Notes under the pieces: generated by a model
The model's database searches: none
The model's input: the letters and a program-made list of their open reading frames with translations, nothing else
Told to the model about the DNA's origin: nothing
Origin: a virus
IMG/VR virus record: IMGVR_UViG_3300025121_000079
Span: 1 to 45,077 of that record
Length of the DNA stretch: 45,077 nt
Strand: one strand, 5' to 3'
Made by a program: the position numbers and the translations under genes
Shown here: piece after piece, positions 1-45,077 of the stretch
Layout of the letters: every line of letters begins with the position of its first letter
How positions within the stretch are numbered: position 1 is the stretch's first letter

Positions 1-694
1 GACGATCTCCTATAACCGTGAGTTCCCCTCCGTTTCCGTTTTCTACAGGGGCGTCGCACACTTTGATCGGGGTTTCGTCTTCATTTTCGTCAGCCCCCGG
101 TTCTCTGATTTCTTCTTCGACTTCAACAAAAGTGGGATCATAGACCCAACCTTTTGATTTTAATTTTGCCTCCATCGTTTGATAGCCTTTGGGGGACGTT
201 TCTCCTAAGACGTAGGCAAGTTGTCCGTCTGTTAAACTTTTGTACTTTTCCAATCCCGTGAGAAGATTTTCTGCAAACGTAGGGTTAGATGAAATCCTGA
301 CTGTTTCTTTTAATACGGATTTAACATATCCCCAGTCAATTATGGAAACGTTTGGGGCATCGTTCATGAAAAGTAAAATTCCTGCCATAATACGTTGGGC
401 GACGGATTCCTTACTGGTGACTCTGTAAACTCTTTTCCCTTTGCCTAACGGTCTATCATCCCGACTGTTCCAGAGGACAAGTCGGATGGCATCTTCGCCA
501 ACTCCTCTTGTTTTATTTGTTCGTTTATCAACGCTAGAGTATACCATAATTTTAATTATTGGATGAGAAGTTTTCAATAAATATTGATACTCTTGGGATC
601 TGGAGTTTTCGTATGGTTCTGCCCCTAAATCATATTTTTTGAATATTCCTTCTTCGAAATCTTCTTTGGATAACTCAATGTATTCAGTGGCCAT
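1..694 (-). CDS. hypothetical phage protein, 3' end outside window
   Basis: An open frame runs from an ATG at 694 to the window edge without a stop (at least 231 codons). The start follows a good ribosome binding site (AAAGGAGGGCCAGA). The N-terminal 120 residues are mixed alpha/beta with a GVGEDAIR motif and conserved-looking basic patches. The visible C-terminal part is very acidic (EVEEEIREPGADENEDE), suggesting a disordered linker before further sequence. I do not recognise the family. It is the largest gene of the far-left block and the last visible member of the leftward operon. Confidence 0.8.
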   Translation of the reverse strand, partial: MATEYIELSKEDFEEGIFKKYDLGAEPYENSRSQEYQYLLKTSHPIIKIMVYSSVDKRTNKTRGVGEDAIRLVLWNSRDDRPLGKGKRVYRVTSKESVAQRIMAGILLFMNDAPNVSIIDWGYVKSVLKETVRISSNPTFAENLLTGLEKYKSLTDGQLAYVLGETSPKGYQTMEAKLKSKGWVYDPTFVEVEEEIREPGADENEDETPIKVCDAPVENGNGGELTVIGDR

Positions 695-715
695 TCTGGC
701 CCTCCTTTAATTTCC

Positions 716-928
716 CTAATATCTTTTGGTATTAGTATTATCAAATACTATACAAGCATCTGCTATGGAATCTAAAACAGTTATTTTTACTACCAATGTT
801 CTGTTTATTTGTATTCTAGCCCATTTAATGGCTTCTTTTTTGGAAATTAAGAATTTTAATTTATTTATGCAAACATAATATTTCTTTTTTCTTTCCCCCA
901 CTTGAGAATATACTAAATATTCTATCAT
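716..928 (-). CDS. hypothetical protein, 70 aa
   Basis: Small basic protein with an aromatic N-terminus and no recognisable motif. The ATG at 928 follows AAGGAGGAAAAA and overlaps the stop of the upstream gene by four bases (ATGA), so the two are translationally coupled. Function unknown. Confidence 0.75.
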   Translation of the reverse strand: MIEYLVYSQVGERKKKYYVCINKLKFLISKKEAIKWARIQINRTLVVKITVLDSIADACIVFDNTNTKRY

Positions 929-1302
929 TTTTTCCTCCTTGTACTTTTAATAATTTCCACCTTTCGGTTGAATCGGGTTCCTACTGGCCAAATATCGCAT
1001 TTTAATAAGCAATTTAAAAAATAATCTTCAACTTCTTCTTTTTCTTCAGGTTTTGTCAAAAACCCTTTTTCATTTACGGGATAGAAAAATAGACGATCAT
1101 CTCCAATAAAATGTCTGGATATAAATTTCCCTGTTTTTGAAGGAATATAGGTTATCTTGAGAGTCCCATATTTTTTGGGGTAACGTTCTATTTCATTTAT
1201 ATCTTGATAATCATATGGAACTTGACTTATAGTACCTTCTACTTCAGATTGCCATGAAGGATCTTTTCTTTTTTTGTGCACTATAAACGAAGGTCTTTTC
1301 AT
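925..1302 (-). CDS. hypothetical basic protein, 125 aa
   Basis: Starts with ATG after AAAGGAGGGAAT. The protein is rich in Lys, Arg and aromatic residues, looks mainly beta, and ends in a basic tail (KSTRRKK). No domain is recognised. It is coupled to the downstream 70-aa gene by an ATGA overlap. Confidence 0.8.
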   Translation of the reverse strand: MKRPSFIVHKKRKDPSWQSEVEGTISQVPYDYQDINEIERYPKKYGTLKITYIPSKTGKFISRHFIGDDRLFFYPVNEKGFLTKPEEKEEVEDYFLNCLLKCDIWPVGTRFNRKVEIIKSTRRKK

Positions 1303-1312
1303 ATTCCCTCCT

Positions 1313-1513
1313 TTAACACTCCGTTGGAAACCAACTTTTTACTTTTTGAATCACATATGTTTCTTTTCTATTTGTAAATGTTTTTTCATACCATTCTTGT
1401 TTCTCCTTTGCTTCTTTTTCAGTTGAGAAAGCAGACATGACTATAAATTCTTTTCCTCTTCCTTTTATTTTCCACCATCCCACCAACCATATATCTCTTC
1501 TTTCTAATTTCAT
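1313..1513 (-). CDS. hypothetical protein, 66 aa
   Basis: Short Trp-rich basic protein with a segment (FSTEKEAKEKQEWYEK) resembling small phage proteins that carry a beta-strand/helix unit. The ribosome binding site is weak (AAGAAGAAT). It sits between other small leftward genes. Function unknown. Confidence 0.7.
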   Translation of the reverse strand: MKLERRDIWLVGWWKIKGRGKEFIVMSAFSTEKEAKEKQEWYEKTFTNRKETYVIQKVKSWFPTEC

Positions 1514-1520
1514 ATTCTTC

Positions 1521-1751
1521 TTACTTAACGTCTGATCTTCTCAAAATTTCTTTAACCACTAATCCTAAAGCCAAAGTATTTCCTGCTAAATTTTCTATTG
1601 CACTTTCTAATCCTTCTAAGGATCTATCATATCCTCCCATTCCTTGAATAGCATCTACATCAGAAATAATTTCATCCGTCATGGCAATTAGTCCATTTTT
1701 ACTTAAAGATTTAAGTATATTATTATTCATATTTATCTTAACCAAAGACAT
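1521..1751 (-). CDS. hypothetical helical protein, 76 aa
   Basis: Mostly alpha-helical small protein. The ATG at 1751 overlaps the upstream gene by 19 bases and lacks a clear Shine-Dalgarno; an in-frame ATG at 1730 is an alternative start. No family recognised. Confidence 0.65.
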   Translation of the reverse strand: MSLVKINMNNNILKSLSKNGLIAMTDEIISDVDAIQGMGGYDRSLEGLESAIENLAGNTLALGLVVKEILRRSDVK

Positions 1752-2026
1752 ACGAATGAGGGATTATCATAAAACTTAGAACTGGTAGATGCTAATATTT
1801 TTCCAGTTTTATTATTACATCCAATAGACCAAATCCAATTTTCTGTATCAGCATCGCAATAATCTGCTCCTTCAGTAAATTGAGTAAGGATATAATCCCC
1901 CTCTTTTGTCTTCTTACAATGGGATAAATCAATACATTCTCCAGAGGTTAATTTTTCCGCCATTCTGAGATTACTTAGTCTACTCCACCTTGGGGCTATA
2001 GTTCTGTTCATAGGATTTTTTTTCAT
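1733..2026 (-). CDS. hypothetical protein, 97 aa
   Basis: ATG at 2026 follows AGGAGGGTAAA and overlaps the upstream stop as ATGA. The C-terminal half (ENWIWSIGCNNKTGKILAS) looks like a small beta-rich fold that resembles short phage proteins with a WIWSIG-type strand. Two to three cysteines are present, not in CxxC pairs. Function unknown. Confidence 0.75.
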   Translation of the reverse strand: MKKNPMNRTIAPRWSRLSNLRMAEKLTSGECIDLSHCKKTKEGDYILTQFTEGADYCDADTENWIWSIGCNNKTGKILASTSSKFYDNPSFVCLWLR

Positions 2027-2406
2027 TTTACCCTCCTATAGTGGGGAACTCCATTTTTTATGATCAATTCTACTTTTTCCTTATTTACCAACTTTCCCAT
2101 TACTGCTCCCCAAATAGATTTACTGAAAGTTCGAGGAGTTTTAACTCCTTTTCTAATACTTTCCATGGTAATACCCGGTCCTGAGTCGGGGAGGTTTTCC
2201 AAAATAGCATTTCCTAATGGGAATTTTTCCGATCTTTTTGCATACTTCTTTTTAGGTTTTTCTTCTTGAGATGGTTCGAATAATATTGCTACCCGGAGTA
2301 AAACGTCACTCAATTTTTCATAATGGTATTTATTTAATCCTACCATTAGTAAATAAATTGGAACTTTTATAATAGGATCAGATTTCTTTTCAATTGATAT
2401 TTTCAT
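2023..2406 (-). CDS. hypothetical protein, possible winged-helix C-terminus, 127 aa
   Basis: ATG at 2406 after AAAAGGAACTTTTACC, ATGA-coupled on both sides. Residues about 65-127 contain a helix-rich part and end in a segment (VELIIKNGVPHYRRVK) typical of the wing of winged-helix domains, so DNA binding is possible but not shown. A Lys-rich linker (EEKPKKKYAKRSEK) precedes it. Confidence 0.75.
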   Translation of the reverse strand: MKISIEKKSDPIIKVPIYLLMVGLNKYHYEKLSDVLLRVAILFEPSQEEKPKKKYAKRSEKFPLGNAILENLPDSGPGITMESIRKGVKTPRTFSKSIWGAVMGKLVNKEKVELIIKNGVPHYRRVK

Positions 2407-2765
2407 GGTAAAAGTTCCTTTTCTAATTTCGCAATTGCTTGGTGAGCCTCTGTTTCTCTCTCCGCATAATTGGCTTTTCCCACATAAGATATGCTACCAT
2501 GAGCAGTATGAACCAATTTGTTTATATCATCTTTATATTTTTGTAGAGAAATAAATTTTTCCTTTCTTTCTTCTTGGATTTCCCCTTTATCTTTTATTGC
2601 TCCTATTAATTCATTTGGCTGGATATAATACATTTTGCTATTATGTATTAATCGGACATTTCTCCATTCTGTAGTTGCTAAAATGAGAGCTTCTTGGAAA
2701 CAATCTCCTACAGATACTCCAGGTTTAGCAGATAATTGAATATAAACTAATTCTGTATTTTTCAT
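2403..2765 (-). CDS. hypothetical protein, 120 aa
   Basis: Starts after GGGGGAGTTAA and is ATGA-coupled to both neighbours. The N-terminal part (KMYYIQPNELIGAIK region) looks alpha/beta; the C-terminal 50 residues are helical and charged. No known domain. Confidence 0.75.
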   Translation of the reverse strand: MKNTELVYIQLSAKPGVSVGDCFQEALILATTEWRNVRLIHNSKMYYIQPNELIGAIKDKGEIQEERKEKFISLQKYKDDINKLVHTAHGSISYVGKANYAERETEAHQAIAKLEKELLP

Positions 2766-3130
2766 TTAACTCCCCCTATCATTTCTCTACTTTGAGCAAA
2801 CTTAATAAGATTTTCAACTTCGTCTTTAGTCCAACGTTTCTTTGCACGATCTCCTAAATCAGTAGGATTTCCATGAAGCCATTTCTCCGCGAAGTATGAA
2901 GCGCAAGTGGATCCAAATCCTTTCTTGATAGAATCTTCATTTTTTAACGTTCTTCCGCAATTTCTACATTTCGGAGTTCTGTACAAAAGAAAGTCTTTAA
3001 TATATTGTTTATCTGGTAAAGAACTTTGAACTTTCAATTTGGTAGACCCGCAATACATACAACGAATGTCTAATGGATTAGAACCAGATTTAAAATCTTT
3101 TCCGCACTTTTGACAAGAATATCTTTTCAT
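2762..3130 (-). CDS. zinc-ribbon protein with DUF6011-like segment, 122 aa
   Basis: The N-terminus holds two CxxC pairs (CQKC at 5-8, CMYC at 24-27), a rubredoxin-like zinc ribbon. A second cysteine set (CRNCGRTLKNEDSIKKGFG followed by STCA) matches the pattern I associate with DUF6011, a small zinc-binding domain common in phages. The C-terminal part is a helical basic segment. RBS AAGGAGGTAAAAATATT. It probably binds zinc and perhaps nucleic acid or protein; the biological role is unknown. Confidence 0.8.
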   Translation of the reverse strand: MKRYSCQKCGKDFKSGSNPLDIRCMYCGSTKLKVQSSLPDKQYIKDFLLYRTPKCRNCGRTLKNEDSIKKGFGSTCASYFAEKWLHGNPTDLGDRAKKRWTKDEVENLIKFAQSREMIGGVK

Positions 3131-3300
3131 AATATTTTTACCTCCTTGGAATTAAGTAGTTTACCCCATAAGTTCTTCCAACAATCTGAACAAACTTTCA
3201 CTTTATTTAGTATTCCATCTTCTACCTCCATTTGAGCGTCTATTAATTTGACTTTATCAATTCCACATATGACGCATTTATTTTTTGTTGGATTTGCCAT
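3127..3300 (-). CDS. small zinc-ribbon protein, 57 aa
   Basis: ATG at 3300 follows GGAGGTTAGC and the stop overlaps the next start as ATGA, supporting a real gene. The protein has two CxxC pairs (CVIC near residue 9 and CSDC near residue 37), as expected for a four-cysteine zinc ribbon. Function unknown. Confidence 0.75.
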   Translation of the reverse strand: MANPTKNKCVICGIDKVKLIDAQMEVEDGILNKVKVCSDCWKNLWGKLLNSKEVKIL

Positions 3301-3309
3301 GCTAACCTC

Positions 3310-3606
3310 CTATTTCATCTCCTCCTGAATAGAATGTCTAGGAGAGAAGAAATCTTTCAATTTTCCAGTATTACGATCAAGATGTACTCTAATGCCAAAT
3401 ACATCGTGGGCAAAATCAAAATCCTCCGCATCTAAAAGATTAGATAGATGCATAGGGTTTCCATTACAATGGCAAGCAGCTATATCCATTTGAGCGTCCT
3501 TTTCGTCATACTGCCATCCTGCATTATCTGCCATTTTGACTGCTCGATGAGCTATCTTTTCAATGGTGGTTAAATCCTTTTTAGTAACTTTAAATGTAAC
3601 GCTCAT
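3310..3606 (-). CDS. conserved phage protein, DUF6874-like, 98 aa
   Basis: The pattern DFDFAHDVFGIRVHLDR with the preceding MDIAACHCNG segment and a C-terminal FFSPRH motif resembles the phage family I recall as DUF6874; this assignment is from memory of the motif and should be treated as moderate. RBS AAAAGGAGGGGAAT. ATGA-coupled to the upstream DUF2958 gene. Function unknown. Confidence 0.75.
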   Translation of the reverse strand: MSVTFKVTKKDLTTIEKIAHRAVKMADNAGWQYDEKDAQMDIAACHCNGNPMHLSNLLDAEDFDFAHDVFGIRVHLDRNTGKLKDFFSPRHSIQEEMK

Positions 3607-3917
3607 ATTCCCCTCCTTTTAATTTGAGATAATGGAACGGGTTTGAAATACCTATCCCTTTCAATACCTAATCCAAACCTCCCTCTAAATTTGGTTAACT
3701 CTTTGAGGGAAAACATTCCTAATTCATCTTCAAACCCTTGAACTAACCCAAAAAAGTAAAAATCCTCCCCCTCTGCAGAACCCTCCGTTGCATACCAAGT
3801 CCAACTTCCTGTAGGATCGAAGAACTTTACCCAAACGGTGGGATCAGGATTATTTTCCTGACTGTATAATGGGGGCAACTTACTCAAAATTTCTTTTGTT
3901 AATAGTTTCATGGCCAT
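3603..3917 (-). CDS. DUF2958 domain protein, 104 aa
   Basis: The order of motifs (KLLTKEILSKLPPLYSQE, WVKFFDPTGSWTWYATEG, FFGLVQGFEDELGMFSL, GLGIERDRYF) is that of DUF2958, a compact domain found in plasmid and phage accessory proteins, often near ArdC-like proteins. Full-length for the family. RBS AAAGGAGGAATAAA. The molecular role of DUF2958 is not established; an ArdC-like gene lies 2.3 kb downstream in the same operon. Confidence 0.9.
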   Translation of the reverse strand: MAMKLLTKEILSKLPPLYSQENNPDPTVWVKFFDPTGSWTWYATEGSAEGEDFYFFGLVQGFEDELGMFSLKELTKFRGRFGLGIERDRYFKPVPLSQIKRRGI

Positions 3918-3929
3918 TTTATTCCTCCT

Positions 3930-4112
3930 TTACGAATGATTATCTAACAATTCATAGCCATCATCTAAATACATACCTCGGTGCTCTCCGCATAGGTAGG
4001 CACGACGATGAATTTTCTTTGTTATCGGATCTCTTACAATCATGAGATGAACGTCATCGTCATAGTTTTCATGCTCTCCATTTCGGCAATCGGCACATCG
4101 TTTTTCTTTCAT
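3930..4112 (-). CDS. small zinc-binding protein, 60 aa
   Basis: I choose the ATG at 4112 because GTGGAGTAACGAAA precedes it; a longer frame to 4136 lacks a ribosome binding site. Residues 5-8 are CADC, and a later C-x2-H (CGEH) could complete a zinc site. The central part (VRDPITKKIHRRAYLC) looks like a beta hairpin between the two metal-binding knuckles. Function unknown. Confidence 0.75.
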   Translation of the reverse strand: MKEKRCADCRNGEHENYDDDVHLMIVRDPITKKIHRRAYLCGEHRGMYLDDGYELLDNHS

Positions 4113-4117
4113 TTTCG

Positions 4118-4312
4118 TTACTCCACGTCGAACCATTTAAAGCAAGTTTGAAGTACGTGATCGTAATCCCCCGACGTAGCATCATCTTGAAATTCTTTAA
4201 TTTGTTCTGGAGTTGCTCCTTCTCTTCGGAGTACTCTAATACATCTTCCGATGATACTGAAAGCGTTTCCATCTTCTCCGGTCAATTTGATCGTCGGTTT
4301 TGGCTCAAGCAT
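4118..4312 (-). CDS. conserved small phage protein, 64 aa
   Basis: The pattern KLTGEDGNAFSIIGR and later ATSGDYDHVLQT recurs in many phage and plasmid small proteins of about this length, usually unnamed. RBS GAAAGGAGAGAAAA. It overlaps the upstream gene by 8 bases, and its 3' end supplies the ribosome binding site of the next gene. Function unknown. Confidence 0.85.
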   Translation of the reverse strand: MLEPKPTIKLTGEDGNAFSIIGRCIRVLRREGATPEQIKEFQDDATSGDYDHVLQTCFKWFDVE

Positions 4313-4508
4313 TTTTCTCTCCTTTCTTCTTTTTAAATTCTTCTTTCAATTCATTTATTCTTTCTCTACTGGTTGCAAGTATGGGTTGTAAATCATTTAC
4401 TAATTTCCATGCTTCTAACGTTTTTATATGGTATCTGTGATCTCCTATTATCAAAGTAATCCAATACTTTCTTTTTCTATCCTTTTTGTAGGCTTTGGCA
4501 GCTATCAT
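4305..4508 (-). CDS. hypothetical basic protein, 67 aa
   Basis: The start at 4508 follows GAAGGAGAGGAC and forms an ATGA overlap with the upstream stop; a frame open to 4532 has no better signal. The protein has a beta-rich N-terminus and a Lys-rich helical C-terminus (EEFKKKKGEK). Function unknown. Confidence 0.75.
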   Translation of the reverse strand: MIAAKAYKKDRKRKYWITLIIGDHRYHIKTLEAWKLVNDLQPILATSRERINELKEEFKKKKGEKNA

Positions 4509-4762
4509 GTCCTCTCCTTCACCACTAACCATATATCATGGGGTCCTTGGCCTATCCAAATTAAACATCCTTGTTCTCTTTTGCCTTTACGAATTGCTTC
4601 TTTTTTATGCTCAAAAGCCCCCAAAAATATTAAATTTTCCTGCCTCAATTCTTCTCTAACGAAAGGACAAGCGATCATGGATCCATCAATATAATGGTTC
4701 CCCGTTATATCCATTGGAATACTTTGGTTGCATCCTATGCAGGAATTTACCGGAATTCTCAT
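4505..4762 (-). CDS. hypothetical cysteine-containing protein, 85 aa
   Basis: Begins after GAGGAGGGAAA and is ATGA-coupled to both neighbours. Residues 8-11 are CIGC, with further cysteines at about 32 and 66. The N-terminus resembles a treble-clef or ribbon start. No named family. Confidence 0.75.
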   Translation of the reverse strand: MRIPVNSCIGCNQSIPMDITGNHYIDGSMIACPFVREELRQENLIFLGAFEHKKEAIRKGKREQGCLIWIGQGPHDIWLVVKERT

Positions 4763-5226
4763 TTTCCCTCCTCCTCCATCAGAAATATTCTCTTCTTCAA
4801 CTCTTGATCACCATGATCCCCCACTACGTCTGGCGGTACGGAGAATGCTAGGAAGTCCCCAGGGGTATCTCCATCCCCCTGTCCCGGATAGCAAGGGGAA
4901 CAGAGAGCACAACGAATTCCCCATTTTGATTGAACAACTTGAACAACATTACTATCCCACCGGACGATAGCGGAGTATTCTGATTCTTTATCAGGATTGA
5001 AAAATCCTTTATCATCTTTTTTGAATCCTATAAGATGAGTATCTGCGTCTATATCTCCACAATCGCATTCCCCTTTTGCTTGGTAATCTTTACAATTTGC
5101 TAAATGTTCTTCTAATGCCATATCAATTCCTGCCCATGCATCATCATCAATGAATTCTAAATTATTTAGTTGAAACACCCCTGTCGTTGCTACATTTGGG
5201 TCTACGTGAATTCCGTAATGATTCAT
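4759..5226 (-). CDS. hypothetical acidic Cys-rich protein, 155 aa
   Basis: Strong RBS (AAAGGAGGTAAAA). The protein is acidic, with a CDCGD motif in the middle and CALCSPC about 105 residues in, suggesting metal binding. A Gly/Asp-rich stretch (GQGDGDTPGDF) follows the second cluster. Such cysteine-rich 'CSPCYPGQGD' segments recur in small phage proteins, but the family has no assigned function that I know of. Confidence 0.8.
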   Translation of the reverse strand: MNHYGIHVDPNVATTGVFQLNNLEFIDDDAWAGIDMALEEHLANCKDYQAKGECDCGDIDADTHLIGFKKDDKGFFNPDKESEYSAIVRWDSNVVQVVQSKWGIRCALCSPCYPGQGDGDTPGDFLAFSVPPDVVGDHGDQELKKRIFLMEEEGK

Positions 5227-5237
5227 TTTTACCTCCT

Positions 5238-5432
5238 TTACTTGTTATCAAATTTTGCCCATCCTATCGAGTTTCCATTATCATCCCAAAGAATGATAGT
5301 CTTTGGAAGTTTTATTCCTTCCTCTTCTATCTCATTGGCTTTGTTTTGAATCTGTAATAATACTTGGTTTAATGCCTTCGAATAGTTATCAACGAATGAT
5401 GAATTTCCCGTCTGAATCTTAATTGTTATCAT
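5238..5432 (-). CDS. hypothetical protein, 64 aa
   Basis: Small alpha/beta protein; the C-terminal TIILWDDNGNSIGWAKF looks like a beta hairpin. RBS GGGAGGAGAAAA. Overlaps the upstream gene by 14 bases. Function unknown. Confidence 0.75.
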   Translation of the reverse strand: MITIKIQTGNSSFVDNYSKALNQVLLQIQNKANEIEEEGIKLPKTIILWDDNGNSIGWAKFDNK

Positions 5433-5604
5433 TTTTCTCCTCCCTTAAAGGTCCGTACCCCAATGGATTAAAATCTTTTGCCTTCCCTTTATCACATCTT
5501 GGACAAGGAAGTTCTAAATCATTAGGGAGGAATCCCACTATATATTTACAATGGGGACACTCCCAACGAAAGCAGAAAACGTTACTTGATGGTTTATTTG
5601 ACAT
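5419..5604 (-). CDS. zinc-ribbon protein, 61 aa
   Basis: Two CxxC pairs (CPHC and CPRC) separated by 16 residues form a plain zinc ribbon. The start shares bases with the upstream stop (TAATG). Function unknown; it could bind nucleic acid or a host protein. Confidence 0.75.
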   Translation of the reverse strand: MSNKPSSNVFCFRWECPHCKYIVGFLPNDLELPCPRCDKGKAKDFNPLGYGPLREEKNDNN

Positions 5605-5855
5605 TATTTTCTTCTCTTTGGTTGAATAGCATCTGCCACTAAATCAGATGGAGCATAAATCCATTTTCTTCCCCCAGTGTCGATTCTGTTAAAGGGAATA
5701 CCTTTACATTCCCTTATAGTTTCGGCACATCTGTTTTCTACCGCGTGAATGAGAGCAGTAATTCCGTTCCGAAGTTTTTTTTCCATCGCAGGAGTAATGC
5801 GAATATCTTTGCGAATAAAATCTACTAATTCTTTTTCTTCCTTTAATTTTATCAT
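5604..5855 (-). CDS. hypothetical protein, 83 aa
   Basis: Helical N-terminal two-thirds and a basic tail (QPKRRK). RBS GGAGGTTCTATAA. Abuts the neighbouring gene directly. No known domain. Confidence 0.75.
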   Translation of the reverse strand: MIKLKEEKELVDFIRKDIRITPAMEKKLRNGITALIHAVENRCAETIRECKGIPFNRIDTGGRKWIYAPSDLVADAIQPKRRK

Positions 5856-6200
5856 TTATAGAACCTCCGTTAGAATACGCCAGGATTTGAGAGTGCGTTC
5901 TTCATTGAATATAGCCTCAATTGGAATACCAATTAGTTTCTGCGTTTTATTCACTTTGGCTTCGAAAAGGGTCCTGTCGATAAATCGCATTACCTTATCA
6001 AATGATTTACTTCTGTCGTCCTCTGTCCACTTTGTATGCTCAGTCCACTTTATCAGGGAAGGACTCCAGGTACATTCACTAGTACAAACCCCCCATCCTT
6101 GCCCACTTAGAGTTATATGAACCCCAAGCATTGCATCTTGGTACCCCCCAATACCTACGTCAAACTGACCAATTTTTCCCAATTCCTTGTACTCTGTCAT
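5856..6200 (-). CDS. hypothetical protein, 114 aa
   Basis: Good RBS (AGGAGGTAGCGTAA). The first half is beta-like and Gly-rich with a WGVCTSECTW segment; the second half is helical. Similar short proteins with this 'GWGVC' pattern occur in phages, but I cannot name a function. It ends directly before the next gene in the operon. Confidence 0.75.
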   Translation of the reverse strand: MTEYKELGKIGQFDVGIGGYQDAMLGVHITLSGQGWGVCTSECTWSPSLIKWTEHTKWTEDDRSKSFDKVMRFIDRTLFEAKVNKTQKLIGIPIEAIFNEERTLKSWRILTEVL

Positions 6201-7055
6201 TTACGCTACCTCCTCTTTTGCTTTTTCTTCTGGTTTAATAATATGATCAAACGCTTTCTGCGCTTTACTTGCGGCAGAAATGACCAAGTTGGGTTCTTCC
6301 TTCAACCTTTTCATCCAACTTTGGATATAAGCAATTGAATTTTCAAACGGAGATTTAATTCCTACCTTGCTATATAGAAATACAGATCCTATTTCTGCTA
6401 TTAATTCCTCCTTGCTATAGTCAGGAGAACCAAACGGAGGAAAAGTATCTCGATCAAATCCATCTCTATCGGCTCTATTTGGGTGTCCCGTAGAATGTAC
6501 CATTTCATGAAAAAGAACTTCATAATAATATTCAGAAGATTCAAACGTTTTCATATCAGGCATATAGATTACATCTGTACGAGGGGCATATGCAGCCCGA
6601 TCCGATTGAAATATTTTGGGTTTATCAGAGTATCCTTCCACCACTTTTTCACATTCTTCAATAGGGTTAATAATCCTGGATAATGTTGGAGGAATCTTAC
6701 TTTCAATTCCCTCGCAATCTTCTACATTAAATACCTTGTAATATCTAAGCATAGGGACCGTTTTCAATCCATCCTTACTATTTTCATCTAAGTATTCCAA
6801 ACTTTTGAAATAGACTACCATTGCTCCTTGCGTTCCCTTTTTTACATTTCCTCCTAAATTTGACACTTGTGTATACGTTGCCCAATATGGACTACTTTTT
6901 CCTTCTAATGTTAGAAGAATCACGTTGATACCTCTATAATCCTTTTTACTAATCAAATTCTTGGGAGAGGAAATGGCCCAAGGCTTATGCCAGGGGACAA
7001 CTCCCTTTTCAAGTTGATCTATAATTTTTTGGGCGATAATTTCATTCACATGCAT
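6201..7055 (-). CDS. ArdC-like antirestriction protein with zincin metallopeptidase motif
   Basis: The N-terminal half (about residues 1-120) has the ArdC/DUF1738 signature: VVPWHKPW, YRGINVILL, a YWATYTQVSNLGG motif, KKGTQGAMVVYFK and YKVFN. The C-terminal half is a zincin-like metallopeptidase with HEMVH at residues 183-187 and a downstream EELIAEIGSVFL glutamate helix. ArdC proteins of conjugative plasmids bind single-stranded DNA and can protect incoming DNA from restriction; phage versions are presumed to do likewise. All three zinc ligands are present, so the peptidase part may be active. RBS AAAGGAGGTACGATA; the start shares bases with the upstream stop (TAATG). It is among the best-identified early genes here. 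Confidence 0.9.
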   Translation of the reverse strand: MHVNEIIAQKIIDQLEKGVVPWHKPWAISSPKNLISKKDYRGINVILLTLEGKSSPYWATYTQVSNLGGNVKKGTQGAMVVYFKSLEYLDENSKDGLKTVPMLRYYKVFNVEDCEGIESKIPPTLSRIINPIEECEKVVEGYSDKPKIFQSDRAAYAPRTDVIYMPDMKTFESSEYYYEVLFHEMVHSTGHPNRADRDGFDRDTFPPFGSPDYSKEELIAEIGSVFLYSKVGIKSPFENSIAYIQSWMKRLKEEPNLVISAASKAQKAFDHIIKPEEKAKEEVA

Positions 7056-7459
7056 TATCGTACCTCCTTTAATGGAAGGATAGAATCACACCAAGCGGTA
7101 TCTTTAGGAAATGTATGTTCATAATATTTGATGTTACCCTTTTTTACATCTTTCCAATATTGTTCATATCTTTTCGCAGTATCAAAGTAAGAATTCCCTG
7201 GAGGATGTGTTTTAAATAATGGTTCTGTAACTCCCATAGCAGAACATTTTAATATTTTCAAATCTATTGAGGGTCTTTCTAACTGAAATTTAATTGCCTT
7301 TTCTAAATTAAAAAAAGCAATCAATTTTGACCTTCTATCTTTAGAAATTCTCCCAATTCGATAAATCTTTTTCCAACCTCTTGGAGCATAGCAAGAAGTT
7401 AATCTACCTCCTTCAACCCGAACAACTTTGTATACTATTCTGGATTCTCCTTCAGCCAT
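7055..7459 (-). CDS. hypothetical basic protein, 134 aa
   Basis: Starts after AAAGGAGAAGAAA. Basic, with many aromatic residues (SYFDTAKRYEQYWKDV) and no cysteine pairs. The N-terminal VYKVVRVEGGRLTS looks like a strand-turn-strand seen in some phage accessory proteins. No family assignment. It is TAATG-coupled to the ArdC-like gene downstream. Confidence 0.75.
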   Translation of the reverse strand: MAEGESRIVYKVVRVEGGRLTSCYAPRGWKKIYRIGRISKDRRSKLIAFFNLEKAIKFQLERPSIDLKILKCSAMGVTEPLFKTHPPGNSYFDTAKRYEQYWKDVKKGNIKYYEHTFPKDTAWCDSILPLKEVR

Positions 7460-7619
7460 TTTCTTCTCCTTTCATCTCTTTGTAGGTTAACCCAATCTCT
7501 TGGCAAGCCTTCTTTTCCTTTTCATAATGCCCTTCTCCTCCAAGAAGTTTGTCGAATAAGTTATCCCACATCCTACCAGTCGCCTCCAACACTTCAATAT
7601 CAGTTTCTTCGATTTCCAT
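7452..7619 (-). CDS. hypothetical acidic helical protein, 55 aa
   Basis: ATG at 7619 is preceded by AAAAGGAAGGGGACATAA, and the frame overlaps the next start by 8 bases, the usual spacing in this operon. The protein is acidic and helical. Function unknown. Confidence 0.65.
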   Translation of the reverse strand: MEIEETDIEVLEATGRMWDNLFDKLLGGEGHYEKEKKACQEIGLTYKEMKGEENG

Positions 7620-7799
7620 TTATGTCCCCTTCCTTTTCAAAACATACCCCATCCATCCTGCTTGCCAAAATAAATACTTCCCCGTTCCTAAAAGGAAATT
7701 GACGGCTTCCAAATTATGGAAATATCCTATTAATCCATCCATATCAATAAATTTATTAGAAGTTGCTAATGCTTCTTCTTCAGTATTTATTTTTTTCAT
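7620..7799 (-). CDS. hypothetical protein, 59 aa
   Basis: Begins at 7799 (ATG overlapping the end of the phosphoesterase gene), upstream of the 55-aa gene and ending directly before it. Contains a hydrophobic aromatic C-terminal half (YLFWQAGWMGYVL), which might associate with membrane. Function unknown. Confidence 0.65.
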   Translation of the reverse strand: MKKINTEEEALATSNKFIDMDGLIGYFHNLEAVNFLLGTGKYLFWQAGWMGYVLKRKGT

Positions 7800-8476
7800 C
7801 TAAATTCCTCCACTTTTTTGGATGATGTATTAAAATACTCTAATCTTTCATTATCACATCCTAATGCCCATAAATCATAATTTACATTTTTAATTCTATT
7901 CCCTAGTACTTTGGAGTGACCAAATATTTGAGGAATGTCATAAAATTTTTCATCTCTGTAATCCGCCCAAAATATTCCTCCAAAAGGATCTCTTCCACCA
8001 CGGCAACGCGGAATATTGAATATAACGCTTCCTTTCTTCCTACTTTTTAAAAACTCATTCCATTCCGCTATCAATATTTCAGATACGGAATTTTCTTTCA
8101 TTGCTCCTTTTATAAAACGTTGAGAAAGCCCCTCAGAAATTCCACCATGGGTAATTACAAATCCATCTACTTCTGTTACAGGAACAAATCGGTCAATAAA
8201 CTCCTCATAAATTTCATTTAATCCTTTAGTCATATGATAATTATATCCAGAACACATAAACGGAGAATTGGTGAGATAGTGAATATCATGATTTCCCAAA
8301 AGTAATATGGCATCTGATTCTATTACTTTTTTCAAGGTATACAATATTTCTTCGTCTGAAGCATTAAAAGAATCCACATAATCCCCGGTGAAAATATGAG
8401 TTTCCTCAGGTTTATATTTCAAAAACTTTTCTACTTTTGATAGCCTTCCGTGAACATCGCCAATTACTAATGCCAT
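7796..8476 (-). CDS. calcineurin-like metallophosphoesterase (PPP family-like)
   Basis: All five metal-binding motifs are visible in order: GDVHG (residues 6-10), GDYVD, GNHD, THGG and GHS. This is the pattern of bacterial and phage serine/threonine-type phosphatases and related diadenosine polyphosphate hydrolases such as lambda PP or ApaH. At 226 aa it is close to lambda phosphatase in length. Substrate is not predictable: phosphoprotein, nucleotide or cyclic nucleotide are possible. It overlaps the upstream SLOG gene by one base (TAATG), so the two are co-translated. RBS AAGGAGGAAATA. Confidence 0.9.
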   Translation of the reverse strand: MALVIGDVHGRLSKVEKFLKYKPEETHIFTGDYVDSFNASDEEILYTLKKVIESDAILLLGNHDIHYLTNSPFMCSGYNYHMTKGLNEIYEEFIDRFVPVTEVDGFVITHGGISEGLSQRFIKGAMKENSVSEILIAEWNEFLKSRKKGSVIFNIPRCRGGRDPFGGIFWADYRDEKFYDIPQIFGHSKVLGNRIKNVNYDLWALGCDNERLEYFNTSSKKVEEFR

Positions 8477-8958
8477 TATTTCCTCCTTGTTTCTCGGAAT
8501 AATTCAATTAGAAATGCATATGCTTCCCTATAGATTCCAGGATGTTTATCTTCACTGGGACCGGCTACGTTCAAAATATAAATCCCTTGGGCAAGAATCC
8601 AATCTTTAGCGGAGGTAAAGGGAAGGGGCATTCCATTAGGAAACGCTTCATTGTAAGGGACCATTATATAAGGTTTTTCCCAAGTTTTAAGAATTGTTAA
8701 GGTCAACTCCGTTCCTCTTGAATACTTTCCATCGGTATAAATTAATGTTCCGTCAGAATCCTCAACGTTTAATCTTGTTCGTGGAGGATAAGTAGCAGAA
8801 ATAGTTTCCATCAATTTATACTTAGCAGGAATAACTCCATCTTTCGCTGTCCTCCCCTTTGGGCACCAACCTCCGTGGGGTATACCTAGTTCTATGGCGG
8901 CATCGAGTGCTGCCCTATCGACGCCCACTTGTCCACCACTGATCACTTTTTCAAGCAT
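8476..8958 (-). CDS. cpYpsA/SLOG family protein (putative molybdenum-carrier annotation)
   Basis: The N-terminus (SGGQVGVDRAALDAAIELG followed by GGWCPKGR and DG) and the later YSRGTELTL segment match the circularly permuted YpsA branch of the SLOG superfamily (Pfam MoCo_carrier). SLOG domains are Rossmann-like folds that bind nucleotides or nucleotide-derived ligands; in several conflict systems they act as sensors of NAD-derived or cyclic-nucleotide signals. The 'molybdenum carrier' name comes from a single structure and is probably misleading here. Co-translated with a phosphoesterase. Confidence 0.88.
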   Translation of the reverse strand: MLEKVISGGQVGVDRAALDAAIELGIPHGGWCPKGRTAKDGVIPAKYKLMETISATYPPRTRLNVEDSDGTLIYTDGKYSRGTELTLTILKTWEKPYIMVPYNEAFPNGMPLPFTSAKDWILAQGIYILNVAGPSEDKHPGIYREAYAFLIELFRETRRK

Positions 8959-9136
8959 TATTTTTCTCCTTCATAAACTGGTAAATAGTTACTCCACTTT
9001 TTTCTTTCCACCCTAATCGTCGGGCGTGGGATCTTACACACCCCTGGGTACAGTATCCAGCAATCTCCGTACTGGAATCCCTAAAGTTATATTGAAATCC
9101 ACAACCTTTACAAGTATTCGTTGGATGTTCAAGCAT
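8951..9136 (-). CDS. zinc-finger protein, 61 aa
   Basis: CKGC at residues 9-12 and C-x3-C/C-x-H candidates at about 29-37 form a zinc site. Basic central part. RBS GAGGGGAGGTAGCC, 8-base overlaps on both sides. Function unknown. Confidence 0.75.
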   Translation of the reverse strand: MLEHPTNTCKGCGFQYNFRDSSTEIAGYCTQGCVRSHARRLGWKEKSGVTIYQFMKEKNNA

Positions 9137-9452
9137 GGCTACCTCCCCTCTTCATCGGTTTCTGATTTCCAATCTTATGTAAACCACATCTAAATACGGG
9201 ATCCAGTGTAGTGGTATACCATTCCCCTCGGTACTTGAATGCCCACTGATCAGCCCCCGGAGACACTGGCCTACCTGTACGAGTTACAACCTCCTTCAGT
9301 TCCCCATTCTCACCGTAAATGGCGATGGGCATATTTTCTAATCTTGTTGGTTCATTCCATTCCCCCTTGGTAACCAAACGGGATTTTGGTAGGGAAACTT
9401 TGAATTTCTTTTCCGGTTGGCCGTAAATCTTAGGAACAGCGATTTCTGGCAT
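9129..9452 (-). CDS. hypothetical protein, 107 aa
   Basis: Beta-rich sequence with a GENGELKEVVTRTGRPVS segment and a FKYRGEWYTTTLDP stretch. RBS is only a GGGGG run. No recognised domain. Confidence 0.75.
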   Translation of the reverse strand: MPEIAVPKIYGQPEKKFKVSLPKSRLVTKGEWNEPTRLENMPIAIYGENGELKEVVTRTGRPVSPGADQWAFKYRGEWYTTTLDPVFRCGLHKIGNQKPMKRGGSHA

Positions 9453-9466
9453 GAAGGCCCCCTTTA

Positions 9467-9625
9467 TTAAGATTTGAATTCATATACTTCTACAATTTCA
9501 GAACTATTGTATTCTACTTCACTAAAAGGAAAACCATTGTTTTCAAATTTTTCTCTCGCTTCTATTTCAGAATTTGCTTCTACCTCAACGCTTTTCCTTT
9601 CATCCCAAACAATGGTAAATTTCAT
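9467..9625 (-). CDS. hypothetical acidic protein, 52 aa
   Basis: ATG at 9625 sits in a TAATG overlap with the upstream stop, after AAAGGAGAAAAA. The sequence (MKFTIVWDERKSVEVEA start, then an EIEAREKFE helix and a YEF end) has the look of the small beta-alpha-beta proteins common in phage early operons. Function unknown. Confidence 0.75.
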   Translation of the reverse strand: MKFTIVWDERKSVEVEANSEIEAREKFENNGFPFSEVEYNSSEIVEVYEFKS

Positions 9626-9819
9626 TATTTTTCTCCTTTGATAATATTTTTCATATCCTTAGCATAATCAGGCATTTCCTTTTCCAATTCTGCAGTAGCG
9701 TCCCTATACCTACATTTATGGCCATCTGACCATGGTAGTCCCGTTGGATACTCTATGGACATAACTTCCATTCCACAATTGGGGTCGGTACATTTCCACC
9801 ATTTATATTCTTTTGTCAT
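9625..9819 (-). CDS. zinc-ribbon protein, 64 aa
   Basis: CTDPNC and a later HKC form a rubredoxin-like metal site around residues 10-36. Overlaps the upstream gene by 17 bases; RBS GAAGGGAATAT. Function unknown. Confidence 0.75.
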   Translation of the reverse strand: MTKEYKWWKCTDPNCGMEVMSIEYPTGLPWSDGHKCRYRDATAELEKEMPDYAKDMKNIIKGEK

Positions 9820-10099
9820 ATATTCCCTTCTTTGCGTCAGATATGGTATCTTTGATAGATTCTATTAATTCTTTATCTTGGTTTGGGTACACGTCCGTCT
9901 CTATACGATGCAAAGCATCTTCAAGTAATTTCAACATCGTTGGAGCCTCTTTAATCAAATTGGAATACTTATCAAAAAGTGGATTTCTCTTGTTTCCCTC
10001 TTCATAGGGTTGAAAACTAACTTTAGCAATTCTTTCTCCCTTGTTATCATTAATTCCATGTCCGTCAAATCTCCAAGGGGCATTATATTCATTACTCAT
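9803..10099 (-). CDS. hypothetical protein, 98 aa
   Basis: The N-terminus (APWRFDGHGINDNKGERIAKV) followed by a helix (LLEDALHRIETD) is a layout found in many unnamed phage proteins in which a small beta sheet recording 'remaining days' type motifs precedes a helix; I cannot assign a role. RBS GGGAGAGAAAAA, ATGA-coupled upstream. Confidence 0.8.
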   Translation of the reverse strand: MSNEYNAPWRFDGHGINDNKGERIAKVSFQPYEEGNKRNPLFDKYSNLIKEAPTMLKLLEDALHRIETDVYPNQDKELIESIKDTISDAKKGIYDKRI

Positions 10100-10344
10100 T
10101 TTTTCTCTCCCTTTTCAGGGGCGTCGCACCCCTTGGCCGATTCCTCATCAGCAGAATACTTTCTGAATTGACTCATTTTGAACGTAGTTATTTCAACTTT
10201 ATACCAAATAAATATAGAGAATGCTTCATCGCATCCACCAATTTCATTATCACAACGAACTATTTTTGTTTCCCCGTGGTCTCCCCCTACCCTTTGTTCT
10301 ACCCCACAATATGGGCATTCTATTTTTTTGTATAAAATAGTCAT
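10096..10344 (-). CDS. zinc-ribbon protein, 82 aa
   Basis: CPYC at residues 10-13 and a C-x6-C (CDNEIGGC) pair give a four-cysteine ribbon, followed by beta strands (FSIFIWYKVEITTF). RBS GTGGAGGAAAAATC; ATGA-coupled on both sides. Function unknown. Confidence 0.78.
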   Translation of the reverse strand: MTILYKKIECPYCGVEQRVGGDHGETKIVRCDNEIGGCDEAFSIFIWYKVEITTFKMSQFRKYSADEESAKGCDAPEKGEKK

Positions 10345-10568
10345 GATTTTTCCTCCACATTACAGGCTGAACAAGGGCAATCGGATGTTAGAATGATTGT
10401 TCCATCCTTTACAAAACCTTCCCAACATTCCGGGCAAAGAGTTTGGTCAGCCCTAGTTTCACTTTGATATTTTTCAACGTAATGCATATAATTATAATCT
10501 TGAGTTTTCTTCCCACACTCATCACATTCAAATTCTGGAATTCCTGGATCATTCAAATTAGTAGGCAT
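10341..10568 (-). CDS. multi-zinc-ribbon protein, 75 aa
   Basis: Three cysteine pairs: CDEC, CPEC and CPCSAC. The first two form a ribbon around residues 15-49; the last is C-terminal. RBS AAGGAGGATAAATA. Function unknown. Confidence 0.75.
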   Translation of the reverse strand: MPTNLNDPGIPEFECDECGKKTQDYNYMHYVEKYQSETRADQTLCPECWEGFVKDGTIILTSDCPCSACNVEEKS

Positions 10569-10787
10569 TTATTTATCCTCCTTGTTTTTAATTGGGCAAC
10601 ATAATGCTATTGCTTCTCCGCTTACAAACATTTCATTTTGTTGGGGGTCAGTTTTTACTTCCATTTCCATTCTACATATAACGCAAACAGAAATTTGCCA
10701 AGTAATTCTACCTTGGAATCTATCCATTATATGCCCCCGAAACTTTGCGGCTTCTCTTGCATAAGTTCGGAGGGTAGATATTTTCAT
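10569..10787 (-). CDS. hypothetical protein, 72 aa
   Basis: Basic helical N-terminus and a central C-x2-C (CVIC). RBS AAAAGGAGAATAA; ATGA-coupled to the lipoprotein gene upstream. Function unknown. Confidence 0.75.
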   Translation of the reverse strand: MKISTLRTYAREAAKFRGHIMDRFQGRITWQISVCVICRMEMEVKTDPQQNEMFVSGEAIALCCPIKNKEDK

Positions 10788-10999
10788 TTATTCTCCTTTT
10801 GAATATGATGGTCAGGAGCAACCCTATCTCCCAAAAAGTTGTTATCCATTCTGTTGATAATATCTTCATTACTTTCTTGAACGAAAGGAACATTATCAGT
10901 AACCCATACTCCTTGCATAGTTTGTTCCTCTTTGGATTCCTCATATTCCCCACATCCTAACAACATAGGTATGACGATTAACAATGTTAATTTTTTCAT
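10784..10999 (-). CDS. small lipoprotein, 71 aa
   Basis: The N-terminus (MKKLTLLIVIPMLLGCGE) is a short signal peptide ending in a lipobox LLGC, with Cys16 as the predicted lipidated residue. The mature part is acidic and short. Phage lipoproteins act in the outer spanin role (Rz1) or as superinfection-exclusion factors; the early operon location favours the second, but this is inference. RBS GGGGGAGGGAAT. Confidence 0.8.
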   Translation of the reverse strand: MKKLTLLIVIPMLLGCGEYEESKEEQTMQGVWVTDNVPFVQESNEDIINRMDNNFLGDRVAPDHHIQKENK

Positions 11000-11562
11000 A
11001 TTCCCTCCCCCTTGAAATTCTTTTGTTCATGATAATGATCTATCACTGATTTGGCTTCCCCTAAAGCATTCTTTTCAGGATCTCCGTAGAATCCCCAGCA
11101 AGAATCTACGTGTTCCCCATCTTTTTCAATTACATACCCATAAATATTTCCTGTTAGATAGTTATCATATTCTTCTACTTCTGCTTTCAATTGTTTAAGT
11201 ACTTCATTAATTAATTTTTTGGTAATACGTTTAGCATTAAAATTCTTTTTAATATCTTCATATCTAACAAAGATATATCCTACTTGGCCAGAATCCCATG
11301 GGCAACTAAATCCGGTAGTATTCATAGTAATTCCAGAATGATCGTACAAGTAGAGTGGTAGGGAAAGTACGTCTTTTCTCTTGATCAAATCTTCTATTTC
11401 TTGAATACAATATCCGTGTCGATCTCCCAACTGATACTTACGATGCCAACAATACATGGCACCAAGATTGTCCCATTCCCGAGGGGAAGTAGGATTAACA
11501 TCTTGGTAAATTTGAATATCAAAACCTTTGTATTTCTCTTGATAAATAGAGTTATTTTTCAT
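10996..11562 (-). CDS. conserved phage protein with FSCPWDSGQVG motif, 188 aa
   Basis: The central motif (SLPLYLYDHSGITMNTTGF, then SCPWDSGQVGYIFV) is highly conserved in a phage family that I recognise by motif but that has no established function. The region after it is helical (KRITKKLINEVLKQLKAEVEEYDNY split) and a C-terminal WGFYGD segment follows. I choose the ATG at 11562, which overlaps the upstream gene by 11 bases; the frame is open to 11670 but that extension lies inside the upstream gene. The ribosome binding site is weak. Confidence 0.8.
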   Translation of the reverse strand: MKNNSIYQEKYKGFDIQIYQDVNPTSPREWDNLGAMYCWHRKYQLGDRHGYCIQEIEDLIKRKDVLSLPLYLYDHSGITMNTTGFSCPWDSGQVGYIFVRYEDIKKNFNAKRITKKLINEVLKQLKAEVEEYDNYLTGNIYGYVIEKDGEHVDSCWGFYGDPEKNALGEAKSVIDHYHEQKNFKGEGI

Positions 11563-11773
11563 TTCTTTTTTGCCCCCCAGTAGATTTTGATGTTGGTGAT
11601 ACCCAGGGGGTTGGAACCGTTTTACACCCACAGACCACGCATCGCTTCGGGTAAAATGGAACTGCTGCAAGGGATACTCCCATTGTTACACACGCCCCTA
11701 AGAACGTCCCCATTCCAACTATTCTCTTATGTCCGGTAACTTTTTCACAATTCTTGCAATATTCTTGTATCAT
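11552..11773 (-). CDS. membrane-anchored zinc-ribbon-like protein, 73 aa
   Basis: CKNC at 6-9 and CVVCGC near 45 flank a hydrophobic stretch (GTFLGACVTMGVSLAAVPF) long enough for one membrane span or a hydrophobic hairpin. The C-terminus is polar. Function unknown. Confidence 0.7.
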   Translation of the reverse strand: MIQEYCKNCEKVTGHKRIVGMGTFLGACVTMGVSLAAVPFYPKRCVVCGCKTVPTPWVSPTSKSTGGQKRNEK

Positions 11774-11961
11774 CTTTTCGCCGCCTTTCCTGTTACCTTC
11801 ATGGTGTATTTCTCCCCCACCCAGGTAACTTTGGTATCCAATCCCGATGAGAATCCTACGTGGTATCCTACGGAGAATGCTAACATAGCAAATAATAGGG
11901 CTACTGCTAATGTTCCTAAATAATCCATTAACTTGTTCAATATTTTCCAGAAAGTTTCCAT
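11770..11961 (-). CDS. small single-span membrane protein, 63 aa
   Basis: I place the start at 11961, after AAAGGAGAACCTA and sharing bases with the upstream stop (TAATG); a longer frame to 11994 lies in the upstream gene. One transmembrane segment (LGTLAVALLFAMLAFSVGY) is followed by a short basic tail. Function unknown. Confidence 0.78.
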   Translation of the reverse strand: METFWKILNKLMDYLGTLAVALLFAMLAFSVGYHVGFSSGLDTKVTWVGEKYTMKVTGKAAKR

Positions 11962-12287
11962 TAGGTTCTCCTTTTGATAGGATTTCTTTCCCAAATTATC
12001 ATTGATAATGCGAATTCTTCCATATCTATACCTTTGTGCTTATTCATTTCATAATTGAATTTGAATATTTTTTGCACTGTTTGAACCCTTCGCCCTTTCG
12101 CCCATTCTAATAATTCAGGAGAATCCATAATTGTTTTTCCTGATTTGGAGGTAACAAAGTGAAAGGGATAAAAATACCACTTACTTCCCAAATTTCCCGA
12201 GTGGTGCCATGCTTCCTTCGTAATTTTAAAGATGGGGCTTTCTGTTACATAGTCCCCATCAAAACTCATACAGATCAACTTTCTCAT
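11961..12287 (-). CDS. hypothetical protein, 108 aa
   Basis: Basic, aromatic-rich protein (SKWYFYPFHFVTS) with a helical C-terminus. RBS GGAGAAGGAGGTATC. No recognised domain. Confidence 0.75.
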   Translation of the reverse strand: MRKLICMSFDGDYVTESPIFKITKEAWHHSGNLGSKWYFYPFHFVTSKSGKTIMDSPELLEWAKGRRVQTVQKIFKFNYEMNKHKGIDMEEFALSMIIWERNPIKRRT

Positions 12288-12305
12288 GATACCTCCTTCT
12301 CCCCT

Positions 12306-12509
12306 TTACTTAGCAGGGTGTTTTGTTCCCTCAAAATCCATATGAATTACATTTAAATCGTGCCTATTACACCATACTTGAATTCCCTTTGCTGTCCATC
12401 CTGCTTGAGTTCGAGACCATTCCATTGGGGATACCCCATCGGGAATTTCCTCCAAGCACTTCTTACAATGAAGATATGCACCAATTTCATTCGGAATAAC
12501 TTTTTTCAT
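12306..12509 (-). CDS. hypothetical zinc-binding protein, 67 aa
   Basis: Start at 12509 chosen for AAAGGAGGGGAGAAC just before it. CKKC at about residues 15-18 plus a later WCNRH (C..H) could bind zinc. This C-x2-C ... IQVWC(N/H)RHxxNVxHxDF pattern recurs in small phage and bacterial proteins without a known role. Confidence 0.78.
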   Translation of the reverse strand: MKKVIPNEIGAYLHCKKCLEEIPDGVSPMEWSRTQAGWTAKGIQVWCNRHDLNVIHMDFEGTKHPAK

Positions 12510-12523
12510 GTTCTCCCCTCCTT

Positions 12524-12871
12524 TCATTTATGCCAGGCTATTTCACTATCTTCTTGAGTCATTCTCTTGCTTCCCTTCGGGAGTTTGTCTAAACCAAATG
12601 GGCAGGAAAGTTCTGGAACGTGTTCTTCTCCGTTGTATCGAAAGACGACCCAACACCCCCACATACCTATGGGTTTACGAACGAACGTATGGAGAATGGG
12701 GTGGGTTTTCCCACATTTGGAACATTTGAAGGGTTCCTCCCAATTTGCTCCAAATTTACAAGTTCCGTCAGTAGGAAACTCAATTTCCTTTCTACCTGGG
12801 ATTGTTTTATATACCTCAATATGTACCCCGCTCTTATCTACCTTTCCTCTGAACTGAAGTAGGGAACTCAT
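12524..12871 (-). CDS. hypothetical zinc-knuckle protein, 115 aa
   Basis: CSKCGKTHPILH in the middle is a zinc knuckle; the rest looks beta-rich. ATGA-coupled to the upstream gene; Shine-Dalgarno is GGTGGTATTGAT, modest. Function unknown. Confidence 0.75.
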   Translation of the reverse strand: MSSLLQFRGKVDKSGVHIEVYKTIPGRKEIEFPTDGTCKFGANWEEPFKCSKCGKTHPILHTFVRKPIGMWGCWVVFRYNGEEHVPELSCPFGLDKLPKGSKRMTQEDSEIAWHK

Positions 12872-13089
12872 ATCAATACCACCGTTTCTTCCCCATTTTC
12901 CGGGTCTTTTCCTTCCTCTGGAACGGTGAATTTATTATGATATTCTGACCACTCTACCTTGCAAGATTCTACTCCAAGAATTGATCCTGCTATAGTAGTT
13001 CTCCAGTAATCCCCTGAAGGATAAGCCATTCTCACGGGCAAATCTTCATCAAATTCTTCCAACTTCCTAATTAATTCTCTTACTGTCAT
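12868..13089 (-). CDS. conserved small phage protein (MTVRELI...FDEDLPV type), 73 aa
   Basis: The opening TVRELIRKLEEFDEDLPVR is a widespread pattern in small phage and bacterial proteins, followed by a beta segment that contains the expected GxxSxxxV-like turn. These proteins are uncharacterised. RBS AAGGAGGGTACG; ATGA-coupled on both sides. Confidence 0.85.
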   Translation of the reverse strand: MTVRELIRKLEEFDEDLPVRMAYPSGDYWRTTIAGSILGVESCKVEWSEYHNKFTVPEEGKDPENGEETVVLI

Positions 13090-13346
13090 CGTACCCTCCT
13101 TACCAACATAGTTGGCTTTGCAGGTTCCTCTTCAATTGGTTCAAATACGGCCCCAAGCTGCTCAGTTATCCAAAGCGGTTCTCTACTATTTTCATATAAC
13201 CATTTGTTAGTCATAAACGATTTCCCAGCAGAAAAAAGTAAATTAACTATTTTGAGCACTTCGTAATTTCCTTCGGGGAAATTGGCTATTGGTGGCGTAG
13301 TAACGCGACCAATTACCTTCAACCCAAAGTATTCTGCTGGTGTCAT
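13086..13346 (-). CDS. hypothetical protein, 86 aa
   Basis: Mixed alpha/beta protein without cysteine pairs; C-terminus KPTMLVRRVR basic. RBS GGAGATGTTGAATAA; ATGA-coupled on both sides. Function unknown. Confidence 0.75.
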   Translation of the reverse strand: MTPAEYFGLKVIGRVTTPPIANFPEGNYEVLKIVNLLFSAGKSFMTNKWLYENSREPLWITEQLGAVFEPIEEEPAKPTMLVRRVR

Positions 13347-13588
13347 TTATTCAACATCTCCTTCAATTTCTCTTGAACATATTCCAAATGCCCTCCACTT
13401 TCTGCTCCGTGCTCAATTCTACAATTCACTTCTGAGTAAATATCTCTGATAGATTGCCTTATAGACGATATTTGTTTTTCTGCGCTATCTAATACATCCT
13501 CCATGATCCCCATAACAGTAGAGGGACTATTGATTAATGCCTGAGCCGTCAATTTAAGAACTTCATCCTTGGCCATATCTACTTTCAT
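13343..13588 (-). CDS. hypothetical helical protein, 81 aa
   Basis: I choose the ATG at 13588: GAAGGATGAACAA precedes it and it makes an ATGA overlap with the upstream stop, as elsewhere in this operon, while the frame open to 13621 would overlap 37 bases. The product is almost entirely helical, possibly a coiled coil (QISSIRQSIRDIYSEVN). Confidence 0.75.
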   Translation of the reverse strand: MKVDMAKDEVLKLTAQALINSPSTVMGIMEDVLDSAEKQISSIRQSIRDIYSEVNCRIEHGAESGGHLEYVQEKLKEMLNK

Positions 13589-13836
13589 TTGTTCATCCTT
13601 CTCAGAAGTGGATTTAACCATTCCTTGTAAGGTTTCATTTTGACCTCAAACTTGGGATCGGTGAAATGTATACCATTACAATATTGACGATTACCATCTA
13701 AATGAGCACAAACTGTATACGTATCAAGTAGCCTTTTTGACCCAGGAATATCATATCCCTCCACTGATATAGGATACCCACACTTATGGCAAACCTTTAC
13801 TCCGATGACTCGGTCAACTATGTATTCTTTGCTCAT
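13585..13836 (-). CDS. zinc-binding protein, 83 aa
   Basis: Start at 13836 follows GGAGGTGGCGATATA and shares bases with the upstream stop (TAATG). CHKC at residues 16-19 with a later C..H and C at about 44-52 (CAHLDGNRQYC) gives a plausible zinc site. Function unknown. Confidence 0.75.
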   Translation of the reverse strand: MSKEYIVDRVIGVKVCHKCGYPISVEGYDIPGSKRLLDTYTVCAHLDGNRQYCNGIHFTDPKFEVKMKPYKEWLNPLLRRMNK

Positions 13837-14222
13837 TATATCGCCACCTCCATGATGGCCATGTAGCCGTTCATTTTTGTTGCCCAATATTCCTCCGCTT
13901 CCTCTCTGGTGGAAAATAGTTTGGCAGATCCGTCTTTATCACTAACCACAACGGCATCACTTCCGTTCAACTCAAACCAATTGACGATGATAAAGGTTCC
14001 TTTCTTAATGGTACTACCAGGATTTTGAAGTTCCTGATGATCTTTCTCACACAGAATGGCAATAATCCCTGATTCTGATTTATATAAATATCCAAAATTA
14101 TACTTTTCCCCTTCCCCCAATTCTATTTCGCATTGATCACAAAATATTTTCTCTTCTGGATTAAGCTCAAATTTTCCAATTAACATAAATTTGGTGAAAT
14201 TATCTCCTAATATATGTATCAT
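13836..14222 (-). CDS. hypothetical protein with zinc-ribbon-like N-terminus, 128 aa
   Basis: The start at 14222 has AAAGGAGGACGGGGA and an ATGA overlap; the open frame upstream to 14282 is within the preceding gene. CDQC appears near residue 28 with another Cys near 58. The C-terminal 60 residues (VSDKDGSAKLFSTREEAEEYW) form a beta-beta-alpha unit typical of small phage proteins. Function unknown. Confidence 0.78.
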   Translation of the reverse strand: MIHILGDNFTKFMLIGKFELNPEEKIFCDQCEIELGEGEKYNFGYLYKSESGIIAILCEKDHQELQNPGSTIKKGTFIIVNWFELNGSDAVVVSDKDGSAKLFSTREEAEEYWATKMNGYMAIMEVAI

Positions 14223-14509
14223 TCCCCGTCCTCCTTTATTGGGTGATCTCCTTGACATTCTACACAAAGTCCCCATGCCCAATACTTAGGAAATACCTCA
14301 TTGAATATAGATTTTCCGCAACAACCGCAATGACCCCATCCTTGAAGTTCATTTGGGGAGTAGAAAGGAAGATCGAATTTTTTGATAACAGATCGAACAA
14401 TGGTAATGAGTAATCCTTTTAATTTGGGGAAATTAATTTGGTCGTGGGAATTTAGAACGTAAGGACGTACAGCAAAGTTTTTTCTCGTCACAGTCTTGCT
14501 CTCGGTCAT
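14219..14509 (-). CDS. zinc-ribbon protein, 96 aa
   Basis: The C-terminal half has CGCCGK and CVEC, a four-cysteine ribbon. The N-terminal half is basic. RBS AAGGAGGGCGCG. Function unknown. Confidence 0.75.
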   Translation of the reverse strand: MTESKTVTRKNFAVRPYVLNSHDQINFPKLKGLLITIVRSVIKKFDLPFYSPNELQGWGHCGCCGKSIFNEVFPKYWAWGLCVECQGDHPIKEDGE

Positions 14510-14587
14510 CGCGCCCTCCTTGATGTTTGAAGCGTATTGCTTATCTACCTATCAATTTTGATTTCTCCTCCTTCCTTATTCAACAAT

Positions 14588-14782
14588 TCATACAGTTCTA
14601 ACTACTGTGATAGCCTTACAATCAGGAATAGTACTTACTTCATCAAATACGACATTCGACCCCAACTCTAAATCCATTATTTTATCCACTTCGCTACTTG
14701 AAAAGTCGGACAATCGAATGAGATCAAGTAAAGATAAGTCATCATTTTTATCAACACCATCCGTAATTGTAAATCTTCTCAT
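14588..14782 (-). CDS. hypothetical protein, 64 aa
   Basis: Start at 14782 chosen for the strong AAAGGAGGAAAA; the frame continues upstream to 14875 but only through a terminator hairpin. Acidic, with a DLSLLDLIRLSDFS helix region. Function unknown. A 78-base spacer without recognisable content separates it from the next gene downstream. Confidence 0.7.
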   Translation of the reverse strand: MRRFTITDGVDKNDDLSLLDLIRLSDFSSSEVDKIMDLELGSNVVFDEVSTIPDCKAITVVRTV

Positions 14783-14803
14783 TTTTCCTCCTTTCTTCAG
14801 AAA

Positions 14804-14878
14804 AGGGTGGCGGGGCCTGGGGTTAGTTATCCAGGTTTCGGGGTGGGCGTGATCTCCACCACAACACCCCGCCACCCT
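14804..14878 (-). terminator. intrinsic-type terminator after the 148-aa gene
   Basis: A perfect 12-bp inverted repeat (AGGGTGGCGGGG at 14804-14815 against CCCCGCCACCCT at 14867-14878) encloses a 51-base loop with further pairing potential. On the minus strand it is followed by TTTT. It lies between the strongly biased 148-aa gene and the next gene, so it probably reduces read-through. Confidence 0.7.
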
Positions 14879-14885
14879 ATCTAAA

Positions 14886-15332
14886 TTAGGCGACCTTTGT
14901 GAACTTGTCCCCGTCCTTGGTCATGTAACCCATCCCGACCAGGAACTGCACCGCGAACTGAGCCACCGCCTTGGCTTCCTTCGGGTTGTTGGCCTTCTCG
15001 CTGGCCTTCTTCGTGGCGTAGAGAGAGTTGGCTCCGTCCACGATCTCCACCATCGTCAGAGGAGCCGTCATCCCCTTGATGAATTCGGTGGTGGCGTCCG
15101 CACGGCTGTATCCCGGAGTCAGACCCGCAGCCTTGGCCGCAGCCTTGGCCGCCTTCTCCGCTTCACGAGCCGCCTTGATCTCATCCTTCAACTTCTTCTC
15201 CTGAGCCTTCAGTGCCGCGACCTGCGCTTTGATTTCTTCCTTCGTCATGATTTCGCCCTCCTTCGGGGTGGGTTCCTTGGTCCCTTGAACCAAGGTCAGG
15301 TTGGATTTCATTGAACGCTCTGCTTTCGCCAT
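14886..15332 (-). CDS. probable abundant DNA-binding-type protein, coiled coil plus small helical domain, 148 aa
   Basis: Start at 15332 follows GGAGGGAATGT; an upstream in-frame ATG at 15353 has a poorer context. Residues about 25-70 are a Lys/Glu/Ala-rich coiled coil (KAQEKKLKDEIKAAREAEK), then a linker, then a C-terminal domain of about 80 residues that ends in a wing-like hairpin (GYMTKDGDKFTKVA). Codons are strikingly C/G-ending compared with the AT-rich neighbours, as in the capsid gene, which fits very high expression. It is a clear paralogue of the rightward 134-aa protein at 22607. A role as nucleoid-like or regulatory DNA-binding protein is inference. Confidence 0.85.
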   Translation of the reverse strand: MAKAERSMKSNLTLVQGTKEPTPKEGEIMTKEEIKAQVAALKAQEKKLKDEIKAAREAEKAAKAAAKAAGLTPGYSRADATTEFIKGMTAPLTMVEIVDGANSLYATKKASEKANNPKEAKAVAQFAVQFLVGMGYMTKDGDKFTKVA

Positions 15333-15353
15333 ACATTCCCTCCGTTCAAACAT

Positions 15354-15575
15354 TTAATTTGTTTTGGGAATGCTCTGTCCCGGATCTAAAGTCATGAATT
15401 TGGCTCCGGGGAAATCCCTTTCGTACCAATACATCTTTCCGATAAGACAGATTTCATTTCCCTGAGTATGAATCACCCGATACTTCCTACCTCCTTTCGG
15501 CATACCGATGATCCGGTGCGCTCCCTTGATATCCTCTACTTCCTTGGGAAATGCCTTCTTTGTCGTAGTTCCCAT
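15354..15575 (-). CDS. hypothetical protein, 73 aa
   Basis: Small basic protein, beta-rich, with a YRVIHTQGNEICLIGK segment. RBS GGAAAGGAGGAAAA. It precedes the abundant 148-aa protein and may share its transcript. Function unknown. Confidence 0.75.
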   Translation of the reverse strand: MGTTTKKAFPKEVEDIKGAHRIIGMPKGGRKYRVIHTQGNEICLIGKMYWYERDFPGAKFMTLDPGQSIPKTN

Positions 15576-15702
15576 TTTTCCTCCTTTCCAGTTAGATGTT
15601 CGCTCCTTAACTACTACTACAGGAAAACGATCAACTTCACCTTTTTAATTTTCTCACCTCCCCTCTCCAAGATTGGCTCGTATTACACTTTCATCCTTCT
15701 TA

Positions 15703-15885
15703 CTAATCTACCAACGGACTTTCAAACCATACGTGCCGAACCCCATGAAAGGTCCTCGGCTTTGGTAGAATAACCACTAAATCATGATTAGGGGATTCAT
15801 CTTCCGGCTGGAATTGAATCTTTACGGAGATACTTGTTTGATCTTGTCCGGCTAATGTAGCTGATACGATTTTGGTATAATTCAT
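15703..15885 (-). CDS. hypothetical beta-rich protein, 60 aa
   Basis: Start at 15885 chosen for GGGAAAGGAGTGGAA and the ATGA overlap; the frame is open to 15927. Strand-rich sequence (KIVSATLAG, ISVKIQFQPE, HDLVVILPK). Function unknown. The 127 bases downstream (15576-15702) hold no convincing gene. Confidence 0.72.
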   Translation of the reverse strand: MNYTKIVSATLAGQDQTSISVKIQFQPEDESPNHDLVVILPKPRTFHGVRHVWFESPLVD

Positions 15886-16070
15886 TTCCACTCCTTTCCC
15901 GTTATGCTTTTTATTTCTTCTAAACAAAACCTTTTCTCCTCATTATTTATTGCCCAAGATAATTCTCTGTATACGTGACTTAAAATATCCCAAGCACTTG
16001 AATCTTTTTTCAAATTTTGGATAGCCTCTTGAATCTTTTCTTTTATCTCTTGGTTTTGTTTTTCGGTCAT
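15882..16070 (-). CDS. hypothetical helical protein, 62 aa
   Basis: Predominantly helical, charged (KQNQEIKEKIQEAIQNLKK start). No recognised motif; weak Shine-Dalgarno. The C-terminal SITGKEWK is basic. Confidence 0.7.
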   Translation of the reverse strand: MTEKQNQEIKEKIQEAIQNLKKDSSAWDILSHVYRELSWAINNEEKRFCLEEIKSITGKEWK

Positions 16071-16092
16071 TTATTAATTTCCTCACTTTTCA

Positions 16093-16464
16093 TTAAAAAT
16101 TCACTTTTGCCCCAATTGCCGTGTTATGTACCACAAAATTGATTTCTACTCCGATAGTAACAATTTGCCAGATTCTTCGGTAAGGATTAGGAAGTAATCT
16201 TGTTATGATAGTATTACCTATCAAACTCCCCAAAAAGTAAGCATCTACACGATCTTTGCTAGGATGTTCCGATAACATAGGATTCTTTTCATAAAAATCC
16301 TTCGGATTGTCTATGGCATTACGAGTTTGTCTCCAATCCAAAATAATAGTAGTAGCCGCAACTCCTTGAAATGCCCAATCTGTCTTGGACATAGGTTCGG
16401 CATTTGCCGGTACGGAAATGAAAGTAGCCAATAAAATAGCAGGTATAGTTTTTTTCAGTTTCAT
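16093..16464 (-). CDS. exported or membrane protein with signal peptide, 123 aa
   Basis: An N-terminal signal peptide (KLKKTIPAILLATFISVPANA, cleavage after ANA) leads a mature domain with TDWAFQG, DWRQTRNAI and NPMLSEHPS followed by two hydrophobic segments. This D..QT...NP.L..HPS layout is common in unnamed bacterial and phage membrane proteins. Envelope location is likely; function unknown. RBS AAAGGAATAAA. Confidence 0.82.
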   Translation of the reverse strand: MKLKKTIPAILLATFISVPANAEPMSKTDWAFQGVAATTIILDWRQTRNAIDNPKDFYEKNPMLSEHPSKDRVDAYFLGSLIGNTIITRLLPNPYRRIWQIVTIGVEINFVVHNTAIGAKVNF

Positions 16465-16474
16465 TTTATTCCTT

Positions 16475-16861
16475 TCAGTTTATAGTTGGGAACACTCTAG
16501 CCCAATTGATCGTACCAGAAATCCCAAATCTCTCGATAGCCATAGGGTAACTTTCCAAATGTAATTGTAACCGGCCATTCTCTCGCACAAGTACGAATAA
16601 GAAGAAATCACAACTTTCGTACCCATGAAAACAAAACCTTCCCCTTCTCCTTGGACCTCGGGAGTGTGTCGATTTATGCCACTCTTTCGTCGCTTTGACC
16701 TCTACCTTGGTCCCGTCCCGTAGGATCAAATCAGCCCCGTCCTCGTTTAAAACAGGGGTACTTCCGAAACAGGCTTCGAGGTAGGAATATACCTCTGGGG
16801 CCTGTTCGGTCCAATGCTCGTACCTACTTGGTCGATACGAACGATGAGGAGTTTCCATATT
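16475..16861 (-). CDS. small PD-(D/E)XK nuclease-like protein, 128 aa
   Basis: The start at 16861 follows AAAGGAGGCAAAT; the open frame further upstream to 17245 crosses two other genes and is not coding. The segment GADLILRDGTKVEVKATKEW has the D...(D/E)xK spacing of PD-(D/E)XK nucleases, with a following beta-strand rich region (CFHGYESCDFFLFVLV) similar to the core of such folds. The family is so divergent that a restriction-like, repair or Holliday-junction role, or a non-enzymatic role, cannot be told apart. GC content is higher than in neighbouring early genes. Confidence 0.8.
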   Translation of the reverse strand, partial: NMETPHRSYRPSRYEHWTEQAPEVYSYLEACFGSTPVLNEDGADLILRDGTKVEVKATKEWHKSTHSRGPRRRGRFCFHGYESCDFFLFVLVRENGRLQLHLESYPMAIERFGISGTINWARVFPTIN

Positions 16862-16875
16862 TGCCTCCTTTATGA

Positions 16876-17085
16876 TTACCTCCCCACCCCAATGGACTCC
16901 GTTTTCATCCACAGGGAGTAACCGGGGATGGTCATCTTGGGCATCGCCATATCGACCAAGGGACGCTTGATCGTAAAAACTTTGCGGATCAATTTGTATC
17001 TGACGCTCCCGTTCTCCGGGGTGGGCGTTTCGTCCTCTTTCAGTTCGACCATCTTGACTACCTTCACCATCTTGAACTTTCCCAT
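16876..17085 (-). CDS. hypothetical basic protein, 69 aa
   Basis: Strong RBS (AGGAGGTAGAAG). Basic, Val/Lys-rich start (KFKMVKVVKMVELK), then a PTPENG turn. Function unknown. Confidence 0.75.
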   Translation of the reverse strand: MGKFKMVKVVKMVELKEDETPTPENGSVRYKLIRKVFTIKRPLVDMAMPKMTIPGYSLWMKTESIGVGR

Positions 17086-17103
17086 CTTCTACCTCCTTTT
17101 GGG

Positions 17104-17784
17104 TTAACGTTCGTTGGGACCCATCGCCTCTTGAATTCCCTCGGAGAGTTGGGCTTTCCTCTCCGCGTTGATGGCTTTGTAATCGTATCCCGGATTTTTC
17201 GTATCCATGTAGTGAAGCAGCCACAGGAAGGGATTTGTCTCCCATTTCTTCAAAAACTCTCCTACGATTTCCATCCTTTCCAAAGTGCGAATGAATCCCT
17301 CCCTTGTATCTACGGAAGTTCCCAAAAATCTAGAATGACCCGTACCTCCCCCATTAATACGAAGGGAATACCTATTTGGTTCTTGCCCTTCATATACTAA
17401 CCAGTTGAAATACGCCGTGGAACTATTTACTTGGTTTACAAAAGTATCAAATTTCACTAGAATTGATTTCTTTTTGTTCCAGAAGAAATACAAATACTCC
17501 TGAACAGGTTCATCCTCGTACCCCCTCCCCATAAATGGGATCGTAAGAACTTTTTCAAACCCATTCATGATTAAAATAGCACTGAACTCTCCGATTTCCA
17601 TTCCATAGTAGGTATCATTGAATTCTTTGAGAAGTTTTCTTTTATGTTTATTAACATTCAAAGCGATTAACATACCAAGACCGACGGTTTTCTCATCATT
17701 ATGAGAATCTTTTTTAGAAATTTTCTCCGCCATATCCAGAGGATCGGCAGCAAGCAATTCGTCTAACAAGTCTCTATCGTCCAT
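17104..17784 (-). CDS. hypothetical protein, 226 aa
   Basis: An acidic N-terminal region (DRDLLDELLAADPLDMAEKI) precedes a longer mixed alpha/beta domain with a central hydrophobic strand set (YLYFFWNKKKSILVKF) and a GGGTGHSRF loop. The layout resembles unnamed phage regulatory or replication-accessory proteins. RBS GAGGAGAGAAAGGA. No family assigned. Confidence 0.8.
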   Translation of the reverse strand: MDDRDLLDELLAADPLDMAEKISKKDSHNDEKTVGLGMLIALNVNKHKRKLLKEFNDTYYGMEIGEFSAILIMNGFEKVLTIPFMGRGYEDEPVQEYLYFFWNKKKSILVKFDTFVNQVNSSTAYFNWLVYEGQEPNRYSLRINGGGTGHSRFLGTSVDTREGFIRTLERMEIVGEFLKKWETNPFLWLLHYMDTKNPGYDYKAINAERKAQLSEGIQEAMGPNER

Positions 17785-17799
17785 TCCTTTCTCTCCTCG

Positions 17800-17991
17800 T
17801 TAAATGTTCGCTCCTACAGGATCTTCTCCATTTCCATAATACCGATCAATCCAAGTCGATTTCGGCTTCTGAGGATGACATGTGGTTCCATACACTCTAC
17901 CTCGGCCATAGTACCGAACAGGGGTACCAACTTCCAGATACGCTTTACATTCCTTACAAAAGGCCGGAAACTTCAACCGGATTTTCACCAT
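17800..17991 (-). CDS. small zinc-binding protein, 63 aa
   Basis: Start at 17991 chosen for GGGAGGAAAGCA. A CKEC pair and a later CHPQ provide a metal site; the middle (YYGRGRVYGTTC) is a beta hairpin. Similar 'CRxCgxxIxxGxxVRYYGRGRVYGxxCH' proteins are common in phages and probably bind DNA or protein; function unproven. Confidence 0.8.
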   Translation of the reverse strand: MVKIRLKFPAFCKECKAYLEVGTPVRYYGRGRVYGTTCHPQKPKSTWIDRYYGNGEDPVGANI

Positions 17992-18154
17992 TGCTTTCCT
18001 CCCCTGTGGATTTGATGAACAGGATAGCATTATGAAATTGCTTCAGAAATCTTTTTGCTTGCTTGGAATTCATCTTTGGGGATCGGACATTGGTAAATAT
18101 TACAAATCTCCCCTTGGTAAATCGGTTGAGGATGACTTCTTGAGTGCTATTCAT
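17954..18154 (-). CDS. hypothetical basic protein, 66 aa
   Basis: Overlaps the downstream gene by 38 bases. A GAGGGAG motif lies about 11 bases before the ATG. Basic, with a KQAKRFLKQFHNAILF helix. The overlap and spacing make it less certain than its neighbours. Confidence 0.6.
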   Translation of the reverse strand: MNSTQEVILNRFTKGRFVIFTNVRSPKMNSKQAKRFLKQFHNAILFIKSTGEESNGENPVEVSGLL

Positions 18155-18303
18155 TTTACTTTTTTCTCCCTCTTTTCAATTCTGGCAACCTTGGCCAAAA
18201 GTTGCTTCACCACTCCAGGCTGCTTGTTAGAACGAGCAATCCTTATCTGATCTCCTAATTCAGTAAGCACCCTTGCATTTTTCTCCCTCAAAGTTTCTTC
18301 CAT
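18151..18303 (-). CDS. hypothetical basic protein, 50 aa
   Basis: The ATG at 18303 follows AAGGGAGGTAAGGTG; the open frame to 18402 lies in the preceding gene. Helical and basic (KVARIEKREKKVK end). Function unknown. Confidence 0.65.
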   Translation of the reverse strand: MEETLREKNARVLTELGDQIRIARSNKQPGVVKQLLAKVARIEKREKKVK

Positions 18304-18307
18304 CACC

Positions 18308-18517
18308 TTACCTCCCTTTTTCTTTTGGTAATTCCGTCTTCCCAGTGATATGATAATAAAGAAGAAAATCAAACGCTTCCCTTTGAAGGTTGAACGTACC
18401 AATAATCCGATCCGTTTCCCATACCTGGGGAGCGTTGGGGAAGAGTTGCCTCATCTCCCCCTCCGCTATCACCCAGGGTTTGTGGACACGGGAACCTTCA
18501 TATTTGATTTTGATCAT
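18308..18517 (-). CDS. hypothetical protein, 69 aa
   Basis: Start at 18517 (GGAGGAAACGGG before it, ATGA overlap with the upstream gene). The frame continues upstream to 18766 through other genes and is not used. Contains a TGKTELPKEKGR C-terminus and a central IIGTFNLQREAFDFLLYY segment. Function unknown. Confidence 0.7.
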   Translation of the reverse strand: MIKIKYEGSRVHKPWVIAEGEMRQLFPNAPQVWETDRIIGTFNLQREAFDFLLYYHITGKTELPKEKGR

Positions 18518-18684
18518 CCCGTTTCCTCCATCAACGGAGGACACGGTTGGAGCAGATTCTCGATGCATTGGGGGCAAGTCTTGGTATCGTCCCCCAACTC
18601 CGCGATGTAACACTTCCGGCATTCCACGCACCGTTTGATTTTCCCTTCTTCCTTGCTCTTGTGGGAAATCTTCTTGTAACCCAT
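18514..18684 (-). CDS. zinc-ribbon protein, 56 aa
   Basis: An ATG at 18684 with GGAG seven bases upstream is the best start. CVECRKC and CPQC form a zinc ribbon. ATGA-coupled downstream. Function unknown. Confidence 0.7.
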   Translation of the reverse strand: MGYKKISHKSKEEGKIKRCVECRKCYIAELGDDTKTCPQCIENLLQPCPPLMEETG

Positions 18685-18716
18685 CTCCATTCTCCTTTCT
18701 TTCTCTTGGGGCCTCT

Positions 18717-18833
18717 TTACGAGACCAAGTTGTAAGGGAGCGTGAACAACCAACCGCTCTCCTCAACGACTGCGTACCACATTCCGTACCTACGATTCCA
18801 AAACTTGAGGATGACGTTAAATTTCGTTTTCAT
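18717..18833 (-). CDS. hypothetical aromatic-rich small protein, 38 aa
   Basis: The ATG at 18833 follows GGGGGTGAGCCAA. A short beta-rich product (KTKFNVILKFWNRRYGMWY); an open frame upstream to 19004 overlaps another gene. Real but small and uncertain. Confidence 0.6.
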   Translation of the reverse strand: MKTKFNVILKFWNRRYGMWYAVVEESGWLFTLPYNLVS

Positions 18834-18846
18834 TTGGCTCACCCCC

Positions 18847-19062
18847 TTACTTTTGGAAAGATTCCAAAATCTTTCTCGCCTCTTCCCCCAAACGGAAATT
18901 CTCTTGGATAATTTGAAGACATTTGTCACAAGTCGGACTCTTGGAAAATTGAGGGGTTGAAAATCTCTTACCACAAGTCGCCTTGAACGTCTTTTGATTC
19001 TCAACGGCGAATGGGATCACTTCCTTGAAAACTTTAAATGTTTCTGAGAAATGAGTATCCAT
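18847..19062 (-). CDS. small zinc-binding protein, 71 aa
   Basis: ATG at 19062 after AAGGAGATCAGA. A CGKRFSTPQFSKSPTCDKC segment holds three cysteines near a possible zinc site; the C-terminal half is helical. Function unknown. Confidence 0.72.
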   Translation of the reverse strand: MDTHFSETFKVFKEVIPFAVENQKTFKATCGKRFSTPQFSKSPTCDKCLQIIQENFRLGEEARKILESFQK

Positions 19063-19072
19063 TCTGATCTCC

Positions 19073-19249
19073 TTAATCCCGGTCAGCGTATTTTGCTGCC
19101 CAACGTGCCCAACCGTCACGGTGTTTCCTCTCTTCCCTTGGGGAACGTTCGCGTATGATTCTGTTCCCCTCTGCCGATACCTCATGGTGGCAGGTCCTAC
19201 CCTGGGACCCCTCTTGTTTGCGAATCCTACGCAATTCTCCCTTGGTCAT
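19073..19249 (-). CDS. hypothetical basic protein, 58 aa
   Basis: ATG at 19249 after AAGGAGAAGGGAA, ATGA-coupled to the upstream gene. Arg/Lys-rich and highly charged with a C-terminal RDGWARWAAKYADRD; it may bind nucleic acid, but nothing in it proves this. Confidence 0.7.
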   Translation of the reverse strand: MTKGELRRIRKQEGSQGRTCHHEVSAEGNRIIRERSPREERKHRDGWARWAAKYADRD

Positions 19250-19542
19250 TTCCCTTCTCCTTGGTCCTTGTCTTTTTCGATCCGATTCTCCAACGAATGA
19301 TATTCTTCGTAAACTTTCCAATACAACTCGGTGGTCCACCAATTTCCCTTTTCATCTTGGGGCTGGAAAAGCCCCGCTTTGGAAAGAACGTAGAGAACTT
19401 CATTCACATCCTCTAAACCGAACAGAGGCTTTTCCACGCAATCTTGAAATACTTCGGGGATAAAGTCCATTTCTACGTCGCTTTCTTCGTAGGAATCGTG
19501 AAAGATAATTCCTATGATCTGATCTACTTTTTTCTTATCCAT
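19246..19542 (-). CDS. hypothetical acidic protein, 98 aa
   Basis: Acidic, with helical segments; begins KKKVDQIIGIIFHDSYEE. RBS GGGGGTGAAATAAA. Function unknown. Confidence 0.75.
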   Translation of the reverse strand: MDKKKVDQIIGIIFHDSYEESDVEMDFIPEVFQDCVEKPLFGLEDVNEVLYVLSKAGLFQPQDEKGNWWTTELYWKVYEEYHSLENRIEKDKDQGEGK

Positions 19543-19573
19543 TTTATTTCACCCCCTTTCATTTATGACGTAT

Positions 19574-19702
19574 CTACCTACCTACCTGCAACCATCGTTC
19601 CGGTAGAGGTTCCCTTTTGGAAAAGAAACCCCTCGTCGCAAAGATGGTTATATTTAATCTTCCGTCCATCCCATCTCCCCGGTTCCGGGCCACACCGTTC
19701 AT
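19574..19702 (-). CDS. possible small gene, reading frame uncertain, 42 aa
   Basis: The ATG at 19702 follows GAAAGGAGAA and overlaps the upstream stop as ATGA, so translation initiation here is likely. The product of this frame is Arg-rich and looks unlike a protein, whereas the +2 frame in the same stretch reads more naturally (KIKYNHLCDEGFLFQKG), suggesting a frameshift near the start or a sequence error. Confidence 0.4.
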   Translation of the reverse strand: MNGVARNRGDGMDGRLNITIFATRGFFSKREPLPERWLQVGR

Positions 19703-20091
19703 TTCTCCTTTCTTTCTTCCTCCAATGGAGTTATTTCCGGTTCCCCATTTTCTTCGGCTTTACTTCCTTCCAAATTGTAAAGATTAGTAACTACCGAATC
19801 CAAATTACTTTTCGCCGTAGTCGATCCATTACTACTTAGTCCTAACGATGTATGGCAATGAGAAGGTCCACATCTGGATTGGCGTCGAATCGCGCTTGAT
19901 ACCGATTTGGACGGGGATTTTACGATCTCCGTCCAATAATTCGTTTTCCCCAAACTAGCCGTAAATCCCATCGTCTTTACTACATCCTCTTTTCTTGGTT
20001 CGCAATCTCCACAAACTCTAAACTTCCTCCCGATATGTTTGGGATGTTTATCGCTAAATTCGCTTCCACATTCTTTACAAATGATTAACAT
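19699..20091 (-). CDS. zinc-ribbon protein, 130 aa
   Basis: N-terminal CKEC (5-8) and CGDC near residue 27 form a zinc ribbon; the rest is low-complexity, Ser-rich and then acidic (SKAEENGEPEITPLEEE), so probably disordered. Function unknown. ATGA-coupled to the downstream small frame. Confidence 0.75.
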   Translation of the reverse strand: MLIICKECGSEFSDKHPKHIGRKFRVCGDCEPRKEDVVKTMGFTASLGKTNYWTEIVKSPSKSVSSAIRRQSRCGPSHCHTSLGLSSNGSTTAKSNLDSVVTNLYNLEGSKAEENGEPEITPLEEERKEK

Positions 20092-20107
20092 TTTGGTTCC
20101 CTTTTTC

Positions 20108-20524
20108 CTATCGGGTTAAAGAACCAAGAATAACTTCTCCTAAATAACCATGGTAATCGCCCTCGGAATCTTTTTCCGTTCCGACGAAAAACCATACATC
20201 TCCCTCCGGGGAAAAGGAGTAGGATTCATTTTCGTCCCCTTCGTCCTCCTTAAAACCCTTTATTTCGAGAACGATAACGAGATCATTACGACTTTCGGCC
20301 CATTCCGGATTTAAGTCCCCGCGAAGAACATTTCGAAGGTTAACGGCGTAGTCCACTGCGATTTCCGCCGAGGAAAAAGTCCCTACCATAAAATTTTTAT
20401 TACCATTATAAAGATTTACGGAGAAAACGGAATTGAAATGCTTTCGTTCGTTTAGGAAATCTACCAAATCCGTTTCGGAGTTTTCTTTCTTTTCAAAATT
20501 AACTTTTACTTTTACTTTTTCCAT
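20108..20524 (-). CDS. hypothetical acidic protein, 138 aa
   Basis: ATG at 20524 follows GGAGGGGAATGAG; the frame continues to 20578. Begins with a Lys/Val strand (EKVKVKVNFEKKE), with alpha/beta sequence and a strongly acidic middle (KEDEGDENES). Glutamine is absent, an early sign of the CA/TG depletion that deepens to the right. Function unknown. Confidence 0.78.
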   Translation of the reverse strand: MEKVKVKVNFEKKENSETDLVDFLNERKHFNSVFSVNLYNGNKNFMVGTFSSAEIAVDYAVNLRNVLRGDLNPEWAESRNDLVIVLEIKGFKEDEGDENESYSFSPEGDVWFFVGTEKDSEGDYHGYLGEVILGSLTR

Positions 20525-20571
20525 CTCATTCCCCTCCGTTTTAGTATGAACCAAAAGTTTTTTTTCTCCCC

Positions 20572-20766
20572 TTAACATTGATAGCAGATTCCGTTCGCGT
20601 CCAATTCGGCCTTCCGTTTACATTTGGGGCAAAAAGAGTATTCGATACCTACCTCGCCATTCTCTCGGGAATCCTCCCCGGATTCCAGTTTCTCCTCTAA
20701 CTCGCGGATTTTCATTTCTAATTCTTCGATTTCCATTTGGAGCGTTTTACTTTTCGGTGGTTCCAT
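20572..20766 (-). CDS. coiled coil plus zinc-ribbon protein, 64 aa
   Basis: ATG at 20766 chosen after AGAGGAAAAAGAAA. Residues about 10-34 form a Glu/Leu coiled coil; the C-terminus carries CPKC and CYQC (zinc ribbon). It would overlap the upstream gene by 20 bases. Function unknown. Confidence 0.68.
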   Translation of the reverse strand: MEPPKSKTLQMEIEELEMKIRELEEKLESGEDSRENGEVGIEYSFCPKCKRKAELDANGICYQC

Positions 20767-20902
20767 TTTCTTTTTCCTCTTTTTTGATTCCACAGCGAAG
20801 GATAAAACTTTCGAAATCAGACGAAGGATTTTCTACGGAATAAATCAGTTTTCCGTTCCGGTAAAAACTGAATTTTTCTCCTACTTTCCGGTACGTTTCC
20901 AT
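20747..20902 (-). CDS. hypothetical protein, 51 aa
   Basis: ATG at 20902 follows AAAGGGGAAGGGAA. Short basic/acidic product with a strand pair (KFSFYRNGKLIYSV). Overlaps the next gene by 20 bases. No family. Confidence 0.65.
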   Translation of the reverse strand: METYRKVGEKFSFYRNGKLIYSVENPSSDFESFILRCGIKKEEKENGTTEK

Positions 20903-20927
20903 TTCCCTTCCCCTTTATTTTATTTTG

Positions 20928-21329
20928 TTAGACTCCGTACTTTCTAATATAATTGATATCAAAAACCGTTCCTTTCCCTCCTCGTTCCTCTTCGAAACCA
21001 TTCTTTCTAAGTTCGGCCCTCGTTGGAAAGGAATAAAAACCGTCGAGGTAATGTAAACAACTTTCTTCGGTAGAAAGACTTTTGGTTAAGGAATAAACCG
21101 ATTCCCCCACAAAAAACTCGAAAATTACTACGGAATCGGGGTAACTCGTAAAACGATGGACTCCGTTTATCGTCCCGGAATAAATGGAAGCGTTACCGGA
21201 AGAAACTAATATTCTACCATAAAAACCGCCTTTCTTTTCTTCCAAAAAGTATCCGGCTCTAATACCTTTCCATTTACTTCGGTCTACTTCTAACTTTTCC
21301 AATCTTTCCTTAAGAGTTCTTTTATTCAT
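20928..21329 (-). CDS. hypothetical protein, 133 aa
   Basis: Starts after GGGAGAAGGAA. A basic N-terminal helix (KRTLKERLEKLEVDR) is followed by a beta-rich domain with aromatic strands (SVVIFEFFVGESVYSL). It lacks Gln and has only one Met, one Trp and one Cys, in line with the local CA/TG scarcity. Function unknown. Confidence 0.78.
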   Translation of the reverse strand: MNKRTLKERLEKLEVDRSKWKGIRAGYFLEEKKGGFYGRILVSSGNASIYSGTINGVHRFTSYPDSVVIFEFFVGESVYSLTKSLSTEESCLHYLDGFYSFPTRAELRKNGFEEERGGKGTVFDINYIRKYGV

Positions 21330-21347
21330 TTCCTTCTCCCTTTCGTC

Positions 21348-21431
21348 CTAAAGGACGAAGATTAGAATTACGAACATCCAGAAAGCTCCGGCGATTAAAA
21401 CCATCGTTCCGATCTCTTTCGCGGTTTCCAT
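21348..21431 (-). CDS. tiny single-span membrane protein, 27 aa
   Basis: The ATG at 21431 has an excellent RBS (AAAGGAGAAGAAA). The product is METAKEIGT followed by one hydrophobic stretch (MVLIAGAFWMFVILIFVL). It is the first gene of the leftward operon. Its stop codon lies inside a 7-bp inverted repeat (TTCGTCC/GGACGAA, 21342-21359). A leader peptide or a small membrane effector are both possible. Confidence 0.6.
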   Translation of the reverse strand: METAKEIGTMVLIAGAFWMFVILIFVL

Positions 21432-21440
21432 TTTCTTCTC

Positions 21441-21481
21441 CTTTCCCCCCGGAATTTGGTTTAAAGAGAAACCGGGGAAAG
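21441..21481 (-). promoter_or_regulatory. leader hairpin before the leftward operon
   Basis: CTTTCCCCCCGG (21441-21452) and CCGGGGAAAG (21472-21481) are inverted repeats flanking a 19-base loop. In the leftward transcript this stem ends directly before the Shine-Dalgarno of the 27-aa gene, so it could affect translation initiation. A second GC-rich hairpin (CGCCCG/CGGGCG, 21487-21506) lies just upstream. Confidence 0.45.
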
Positions 21482-21520
21482 TTGGTCGCCCGATCCCGTC
21501 CGGGCGGATATATCGGGGAT

Positions 21521-21526
21521 ATTATA
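21521..21526 (-). promoter_or_regulatory. candidate leftward promoter, -10 TATAAT
   Basis: A perfect TATAAT on the minus strand about 95 bases before the 27-aa gene. No TTGACA-type -35 box is possible in this CA/TG-poor DNA; the expected position reads TAATAC. A second TATAAT lies 25 bases upstream. Assignment is tentative. Confidence 0.4.
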
Positions 21527-22082
21527 CCCTAAAACCGAAACGTGTATTATATAGTTTATAAGTATCGGATTTATAAGGGGATTTTCTAATCTATATACCC
21601 TATAAACTTAGGGTTCCTTTATAACCTATCGAATATAAACGGTTTTTCGTCGCGGCTTTTATCGTTATAAGTACCCGAAATATAAGGGGAAAATATCGAA
21701 TTATTTCGGCCAGAAACGTTCGTTATAGGGTACCTTGGGCGTTACCTACCTAAAACGTACTTGGTCCAGACCTATCTAAGCGTACTTGGCTGTATACCTA
21801 TATTTTTTTCGTTTTGGTTGGAAATTTTTCGAAAATTATTAGTAAAGGTTACCGTTTCGTAATCGTTTTATAAGGTAAAATGTTTCGATAGGTAATACGA
21901 TATTTTATAGAATAAAACGAATAATAGGAAAAATTATCGGCCTAATTTTGTTTATAAGGCATTTTCTTTCTTCGGTAATAGGATATACGGGATATTTATA
22001 AGTAGGCGAAAAATAACGATTTCCCCGCGTTCTATTTTAAAAGATCGTCGTTTATAGGTCGATTAAATACGGCGAAAAACCG

Positions 22083-22346
22083 TTTATTATCGAATAGTTA
22101 TAGAGAAAAATAAAGTATATAAACGAATAAGGATATAGATTAGATAAAATATCCCTTATAATTCGGGTAGTTATAGGGTATAGATAAACGGAAACGAATA
22201 TATAGGACGGAACGAATAGCCCTTTATTATTAAGTAGTTATAAAGTAGCCCTAAGACTATCTACCGGATAGAGTATTATTTCCCTTTTATTATCGAATAG
22301 TTATAAGCGATTCTAATTCCCCTTTATAATTAAATAGATACGAGGG
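22083..22346. repeat. five imperfect iteron-like repeats
   Basis: Five copies of a 20-26 base element related to TTTATTATCGAATAGTTATA lie at about 22083, 22153, 22220, 22283 and 22319, with centre spacings of about 72, 68, 63 and 37. The first and fourth share 20 identical bases (22083-22102 and 22286-22305). Several copies end in CCCT...AGGG arms that make them weak inverted repeats. Iterons like these often bind replication initiators or regulators. Confidence 0.55.
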
Positions 22347-22579
22347 AAGAAAAACGAAAATATATTTTCTATCCGAAAAGGGAAATTCTATAAATATCCG
22401 AATCTATTACCGTTTCGGGAATAGGTATAAACGGGGTACCAGTTTAATATTTCCCTTTCGTTTTTAATTCTTTTCCGGTATCGTATAGGTAGATAAAAAA
22501 CGTTCCTTTAAATCCGATTATAAAGGCGCCCCCGAATTAGAACCGGACGGAATCCCTTACCGTACCGGAACCGTTAAAA

Positions 22580-22592
22580 GGGGAATTACCCC
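22580..22592. promoter_or_regulatory. short palindrome before the 134-aa gene
   Basis: GGGGAATTACCCC is an interrupted palindrome 15 bases before the ATG at 22607, in the position of an operator or RBS-blocking stem. A TATAAA-like -10 (22529-22534) lies upstream. Confidence 0.35.
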
Positions 22593-22606
22593 GGAAAGGT
22601 TAGAAA

Positions 22607-23011
22607 ATGAAAACCGAAAAAAGTAAGGCGGAATTAATCGCCGAATTAAACGATCTCCGTTCCGCTATCGACGCGAAGAAAGCGGAGCGAAAGAGTCTCG
22701 CGGAGAAGGAAAAGACTCTCCGCGAATCCGCGAAAAACGCCGGGATCGTACTTTCGGAAACCTTTACCCGTTCCGAATCCGTAGCGGTCGCGGTTTCTTC
22801 CCTCTCGAACGGCGAACCGTTCTCCCTCTCGGGAATCGCGGAAAAGGCGAATCGGATATTTATCGAAAGGGGAAAGAAGAATAACGGGAAGGAGTCCGAA
22901 ACCGTTTCCCGTCTTCTTCTTCCGTTCGCGGTATCGATCGGACTCGTAGAGAAAACCGGAAAGGACTCTTACCGGTTCGTTAGTCCGGTCGCGGGAAGGA
23001 AAGTAGCGTAA
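22607..23011 (+). CDS. paralogue of the 148-aa protein, coiled coil plus small C-terminal domain, 134 aa
   Basis: The only rightward gene in the control region. An N-terminal coiled coil (about residues 5-50) leads to a C-terminal domain that aligns with the C-terminal domain of the leftward gene at 14886 (AN...K...A..FAV..G...K.G..YRFV pattern). Apart from its ATG, the 405-base reading frame contains no TG and no CA, so the protein has no Gln, His, Cys, Trp or second Met. It lies next to the iteron-like repeats and ends in a strong terminator, so a role as DNA-binding regulator or replication factor is plausible but unproven. The Shine-Dalgarno is weak (GAAAGGTTAGAAA). Confidence 0.8.
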   Translation: MKTEKSKAELIAELNDLRSAIDAKKAERKSLAEKEKTLRESAKNAGIVLSETFTRSESVAVAVSSLSNGEPFSLSGIAEKANRIFIERGKKNNGKESETVSRLLLPFAVSIGLVEKTGKDSYRFVSPVAGRKVA

Positions 23012-23033
23012 AGAAAATTCGAGAGTAAGACGA

Positions 23034-23067
23034 ACCCTCCGGACCGAAAATCCGGAGGGTTTTTTTA
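23034..23067 (+). terminator. intrinsic terminator of the 134-aa gene
   Basis: A 10-bp perfect stem (ACCCTCCGGA at 23034-23043 with TCCGGAGGGT at 23051-23060), a 7-base loop and an 8-T run. It ends the CA/TG-free transcript. Confidence 0.9.
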
Positions 23068-23139
23068 TTTCCGAAAATAAAAGTAAAACTGTTATTAGAT
23101 TGATCCCGTAATCAAACAAAAAAAGTAGAAAATAAGACA

Positions 23140-23169
23140 GGCTCAGGAGAATATCCCTGGGCCTTTTTT
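23140..23169 (+). terminator. second intrinsic terminator
   Basis: GGCTCAGG (23140-23147) pairs with CCTGGGCC (23156-23163), with one G-U pair, followed by TTTTTT. A tandem terminator 75 bases after the first one. Confidence 0.75.
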
Positions 23170-23317
23170 ATTGGCGAGAATCAGGTCAGATCAATAATAA
23201 TCGAATTGGTATAGGAGAATGGTGGGGGAATGAAAGAGTAATGGGGAAGAGGGTTGGGGGAATAGATTGGGGATGAAAGGTGCCCGCCACTCCCCATATC
23301 AAGTAAATTAAAAAATA

Positions 23318-23345
23318 TTGTCAATTCTATCCCACATTTTATAAG
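23318..23345 (+). promoter_or_regulatory. candidate rightward promoter
   Basis: TTGTCA (23318-23323) and TATAAG (23340-23345) with a 16-base spacer resemble a sigma70 promoter. No gene starts within 1.3 kb downstream, so it may serve a long leader or a non-coding RNA, or be fortuitous. Confidence 0.3.
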
Positions 23346-23939
23346 CATACGGGATATCCCTATACTGTAAGGTAATTATTACAGATTTCCCGATAACAAT
23401 CGTCAATCTCATTCCCCAAATATCCTCTCAGATTGATCAGTGTCATATCTAACTGAACGGGATATGGGAGATGGTGAAATAAGTCAACTGAATCAATCCT
23501 CGTTATCATATGATATGGATATACTACTGGTATGGGGATAGGGGGGAGAAAATCCCCCAATGGTCGATACCCTTTCCCTCTCCCCACCTTCTGAAATTTC
23601 TATTCACTTTGAAATTTTAGTTTTATATTATGATATCATTTCCTATATCTTACCCCATTTACCCCCACCTTCTGAAATTTATCTCCATTTTCAAATTTTA
23701 ATTTTCCTTTTACCCCACTCTTATAGCCAATTTACCAATATCAAGACGATAATATGATTACTATCGACTAAATTACTTTTCAGATACCATTTTCATAATT
23801 TTTTTAACTTCTCCCCTTCTCTGCGGGGGATTTCTATGGTTATGATATGATTTCAAGAAAAGAAGATTGATTCTAATGGCTTATTATCGGGTTCAATTAG
23901 AAAGGGCATAGTTTCCCCTATTCCGGTTAACTAAATTGA

Positions 23940-24478
23940 TCCTAGACGGAATCAAACTGTTAGATTCCCCATCAGAATAGAAGATATCTCGGTTGTAGGA
24001 GTTCATAGAAAGGTATCATTCCCAAAATTTTAGATATAAGTTAGTTTTGAAATTTTAGATTTAACCCTTTATCCCGTTTTGAAACTTTATTTGAACTCTT
24101 CTTCGTTCTGAAATTTTTTAATTTACTTTCTCCCCACGTTTTCTAGATTTAGCCCCTATCAAAGCCTTATTTCCTCGTTGATTTGGTAATTTATTAGTTC
24201 TGATTCTCTAGTTTTCTATTATTCTGATCCTAATTTTAATTTTCAGAAGATTCTTATGAAAGTTTATGGCTTGAAACTCTAATTTTACTTTTCAAAGCCA
24301 TTTTCCTAAACCTTCTCCTTATGTCTTTTCTAATTTTTAAGTTTATCATATGATTTCTAAGAAACCTTTTCATAGGATTTTTAGTTAAAAATGGTCAGAG
24401 ATTTGTCCTAGAAAATAGGTCGAGTCTTCCCCTTCTTTAAAACTTTGAGACAATCCTAGACAAAAACAAACTGTTAGG
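23940..24478 (+). repeat. imperfect 25-base direct repeat pair
   Basis: Copies at 23940-23964 and 24454-24478 share the pattern TCCTAGAC....CAAACTGTTAG with 21 of 25 identical bases. They flank about 490 bases of AT-rich gene-free DNA. Could be protein-binding sites. Confidence 0.45.
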
Positions 24479-24722
24479 TTTTCTCCTCTGACGAAGGAAA
24501 GAGAGACTTCTTTTTGGCGGGATTGAAATTTCTATTGATAGGGTTAAATTTGATGGGGGGAATGGGGGTCTATTTTTCAGAAAGTTTTTCAAAAGGGACC
24601 ATTTTCAATTTTTAGTATAGAAGTTAATTTTTGAAATTTAAATTTGAGGGGAACGAATTCCAACTTAACGGTTTACTGTAGCGTGGAGTAGATATAAGAT
24701 ACCGGGGAATGGAGGGAAAATT

Positions 24723-25022
24723 ATGCTCAATACGAAGGAACGGGAAATTGTTGAGCGTTGCTTGGCTATCTCCATCTGGAATTATCGTTCTGGAAAGTCA
24801 TTGGTGAAAGGAAATAAGATAGAGGCTGAAGTCTTTCAAGAGAAGATACAAAAAGAATTTCTTGTTTTGAGAAAATTGGTAAAAGATTCTAGTCCTCCCT
24901 CCGTATCTGTAGATATTTCTGTTGACCGCGAAAAAGAAATAAATTTAACGAAGATTGGGAAATTTCAATCATTTTTAAATAAGTTGATAGGAAGGAAAGA
25001 AGATCGTGTGTCTATTTCATAA
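24723..25022 (+). CDS. hypothetical helical protein, 99 aa
   Basis: First gene of the rightward late block; strong RBS (GGAGGGAAAATT). Largely helical and charged, with a Pro/Ser linker (SSPPSVSVD). No recognised domain. It overlaps the start of the next gene by 17 bases. Confidence 0.75.
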   Translation: MLNTKEREIVERCLAISIWNYRSGKSLVKGNKIEAEVFQEKIQKEFLVLRKLVKDSSPPSVSVDISVDREKEINLTKIGKFQSFLNKLIGRKEDRVSIS

Positions 25023-25284
25023 ATGGATTCGGGTTGAAGATGTAGATCATGAAAGATGTATCGGTCCCACTCGTTCCTTTATAGATTCCTGTTTTAAGGA
25101 ACCTGGTACTATTTCTGAAGAGTTGAAAATTAAATATCCAATATATGCTGAGAAAGGATATTGCCCTCATTCTATTCAAGTTTGCTCGAAATGTGGAAAA
25201 GTGAAAGGATATGGGAGTCATGGAAAACTAACCTTAGTTCCTGATAATTGTAAAGCTCAAGTAGATTCGATGCGACCAAAATAA
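25006..25284 (+). CDS. zinc-ribbon protein of the CLFHKW type, 92 aa
   Basis: GTG start with AAGGAAAGAAG upstream. The N-terminus CLFHKW is followed by a long helical spacer and CSKCGKVKGY, a CxxC pair. Phage proteins with an N-terminal CxxHxW and a later CxxCG pair are widespread and presumably zinc-binding; function unknown. Confidence 0.75.
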   Translation: MCLFHKWIRVEDVDHERCIGPTRSFIDSCFKEPGTISEELKIKYPIYAEKGYCPHSIQVCSKCGKVKGYGSHGKLTLVPDNCKAQVDSMRPK

Positions 25285-25296
25285 AGGAAAAATGAT

Positions 25297-25419
25297 ATGC
25301 CCGAGGAATCAAAGAAACTTTGGTGGGGATCATTAATTTTTTATTGGATCATACTTTTAATTTGTTACCCATTTGATCGAGCTTGGAGATGGATTTGTCG
25401 TAAAGTAGCTGGAAAGTAA
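25297..25419 (+). CDS. small membrane protein, 40 aa
   Basis: ATG at 25297 after AAAGGAAAAATGAT. One hydrophobic, Trp-rich span (LWWGSLIFYWIILLICYPF) and a basic C-terminus. Function unknown; the position just upstream of the small terminase is common for small uncharacterised phage membrane proteins. Confidence 0.65.
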   Translation: MPEESKKLWWGSLIFYWIILLICYPFDRAWRWICRKVAGK

Positions 25420-25431
25420 TGGGAGGATGAT

Positions 25432-25899
25432 ATGGTAATTCCTGAACTTGCTTATACAGAAATGGACGCTGGAAAACTTGTTCTCGTTTTGGCTAAGGCT
25501 GGCCTAACGAATAGTGAGATTGCCGTAGCTATTGGAATGACCCCCAGTAAATTTAGTAAGATGCTTCAAAATTATCCTGATTTTTGGGAGATGTTGAACG
25601 ATGCTAAGGAAGATCCTAACGGTAAGGTGGAGCAAGCTCTTTTCAAGAGAGCTTTAGGATATCAAGTTAAAGAGATAATTCAGAAAGCTGGAAAACCTGT
25701 TCAAGTCACTATTAAGGAGTATGCACCTGACCCCGTAAGTTGTATATTCTGGTTAAAGAATCGTTCTCCGAAGAGATGGCGAGATGTTATTGAGATGAAA
25801 CATACGTTGGCAGATAGAATGTCTCGCGCCCATGAAGCTGTAGCAGAAAGAAGTCGCGGGATGTTATCTGATGGAGAAGGGATAGGAGCGGAAGAGTAA
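25432..25899 (+). CDS. terminase small subunit-like protein (phBC6A51 type)
   Basis: The middle has a helix-turn-helix (LTNSEIAVAIGMTPSKFSKML), then a segment (FKRALGYQVKEI and KEYAPDPVSCIFWLKNRSP with KRWRD) typical of the phage terminase small-subunit family related to phBC6A51. At 155 aa the length fits. The protein would recognise phage DNA at the packaging site. It is unusual that the large subunit lies 10 kb downstream, so I call it terminase-small-like on sequence alone. Confidence 0.8.
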   Translation: MVIPELAYTEMDAGKLVLVLAKAGLTNSEIAVAIGMTPSKFSKMLQNYPDFWEMLNDAKEDPNGKVEQALFKRALGYQVKEIIQKAGKPVQVTIKEYAPDPVSCIFWLKNRSPKRWRDVIEMKHTLADRMSRAHEAVAERSRGMLSDGEGIGAEE

Positions 25900-25926
25900 T
25901 AATATGAATAATGAAAAAAATTAATA

Positions 25927-26712
25927 ATGACAGATATATCAGTTATCATTCCGTCTCATAATGATTTATATTTGCATAAAACAATTGATTCTCTTTTAGA
26001 TAATTCAGAATTAAATATTGAAATTATTCTTGTATTAGATGGCTATACTCCTAAAATTTCAATTAAAAATGATCCTCGTATTAAAATTCAAAAACATGAA
26101 GTTAATCTTGGTATGAGAGAGGCTATTAATACTGGAGTATTGGTGGCTTCTAGTAAATATATTATGAGAGTAGATGAGCATTGTATGTTTGGGCCTGGTT
26201 ATGATAGATTACTCATTGAAGAAATAGAAGATAATTGGATTATGGTTCCTAGACGTTATTTTCTTGACCCCGTTAAATGGGAAATTATTGGGAATAAATA
26301 TATTGATTATGAAAAATTACTTATTATTGAAAAGCCTAACGGTAGACGTAAATTTTCAGCTATGGCTTGGAAAGTTAGAACTAGGGAAAGAAAAGATATT
26401 CTTATTGATGAAACTATGGCTATGCAAGGGTCTTGTTGGTTAATGAATAAATCTTGGTGGGAAAAAGTTATAGTACGATTAGATTCAAATGGATACGGAA
26501 TTCTTTATCAAGATACTACGGAGATGTTGTTTAAAACTTGGAATGCTGGTGGAAAATTAATGTTAAATAAAAAAACTTGGTATGCTCATAAACATAGAGA
26601 TTTTAATAGAACTCATAATTATCCAGGGGAATTATCAGAGGTTGTTTTTAGATTTGCTTTATCAAAACATATGGAAGATTATTTAAAAGTGAGGGCGAAA
26701 TGGGGGATCTAG
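25927..26712 (+). CDS. glycosyltransferase family 2/27-like
   Basis: GT-A fold: ISVIIPSHND start, LVLDGY strand, NLGMREAINTG, and a D-x-H metal site in RVDEHC (D83, H85). The C-terminal half has a GSCWLMNKSWWEK segment and an acceptor-side motif ending NKKTWYAHKHR, shared with the downstream enzyme. D-x-H and this late W..H arrangement resemble polypeptide GalNAc-transferases (GT27) more than ordinary bacterial GT2 enzymes. Donor and acceptor are unknown. The Shine-Dalgarno is poor. Cytoplasmic enzyme. Confidence 0.85.
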   Translation: MTDISVIIPSHNDLYLHKTIDSLLDNSELNIEIILVLDGYTPKISIKNDPRIKIQKHEVNLGMREAINTGVLVASSKYIMRVDEHCMFGPGYDRLLIEEIEDNWIMVPRRYFLDPVKWEIIGNKYIDYEKLLIIEKPNGRRKFSAMAWKVRTRERKDILIDETMAMQGSCWLMNKSWWEKVIVRLDSNGYGILYQDTTEMLFKTWNAGGKLMLNKKTWYAHKHRDFNRTHNYPGELSEVVFRFALSKHMEDYLKVRAKWGI

Positions 26713-27350
26713 AGATTATGGAAAAAATGAGTGAAAAAAGGAACGTTATGCTTCAAGATATGAGAGATATTTACTATTGGCACGTACATCGTATTAATAG
26801 AGGAAAGAATGAACCGACTTGGCGAGGGGTACGGGTGGTTAAATATCCTACTGATTTACTTTTATATTCTGAAGTAATTTTTGCTAACAAGCCTGATTTT
26901 ATTATAGAAACTGGTACTAGGTTTGGGGGTTCTGCTCTCTTTTTTGCGGATATGTTAGATATAAATGGTAAAGGAAAAGTTATTTCTATAGATATTGATC
27001 CTATAGAACGTCTTTCTCATCCTAGAATAACTTACCTTCTTGGTCCAAGTACGGATGTGGGCATTTTAAATACAGTTCAGAAAATGGTAAAAGGTGGAAC
27101 GGTTATGGTAGTATTAGATTCAGACCATTCCCGTCGTCATGTAAAACGAGAATTATCTCATTATGGAAAAATAGTTACAAAAGGGCAATATATGGTAGCA
27201 GAAGATTGTTATACTAAAACTGCTAATAAATATGGACCGGGGGAAGCGGTTGATTGGTACCTTCAAAAAACTAAAAAATTTGTTTTAGAGCCATTAGAAA
27301 ATAAATTTTTATTTGCTGTTACTAGAGGAGGATGGCTACGGAAAATCTAG
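26700..27350 (+). CDS. CmcI/RMNT family (SAM-dependent) methyltransferase-like protein
   Basis: An IETGTRFGGSALFFADML motif (SAM-binding glycine loop), VISIDID, and a LDSDHSRRHVKREL motif are those of the rhamnosyl O-methyltransferase/cephalosporin-hydroxylase (CmcI) family. In glycosylation loci such enzymes methylate sugars. Placed between glycosyltransferases, it probably methylates the sugar chain they make, an inference from context. It overlaps the previous gene by 13 bases. Confidence 0.85.
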   Translation: MGDLEIMEKMSEKRNVMLQDMRDIYYWHVHRINRGKNEPTWRGVRVVKYPTDLLLYSEVIFANKPDFIIETGTRFGGSALFFADMLDINGKGKVISIDIDPIERLSHPRITYLLGPSTDVGILNTVQKMVKGGTVMVVLDSDHSRRHVKRELSHYGKIVTKGQYMVAEDCYTKTANKYGPGEAVDWYLQKTKKFVLEPLENKFLFAVTRGGWLRKI

Positions 27351-28096
27351 ACACAACTATTTTATACTTGACCGATAATCAACTTGATCCGTTTATAGCG
27401 GATAGTTGTAGAAGACTTTTGCTGGAATCTTCTTGTGGTTTGCCTATTATTTCTGTTTCTCAAAAACCTATTGATTTTGGAGAAAATATTTGTACAGGAG
27501 AAATAGGACGATCTGGATTATCTATGGATACTCAAACGTTAGAAGGATTACTTAGAATAAAAACTAAATGGATTGCTTTTGCAGAACATGATTGCATTTA
27601 TTCGGAAGAGCATTTTAAATGGGTTCCTCCAGATGAAGAAAATTTTTGGTATAATGATAATGTTTGGTTAGCTCAGTATATTAATCCTAATCATCCAGAA
27701 TGGGATGGAATGTATTCTTATGTCAAAGGTCGTAGAGTTCAATCTCAACTTATATGTAGTACCAAATTACTTTTAAATGCCACCCAAGAAAAAATAGGAA
27801 TTTTAGGTGACCCTGCTTGGGTGATTAGACATCCTACTAGAGCAATAGGAGAACCAGGGGCAGCAGATTATAATAAAACAATGAGATTAACTAAATATCG
27901 TTCTTTGAGATCCGTTCGAGTAAGATTAAAGAGGTATATTACTGAGCATCATGCAAGAGATTTTAAAACAGTAATTCCAAATATTGATATTAGGCATGGG
28001 AATAATTTTACTGGGCCAAGAAGGGGAAAAAATAGAAGATTTGAATTAGAACCTTGGGGAAAATTGGAGGACGTTCTCAATGGTAAACGGAAATAA
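27332..28096 (+). CDS. GT-A-like protein, likely glycosyltransferase, 254 aa
   Basis: The N-terminal part resembles a nucleotide-sugar binding fold, with an AFAEHDCIYSEEHF segment in the place where GT-A enzymes have their D-x-D/D-x-H motif. The C-terminal part (IDIRHGNNFTGPRR) is less familiar. I assign it as glycosyltransferase-like from this motif and from its place inside the glycosyltransferase cluster. RBS AGAGGAGG; overlaps its neighbours by 17-19 bases. Confidence 0.7.
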   Translation: MATENLDTTILYLTDNQLDPFIADSCRRLLLESSCGLPIISVSQKPIDFGENICTGEIGRSGLSMDTQTLEGLLRIKTKWIAFAEHDCIYSEEHFKWVPPDEENFWYNDNVWLAQYINPNHPEWDGMYSYVKGRRVQSQLICSTKLLLNATQEKIGILGDPAWVIRHPTRAIGEPGAADYNKTMRLTKYRSLRSVRVRLKRYITEHHARDFKTVIPNIDIRHGNNFTGPRRGKNRRFELEPWGKLEDVLNGKRK

Positions 28097-29012
28097 ATCA
28101 TTAAGTATACTCATTCCCTCCCGTAATGAAATGTTCCTTTCTCAAACAATTGAAAATGTATTGGCGAATATCCGTGGAGATACTGAAATTATTGCTATTT
28201 TAGATGGTGCTTGGGCTAATCCTGTTATTAAAGATCACCCTCGTGTGACGCTTGTTCATCATTCAGTATCTATCGGTCAACGGGCGGCAACAAATGAAGC
28301 GGCCAGAATTAGTAGGGCAAAGTTTGTAATGAAATTAGATGCCCATTGTGCAGTTGATGAAGGATTTGACGTAAAAATGATGGAAGATTGTCAATATGAT
28401 ATGACTATGGTCCCTCGTTTATATAATCTTCATGCTTTTGATTGGAAATGTAAATCTTGTGAGAATAGAACATATCAAGGTCCTACTCCTATCATTTGTG
28501 ATGTTTGCAATAAATCAGAGGGTTTTGAACGAGTTATGCTTTGGAAACCAAGATTAAATCGTAAAAGTGATTTTATGAGATTTGATAATAATTTAGTTTT
28601 TCAGTATTGGAGAGCATTTGGTAAGAGACCAGAGGCTAAAGTAGATATTGCTCCATTAATGTCTTCTTTAGGAGCTTGTTGGATGATGCAACGTAAACGA
28701 TATTGGGAATTAGATGGGTTAGATGAAGGGCATGGTTCTTGGGGACAAATGGGAACTGAAATAGCTTGTAAATCTTGGTTATCTGGAGGGCAACATGTAG
28801 TAAATAAAAAAACTTGGTATGCCCATATGTTTAGGACCCAAGGGGGGGATTTTGGATTTCCTTATAAGATTAGTGGAAATGAACAAGAAAGGGCTAGAAA
28901 ATATTCCAGAGATATATGGCTTAATAATAAATGGCCGAAAGCGAAATATCCACTTTCTTGGATTATAAATAAGTTTTCTCCGGTTCCAAATTGGGAAATC
29001 GCAAATGTCTGA
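28080..29012 (+). CDS. glycosyltransferase family 2/27-like with zinc-ribbon insertion
   Basis: GT-A motifs in order: LSILIPSRNE, AILDGA, SIGQRAATNEAAR, and KLDAHC (D87, H89: D-x-H). A C-terminal segment LDEGHGSWGQMGTEIACKSWL with later NKKTWYAHMFR resembles the acceptor-side Gal/GalNAc-T motif of polypeptide GalNAc-transferases. Between the two, Cys124, Cys127, Cys140 and Cys143 form a zinc ribbon inserted in the catalytic domain. Paralogous to the protein at 25927. RBS GGAGGACGTTCTCA. Confidence 0.87.
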   Translation: MVNGNKSLSILIPSRNEMFLSQTIENVLANIRGDTEIIAILDGAWANPVIKDHPRVTLVHHSVSIGQRAATNEAARISRAKFVMKLDAHCAVDEGFDVKMMEDCQYDMTMVPRLYNLHAFDWKCKSCENRTYQGPTPIICDVCNKSEGFERVMLWKPRLNRKSDFMRFDNNLVFQYWRAFGKRPEAKVDIAPLMSSLGACWMMQRKRYWELDGLDEGHGSWGQMGTEIACKSWLSGGQHVVNKKTWYAHMFRTQGGDFGFPYKISGNEQERARKYSRDIWLNNKWPKAKYPLSWIINKFSPVPNWEIANV

Positions 29013-29024
29013 AAGGAGACAAAG

Positions 29025-29588
29025 ATGAAAAGGTTAATGTTAGTTTTTGCAATCTTCTGTTTATTGTTTTCTAGTGGAGTAGAAGCGGCTAATTTTTATT
29101 GGAAGGACTCTTTCGCCAGTCTAGATGCCATTGCGGGTAAGGCAGATGGTGATAGGGGGATAGTAATTACGTCTGGTGGGGAAATAAAATTTTATTACAA
29201 TGTTAGTGGGACCTGGACAGAAATAACTGCATTACCTATGACCGGCACCCTGACCGGCGGCATCATGATCCTCGACAACGTGGTATCTCCAACAGCCGCG
29301 CAGGTCTACGGGTCGTGGAACACGATCACCACCGCCGGTACGGTAACGCTCCCCGCAGCCGCTACGGGTATGTCCACCTGCATCGCCACAGAGGGCGCGT
29401 TGGAGATCACGCTTGAACTGGACGGCTCCGATACGTTCGTCCTCGCCGGGATAACGATGGACGCAGGAGAAGCCATCATCAACACGACGGCGGCGGCGGC
29501 GGGCGACTACATCTGCGTGATCGCAACGTCGGCGGTCAAGTGGAGAGTCGCCGGTAAGCAGGGAACTTGGACGCAGGCCACGCCATGA
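29025..29588 (+). CDS. secreted phage protein with signal peptide, 187 aa
   Basis: Signal peptide (KRLMLVFAIFCLLFSSGVEA, cleavage after VEA). The N-terminal 50 mature residues are beta-like and AT-rich; from about 29237 the DNA turns GC-rich and encodes a Thr/Ala/Gly-rich C-terminal domain (VSPTAAQVYGSWNTITTAG) of a kind seen at the end of many phage fibre-associated proteins. The composition joint falls within the frame. RBS AAAGGAGACAAAG. Sec signals are unusual for phage structural proteins. Confidence 0.8.
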   Translation: MKRLMLVFAIFCLLFSSGVEAANFYWKDSFASLDAIAGKADGDRGIVITSGGEIKFYYNVSGTWTEITALPMTGTLTGGIMILDNVVSPTAAQVYGSWNTITTAGTVTLPAAATGMSTCIATEGALEITLELDGSDTFVLAGITMDAGEAIINTTAAAAGDYICVIATSAVKWRVAGKQGTWTQATP

Positions 29589-30196
29589 GGAAGATACTTT
29601 TCGCACTCCTGATCCTGTTGATAGCCGCGCCCTCCTTCGCCGGGGGCGGGGCGACGATGATGATGATTGGTGGGACGGCGACTGGGGTATCTTACACATT
29701 AGAGCAGGGTGAAACTGGCGCAACGTCTGGTTCGTATGACATAAACGGGGCCTCAAATCATTACGGGAAGGGGGCGCAATTTTTAACAGATGTAGATGGA
29801 GTTTCCATCACTAAAGTAACGGTTTGCATATTCAAGAACGGATCTCCCACGGCAAACCTTACCGCATATATTCACGCTAGTGACGGAAGCACCCCTAATT
29901 TACCTACTGGTGCGGCTCTTGGTACATCCGATACGGTATCTGCTACGACAATTCCCGCCACAGATCCAGATCAAACAACCGCATCATACACAACTTTCTT
30001 GTTTTCCTCCCCGGTGTCCTTGAGTGCTGCTACGAAATACTTTCTGGTCATAATCGCGGATGGTTATAGCACTACAGATTACGCTAAATGGTCATATGAA
30101 GGAACCGGGGCCACTGAGGTGATTGATACTTGGACCGGCGCGGTATGGGCCAACACAAGCACAGCAAGCACCCTAAAGTATGAGATATATAAATGA
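29585..30196 (+). CDS. secreted beta-rich protein with signal peptide, 203 aa
   Basis: ATG at 29585 (ATGA overlap with the gene before) begins RKILFALLILLIAAPSFAGGG, a signal peptide with cleavage after FAG or SFA. The mature part is Thr/Ser-rich, beta-sandwich-like with a choice-of-anchor-like KYFLVIIADGY pattern. Possibly a carbohydrate-binding or capsid-decorating domain. The frame continues upstream to 29567. The 3' end overlaps the next start (ATGA). Confidence 0.75.
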   Translation: MRKILFALLILLIAAPSFAGGGATMMMIGGTATGVSYTLEQGETGATSGSYDINGASNHYGKGAQFLTDVDGVSITKVTVCIFKNGSPTANLTAYIHASDGSTPNLPTGAALGTSDTVSATTIPATDPDQTTASYTTFLFSSPVSLSAATKYFLVIIADGYSTTDYAKWSYEGTGATEVIDTWTGAVWANTSTASTLKYEIYK

Positions 30197-32019
30197 AAAA
30201 ACTGTCGCTTATAATCGCTCTCTTGTTTCTTCCGTCAATATCTAACGCCATCCTACCGGATTGCGAACGGGCTACGGTTGCTACTGCAATATCGTCCGCC
30301 ATTGATAACGACACGATAGAGTGTCCGGCGGGTGAAGTGACATGGGCAACATCCGTGACGCTGGATAAATCAATTACGCTAAAGGGGGCAGGTTCCACCA
30401 GCACTATTATCAATTCTACCGGCACCGCTATAACCGTCACGGGGGCAAGAGTGTTTACCATTACGGGATTCAAATTCGTTGGAACAGGATCGGGACAGAC
30501 GACCGGGTTCATCCTTAATCAAACCACGTCAGCAGGCTGGAGAATACATAGTAATTGGTTTTATAACGCAACCGGAAGAAGCATTTATGTTGGAAGCGAC
30601 ACGAACGATGTAGTTAGTGGACTTATCGACAACAACATATTTACGCAATTAGTTGGTGTAACACAACAAGGTGTTAGCGTTACTGGTGCAGCGAGGCATC
30701 CTGAGGGGTTTACTGCAAGAGAGCGCAACTTCTTGGCAGATATGGGCACAGATAATGCCGTCTATATAGACAACAATACGTTCAACTTTTACGATAGGTC
30801 TGATGGGGCATTAGATACTGGCGGCGTTGCGAGAGTGGTGTTCCGACATAATACCGTAAATGGTACGAATATCGGTACGCACGGCACTGACTCGGGATTT
30901 CGGCTTGGCCCTGCCTATTACGAGATTTACAACAACACATTCACCGGGAAGGGCGAGGGAGCGGCTTCTCCGCTTGGCGCTGGTTACTGGATCAGGGGTG
31001 GTACGGGTGTCATTTACAATAACACTATTTCCGGGACATTTAATCTTAGCGGTTGTGGTGCGTATTGGTGCTTTGCTACGTATAGGGCGGTTGGAGCAGA
31101 ATCGTGGAGCGGAGCATGTGACGGAACGGACTGGAAATTAAATTCCCCGAACACGCTATCTGAAACCGGTACGTATTCTTTCTGTTCGGTGACGCGAGAC
31201 AGGCCGTGTACTGAAGAGGGGAACTGCCCTGGCGGGGAGTCCTGCAACACCTTCTTCGATGAGAACAGCGCGAATGGATACCCCTGTCGTGGTCAGGTCG
31301 GAGTGGGACCGAATCAGACCTCCGCGCCCGTCTACATTTGGGGAAACACCTACGACACAATGGGGGTCGGTGCGGGCGGAACAACGTATATAGAGAACGG
31401 GCGGGATGTAATTAACGATGGAACCCAGATGCCAGGTTATACCGCCTACGACTACCCGCATCCTCTTACTGGTTCCGTCGATGTGGTCCCCTCCGCCTTC
31501 TCCTTCGGCGCGGACGTAACCGGCGCGGAACTGTCCACGCTTACCCCCTCCCCCGACAACGTGACCGTCGCGGGGATCGACGCGGGGCAGACGCCAGCGA
31601 TCACCGTCAGCGGTACGGGGTGCGAGTACGCGATAGACGGCGCGGCGTTCACCGCCGACGCGGGAACCGTGGGCCTCGATAACGTGGTGGCGCTGCATAC
31701 AACGTCCTCGGCGTCCCACAACGCAACGATCTCCTGCACCGTGACCATCGGCGGGGTGAGCGATTCGTGGGGAGTGAGGACGGGGGCTGAAAGTGTTCCT
31801 ATTTTAATATCTCCTTCTTCTGGATCAGGGGGGATTTCTAGACCCACTACCCTTACTTGGGGAGCGGTTATAGGAGCAATATTATATAATCTCCAAGTAG
31901 CTACTGATAGGGAGTTTACCAATGTTGTTGTAGATGTTGAAACAGAAAATACTAGTTTTGAGGTAAATACTTTGGCTCCTTCTACCAAATATTATTGGCG
32001 AGTAAGGGCAAAGCGTTGA
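30193..32019 (+). CDS. exported right-handed beta-helix protein with fibronectin-like C-terminus, 608 aa
   Basis: Signal peptide ([17 protein letters not shown]). Residues about 25-290 show the spaced Asn/Gly/hydrophobic repeats of pectate-lyase-type beta helices. A cysteine-rich insertion (residues about 295-385) is followed by a GC-rich Val/Ala segment and, from about 535, a fibronectin type III-like domain ([20 protein letters not shown] to [12 protein letters not shown]). Such helices bind or cleave polysaccharides in phage tailspikes, but a signal peptide suggests export. The stop codon lies at a TTGA overlap with the next gene. Confidence 0.82.
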
Positions 32020-33635
32020 GTTGGGTAGATGATGATGGAAATGTTTGGGCAGATGATGAGGGATATGTTTGGGCAGAATCCCCATCTACATCTCCATCGG
32101 CCTCTCCTTCTTCATCTCCGTCAGGATCTCCTTCTGCTAGTCCTTCTTCTAGTGTAAGTTCTTCTCCAAGTTCTAGCCCTTCTGAATCCCCATCTACATC
32201 TCCATCGGCTTCTGAGTCTCCAAGTCCATCAGCTTCTCCAAGTGAGAGTCCGTCAACTTCAGCTAGTAGTTCTCCATCAGAATCTCCTTCTGCTAGTGAG
32301 TCCTCAAGTCCGTCTGCTAGCGAGAGTGCTAGCCCTAGCACTTCTGAATCTCCGTCACCAAGTGCTTCGGAGAGCGGTTCCCCTTCCACTAGCCCTTCAG
32401 AATCTCCCTCAACAAGTCCCAGTGAAAGTATTTCATCTTCTCCCTCTGCATCAGAAAGTGCATCTCCTTCTTCTTCTCCATCTTTAAGTCCTAGTGGCAG
32501 TGAATCTGCTTCTCCTTCTATATCTCCTTCTGAATCTCCGTCAGCCAGTTGGGGTCCTTGGACAAGTCCTTGGTCTTTCTCTACTTCAAGTAGTTCTTCC
32601 CCATCAGCATCTCCTTCGGAATCGCCTTCAGTTAGTGAATCTTCTTCCCCCTCGGCATCTGAAAGTGGTAGTCCTTCTATCTCTCCTTCGGAATCTCCGT
32701 CAATTTCTCCATCTGCCAGCCCTAGTGAAAGTGTATCATCCTCTCCATCAGCGTCTGAATCGTTAAGTCCTTCAGCATCAGAATCGTTGTCCCCTTCTGT
32801 TTCTGAAAGCGGTTCTCCTTCTGCTAGTGAATCTCCAAGTCCTTCGGCTTCTGAGTCTTTTTCTCCTAGTGCATCTGAATCCTTAAGTCCTTCGGAATCT
32901 CCTAGTGAATCTCCTAGTGAAAGCCCTAGTGCCTCAGAATCTCAATCTATTTCAGCAAGTCCTTCCGGATCAGAAAGTCCTTCTCCTTCTGCTTCAGAAT
33001 CTGCTTCGGTGTCTGCTTCTCCATCTATATCCCCTTCTGGATCTCCATCTTTGGGATCTAGTGAAAGCGCGTCCCCTAGTGCCAGTGAAAGTCCTTCCCC
33101 TTCGGCAAGTGAATCTTCCAGTGTATCTAGTTCTCCCAGTTTATCTCCGTCAGAATCTCCTAGTGAATCTCCGTCTGCTAGTTCATCAATATCAGAATCT
33201 GCTAGTCCTTCGGCTTCAGAATCTCTCTCACAGTCTGCTTCTCCGTCTGAATCTATTTCAGCTTCTCCTTCTATTTCTGAATCACAGTCTCCTTCTGCTT
33301 CTCAATCTGCAAGTGAATCTCTTTCTCCTTCAGAATCACCTTCTGCATCAGAGTCTCTGTCTCCGTCAGCTAGTGAAAGTGTTTCACCTTCTGCTTCCCC
33401 ATCTATTTCAGAATCATCTTCCCCTTCCGTTTCGGAATCTGCCTCTATTTCATCCTCCCCGTCTATATCAGAAAGTGCTTCTCCTAGTGTTTCTCCTAGT
33501 GGTAGTGAGTCTGCTAGTCCTTCTGCTTCTCCTTCAATATCTCCGTCATCTTCTCCAAGTGCAGAGATTCCAGCATCTCATGAATACATAGCAAAACGTA
33601 GGAAACGAGCATACATAGCTAGACCCCGAAGGTGA
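32016..33635 (+). CDS. mucin-like Ser/Pro-repeat protein, about 540 aa
   Basis: From about residue 20 to 520 the protein consists of degenerate SPSASPSES-type repeats (Ser about half of all residues, with Pro, Ala and Glu). The N-terminus has two acidic Trp motifs ([17 protein letters not shown]); an interruption with Trp/Phe ([11 protein letters not shown]) lies near residue 180; the C-terminus is basic ([15 protein letters not shown]). Start is uncertain: TTG at 32016 overlaps the previous stop as TTGA; a TTG at 31995 is also in frame; a -1 frameshift from the previous gene is possible. Ser/Pro stalks like this are typical O-glycan acceptors or extended spacers. Confidence 0.8.
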
Positions 33636-33644
33636 GGAAAAATT

Positions 33645-33992
33645 ATGGGAATCCAAATGGCAGATGGTTCGAAACAACCGGGGGAAGTCCTTCGTTATTC
33701 TATGGAATTTACTCCGGGTAAAGCGATTGCAACGGGGGATTCTCTTACGGGAACTCCTACAGTAACGATCACACGTCAATCAGATGGAGTAAATGTAACA
33801 AATGATTCTGTAGGACCCCCCGTTATTTCAGGAATGTTATATTCTGCTGCAACTAGATCAGGAAATATTGTATATGCTTGGATTGAAGGGGGAACTAGTG
33901 GGGATGTTTATAAAATTACTTTTAAATGTAATACGACATATGGGGAGCAAAATGTAGAGGAAGACCTTTTGCTTCCAGTCATCAATACGTAG
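33645..33992 (+). CDS. Ig-like phage structural protein, 115 aa
   Basis: The pattern KQPGEVLRYSMEFTPG, VTITRQSDG and SGDVYKITFKCNTTYGEQNVEEDLLL is that of a small Ig-like protein often found near tail-fibre and adaptor genes of phages. RBS GTGAGGAAAAATT. Likely part of the virion; exact place unknown. Confidence 0.78.
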   Translation: MGIQMADGSKQPGEVLRYSMEFTPGKAIATGDSLTGTPTVTITRQSDGVNVTNDSVGPPVISGMLYSAATRSGNIVYAWIEGGTSGDVYKITFKCNTTYGEQNVEEDLLLPVINT

Positions 33993-34000
33993 GAGATATC

Positions 34001-34549
34001 ATGAACAAACCGGAATATATTGTAATTCATAATAGTGCTACAAAAGATGGCCAAACGGCGGATTGGAAAGCCATCTCTCGTTTTCATACTTCCTTTCGAA
34101 AGGGAGGAGATATAATATCCCCAGAGAAAGCAGCTGAACTTAGGGCATCAGGAGATAAAACTGTAGAAAGTCCTTGGCCTTATATAGGTTATAATTTTGG
34201 GATTGAGGAGGTAGAGGGGGAGATTAAATTAATGACTGGGCATGCTATTGGTTTTCAAGGATACCATTGTAAGAATGCTAATATGAATTTCAGATCAATA
34301 GGTATTTGCGTAGTAGGAAATTATGACATAGAAATTTTGCCACTTCGTAAATTATATTTTCTTCGTGATCTTTGCTATGCTTTAATGGTTAATTATGAAA
34401 TTAAATCTGTTAATATTATAGGTCATCGAGATGCAGGATTAATGGATGGGTTTGATTGGGAAAAAGATCAATTTAAAACTTGTCCAGGAAAATTATTTCC
34501 GTTGATAGCATTGAAGGATATGCTAAATGGAAAAGTTTTTAATGAGTAA
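34001..34549 (+). CDS. N-acetylmuramoyl-L-alanine amidase (endolysin), amidase_2 type
   Basis: IVIHNSAT at 7-14 (H10), GYNFGIE, SIGICVVGNYD, IIGHRDAG (H142) and TCPG (C161) give the zinc and catalytic residues of the T7-lysozyme/PGRP amidase family. At 182 aa it lacks an obvious cell-wall-binding domain, as in Gram-negative-type endolysins. It would cleave the amide bond in peptidoglycan at lysis. It stands with holin/spanin-like genes just after. RBS GTAGGAGATATC. Confidence 0.93.
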   Translation: MNKPEYIVIHNSATKDGQTADWKAISRFHTSFRKGGDIISPEKAAELRASGDKTVESPWPYIGYNFGIEEVEGEIKLMTGHAIGFQGYHCKNANMNFRSIGICVVGNYDIEILPLRKLYFLRDLCYALMVNYEIKSVNIIGHRDAGLMDGFDWEKDQFKTCPGKLFPLIALKDMLNGKVFNE

Positions 34550-34578
34550 TTTAGGGTGATAGAAAGGAAAATAAAAAA

Positions 34579-34875
34579 ATGAAAAGTTTTAGAATGTTGG
34601 GAACCATTATAGGGATATTAGTTACTATTCTTGGTGGGGCTTGGGCAGTAGAGTGTCATTATGCAAAACAATATGATGTATCAGAATTGGGGAAGGCATT
34701 TCAGCAACATCAAATTGAACAACAAATAGATGTTACCACGGATCGTTTATATCAAACGGAAGATAGGTTAAAGCAAAAGCCGAATAATACTGAATTAATG
34801 GAGCGTAAAAGGGAGTTGGAAGATAGGAAGCAGAGGTTAGAAAAGAAACTTTTAAAGTTTGATAAGGAGGGATGA
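34579..34875 (+). CDS. membrane-anchored coiled-coil protein, possible spanin or holin accessory, 98 aa
   Basis: One N-terminal transmembrane segment (MLGTIIGILVTILGGAWAV), then a charged coiled coil (LEDRKQRLEKKLLKFDKEG). The layout matches inner-membrane spanins, but no nested partner lipoprotein is seen. RBS AGAAAGGAAAATAAAAA. Lies in the lysis cluster. Confidence 0.72.
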   Translation: MKSFRMLGTIIGILVTILGGAWAVECHYAKQYDVSELGKAFQQHQIEQQIDVTTDRLYQTEDRLKQKPNNTELMERKRELEDRKQRLEKKLLKFDKEG

Positions 34876-34876
34876 T

Positions 34877-35218
34877 ATGGCTCCAGAGGCAAATGGTGGA
34901 TGGTTGGGGAAATTTATTCGAATTTTTGATCAATATCTTGGAGCATGGGTAGGAATATTTTTAGCGTCTACTATTCTTATGGGATGGATTGAAAAGATGT
35001 TTGTATTAATTCGTTGGAATCCTGAAAAGGAGATGTATGTTAATCAACCTATGTTTCCTACTCCAGAATGGTGGACTAGTCCAGTAGGAATAGTCTCTGT
35101 TTTGGTGGCTTCTTGTCTTGCTAAACTCGGTCATGGTTATTGGGTTAATTCTAAATTCAATAGTGAGCAAGGAAAACCTCCGGTAGCTTCTGATGCTACT
35201 AAACCAACTGGAGTATAG
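34877..35218 (+). CDS. holin-like membrane protein, 113 aa
   Basis: Start at 34877 follows GATAAGGAGGGATGAT. Two membrane segments (YLGAWVGIFLASTILMGWI and PVGIVSVLVASCLAKLG) with a short charged loop between and a polar C-terminus fit a class II holin. The sequence itself is not diagnostic. It follows the endolysin and precedes another membrane protein. Confidence 0.72.
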   Translation: MAPEANGGWLGKFIRIFDQYLGAWVGIFLASTILMGWIEKMFVLIRWNPEKEMYVNQPMFPTPEWWTSPVGIVSVLVASCLAKLGHGYWVNSKFNSEQGKPPVASDATKPTGV

Positions 35219-35227
35219 GAGATAGCA

Positions 35228-36007
35228 GTGATTCACGAATTTTTACAAAAATTAGCAAATAAGACGGCTCCTAAAGTAAGGGAATTGGAACAAAAAGCAG
35301 AGGATGTTATTGTTTCAAGTGTTCAAAGGAAAGTTCCAGGACTTTCTCCAAAAATCATCATATTTTTAACTACGTTAGTTTTGATTTTTATTGCCCTAGG
35401 GGGGTATGCTATATATTGGAAATATCTTCGTTCAGATAAACCAAATTCAAATATGGAGCAAGTAATTACTCAAGGAGGAGGAACCGTTCAGACTGGCTCC
35501 CAAGTTCCAGCTGTAGCAAAGGCTAGTAAGAAGGGTAAAGCTAAAACTAAGACAGAAACAAGGCCCGTAGAATACATCCCAGACGATGAATTGCCCCCGG
35601 AAGAAGTAGCAAAAATTCCTAACGTTCCCCCAATCGTTGGAGTAGATAATGTTCCAAGGAAAATTCAATTGGGGGACACCCAAGTAGTCCCTCCGTCTAG
35701 GGGAGAGGTTTATACTAGGGCTTACATTTTGCCAGATGGAAAAATTAAGATTTATCAAGACCCTCAAAAGGAAAAATTTTGGGGACTTCCTTGGAAAGAT
35801 AGTAATTGGAAACGTATTGAACTTGAAGGACGGTTAGGATTATTTGGGAATACTCAAGCAAAAGGTACGGCTAGATGGCTTCCTCTCAGAACAGGGGATA
35901 TTCAATATGGTCCCGAAATATCTGTAGGAACTGAGTTAGGTGGTATAGTTCGTGCAGAAGGAATGTTAATGTTTCGTTTGGAACCTTTCAGAAAATCATA
36001 TAGATGA
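35228..36007 (+). CDS. membrane-anchored protein, 259 aa
   Basis: GTG start after TAGGAGATAGCA. One transmembrane span (IIIFLTTLVLIFIALGGYAIYW, residues about 43-64), then a long linker rich in Lys/Pro/Glu and a C-terminal beta-rich domain with aromatic and Gly residues. Could be an envelope-located phage factor or a large spanin-like protein; function unknown. Precedes the large terminase. Confidence 0.7.
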   Translation: MIHEFLQKLANKTAPKVRELEQKAEDVIVSSVQRKVPGLSPKIIIFLTTLVLIFIALGGYAIYWKYLRSDKPNSNMEQVITQGGGTVQTGSQVPAVAKASKKGKAKTKTETRPVEYIPDDELPPEEVAKIPNVPPIVGVDNVPRKIQLGDTQVVPPSRGEVYTRAYILPDGKIKIYQDPQKEKFWGLPWKDSNWKRIELEGRLGLFGNTQAKGTARWLPLRTGDIQYGPEISVGTELGGIVRAEGMLMFRLEPFRKSYR

Positions 36008-36014
36008 GGATATA

Positions 36015-38768
36015 ATGGGAGATTTGATTTTAATTCGTGGCAAGGGCGGCAGAGGAAAAGACGGAGGGGGAGAGAAGCCCCCTTCAAATCCTACTCCTAT
36101 GCGTCCTCGTAAACCTATTATTCGTAGTAGTGATATAAAACCATTTATAGAAGATCCTTCAATAGACCCTAATTTAATTAATTTAATTGATTTGCCCCTA
36201 CCATTACCAATTCTTCGTAAAGAAATTCAGAGACAAGAAGCTCAAAATCCTGTGGAAAAAGAAATAGATTTGATGAAGAGATATAAAGAAAAACCTCTTC
36301 TATTTTGGAGAGATGAATTAGGTATCCCGATTGAAGGATGGAGGGATGATAAGCCTCCTAAAGAATGGAAACCTGGAGATCCTGTTCCTCTTTGGAGTAA
36401 ACAAAGAGAGATCATAAAAGCATTAGTAGAGCATAGAAAAGTAGCTGTCAAGTCTGGACACGGATTGGGAAAAACGCATCTTGCTGCAGGAATTACTCTT
36501 TATTTAGCTTATGTATGGCATGCAACAGGGATGACTACTGCCCCCTGTTTTGATAAAGAAACAGAAATTTTGACCGATGGTGGATGGAAGTTTTTAAAAG
36601 ATTTGACGGGGGAAGAAAAAGTATCCCAATACGATCCCATCACAGAGGAGATGACTTTTGTAAAACCTTTGGAATATTATAAGGTTCCGTACAAGGGAAA
36701 ACTTTTGGGAATAAAGAATCAATTGGTAGATGCTTTGATGACCCCAGATCATAGATGTTGGGTTAAGATGAAAGAGACTCGTTGGGGGGATAAAGAGTTT
36801 GGAATTAAGTATGCAAAAGATATTTATAAGAATGGTAGTTGGAGAGTTCAAAAATCTGTTAAATGGAAAGGGCAAGAATCTATATTTAGTAAAGATTGGA
36901 TGGAATTTTTGGGATTTTGGTTTGCTGAGGGTAATTGTGGTTATCATCCAGAAAGAGGTTCTTATAACGTAGGGGTTACTCAAGCTAAGCCGCAAAATAT
37001 ATCTTATGTGGATGATTTGTTTAGAAGAATAGGGCTTCAAGATAAAGTTAAGAAAAAGAAACGTAAAAAAGATGATTGTTACGATTGGAATATTTATTCA
37101 AAGGAATTAGCTGCTCAATTTAAGCCTTTTGGTAAATCAAAAGTCAGGTCCATCCCGCGTTGGATTTTGGAATTAGATAAAGAATATTTGGAAGCTTTTA
37201 TGCAAGGGTTTTGGATGGGAGATGGCACTTCGGAAAAATATTCCGAAGAGACTAAAAAGGGGGGTTGGTGGGCTTTAGCTACTTCTTCTAATCAGTTGGC
37301 CGATGATTTATTAGAAATTTGTGTGAAATTGGGTTGGGTAGCTAATAAGGCTGAATATAAATATAAAGGGGAAGCAGAAAGATTTGGGAGTGCCTACACC
37401 GTAAGTGTTTGGAAGAGGGGACACCAAGCTCAAGTCACTAGATATGATTGGTATGAGGTAGATTATGATGATTTTGTTTATTGTGTTAAAGTCCCTACCC
37501 AGTTGATATTGGTACGAAGAAAGGGAAAATATCATATAAGTGGAAATTCCTTCAGGCAAGTCAGACGCGCTTTATGGGGAGAGATTCACTATCAACATGT
37601 TCGTGCTCGTACCCCATTAGGCGGTAAAATGAATCAGGTTAGTTTAGATTTGGGACCTAAATGGTTTGTTGAGGGATTTGCCACTGATAAGCCGATGGAT
37701 AATATTACTGGTATTCATGAAGAAAATATTTTTGTAATAGTGGATGAAGCTGGCGGAGTTGCTCATAATGTATTTGAATCGTTAGATGCTCTTTTGACAT
37801 CGGAAAGTACGTTTGTACTTTATATAGGAAACCCTACTGATCCTACTAGTCCTTTTGCAGATGCTTTTAAACCAGGATCTGGTTTTAAAACTTTTACTCT
37901 TAGTTGTTATGATTGCCCCAATGTTCGTCATGATAGAATAATTTATCCTAAACTTACTATTAAAAAATGGGTAGATGAAAAGGCCAAGAAATGGGGGGTA
38001 GATTCAAATTTATTTAGAATTAGAGTTCTTGGAGAATTTCCGGAAGAGAGTAAAGACACTCTTATTCCAATTAGATATATTGAGAAAGCACTTGAAAAAG
38101 GTAGGGATGGTATTTTATTGCCAGATCATATTTATGCTTTTGGATTAGACGTAGCTCGTCAAGGATCTGATAGTACCACTTATGGAATACGATATAAATC
38201 AGGATTATTTAGAATTCATGAAGCTACTCAAAAGAAAAGAGAAACAGAAACAGCGGGGAAAATGATTTCTACTTATGATGAATTTATTCCGGAGTTTAAG
38301 TATAGGAATCTTAATGATTTAGAAAAAAAATTAAATAAAAATAAAAATGAAGATAAAGAAGAGATTGTTTTTCCTCCAATCAATGTAGATGATATTGGGG
38401 TTGGGGGAGGAGTTGTAGATATATTATTGGAGGAAGAGTATCCCACCAATGGAGTAAATGTTGCAGAACCTCCAGATTCTTCTGATCCTGACGATGCGAA
38501 AACTTTTCTTAATAAACGTGCTCAATACTATTGGAATTTAAAAAAGCTATTTGAAGCAGGACTAGTTGCTATAGACGATGATGAATTAGCTCATGAATTG
38601 TCTAAAATGAAGGTAGAGTTTCTTCGTAGCGGAAAGATTAAAATAGTGGATAAAGAAACGATTAAAAAGGATTTGGGGGGCCGTAGTCCAGATAAGGCTG
38701 AGTGTATGATGTTGGCTTTCTCTATGGACTATGCAGATGTAGAAAGAGAATTAGTGCGATTTCTTTAA
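36015..38768 (+). CDS. terminase large subunit interrupted by an intein
   Basis: The spliced protein would be 583 aa. Motifs: Walker A GHGLGKTH (148-155); the TAP[S] motif is split by the intein (TTAP | SFRQVRR); Walker B-like FVIVDEAGG (about 573-581); RuvC-like nuclease acids in FGLDVARQGSD (about D712), DDIGVGGGVVD (about 792-802) and DKAECMML near the end. This is the ATP-driven packaging motor and headful or site-specific nuclease. The intein (residues 178-511) is described separately. Confidence 0.93.
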   Translation: MGDLILIRGKGGRGKDGGGEKPPSNPTPMRPRKPIIRSSDIKPFIEDPSIDPNLINLIDLPLPLPILRKEIQRQEAQNPVEKEIDLMKRYKEKPLLFWRDELGIPIEGWRDDKPPKEWKPGDPVPLWSKQREIIKALVEHRKVAVKSGHGLGKTHLAAGITLYLAYVWHATGMTTAPCFDKETEILTDGGWKFLKDLTGEEKVSQYDPITEEMTFVKPLEYYKVPYKGKLLGIKNQLVDALMTPDHRCWVKMKETRWGDKEFGIKYAKDIYKNGSWRVQKSVKWKGQESIFSKDWMEFLGFWFAEGNCGYHPERGSYNVGVTQAKPQNISYVDDLFRRIGLQDKVKKKKRKKDDCYDWNIYSKELAAQFKPFGKSKVRSIPRWILELDKEYLEAFMQGFWMGDGTSEKYSEETKKGGWWALATSSNQLADDLLEICVKLGWVANKAEYKYKGEAERFGSAYTVSVWKRGHQAQVTRYDWYEVDYDDFVYCVKVPTQLILVRRKGKYHISGNSFRQVRRALWGEIHYQHVRARTPLGGKMNQVSLDLGPKWFVEGFATDKPMDNITGIHEENIFVIVDEAGGVAHNVFESLDALLTSESTFVLYIGNPTDPTSPFADAFKPGSGFKTFTLSCYDCPNVRHDRIIYPKLTIKKWVDEKAKKWGVDSNLFRIRVLGEFPEESKDTLIPIRYIEKALEKGRDGILLPDHIYAFGLDVARQGSDSTTYGIRYKSGLFRIHEATQKKRETETAGKMISTYDEFIPEFKYRNLNDLEKKLNKNKNEDKEEIVFPPINVDDIGVGGGVVDILLEEEYPTNGVNVAEPPDSSDPDDAKTFLNKRAQYYWNLKKLFEAGLVAIDDDELAHELSKMKVEFLRSGKIKIVDKETIKKDLGGRSPDKAECMMLAFSMDYADVERELVRFL
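36546..37547 (+). other. intein in the terminase gene, 334 aa, LAGLIDADG endonuclease
   Basis: Starts at Cys178 (CFDKETEILTDGGW, block A); MTPDH fits block B. Two LAGLIDADG-like motifs (LGFWFAEG and QGFWMGDG, acidic residues present) mark a likely active homing endonuclease. Block F is VYCVKVPTQLILVRRKG and block G ends YHISGN, so the penultimate residue is Gly instead of the usual His. The next residue is Ser. Insertion at the conserved TAP(S/T) motif means the enzyme cannot work until spliced. Confidence 0.92.
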
Positions 38769-38782
38769 CGGAGGTATAGATA

Positions 38783-38938
38783 ATGTTTAATGAATTATTG
38801 GCAGAATCGGTAGCTAAAGCAACTTTTTGGGTTTTGATAATTTTTGCAGTAGGAATCACCGTTAGATTTTTAATAAGAGATTACGTAAATTTTATTTTGG
38901 AGGATGTGGAGAAGAAATCTTCCTCAGAAGAAGATTAA
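38783..38938 (+). CDS. small membrane protein, 51 aa
   Basis: ATG at 38783 after GGAGGTATAGATA. One hydrophobic span (TFWVLIIFAVGITVRFLI) and an acidic C-terminus. Function unknown. Confidence 0.68.
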   Translation: MFNELLAESVAKATFWVLIIFAVGITVRFLIRDYVNFILEDVEKKSSSEED

Positions 38939-38940
38939 TT

Positions 38941-39489
38941 ATGACTATTCAAAAAAGGGATTATGCGAGGAAAAATGATATTGGTCCTGAAGGACAAATT
39001 CTTTTCTCACCGGGAGATAAAATGGGTAGAGAGGAATCCGCTACTTTGAATATTAAAGATTGGGTAAGTGATTTAGATGAGAAAGTAGATAAATTAATAT
39101 CAGATGGTTGTAGTCATAGGGGAAATGATCTAGCTAAATTGGCTAGAATTGAAATAGTAGCAGAAGGATTTAGATCAGAAGCTGGAGAAATAAAAAATTC
39201 AGTATTTCAATTGGCTTTATCATTTGAATCTCATAAAACAGATGTGGTAAGAGCAAATGGATTATCAGATGGTAAGATATCTGAATTAAAAATTGGGGTA
39301 GATAATAAAATAAATAATTTAAAAATTGGAGTTTTGATACAATGCCTTCTTTTAGCGGGTTGTTTAATTCTTTTTGTGGTTAAGGAATTCGTACTGCCGG
39401 CAATCAAAAATCCATCGTCAATTTCTTCTGTTCAAGAAAGAAATGTTCCTAATGAAGATGGGAATAGAAGGTGGGATGGTAGAAAGTAA
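38941..39489 (+). CDS. hypothetical coiled coil with C-terminal membrane span, 182 aa
   Basis: Amphipathic helices (LDEKVDKLIS, LAKLARIEIVAEGF) lead to one transmembrane segment (VLIQCLLLAGCLILFVVKEF) and a short charged tail. No family recognised. Ribosome binding site is weak. It sits between the terminase and portal genes, where a head-related or membrane-associated role could be expected but is not shown. Confidence 0.72.
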   Translation: MTIQKRDYARKNDIGPEGQILFSPGDKMGREESATLNIKDWVSDLDEKVDKLISDGCSHRGNDLAKLARIEIVAEGFRSEAGEIKNSVFQLALSFESHKTDVVRANGLSDGKISELKIGVDNKINNLKIGVLIQCLLLAGCLILFVVKEFVLPAIKNPSSISSVQERNVPNEDGNRRWDGRK

Positions 39490-39551
39490 TCGAGATTTTG
39501 TTTGATAAGAATTATTATAGGTCTCAAGTGTTTTATAAATGGGAGAAATAA

Positions 39552-42500
39552 ATGGCGACTAGGCTTGAACTCCTCCGTAAGAGTCCAATTACCAAAAATG
39601 CTATCGACGCTGTTTTCCTTAGAAATAAACAATTGTTAGGAGTAAATGAAGATGAAGTAATGCGAGAGCCGTATAGAAAATCAGATTTGGTTTATATTTG
39701 TATTTCTACTACGGCTAAAGCTATTTCTCAAGTTCCGTTGGTAGTCGTTAGAAATTTTGGGAGTAAAGGGGAATACAAACCCCTCCCTGATTCAGATCCT
39801 TGGTCTCAGTTGTTTTCCCGTCCTAATTATATTACTGATAGATATTCCTTTGTAGAGTCTGTGATTACCCATTTATTGCATGATGGGGAAGTTTTCATTA
39901 TTCCTTATCCTCCGGGGTTGAATCCTCCTGGATCTCTTTGGGTGGTAAGGAATAAATTTATCCGTCCGATGAAAGATCCTAAAACCAATCTTTTGTTAGG
40001 GTGGCTTTATAATCAATCTGGTCAGTTTACTGATGGAGGAGTAATTCCAGCGGCAGAAGGTATTCCTTTACACGTAGATGAAGTTGCTAGGATTTATTTA
40101 TTTAATCCCTATGATCCTTTGAAGGGAATGTCCCCATTAGAAGCTGGGAAGATGAGCATAGTAGTTGATTACAAAGCCTCTTTTTATACTTCAGTATTCT
40201 TTGATGAGGGGGCTTCTCCGGGGGGTGTTATTTCTACTGAACAGAAATTAGGCGATAAACAATTTAGTCGTACTAGAGAGCAATTTGAAGCTCGTCATCA
40301 GGGATTTAAGAAAGCTCATAGAATAGCAGTTTTGGAACAAGGTTTAAAGTATACTCAAACTGGTTTGACTCAAAAAGATATGGAATTTGGAGAGTTAAGA
40401 AAACTTACTGCGGAAAGAATTTACCAAATTTTTGGAATGAAAAAAGCAGTAGTTTCGGTTATGGAAGATATCAACTATGCTTGTATACCGGCTACAGAGA
40501 GAGTGTATACTGTGGATAAGGGGGGAATTTCTATAGCAGACGTAGAATCAGGGGACTATGTTTGGTCCTTGGGAGAAAATGGACCTGAGAAAAGCAAGGT
40601 GGTGGCTTCTTGGTATCAAGGAAAGAAAAAGATATATCAGTTGAATACTAGGAATTATAAACTTAGGGCTAGCTACGATCACCCCGTATTAGTTTTGCAA
40701 AAAAAGGTGGATGGATTTTTTAAACTTCCAAAACATAAATATGAGGGGGAATTGATTTGGAAGCCCATGGCGGAATTGAAGAGGGGTGATTTTGTAGTAG
40801 TATCAAAAGGACTTTCTATCGGTGAAGGGGAAGAAGTTGATTTAGAATTTTGTAAATTTTCTGGGGCTTTTACTGGAGATGGTAGTATTTCTCAGGGTCC
40901 TGGGGCTAAATTAGGTTTTGTGAGTTTGGCTATCCCTGAGGAGAAAAAAGAGTTAAGAGATGTTTATTCTGACTTAATGACTAATTTGTCTCAGTATAAA
41001 AAGAATTTAAAAACTAGATGGGGACATAGCATTCGAAAAGGGGATTCTGTAATCATAAATAAGGAAAGATTTGGGATATCTTGCTATGGAACCTTAGTGG
41101 ATCGTTTGTTTCAATTGGATATGGTAAAGGATAGTCATAATAAGAGAATACCCCAATTCGTTTGGGATTCTGGTAAAGAGGGGGCTTTAGAATTTATTAA
41201 AGGATATATGGATACTGATGGAAGTATATATAAAAGTGGACAATGTGATATAGGTTCTTGTAATGAAGAATTAATGAAAGATACGGCTTGTTTGTTAGAT
41301 TATTTGGGTATTCTTCATGGCCCTGTTAATAGGATAGAACGTGATACTAATTTTGGTCATCAGATTATTTTTTCTATATCTATAGGAAACCCCACTGAAA
41401 TTGGATCTGATGATCCCTCTGATATAACAAGAATAGCTAAATTAAAGAGTAATAAATATAAAACCAAGTTAGAATATGCTTCTGATTTAGGCATAGCTAC
41501 TAAGGCTCTTCCCAATGGATTTACGGTAGCAAAAGCAACCTCCGTTGAGGAATTTGGTGAAGAGGATGTGTATGATTTAGAAGTTGAAGGAAGACATAAT
41601 TTTATTTGTAATAATATTGTAGTTCATAATACCAGCCGCGAGGAAATCAAGTTATGGTGGGAAGGCACCAACATTCCGTTAATGTCATTAGTTACATCAG
41701 CTTTAAACTTTATTTTCTTTCGTCAAGGTTCTGATCTTAAATTAATATTTGATGTTACCACTGTAACGGCTTTAAAAGAAGCGTTGAAGGAAAAAATAGA
41801 AACTGGCTATAAAATGTGGCAAATGGGGTTCACTGCAAATGAGATCAATCAGCGACTTGATATGGGATTTAATAGCAAACCTTGGCGGGATGTCGCTTTT
41901 GTCCCTGTTAATTTGCAGCCGGTGGATCGTGCCCTCAATCCGCCAAAGCCAACAGTGCCAGCGTTGCCCCCTGCGCCTCCTGCCGAACCTCCTCCCAAAC
42001 CTCCGAAGGCGTTGGGGGAAGGAGAGAGGATAAAGGAATCTGGTAATGATGCTAAGAATGAACAGAGTTGGAATAATCTTATTGAAAAAACAAAAGGATT
42101 AGAGGAAAAATTTGAAAAGAAAGTAACCAGAGTTTTTGCAGATATGAGGAAAAGATCTTTAAGTAATTTGTACAAAAATATTAAAGCTCCCAAAGATCTA
42201 GATGATGAGAATTTCCCAGAGGATTCTAGGAATATTTCTAGGTTCACTGACCCTATTTATGAAGAGGCTTTAATAGTGGGATTTACTACACTTTTAGATG
42301 ATATAGGAAGTTCTATGATTTTTAATCTTTCTGATCCAGAAGCTTTAGCATTTCTATCTATGAAAAATATAGAGATTAAGGGAATTATTCAAACTATTAA
42401 AGATCAAATTCGAGTAGAATTAATGGAGGCGTATGAAAAAGGGGAAACCATAGACCAAATAGCGGATCGTATCAGGAGTGTCTTTAATGCTTCTGTTAGT

Positions 42501-42797
42501 AGGGCTAAAACAATTGCTCGTACTGAAATTATAGGAACGGCTAATGCTGGTAGGAATTTGGCGATAGGTAGATCTGGTTTCAAGGAAAAGGAGTGGTTTA
42601 CGGCTATGGACGAAAAAGTAAGATTACAACATCGTTTACAACATGGTAAAACAGTTAAAGTAGGAAATCCTTGGGTTATGGCAGATGGTAGTTCTCTTAG
42701 GTATCCTGGAGATCCTCAAGGTCCTGCACATCAGGTGATTTCATGCAGATGTGTAGAAATAATCGTGCCGGATAGTCATTACTTGATTAATGAGTAG
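39552..42797 (+). CDS. portal protein fused to MuF head-morphogenesis domain, with intein
   Basis: Residues 1-310 and 694 to about 790 form an HK97-type portal protein (YICISTTAKAISQVPL, FFDEGASPGGVI, IFGMKKAVVSVMEDINYA|TSREEIKLWW). A Pro-rich linker (PPKPTVPALPPAPPAEPP) joins a C-terminal MuF-type domain (IARTEIIGTANAGRNLA, EKEWFTAMDEKVRLQHR, HQVISCRCVEII). The intein occupies residues 311-693, so the mature protein is 698 aa. Portal and MuF are usually separate genes. RBS GGGAGAAATAA. Confidence 0.92.
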   Translation: MATRLELLRKSPITKNAIDAVFLRNKQLLGVNEDEVMREPYRKSDLVYICISTTAKAISQVPLVVVRNFGSKGEYKPLPDSDPWSQLFSRPNYITDRYSFVESVITHLLHDGEVFIIPYPPGLNPPGSLWVVRNKFIRPMKDPKTNLLLGWLYNQSGQFTDGGVIPAAEGIPLHVDEVARIYLFNPYDPLKGMSPLEAGKMSIVVDYKASFYTSVFFDEGASPGGVISTEQKLGDKQFSRTREQFEARHQGFKKAHRIAVLEQGLKYTQTGLTQKDMEFGELRKLTAERIYQIFGMKKAVVSVMEDINYACIPATERVYTVDKGGISIADVESGDYVWSLGENGPEKSKVVASWYQGKKKIYQLNTRNYKLRASYDHPVLVLQKKVDGFFKLPKHKYEGELIWKPMAELKRGDFVVVSKGLSIGEGEEVDLEFCKFSGAFTGDGSISQGPGAKLGFVSLAIPEEKKELRDVYSDLMTNLSQYKKNLKTRWGHSIRKGDSVIINKERFGISCYGTLVDRLFQLDMVKDSHNKRIPQFVWDSGKEGALEFIKGYMDTDGSIYKSGQCDIGSCNEELMKDTACLLDYLGILHGPVNRIERDTNFGHQIIFSISIGNPTEIGSDDPSDITRIAKLKSNKYKTKLEYASDLGIATKALPNGFTVAKATSVEEFGEEDVYDLEVEGRHNFICNNIVVHNTSREEIKLWWEGTNIPLMSLVTSALNFIFFRQGSDLKLIFDVTTVTALKEALKEKIETGYKMWQMGFTANEINQRLDMGFNSKPWRDVAFVPVNLQPVDRALNPPKPTVPALPPAPPAEPPPKPPKALGEGERIKESGNDAKNEQSWNNLIEKTKGLEEKFEKKVTRVFADMRKRSLSNLYKNIKAPKDLDDENFPEDSRNISRFTDPIYEEALIVGFTTLLDDIGSSMIFNLSDPEALAFLSMKNIEIKGIIQTIKDQIRVELMEAYEKGETIDQIADRIRSVFNASVSRAKTIARTEIIGTANAGRNLAIGRSGFKEKEWFTAMDEKVRLQHRLQHGKTVKVGNPWVMADGSSLRYPGDPQGPAHQVISCRCVEIIVPDSHYLINE
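40482..41630 (+). other. intein in the portal gene, 383 aa, LAGLIDADG endonuclease
   Basis: Starts at Cys311 (CIPATERVYT) and ends with a canonical VVHN, followed by Thr. Block B is ASYDH. LAGLIDADG-like motifs SGAFTGDGS and KGYMDTDGS carry Asp, so the endonuclease is probably active. Block F is DVYDLEVEGRHNF. It interrupts the conserved NYAT motif of the portal. It is only distantly similar to the terminase intein. Confidence 0.92.
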
Positions 42798-42838
42798 GAA
42801 ATTAAACAGTTTCATAATAGTTAAAGAAGGAGGATAAT

Positions 42839-44050
42839 ATGGCTACTCAGTTGAAAGGTCAGGATGGAGTTCCGGTAAAATATCAAGGGAAGGAAATTTT
42901 TAGTTCTGATTATTCTGGAGTGGTTAAATCCGTTGATATGACAAAAAGAACGTTGTCTATGAAAGGAACGGATGAGACTAAAGATAGAGATGGAGATATC
43001 ATACGTTTGTCAGGTTGGGATTTAGATAATTACAAGAAAAATCCTGTTTTCCTTTGGGCTCATAATTATGGGTCCGTTCCCCTCGCTAGAGCTTTGAGAG
43101 TTACTAGAAAGAAAGATCCTGCTTGCATGGAATTTTTACTTCAATTTCCTACCAAGGGTCTTTATCCTTTCGCAGATATGATTTTAGATTTATATAACGA
43201 AAAAATAATTAATGCTTCTTCCGTAGGATTTATTCCGATGAAGTGGAATCCTATTGAAGACGATAACAAAGATGGAAATAACAGGAATCCTTACGGAAGG
43301 GAATACGTTCGTCATGAACTTTTGGAGCTTTCTGGGTGTGCCGTTCCGTCAAATCCTAGCGCAGTTCAGAATGCTTTAAAGGGAAAGAATTTTGGATTTA
43401 AAGACGATGACCTTTTGAAATATATGACTGGAGCTACTCTTATCCCTCGTCCAGATAAAGAAGATGATGTGGTGGGGGAACTGGATAAATCAGAAACAGA
43501 GATTGTGGATGAGACAGTTATTCAAGTACAGGTTCCTGTAGAATTAGATTCTAAGGAGAGTGAAGTAGAGGATTCTGAAAAGATAAAAGGGGAGGAAATC
43601 AAACCTCCTAAATCAGAAGAAGAAAATATAGACGTTCCTACTGAAATTAAGGATACTATCAATAGTTCGGAAGTTGTCGAATCTATTGAGGTGGAAGAAA
43701 AAGTGACGATGGAAGAGATGAACAAGCGGTTAAAGAAGTGCGAAATGGATATAAAGAATCTTATGATGAGGATGGATGAGATGGATGGGAAACTGGTTAA
43801 TACAGAATCCCTTACTTCTATCTCAAATGAAATGAAGGGTATCCAGGACTCTTTGGCGAAAGCCCTTGAAGAGATCCCGAGGACTCCCAATAATGGGGGA
43901 AGTTCTTCCCTGATTTTGCGAGAGGCTTTTGAACAAGGCAAGAGGGAGGGGGTAAATCCTCCCAAGGAGAAATTCAACAAGGAATCATTAACTGCTTTGA
44001 AGAGTGCTTTACTTGAAGTAGCAAAGGCAATGAAAACCATTAACCTTTAA
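42839..44050 (+). CDS. prohead protease fused to coiled-coil tail (HK97-type S78)
   Basis: Residues about 30-180 hold the protease fold: FLWAHNYGSVPLA (H75), INASSVGFIPMKW (Ser127/128) and ELLELSGCAVPSNPSA. The acidic C-terminal 220 residues include a coiled coil (KRLKKCEMDIKNLMMRMDE) that could serve as an internal scaffold. It would cleave the capsid precursor during head maturation. RBS GAAGGAGGATAAT; next gene starts 14 bases later. Confidence 0.88.
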   Translation: MATQLKGQDGVPVKYQGKEIFSSDYSGVVKSVDMTKRTLSMKGTDETKDRDGDIIRLSGWDLDNYKKNPVFLWAHNYGSVPLARALRVTRKKDPACMEFLLQFPTKGLYPFADMILDLYNEKIINASSVGFIPMKWNPIEDDNKDGNNRNPYGREYVRHELLELSGCAVPSNPSAVQNALKGKNFGFKDDDLLKYMTGATLIPRPDKEDDVVGELDKSETEIVDETVIQVQVPVELDSKESEVEDSEKIKGEEIKPPKSEEENIDVPTEIKDTINSSEVVESIEVEEKVTMEEMNKRLKKCEMDIKNLMMRMDEMDGKLVNTESLTSISNEMKGIQDSLAKALEEIPRTPNNGGSSSLILREAFEQGKREGVNPPKEKFNKESLTALKSALLEVAKAMKTINL

Positions 44051-44064
44051 CAAGGAGGAAAGTC

Positions 44065-45077
44065 ATGAGTAAGAAGTATATCAAGTCGGACAAGGGAGTT
44101 TTGATCCTCGCCACTCCGGAGCAGATCGCAGATGAGAGTGTCGAGAAATTTGAAGTGGAAGATCGTACCAACGTGAACCCCCCTGATCCCATTGCAGAGT
44201 TGGCAGGGATCGTTAGGGAGATGGCTACCAGTCTTAATACGATCAAGGAGAAGGCCGATCAGCAAGGAGATGCGTTGGAGGCTTATAAGAAGGCAGTGGA
44301 ACGGGGAATTCTCCCCCCGAATCCGCATGAAGGTCCTTCGGCATCCTCGGCTTCCCCGGAACTGAAGGATATCATGGGGCATTACGAACTTGCCTTCCAG
44401 GGCAAGGAACTTATGTCCAAAACGGTCCATCCGAATCATACCATCGATGATAAGACTCGGGTGGAAATGGCGAAATTCTTCGCTCTCTTCCTTCGCCATA
44501 CGTTGTTTCAGGACTGGCGTGCCAAGGACCAGTTTTGGAAGATCTTTGGTCCCCAAATCAAGACGGCCATCGGAGATTCCGGGAACGCTTTCCCTCTCCC
44601 GGATATCGTGGATTCGGAAATCCTTGCCTTCGCCCGCGAGGTTTCTGTAGTCCTTCAGTACGCCCGGATTTGGCCTATGTCTTCTGACAAGCAGTCCTTC
44701 CCGTCTGAGACTGCGGCTGCTTCGGTTGTCTGGGGAAATACCACCAGTCAGTCGGAGCCGGGAGTCACGGAAGTCGAACTGGAAGCTAACGAGCTTTCAG
44801 CGTACAGTGTTGTGAAGAATGCCACCCTGATGGACGCCCGTTCTGATATCGTTTCTTGGTTGACGGCGGCTCTCGCGGAAGCGGCGGGGCAGGAGTTGGA
44901 TAATCAGGCGTTCAATGGTTCCGGCTCTCCGTTTTTCGGAATCCTTGATGCTACGGGGGCTGGTTATTCAGTTGCCCTTGGTGGATCTTCGTTCTCCGAT
45001 ATGACCTTTACTGATCTGTCGGAGATGATCGGTAAGCTGGACGGTCTGCGGAAGCAGGGTGCTCGGTTCTGGATGCA
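44065..45077 (+). CDS. major capsid protein, HK97 fold, 3' end outside window
   Basis: ATG at 44065 after AAGGAGGAAAGTC. At least 337 codons with an N-terminal acidic delta-like region, then motifs typical of HK97-type capsid proteins (GNAFPLPDIVDSEILAFAREVSVVLQ in parts, EANELSAYSVVKNATLMDA, ALAEAAGQELDNQAFNG, GILDATG). Codon use is C/G-ending unlike the AT-rich neighbours, matching very high expression. Confidence 0.9.
   Translation, partial: MSKKYIKSDKGVLILATPEQIADESVEKFEVEDRTNVNPPDPIAELAGIVREMATSLNTIKEKADQQGDALEAYKKAVERGILPPNPHEGPSASSASPELKDIMGHYELAFQGKELMSKTVHPNHTIDDKTRVEMAKFFALFLRHTLFQDWRAKDQFWKIFGPQIKTAIGDSGNAFPLPDIVDSEILAFAREVSVVLQYARIWPMSSDKQSFPSETAAASVVWGNTTSQSEPGVTEVELEANELSAYSVVKNATLMDARSDIVSWLTAALAEAAGQELDNQAFNGSGSPFFGILDATGAGYSVALGGSSFSDMTFTDLSEMIGKLDGLRKQGARFWM

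Follow-up and report, generated by a model that had tools for sequence, protein, structure and literature searches.

A phage genome region almost free of CA and TG dinucleotides, possibly the genome end that is first to enter the host

The locus and its genes

Within the 45,077 nucleotides of phage DNA analysed here (the window; IMG/VR record IMGVR_UViG_3300025121_000079), a rightward gene for a 134-amino-acid protein, preceded by an array of 26-bp repeats and followed by an intrinsic terminator, lies next to a leftward cluster of small genes (Table 1). In this phage from groundwater and in two relatives, about 1.1 kb of the locus is almost devoid of the dinucleotides CA and TG, with a depletion that weakens over 3-4.5 kb to one side. 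This core includes both coding and non-coding DNA. The central YR step of the repeats is CG or TA, with CA or TG in no copy, and in all three phages the first CA or TG is found about 20-25 nt past the terminator hairpin of the 134-amino-acid gene. No Rfam match was obtained within the window. Just to the right of the edge of the zone, a G-rich conserved element is followed by tandem repeats of the type CCCACCTTYTGAAATTT...TTTCAAATTTTAATTTT (23529-23720 of the window; 6786-7000 of contig L017), which are possible packaging or promoter sites.

The 134-amino-acid protein has no match in Pfam or PHROG, and a fold search returned nothing below an E value of 0.001, its matches being mostly generic winged helices. 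With its predicted coiled coil and winged helix the protein possibly binds the 26-bp repeats. It contains no Gln, His, Cys or Trp, and its sole Met is the start. A paralogue of ordinary composition, encoded elsewhere in the window, serves as an internal control: it has 8 Met, 5 Gln and 1 Cys, and its gene holds 58 CA/TG in 468 bp versus 1 in the 405 bp of the core gene. From this contrast and from the residues missing in the core protein it follows that the constraint acts on the DNA and overrides the protein sequence, in line with the original prediction that selection on protein could not explain the pattern.

Table 1. Positions of the features at and around the CA/TG-poor locus, in window coordinates
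Feature	Position	Strand	Basis and remarks
Left arm poor in the palindromes AGCT and CTAG	1..23090	.	Graded over about 20-25 kb, stops near the CA/TG edge
ArdC-type anti-restriction protein (ArdcN + MPTase-PolyVal), left arm	6201..7055	-	Domain matches
Paralogue of the 134-aa protein, internal control	14886..15353	-	CA/TG count
Graded zone, DCA/TGH avoidance fading leftward, CCA/TGG spared	19600..21961	.	Trinucleotide, codon and 500-bp-bin counts
Other leftward ORFs in the graded zone (19699-20091, 20108-20578, 20572-20793)	19699..20793	-	ORF list, codon counts
133-aa ORF of the leftward small-gene cluster, within the graded zone	20928..21329	-	ORF list
Short, conserved ORF resembling a membrane peptide (METAKEIGTMVLIAGAFWMFVILIFVL), at the head of the leftward unit	21348..21431	-	Sequence; kept in L005 and L006
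Reverse-orientation copies of the 26-bp repeat	21554..21688	-	Copies at 21554 and 21663
CA/TG-poor core zone	21962..23089	.	2 occurrences, start codon included; counted by script
26-bp repeat array, consensus CCCTTATATATCGGGTAGTTATAGGG	22080..22308	+	Copies at 22080, 22153, about 22220 and 22283
134-aa protein gene	22607..23011	+	N-terminal coiled coil and winged-helix fold; AlphaFold2 mean pLDDT 83.6
Intrinsic terminator, hairpin and T run	23033..23066	+	Folded hairpins
127-nt overlap at which the assembly of another sample is split into two contigs	23440..23566	.	Weakly indicated candidate for the neighbourhood of a physical end

Extent and conservation of the core

Counted by script, the core has a single CA, at 22440, and a single TG, at 22608 within the ATG at 22607, before TG resumes at 23090. 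This agrees with the original count, made by eye, and with the sharp stop that had been placed near 23090, and the same edge is present in the relatives. The symmetric CA/TG odds ratio is 0.01 in the core versus 0.86 in the whole window, and CG and TA are abundant, as had been remarked, with odds ratios of 2.23 and 1.15. A first-order Markov model trained on the remaining genome gives a CA/TG-free run of this kind a probability of about 1e-63. The zone has no second copy in the genome, and the depletion does not extend across most of the genome: in the roughly 115 kb assembled for this phage, CA/TG-free runs outside the zone are at most 66 bp long. CT/AG was considered as a second avoided step; it is low against a simple exclusion model, but the raw proportions of the bases following C in the non-coding core are close to the control, and CT/AG is not counted here among the avoided steps.

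An assembly error is excluded because an independent contig (IMGVR_UViG_3300025030_000080) is identical across 12607-23566 and because diverged relatives carry the zone. These relatives, to which the original prediction had pointed as a check, are species B (L004/L005) and species C (L006), with 134-amino-acid proteins 72% and 51% identical to that of the phage analysed here (species A). Their equivalent zones (5660-6616 of L005; 3919-5004 of L006) have the same position, the same sharp right edge and a left gradient of the same length scale. We know of no description of a kilobase with a near-total loss of one dinucleotide step that is conserved between species and costs protein residues. A segment of unusual genomic signature that was acquired recently, or an accident of composition, would have a dinucleotide profile unlike that of the remaining genome, as this zone has, but the smooth gradient, the syntenic conservation in three species and an absence that is total rather than a bias make such an explanation very hard to believe. 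Just left of the species B core, a stretch of about 200 bp that is rich in TG and poor in CA (L005:5455-5660, L004:1-256), and is not present in the window, breaks the zone poor in CA/TG; it may have been inserted recently.

The leftward gradient and its sequence preference

To the left of the core, a partial and graded depletion had been described from the letters alone; by script there are 19 CA/TG in 21001-21500 and 12 in 21501-22000, and the depletion reaches further than had been noted, to about 19.5 kb. Relative to expectation, the graded zone has 0.42 of the DCA/TGH and 0.95 of the CCA/TGG, so that CCA/TGG is hardly affected there. The proportion DCA/(DCA+DCG) in species A, taken leftward in 500-bp bins, runs 0.01, 0.00, 0.06, 0.09, 0.23, 0.24, 0.29, 0.44, 0.51 and 0.67, the genome-wide value being 0.66; species B and C follow a similar course, and CCA recovers earlier. 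The same preference is found at synonymous positions, where ACA codons make up 3% versus 27% in control genes, GCA 9% versus 30%, TCA 6% versus 20% and CCA 24% versus 29%, and of 24 TTG codons, 21 have G as the next base. A required DNA shape, one of three causes offered in the original prediction, does not account for this gradient, which runs through four unrelated genes.

AGCT and CTAG avoidance up to the same edge

Two palindromes, AGCT and CTAG, both typical restriction targets, are also scarce on the left of the edge. When tetranucleotides were tested against a second-order model, the core and graded part of the three phages together held 3 CTAG versus 26.2 expected and 2 AGCT versus 11.4, and the next 20 kb to the left held 7 AGCT versus 33.5 (p 2e-6) and 12 CTAG versus 38 (p 3e-5), which makes these the two most depleted of the 136 tetranucleotide classes there, relative to the remaining genome. 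The palindrome effect was found after inspection, although neither these 20 kb, which played no part in its discovery, nor the step scan described below draws on the CA/TG zone. The combined AGCT/CTAG ratio is about 0.5 at 23-28 kb from the edge, 0.14 at 3 kb and 0.87-1.02 immediately to the right, and in the step scan, which did not have the edge as input, the strongest step falls at 23.7-23.9 kb (0.21 on the left, 0.89 on the right). Under synonymous-codon shuffling AGCT occurs 4 times versus 27 expected and CTAG 8 times versus 20. Left of the edge, species C (L006) has 0 CTAG for 13.5 expected and 2 AGCT for 7.8, and species B near the edge (G003) has 4 CTAG for 13.3 and 2 AGCT for 11.9. 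In the long arm of species B the effect is weaker (42 for 80 expected at 3.5-23 kb, against a ratio of about 0.8 far away; AGCT ranks second and CTAG eighth of the 136 classes), and the avoidance is weak beyond 7 kb. Among 5-6 bp motifs in the left arm there is no clear further target, GGNCC and GANTC being slightly low.

The core may be a promoter or origin region, a role that leaves the depletion in coding sequences unexplained. We consider it unlikely that a replication origin or divergent early-promoter region here functionally requires the absence of CA/TG, be it to keep priming sites from the origin, to exclude sigma-70 -35 boxes and NTG starts, or for reasons of DNA mechanics. The iteron-like 26-bp repeats in both orientations, the adjoining winged-helix protein gene, the conservation of the non-coding DNA (82% identical in species A and B) and a GC skew that flips sign at the zone would all suit such a region, but the skew change coincides with gene orientation too, genes running leftward on the left of the zone and rightward on its right. 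Direct repeats and a skew switch are present, and the gene for the putative initiator lies some 45 kb away. In addition, a diffuse requirement ought to allow single CA/TG steps, the depletion runs on through the 134-amino-acid gene and then as a gradient through its neighbours, and the AGCT/CTAG avoidance over 20 kb is not accounted for.

Substitutions in the core

An exchange between CG and TA takes two transitions, and its sole short path passes through CA or TG, so that the number of such exchanges bears on how CA/TG was lost. Simulation at the observed divergence of 20%, in which coding constraint is ignored, predicts 0.1 CG<->TA exchanges under lethality of CA/TG and 18-25 under its hypermutability by transitions; 6 are seen when species A and B are aligned. 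Transitions and transversions number 95 and 95 in the core (a ratio of 1.0) and 349 and 260 in control genes (1.34), and at a control-like mutation ratio the lethal model gives a ratio of 1.10 and the hypermutable model 1.43. Strict lethality is rejected by the 6 exchanges, and selection is therefore not absolute. Purging by selection that is strong yet not absolute fits the substitutions better than hypermutation; the evidence for this is moderate, given the small counts and a simulation that takes no account of coding constraint.

A local mutational process, another of the causes first offered, would turn CA/TG into CG and TA by transitions, most strongly near the edge. It would suit the excess of CG and TA over simple exclusion (for CG 2.23 versus 1.60 expected), the alternation of CG and TA at the YR step of the repeats and an exchange count above that of strict lethality. 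However, the exchanges are too few and the transition to transversion ratio too low for pure transition hypermutation, which is disfavoured; the core evolves no faster than other regions, its non-coding part no faster than structural genes; and the AGCT/CTAG avoidance is left unexplained. To our knowledge no process alters both C to T and A to G at CA, and we rate this explanation as improbable.

Genome organisation

Two contigs of sample 3300025030 (76,087 and 38,837 bp) join into 114.8 kb, and by synteny with contigs of the second species (G003, G008, G013 and G015) the map closes at about 133 kb, circular as assembled. Multiple contigs cross the edge at 23.1 kb, so that at least some of the population has the left and right sides linked; terminal repeats are found on none of these contigs. 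The places where contigs break, at 23440-23566 and in G008, hint weakly at an end and may be assembly-graph effects, the 127-nt overlap at the former resembling the k-mer overlap of an assembler. No close phage isolate was found for the zone, its proteins or the genome, the best isolate terminase matches being 26-35% identical, and scans of genome contigs for a host gave no match.

The left arm opens with about 45 small ORFs, including the ArdC-type gene, of a kind typical of conjugative leading regions, and continues with a replisome comprising PolA fused to UDG, a clamp, a clamp loader, a gp32-like protein, a helicase, a primase and a UvsX-like recombinase. On the other side of the edge, the right arm has rightward-oriented genes for terminase, portal/head and capsid proteins. 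The DNA polymerase A with an N-terminal uracil-DNA glycosylase domain (L013:7420-11031, -), found in the same phage as ThyX, is reminiscent of the SPO1 polymerase. The terminase large subunit has 917 amino acids (window 36015-38768) versus 591 in relatives, and the portal/head protein 1081 (window 39552-42797) versus 702; as the terminase insertion matches a LAGLIDADG homing endonuclease, both insertions are probably inteins, and in this phage PolA, the clamp loader and one radical SAM protein match intein domains as well. The genes at 29025-33635 of the window have a markedly higher GC content (about 50%), partly with a CG/TA usage unusual for the phage; glycosyltransferases lie directly upstream, and 30193-32019 contains an fn3-like domain. 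In species B a PAPS-reductase-domain protein (L064:15373-16203, -) adjoins the putative replication initiator, the gene of this phage at that place having no match.

A proposed first-entering end cleared of defence targets

Of the three causes first offered, avoidance of a target is the best supported, by the sharp edge with its gradient to one side only, by the AGCT and CTAG avoidance bounded there and by the residues that the protein has lost. We propose, with about an even chance of being right, that this zone forms the genome's leading end, the first to enter the cell, and has been purged of targets of host defence. The edge near 23090 would be at or close to a physical genome end and the left arm would enter first, so that the DNA to the left of the edge would meet host defence before any phage protein exists. 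Each copy of a target exposed there would cost the phage, and the cost would drop with distance as later DNA enters and anti-defence genes are expressed. Selection would then have removed TGH/DCA, and near the end also TGG/CCA, fully within 1.1 kb and less and less up to about 4 kb, and the rarer 4-bp targets AGCT and CTAG across about 20-25 kb. If selection per site falls with distance in this way, the differing length scales follow, as a target expected every 8 bp could be cleared only under the strongest selection and one expected every 300-500 bp over tens of kilobases.

The depletion, its shape, its conservation, the order of preference and the edge common with AGCT/CTAG are read directly from the letters; that the left arm enters first, and that a defence recognises CA/TG, AGCT and CTAG, motifs depleted in the arm and not elsewhere, are inferences. 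One-sided gradients of several short targets from a single sharp edge match DNA entry from that edge. By the usual rule the end packaged last leaves first, and the gene order suits a left arm that is packaged last and injected first, since packaging that starts from the edge and proceeds through the terminase and head genes would end there. The arm content, with its small ORFs and anti-restriction gene, has been given above. The further proposal, that a 2-3 bp target (TGH, more weakly TGG) was cleared from the first-injected end and reveals a widespread host defence of that specificity, active in the first kilobases of entry, is to us somewhat less probable than not. Such a defence might be a nuclease of very low specificity or a CRISPR system whose PAM is of the TG type. 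Against this, restriction targets are usually much longer than a dinucleotide, and CRISPR targeting normally requires a matching spacer too. No defence with a TG/CA-type target was found, the host scans of genome contigs being empty. If the zone is indeed first-injected DNA, its gradient would measure the duration of exposure to defence at each point along the entering genome, the sequence by itself would reveal genome ends and the direction of entry, and a defence whose target is extremely short would be indicated; the paralogue and the graded neighbour genes make this reading directly testable.

Comparison with known systems

The known model is the first-step-transfer DNA of T5, likewise an arm that enters first, with small pre-early genes, from which targets present later are missing; the insensitivity of T5 to restriction rests on sites located outside this DNA. 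In T5, whose terminal repeat is annotated as entering first, the EcoRI site GAATTC occurs 0 times in the first 30 kb and 3 times in 30-50 kb, and 4-bp palindromes stand at 0.83 of expectation in the terminal repeat versus 0.95-0.98 outside. Unlike the present phage, T5 has no CA/TG depletion and its avoided sites are 6 bp long; here the target is a dinucleotide, and the end is deduced where that of T5 is mapped. No CA/TG-depleted end was found in T5, T7 or SPO1.

PAM depletion has been documented in phages of CRISPR-bearing hosts (PMC4246573) and likewise implies that a very short motif is selected against in either strand, but as an underrepresentation over whole phage genomes, whereas here it is near total and in one place. 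TG-type PAMs exist for the type V-C and V-D effectors Cas12c and Cas12d (PMC7889808), which recognise the TG that is avoided here; the preference for avoiding TGH over TGG is not accounted for by them, and neither such a system nor a host was found here. Avoidance of restriction targets by plasmids is reported (PMC10359461). Plasmids and the leading regions of conjugative elements resemble this arm in target avoidance and in the ArdC-type gene, and differ in that this is a phage arm with a main target of 2-3 bp.

A segment that must stay unmodified could also lack TG if the phage modified T (or G) in a TG context, in the style of hypermodified thymidine. Phages M6, ViI and phiW-14 carry modified T mainly in TG and TC, their enzymes singling out this T, and the 5hmdU DNA kinase of M6 modifies TG (PMC6449724); the phage studied here encodes the UDG-PolA fusion and several radical SAM proteins. 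However, M6, ViI and phiW-14 have no CA/TG-free zone, and no 5hmdU DNA kinase or pyrophosphorylase homologue was found in this phage, a small part of whose genome is known only from the related species. Its thymidylate synthase is ThyX and not a hydroxymethylase. With neither a 5hmdU DNA kinase nor a dUMP hydroxymethylase found in that search, the hypermodified-thymidine hypothesis was rejected, and we see only a slim chance that modification accounts for the zone.

A separate observation concerns a 672-amino-acid protein (L015:6357-8375, -; phrog_1735, with no function assigned), which is strongly shared with Salmonella phage ViI (Vi01_128/129).

Follow-up and report, generated by a model that had tools for sequence, protein, structure and literature searches.

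The window analysed here, the whole of a 45,077-base IMG/VR record from an unclassified tailed phage, contains a plus-strand open reading frame of 405 bp (22607-23011) with no CA and a single TG, that of its start ATG. It lies in the divergent region between a leftward operon and the late genes, which run rightward, at the GC-skew switch. The initial annotation had described one gene written without CA or TG, a framing that proved wrong: the gene merely sits within a CA/TG-free island of about 1.5 kb, most of it non-coding, in two blocks (21545-21705 and 21966-23089) that together hold only two exceptions, one at 22440 and one in the ATG of the ORF. The left block, which carries three minus-strand copies of a 26-bp element, has no CA (7.1 expected) and no TG (9.9 expected), and the non-coding part of the right block, upstream of the ORF (21966-22606), has one CA against 35.5 expected and no TG against 35.7. 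The blocks are separated by a 260-bp pocket (21706-21965) in which both dinucleotides are tolerated (CA 3 of 11.1 expected, TG 8 of 18.1). Pockets are also found in two relatives (L005, CA 3/8.6 and TG 18/20.3; L006, CA 4/12.9 and TG 10/16.5), and in the small sample formed by pooling all three CA is lower (10/32.6) than TG (36/55.0). The CA/TG-free runs measure 481 bp (22609-23089), 479 bp (21961-22439), 167 bp and 167 bp. Runs free of any other dinucleotide pair do not exceed 400 bp in the window; the longest, of 400, is that of CG, which occurs 1,463 times in the window against 4,603 for CA/TG.

The two sides of the island end differently. On the right, CA and TG reappear at 23090, about 20 bases beyond the T tract of an intrinsic-terminator-like hairpin of 12 pairs (23032-23069, plus strand). 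On the left, depletion fades over about 2 kb of the leftward operon (19500-21540, minus strand); read in the mRNA sense, successive 500-base intervals contain 18 CA plus TG of 61 expected, then 28/56, 26/59, 40/58 and 50/59, and thereafter 58 (expected 56-61). The first larger ORF of this operon (20928-21329, minus strand) is CA/TG-depleted. A 76-kb contig (G001) represents the left arm of the same phage and overlaps the window to about 23.5 kb, and the remaining roughly 100 kb of phage DNA read shows no such depletion.

Codon-shuffled controls, which the initial annotation had proposed, place the ORF far from chance. Its own codons, shuffled 20,000 times, gave a mean of 21.6 CA plus TG and a minimum of 9, and synonymous recodings with right-arm or left-arm codon usage (5,000 each) gave means of 41.4 and 39.0 and a minimum of 24, against the lone TG observed. 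The protein lacks Gln, His, Cys, Trp and internal Met, as had been noted; the absence of these five from 133 residues has a probability of about 5e-7. Neither the avoidance at codon junctions nor the set of missing amino acids can thus be put down to chance. The attribution of the pressure to nucleic acid also held, since the non-coding DNA flanking the gene, about 0.8 kb, follows the same rule, and it is further backed by non-coding DNA with different repeats in a distant lineage (G013) and by the codon junctions of neighbouring genes, both described below. A codon- or tRNA-level explanation was dropped because the non-coding DNA obeys the rule. Chance or the composition of one odd protein, for which we found no point in favour, is refuted by the shuffles, the recodings, the non-coding depletion, the islands of other lineages and the junction data, and we give it practically no weight.

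The 134-aa product of the ORF is predicted to consist of a coiled coil (a 38-residue helix, residues 7-44) followed by a winged helix (55-124). The AlphaFold2 model (pLDDT 81.7; pTM 0.56, from an alignment of only 4 sequences) shows the H1-S1-H2-H3-S2-S3 order of this fold, with helices at 55-64, 74-87 and 94-110 and strands at 71-73, 114-116 and 121-124. Among PDB entries, the model matches the winged helix of DpnI best in Foldseek (E 8e-3), and the DNA-binding domain of Rok ranks lower (E 0.065); the DpnI C-terminal domain and Rok share the predicted fold, with weak structural scores to the island protein. No sequence family was matched above its curated cut-off, searches of bacterial and archaeal genomes and of phages with the island protein gave no match, and Rfam and tRNA searches were likewise negative. 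Comparison with the sister lineage (dN 0.20, dS 0.75) indicates purifying selection on the ORF. From its fold and location, the product may bind the repeated 26-bp elements.

A paralogue with normal CA/TG content is encoded at 14886-15353 on the minus strand. The free use of Gln and Met ascribed to it earlier was borne out (five Gln and seven internal Met), with its coordinates and strand now corrected, as the plus-strand frame first given is not open. The paralogue has one Cys, no His and no Trp, so only Gln, Met and Cys are informative for the comparison. An unconstrained homologue that also lacked the five residues would have been at odds with a nucleic-acid cause; this one, in unconstrained DNA, has three of them. 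In the alignment, which had been suggested at the outset, Gln is replaced by Glu, Ala, Arg, Lys, Pro or Ser and Met by Leu, Ile, Val, Phe or Ala in the three island proteins, and eight aligned Gln and Met positions are replaced in all three. A third family member matches the winged helix through its C-terminal 68 residues (E 2.2e-7); its gene lies near a cluster of radical-SAM, NDP-sugar epimerase and DUF362 genes, and the same neighbourhood is present in G008-G012, G014 and G015 (hmmsearch E 1e-5 to 1.5e-13).

The 26-bp element is a near-palindrome, about CCCTTATATATCGGGTAGTTATAAGG, and a position-weight-matrix scan finds nine copies in the island. Four are minus-strand copies, namely the three of the left block, at 21554, 21617 and 21663, and a degenerate one at 21994-22019; the five plus-strand copies, at 22080, 22153, 22220, 22283 and 22320, span 22080-22345. 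Spacings are similar in a sister contig (L012). Pattern scans for the element returned eight viral stretches, five of them from this phage group (one being a sister contig cut within the island); the other three viral stretches and 11 bacterial stretches show no CA/TG depletion.

Islands of this kind were found in four lineages: the window phage (G000 and G001), its sister (L004 and L005, with G008 starting inside the island), L006 and G013. Identity of the island protein to that of the window is 72% and 51% in two lineages; that of G013 is remotely similar (profile E 5e-4) and is also found by hmmsearch with a family model that includes the G013 protein itself. Outside the pockets, the non-coding island of L005 (4140-4292 and 4531-5000) has 3 CA of 34 expected and 1 TG of 36, and that of L006 (3504-3667 and 3921-4508) has 1 of 33 and 5 of 43. 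In G013, positions 17579-18327 contain neither dinucleotide, with 42 of each expected, and CA/TG-free runs reach 750, 438 and 339 bp. This island contains a similar DNA-binding gene, different repeats and different non-coding sequence, which indicates that it is the absent dinucleotide, rather than the sequence, that is conserved; it also precedes a homologue of window gene 25432-25899 (E 3e-10), so that genome position is conserved as well. In all four lineages an island edge falls about 15-30 bp past a terminator (judged by eye on the alignment for L005 and L006); in G013, depletion (about 0.45) continues beyond the terminators and the opposite edge has no terminator. A conserved CA/TG-free island is thus present at the divergent control region of these tailed phages. 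No island was found in the other relatives read, G009-G012, G014-G018, G020 and G023, some of them read in part (G012, 40 of 42 kb; G015, 60 of 61; G016, 40 of 43; G018, 120 of 124; G020, 40 of 49; G023, 20 of 56 kb); several are fragments, and comparison with G008 suggests that G009 and G010 stop short of the region. A 217-bp CA/TG-free run in G011 proved to be a CCCGTT microsatellite. As a weaker second bias, AG/CT is also low in the islands of all four lineages (0.56-0.70 of expectation; 0.68 in the window group and 0.56 in G013).

The codon junctions of genes near the island bear the same signature. Within about 1.8 kb of it, in three lineages, junction CA falls to 35 of 72.5 expected (0.48) and TG to 51 of 115.9 (0.44), against 392 of 351.6 (1.12) and 585 of 625.2 (0.94) in distal genes of two lineages. 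If a single duplex DNA step is the target, CA and TG should be depleted equally at junctions, as they are. Near the island the values at codon positions 2-3 are 0.19 for CA and 0.72 for TG, a difference that follows from NCA codons having synonyms and ATG none. Raw counts in the leftward operon had hinted at stronger avoidance of sense CA than of sense UG, as under template-strand blockage, and this strand asymmetry was dropped because the junctions are equal. Measured against a maximum-entropy expectation with CA/TG forbidden, CG is raised 1.37-fold and TA 1.18-fold in the window-group islands, and 1.51-fold and 0.96-fold in G013; in the window group lost sites have therefore gone to both CG and TA, the pattern expected under avoidance.

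Several further features of these genomes were recorded. The right arm of the window carries genes for a terminase with an intein-like segment, for a portal/head-morphogenesis fusion and for a capsid/protease, and the leftward operon includes an ArdC-like anti-restriction protein (6201-7055; ArdcN and MPTase-PolyVal). Inteins or intein-like segments occur at window 36015-38768, L008:7420-11031, L009:2546-3775, and L061:7784-8965 and 8962-11229, interrupting genes for DNA polymerase A (Intein_splicing match), radical SAM proteins (Hint/intein matches), the sister's epimerase (by reading) and the terminase (PHROG matches); the presence of inteins in radical-SAM genes may mean that these genes are essential. 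DNA polymerase A (L008:7420-11031) has an N-terminal domain of the uracil-DNA-glycosylase superfamily (Pfam UDG, E 2e-22), and the same phage encodes ThyX (L008:14083-14838). A 672-aa protein (L010:6357-8375; phrog_1735) occurs in 514 records of a phage collection, phiCbK-like and ViI-like phages among them. Within the gene for a Ser-Pro-repeat protein (31995-33635), window positions 32001-33500 have an observed/expected ratio of 0.11-0.15 for AC and 2.1 for AG, a low-complexity effect unrelated to the island. G001 ends and G005 begins at window 23439-23566 with an overlap of about 127 bases, typical of an assembler break, in the 1.7-kb gap that separates the island ORF from the late genes.

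The island exceeds a single gene both in size and in strangeness, and its cause is unproven. The best reading, which we favour while judging it somewhat short of probable, is that the phage DNA is modified at TpG and that sites are kept out of the divergent control region used first. The mark would lie at TpG, which is CpA on the other strand, most simply as a post-replicative base modification, and would be placed by a phage-encoded system that includes a pair of SplB-like radical-SAM enzymes together with a winged-helix partner. At this step it would impede host machinery that is not prepared for it, chiefly RNA polymerase as it begins on incoming DNA. Three parts would have to be read before the phage alters the cell, namely the start of the leftward operon, the gene for the 134-aa winged-helix protein and the control elements; hence selection would act against every markable site in this first-read region, and the requirement would wane with distance downstream and end at the terminator. 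Support for such a mark comes from the total local exclusion of the step from coding and non-coding sequence alike, from its conservation in four lineages whose sequences have diverged, and from the combination of a terminator-bound edge with a gradual fade on the operon side. A mark would explain with one assumption why every site of one duplex step seems to count in the apparent divergent control region and first genes.

The radical-SAM pair, present in G001 and in six of seven radical-SAM-bearing relatives, counts in favour of a TpG mark through its proximity to a winged-helix domain of the island-protein family. Pair and partner are candidates for the marking machinery. By "SplB-like" we mean what we take to be the PA0069/Rv2578c group; the proteins do not reach the NCBIfam cut-offs for SplB-like families and match the M6 enzyme in BLASTP (E 1e-5), and their function is a superfamily guess. 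More tentatively still, the phages may possess a TpG-marking system built on these enzymes and on winged-helix readers, outside the known kinase pathway, the island being an unmarkable immediate-early "boot sector" that would enable host RNA polymerase to start on marked DNA; if so, a letter pattern betrays a hidden base mark together with its sequence specificity. Other observations count against a mark. The known 5-hmdU kinase and transferase families were not found in the phage-group records searched: HMUDK_hel was found in none of eight records, which may be fragments, nor in G008 (the same model detects phiW-14 and ViI), HMUDK_HMUD1 in none of seven phage-group records, again possibly fragments (the model detects M6), and ADDT in none of eight records in a search whose own controls gave no match (the model matches M6 gp051 as protein). 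ThyA was not found, and ThyX is present. The fully read genomes of M6, ViI, phiW-14 and SP-15, all thymine-hypermodified, contain no comparable CA/TG-free island, and G011, G012, G014 and G015, whose records may be partial, have the radical-SAM pair and no island in the bases read. The G013 depletion past its terminators and the terminator-less edge also speak against this reading, as does PMC11550810, which reports that hypermodified thymines affect T7 RNA polymerase in mostly positive or mixed ways.

Among the alternatives, we consider it unlikely that the island is a mutational scar needing no benefit, left by a locally targeted process that turns CA/TG into CG or TA, for example a modifying enzyme brought in by the winged-helix protein, or a process linked to transcription. 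The fading of depletion with distance from the element arrays would fit such erosion, as would the excess in the window group of CG and TA, into which transitions convert CA/TG, yet one deaminase-like chemistry should yield a single product, whereas both rise there and only CG in G013. Nor would a diffusing mutator be expected to stop sharply at a terminator. The replacement of eight aligned Gln and Met positions in all three island proteins, with the protein under purifying selection, also speaks against erosion. A replication origin or partition site, with the repeats as iterons and an initiator, helicase or primase that needs CA/TG to be absent (e.g. so that there are no primer sites or marked bases), appears quite unlikely. 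The near-palindromic arrays in two orientations, the GC-skew switch and an encoded O-like initiator, DnaB-like helicase and primase would suit it; the skew switch, however, tracks gene orientation equally well, the edge tracks the terminator, the depletion takes in the 134-aa ORF as well as some 2 kb of the operon, and the repeats of G013 differ.

It is improbable that early transcripts are evading ribonuclease cleavage at CA and UG. The island, the ORF and the operon start may all be transcribed, but two equally strong RNA specificities would be needed where the equality of CA and UG at junctions is natural for one duplex DNA step, and the ban covers both the element arrays, probably promoter or operator DNA, and some 20 bases beyond the terminator. 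The predicted coiled coil and winged helix, with the Rok domain among the weak Foldseek matches, would agree with an architectural protein spreading from the elements and excluding the flexible CA/TG step for packing or bending; we regard this nucleoprotein constraint as very improbable, because the complete loss of one step while the other pyrimidine-purine steps, TA and CG, stay abundant is too strict for a mechanical preference.

We recognised no description of such islands in the open-licence literature (PMC). Near-complete, conserved local loss of one dinucleotide across coding and non-coding DNA is a fingerprint of some mark or agent that acts on DNA with sequence specificity. Should it be a base modification, the genome sequence alone would reveal that a phage is modified, which step is modified and which region is read first, offering a route to hidden DNA chemistry in uncultured phages. 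In M6, ViI and phiW-14, thymine hypermodification prefers T in TG or TC, according to PMC6449724, a likeness to the proposed TpG mark. The radical-SAM gene of M6 lies near kinase and transferase genes, whereas no HMUDK or ADDT was detected in the phage-group records searched. In SP-15, a 228-bp CA/TG-free run is a tandem repeat (L034:3772-3997), and the divergent intergenic region before a sigma-factor gene (KT624200, 76107-76604) is mildly low (CA 10/24, TG 20/36), reaching 0.39 in 300 bp against 0.51 for the lowest of five base-shuffled genomes. Fungal RIP causes local loss of CpA/TpG with gain of TpA, producing only TA and wrecking genes; in the island CG also rises, and the ORF has stayed open under purifying selection. 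Restriction-site avoidance is likewise a local avoidance of motifs in first-used DNA, as in phage T5, whose first-step-transfer DNA is site-poor, but here a two-base step is nearly absent from a stretch exceeding 1 kb, and amino acids have been replaced as well.
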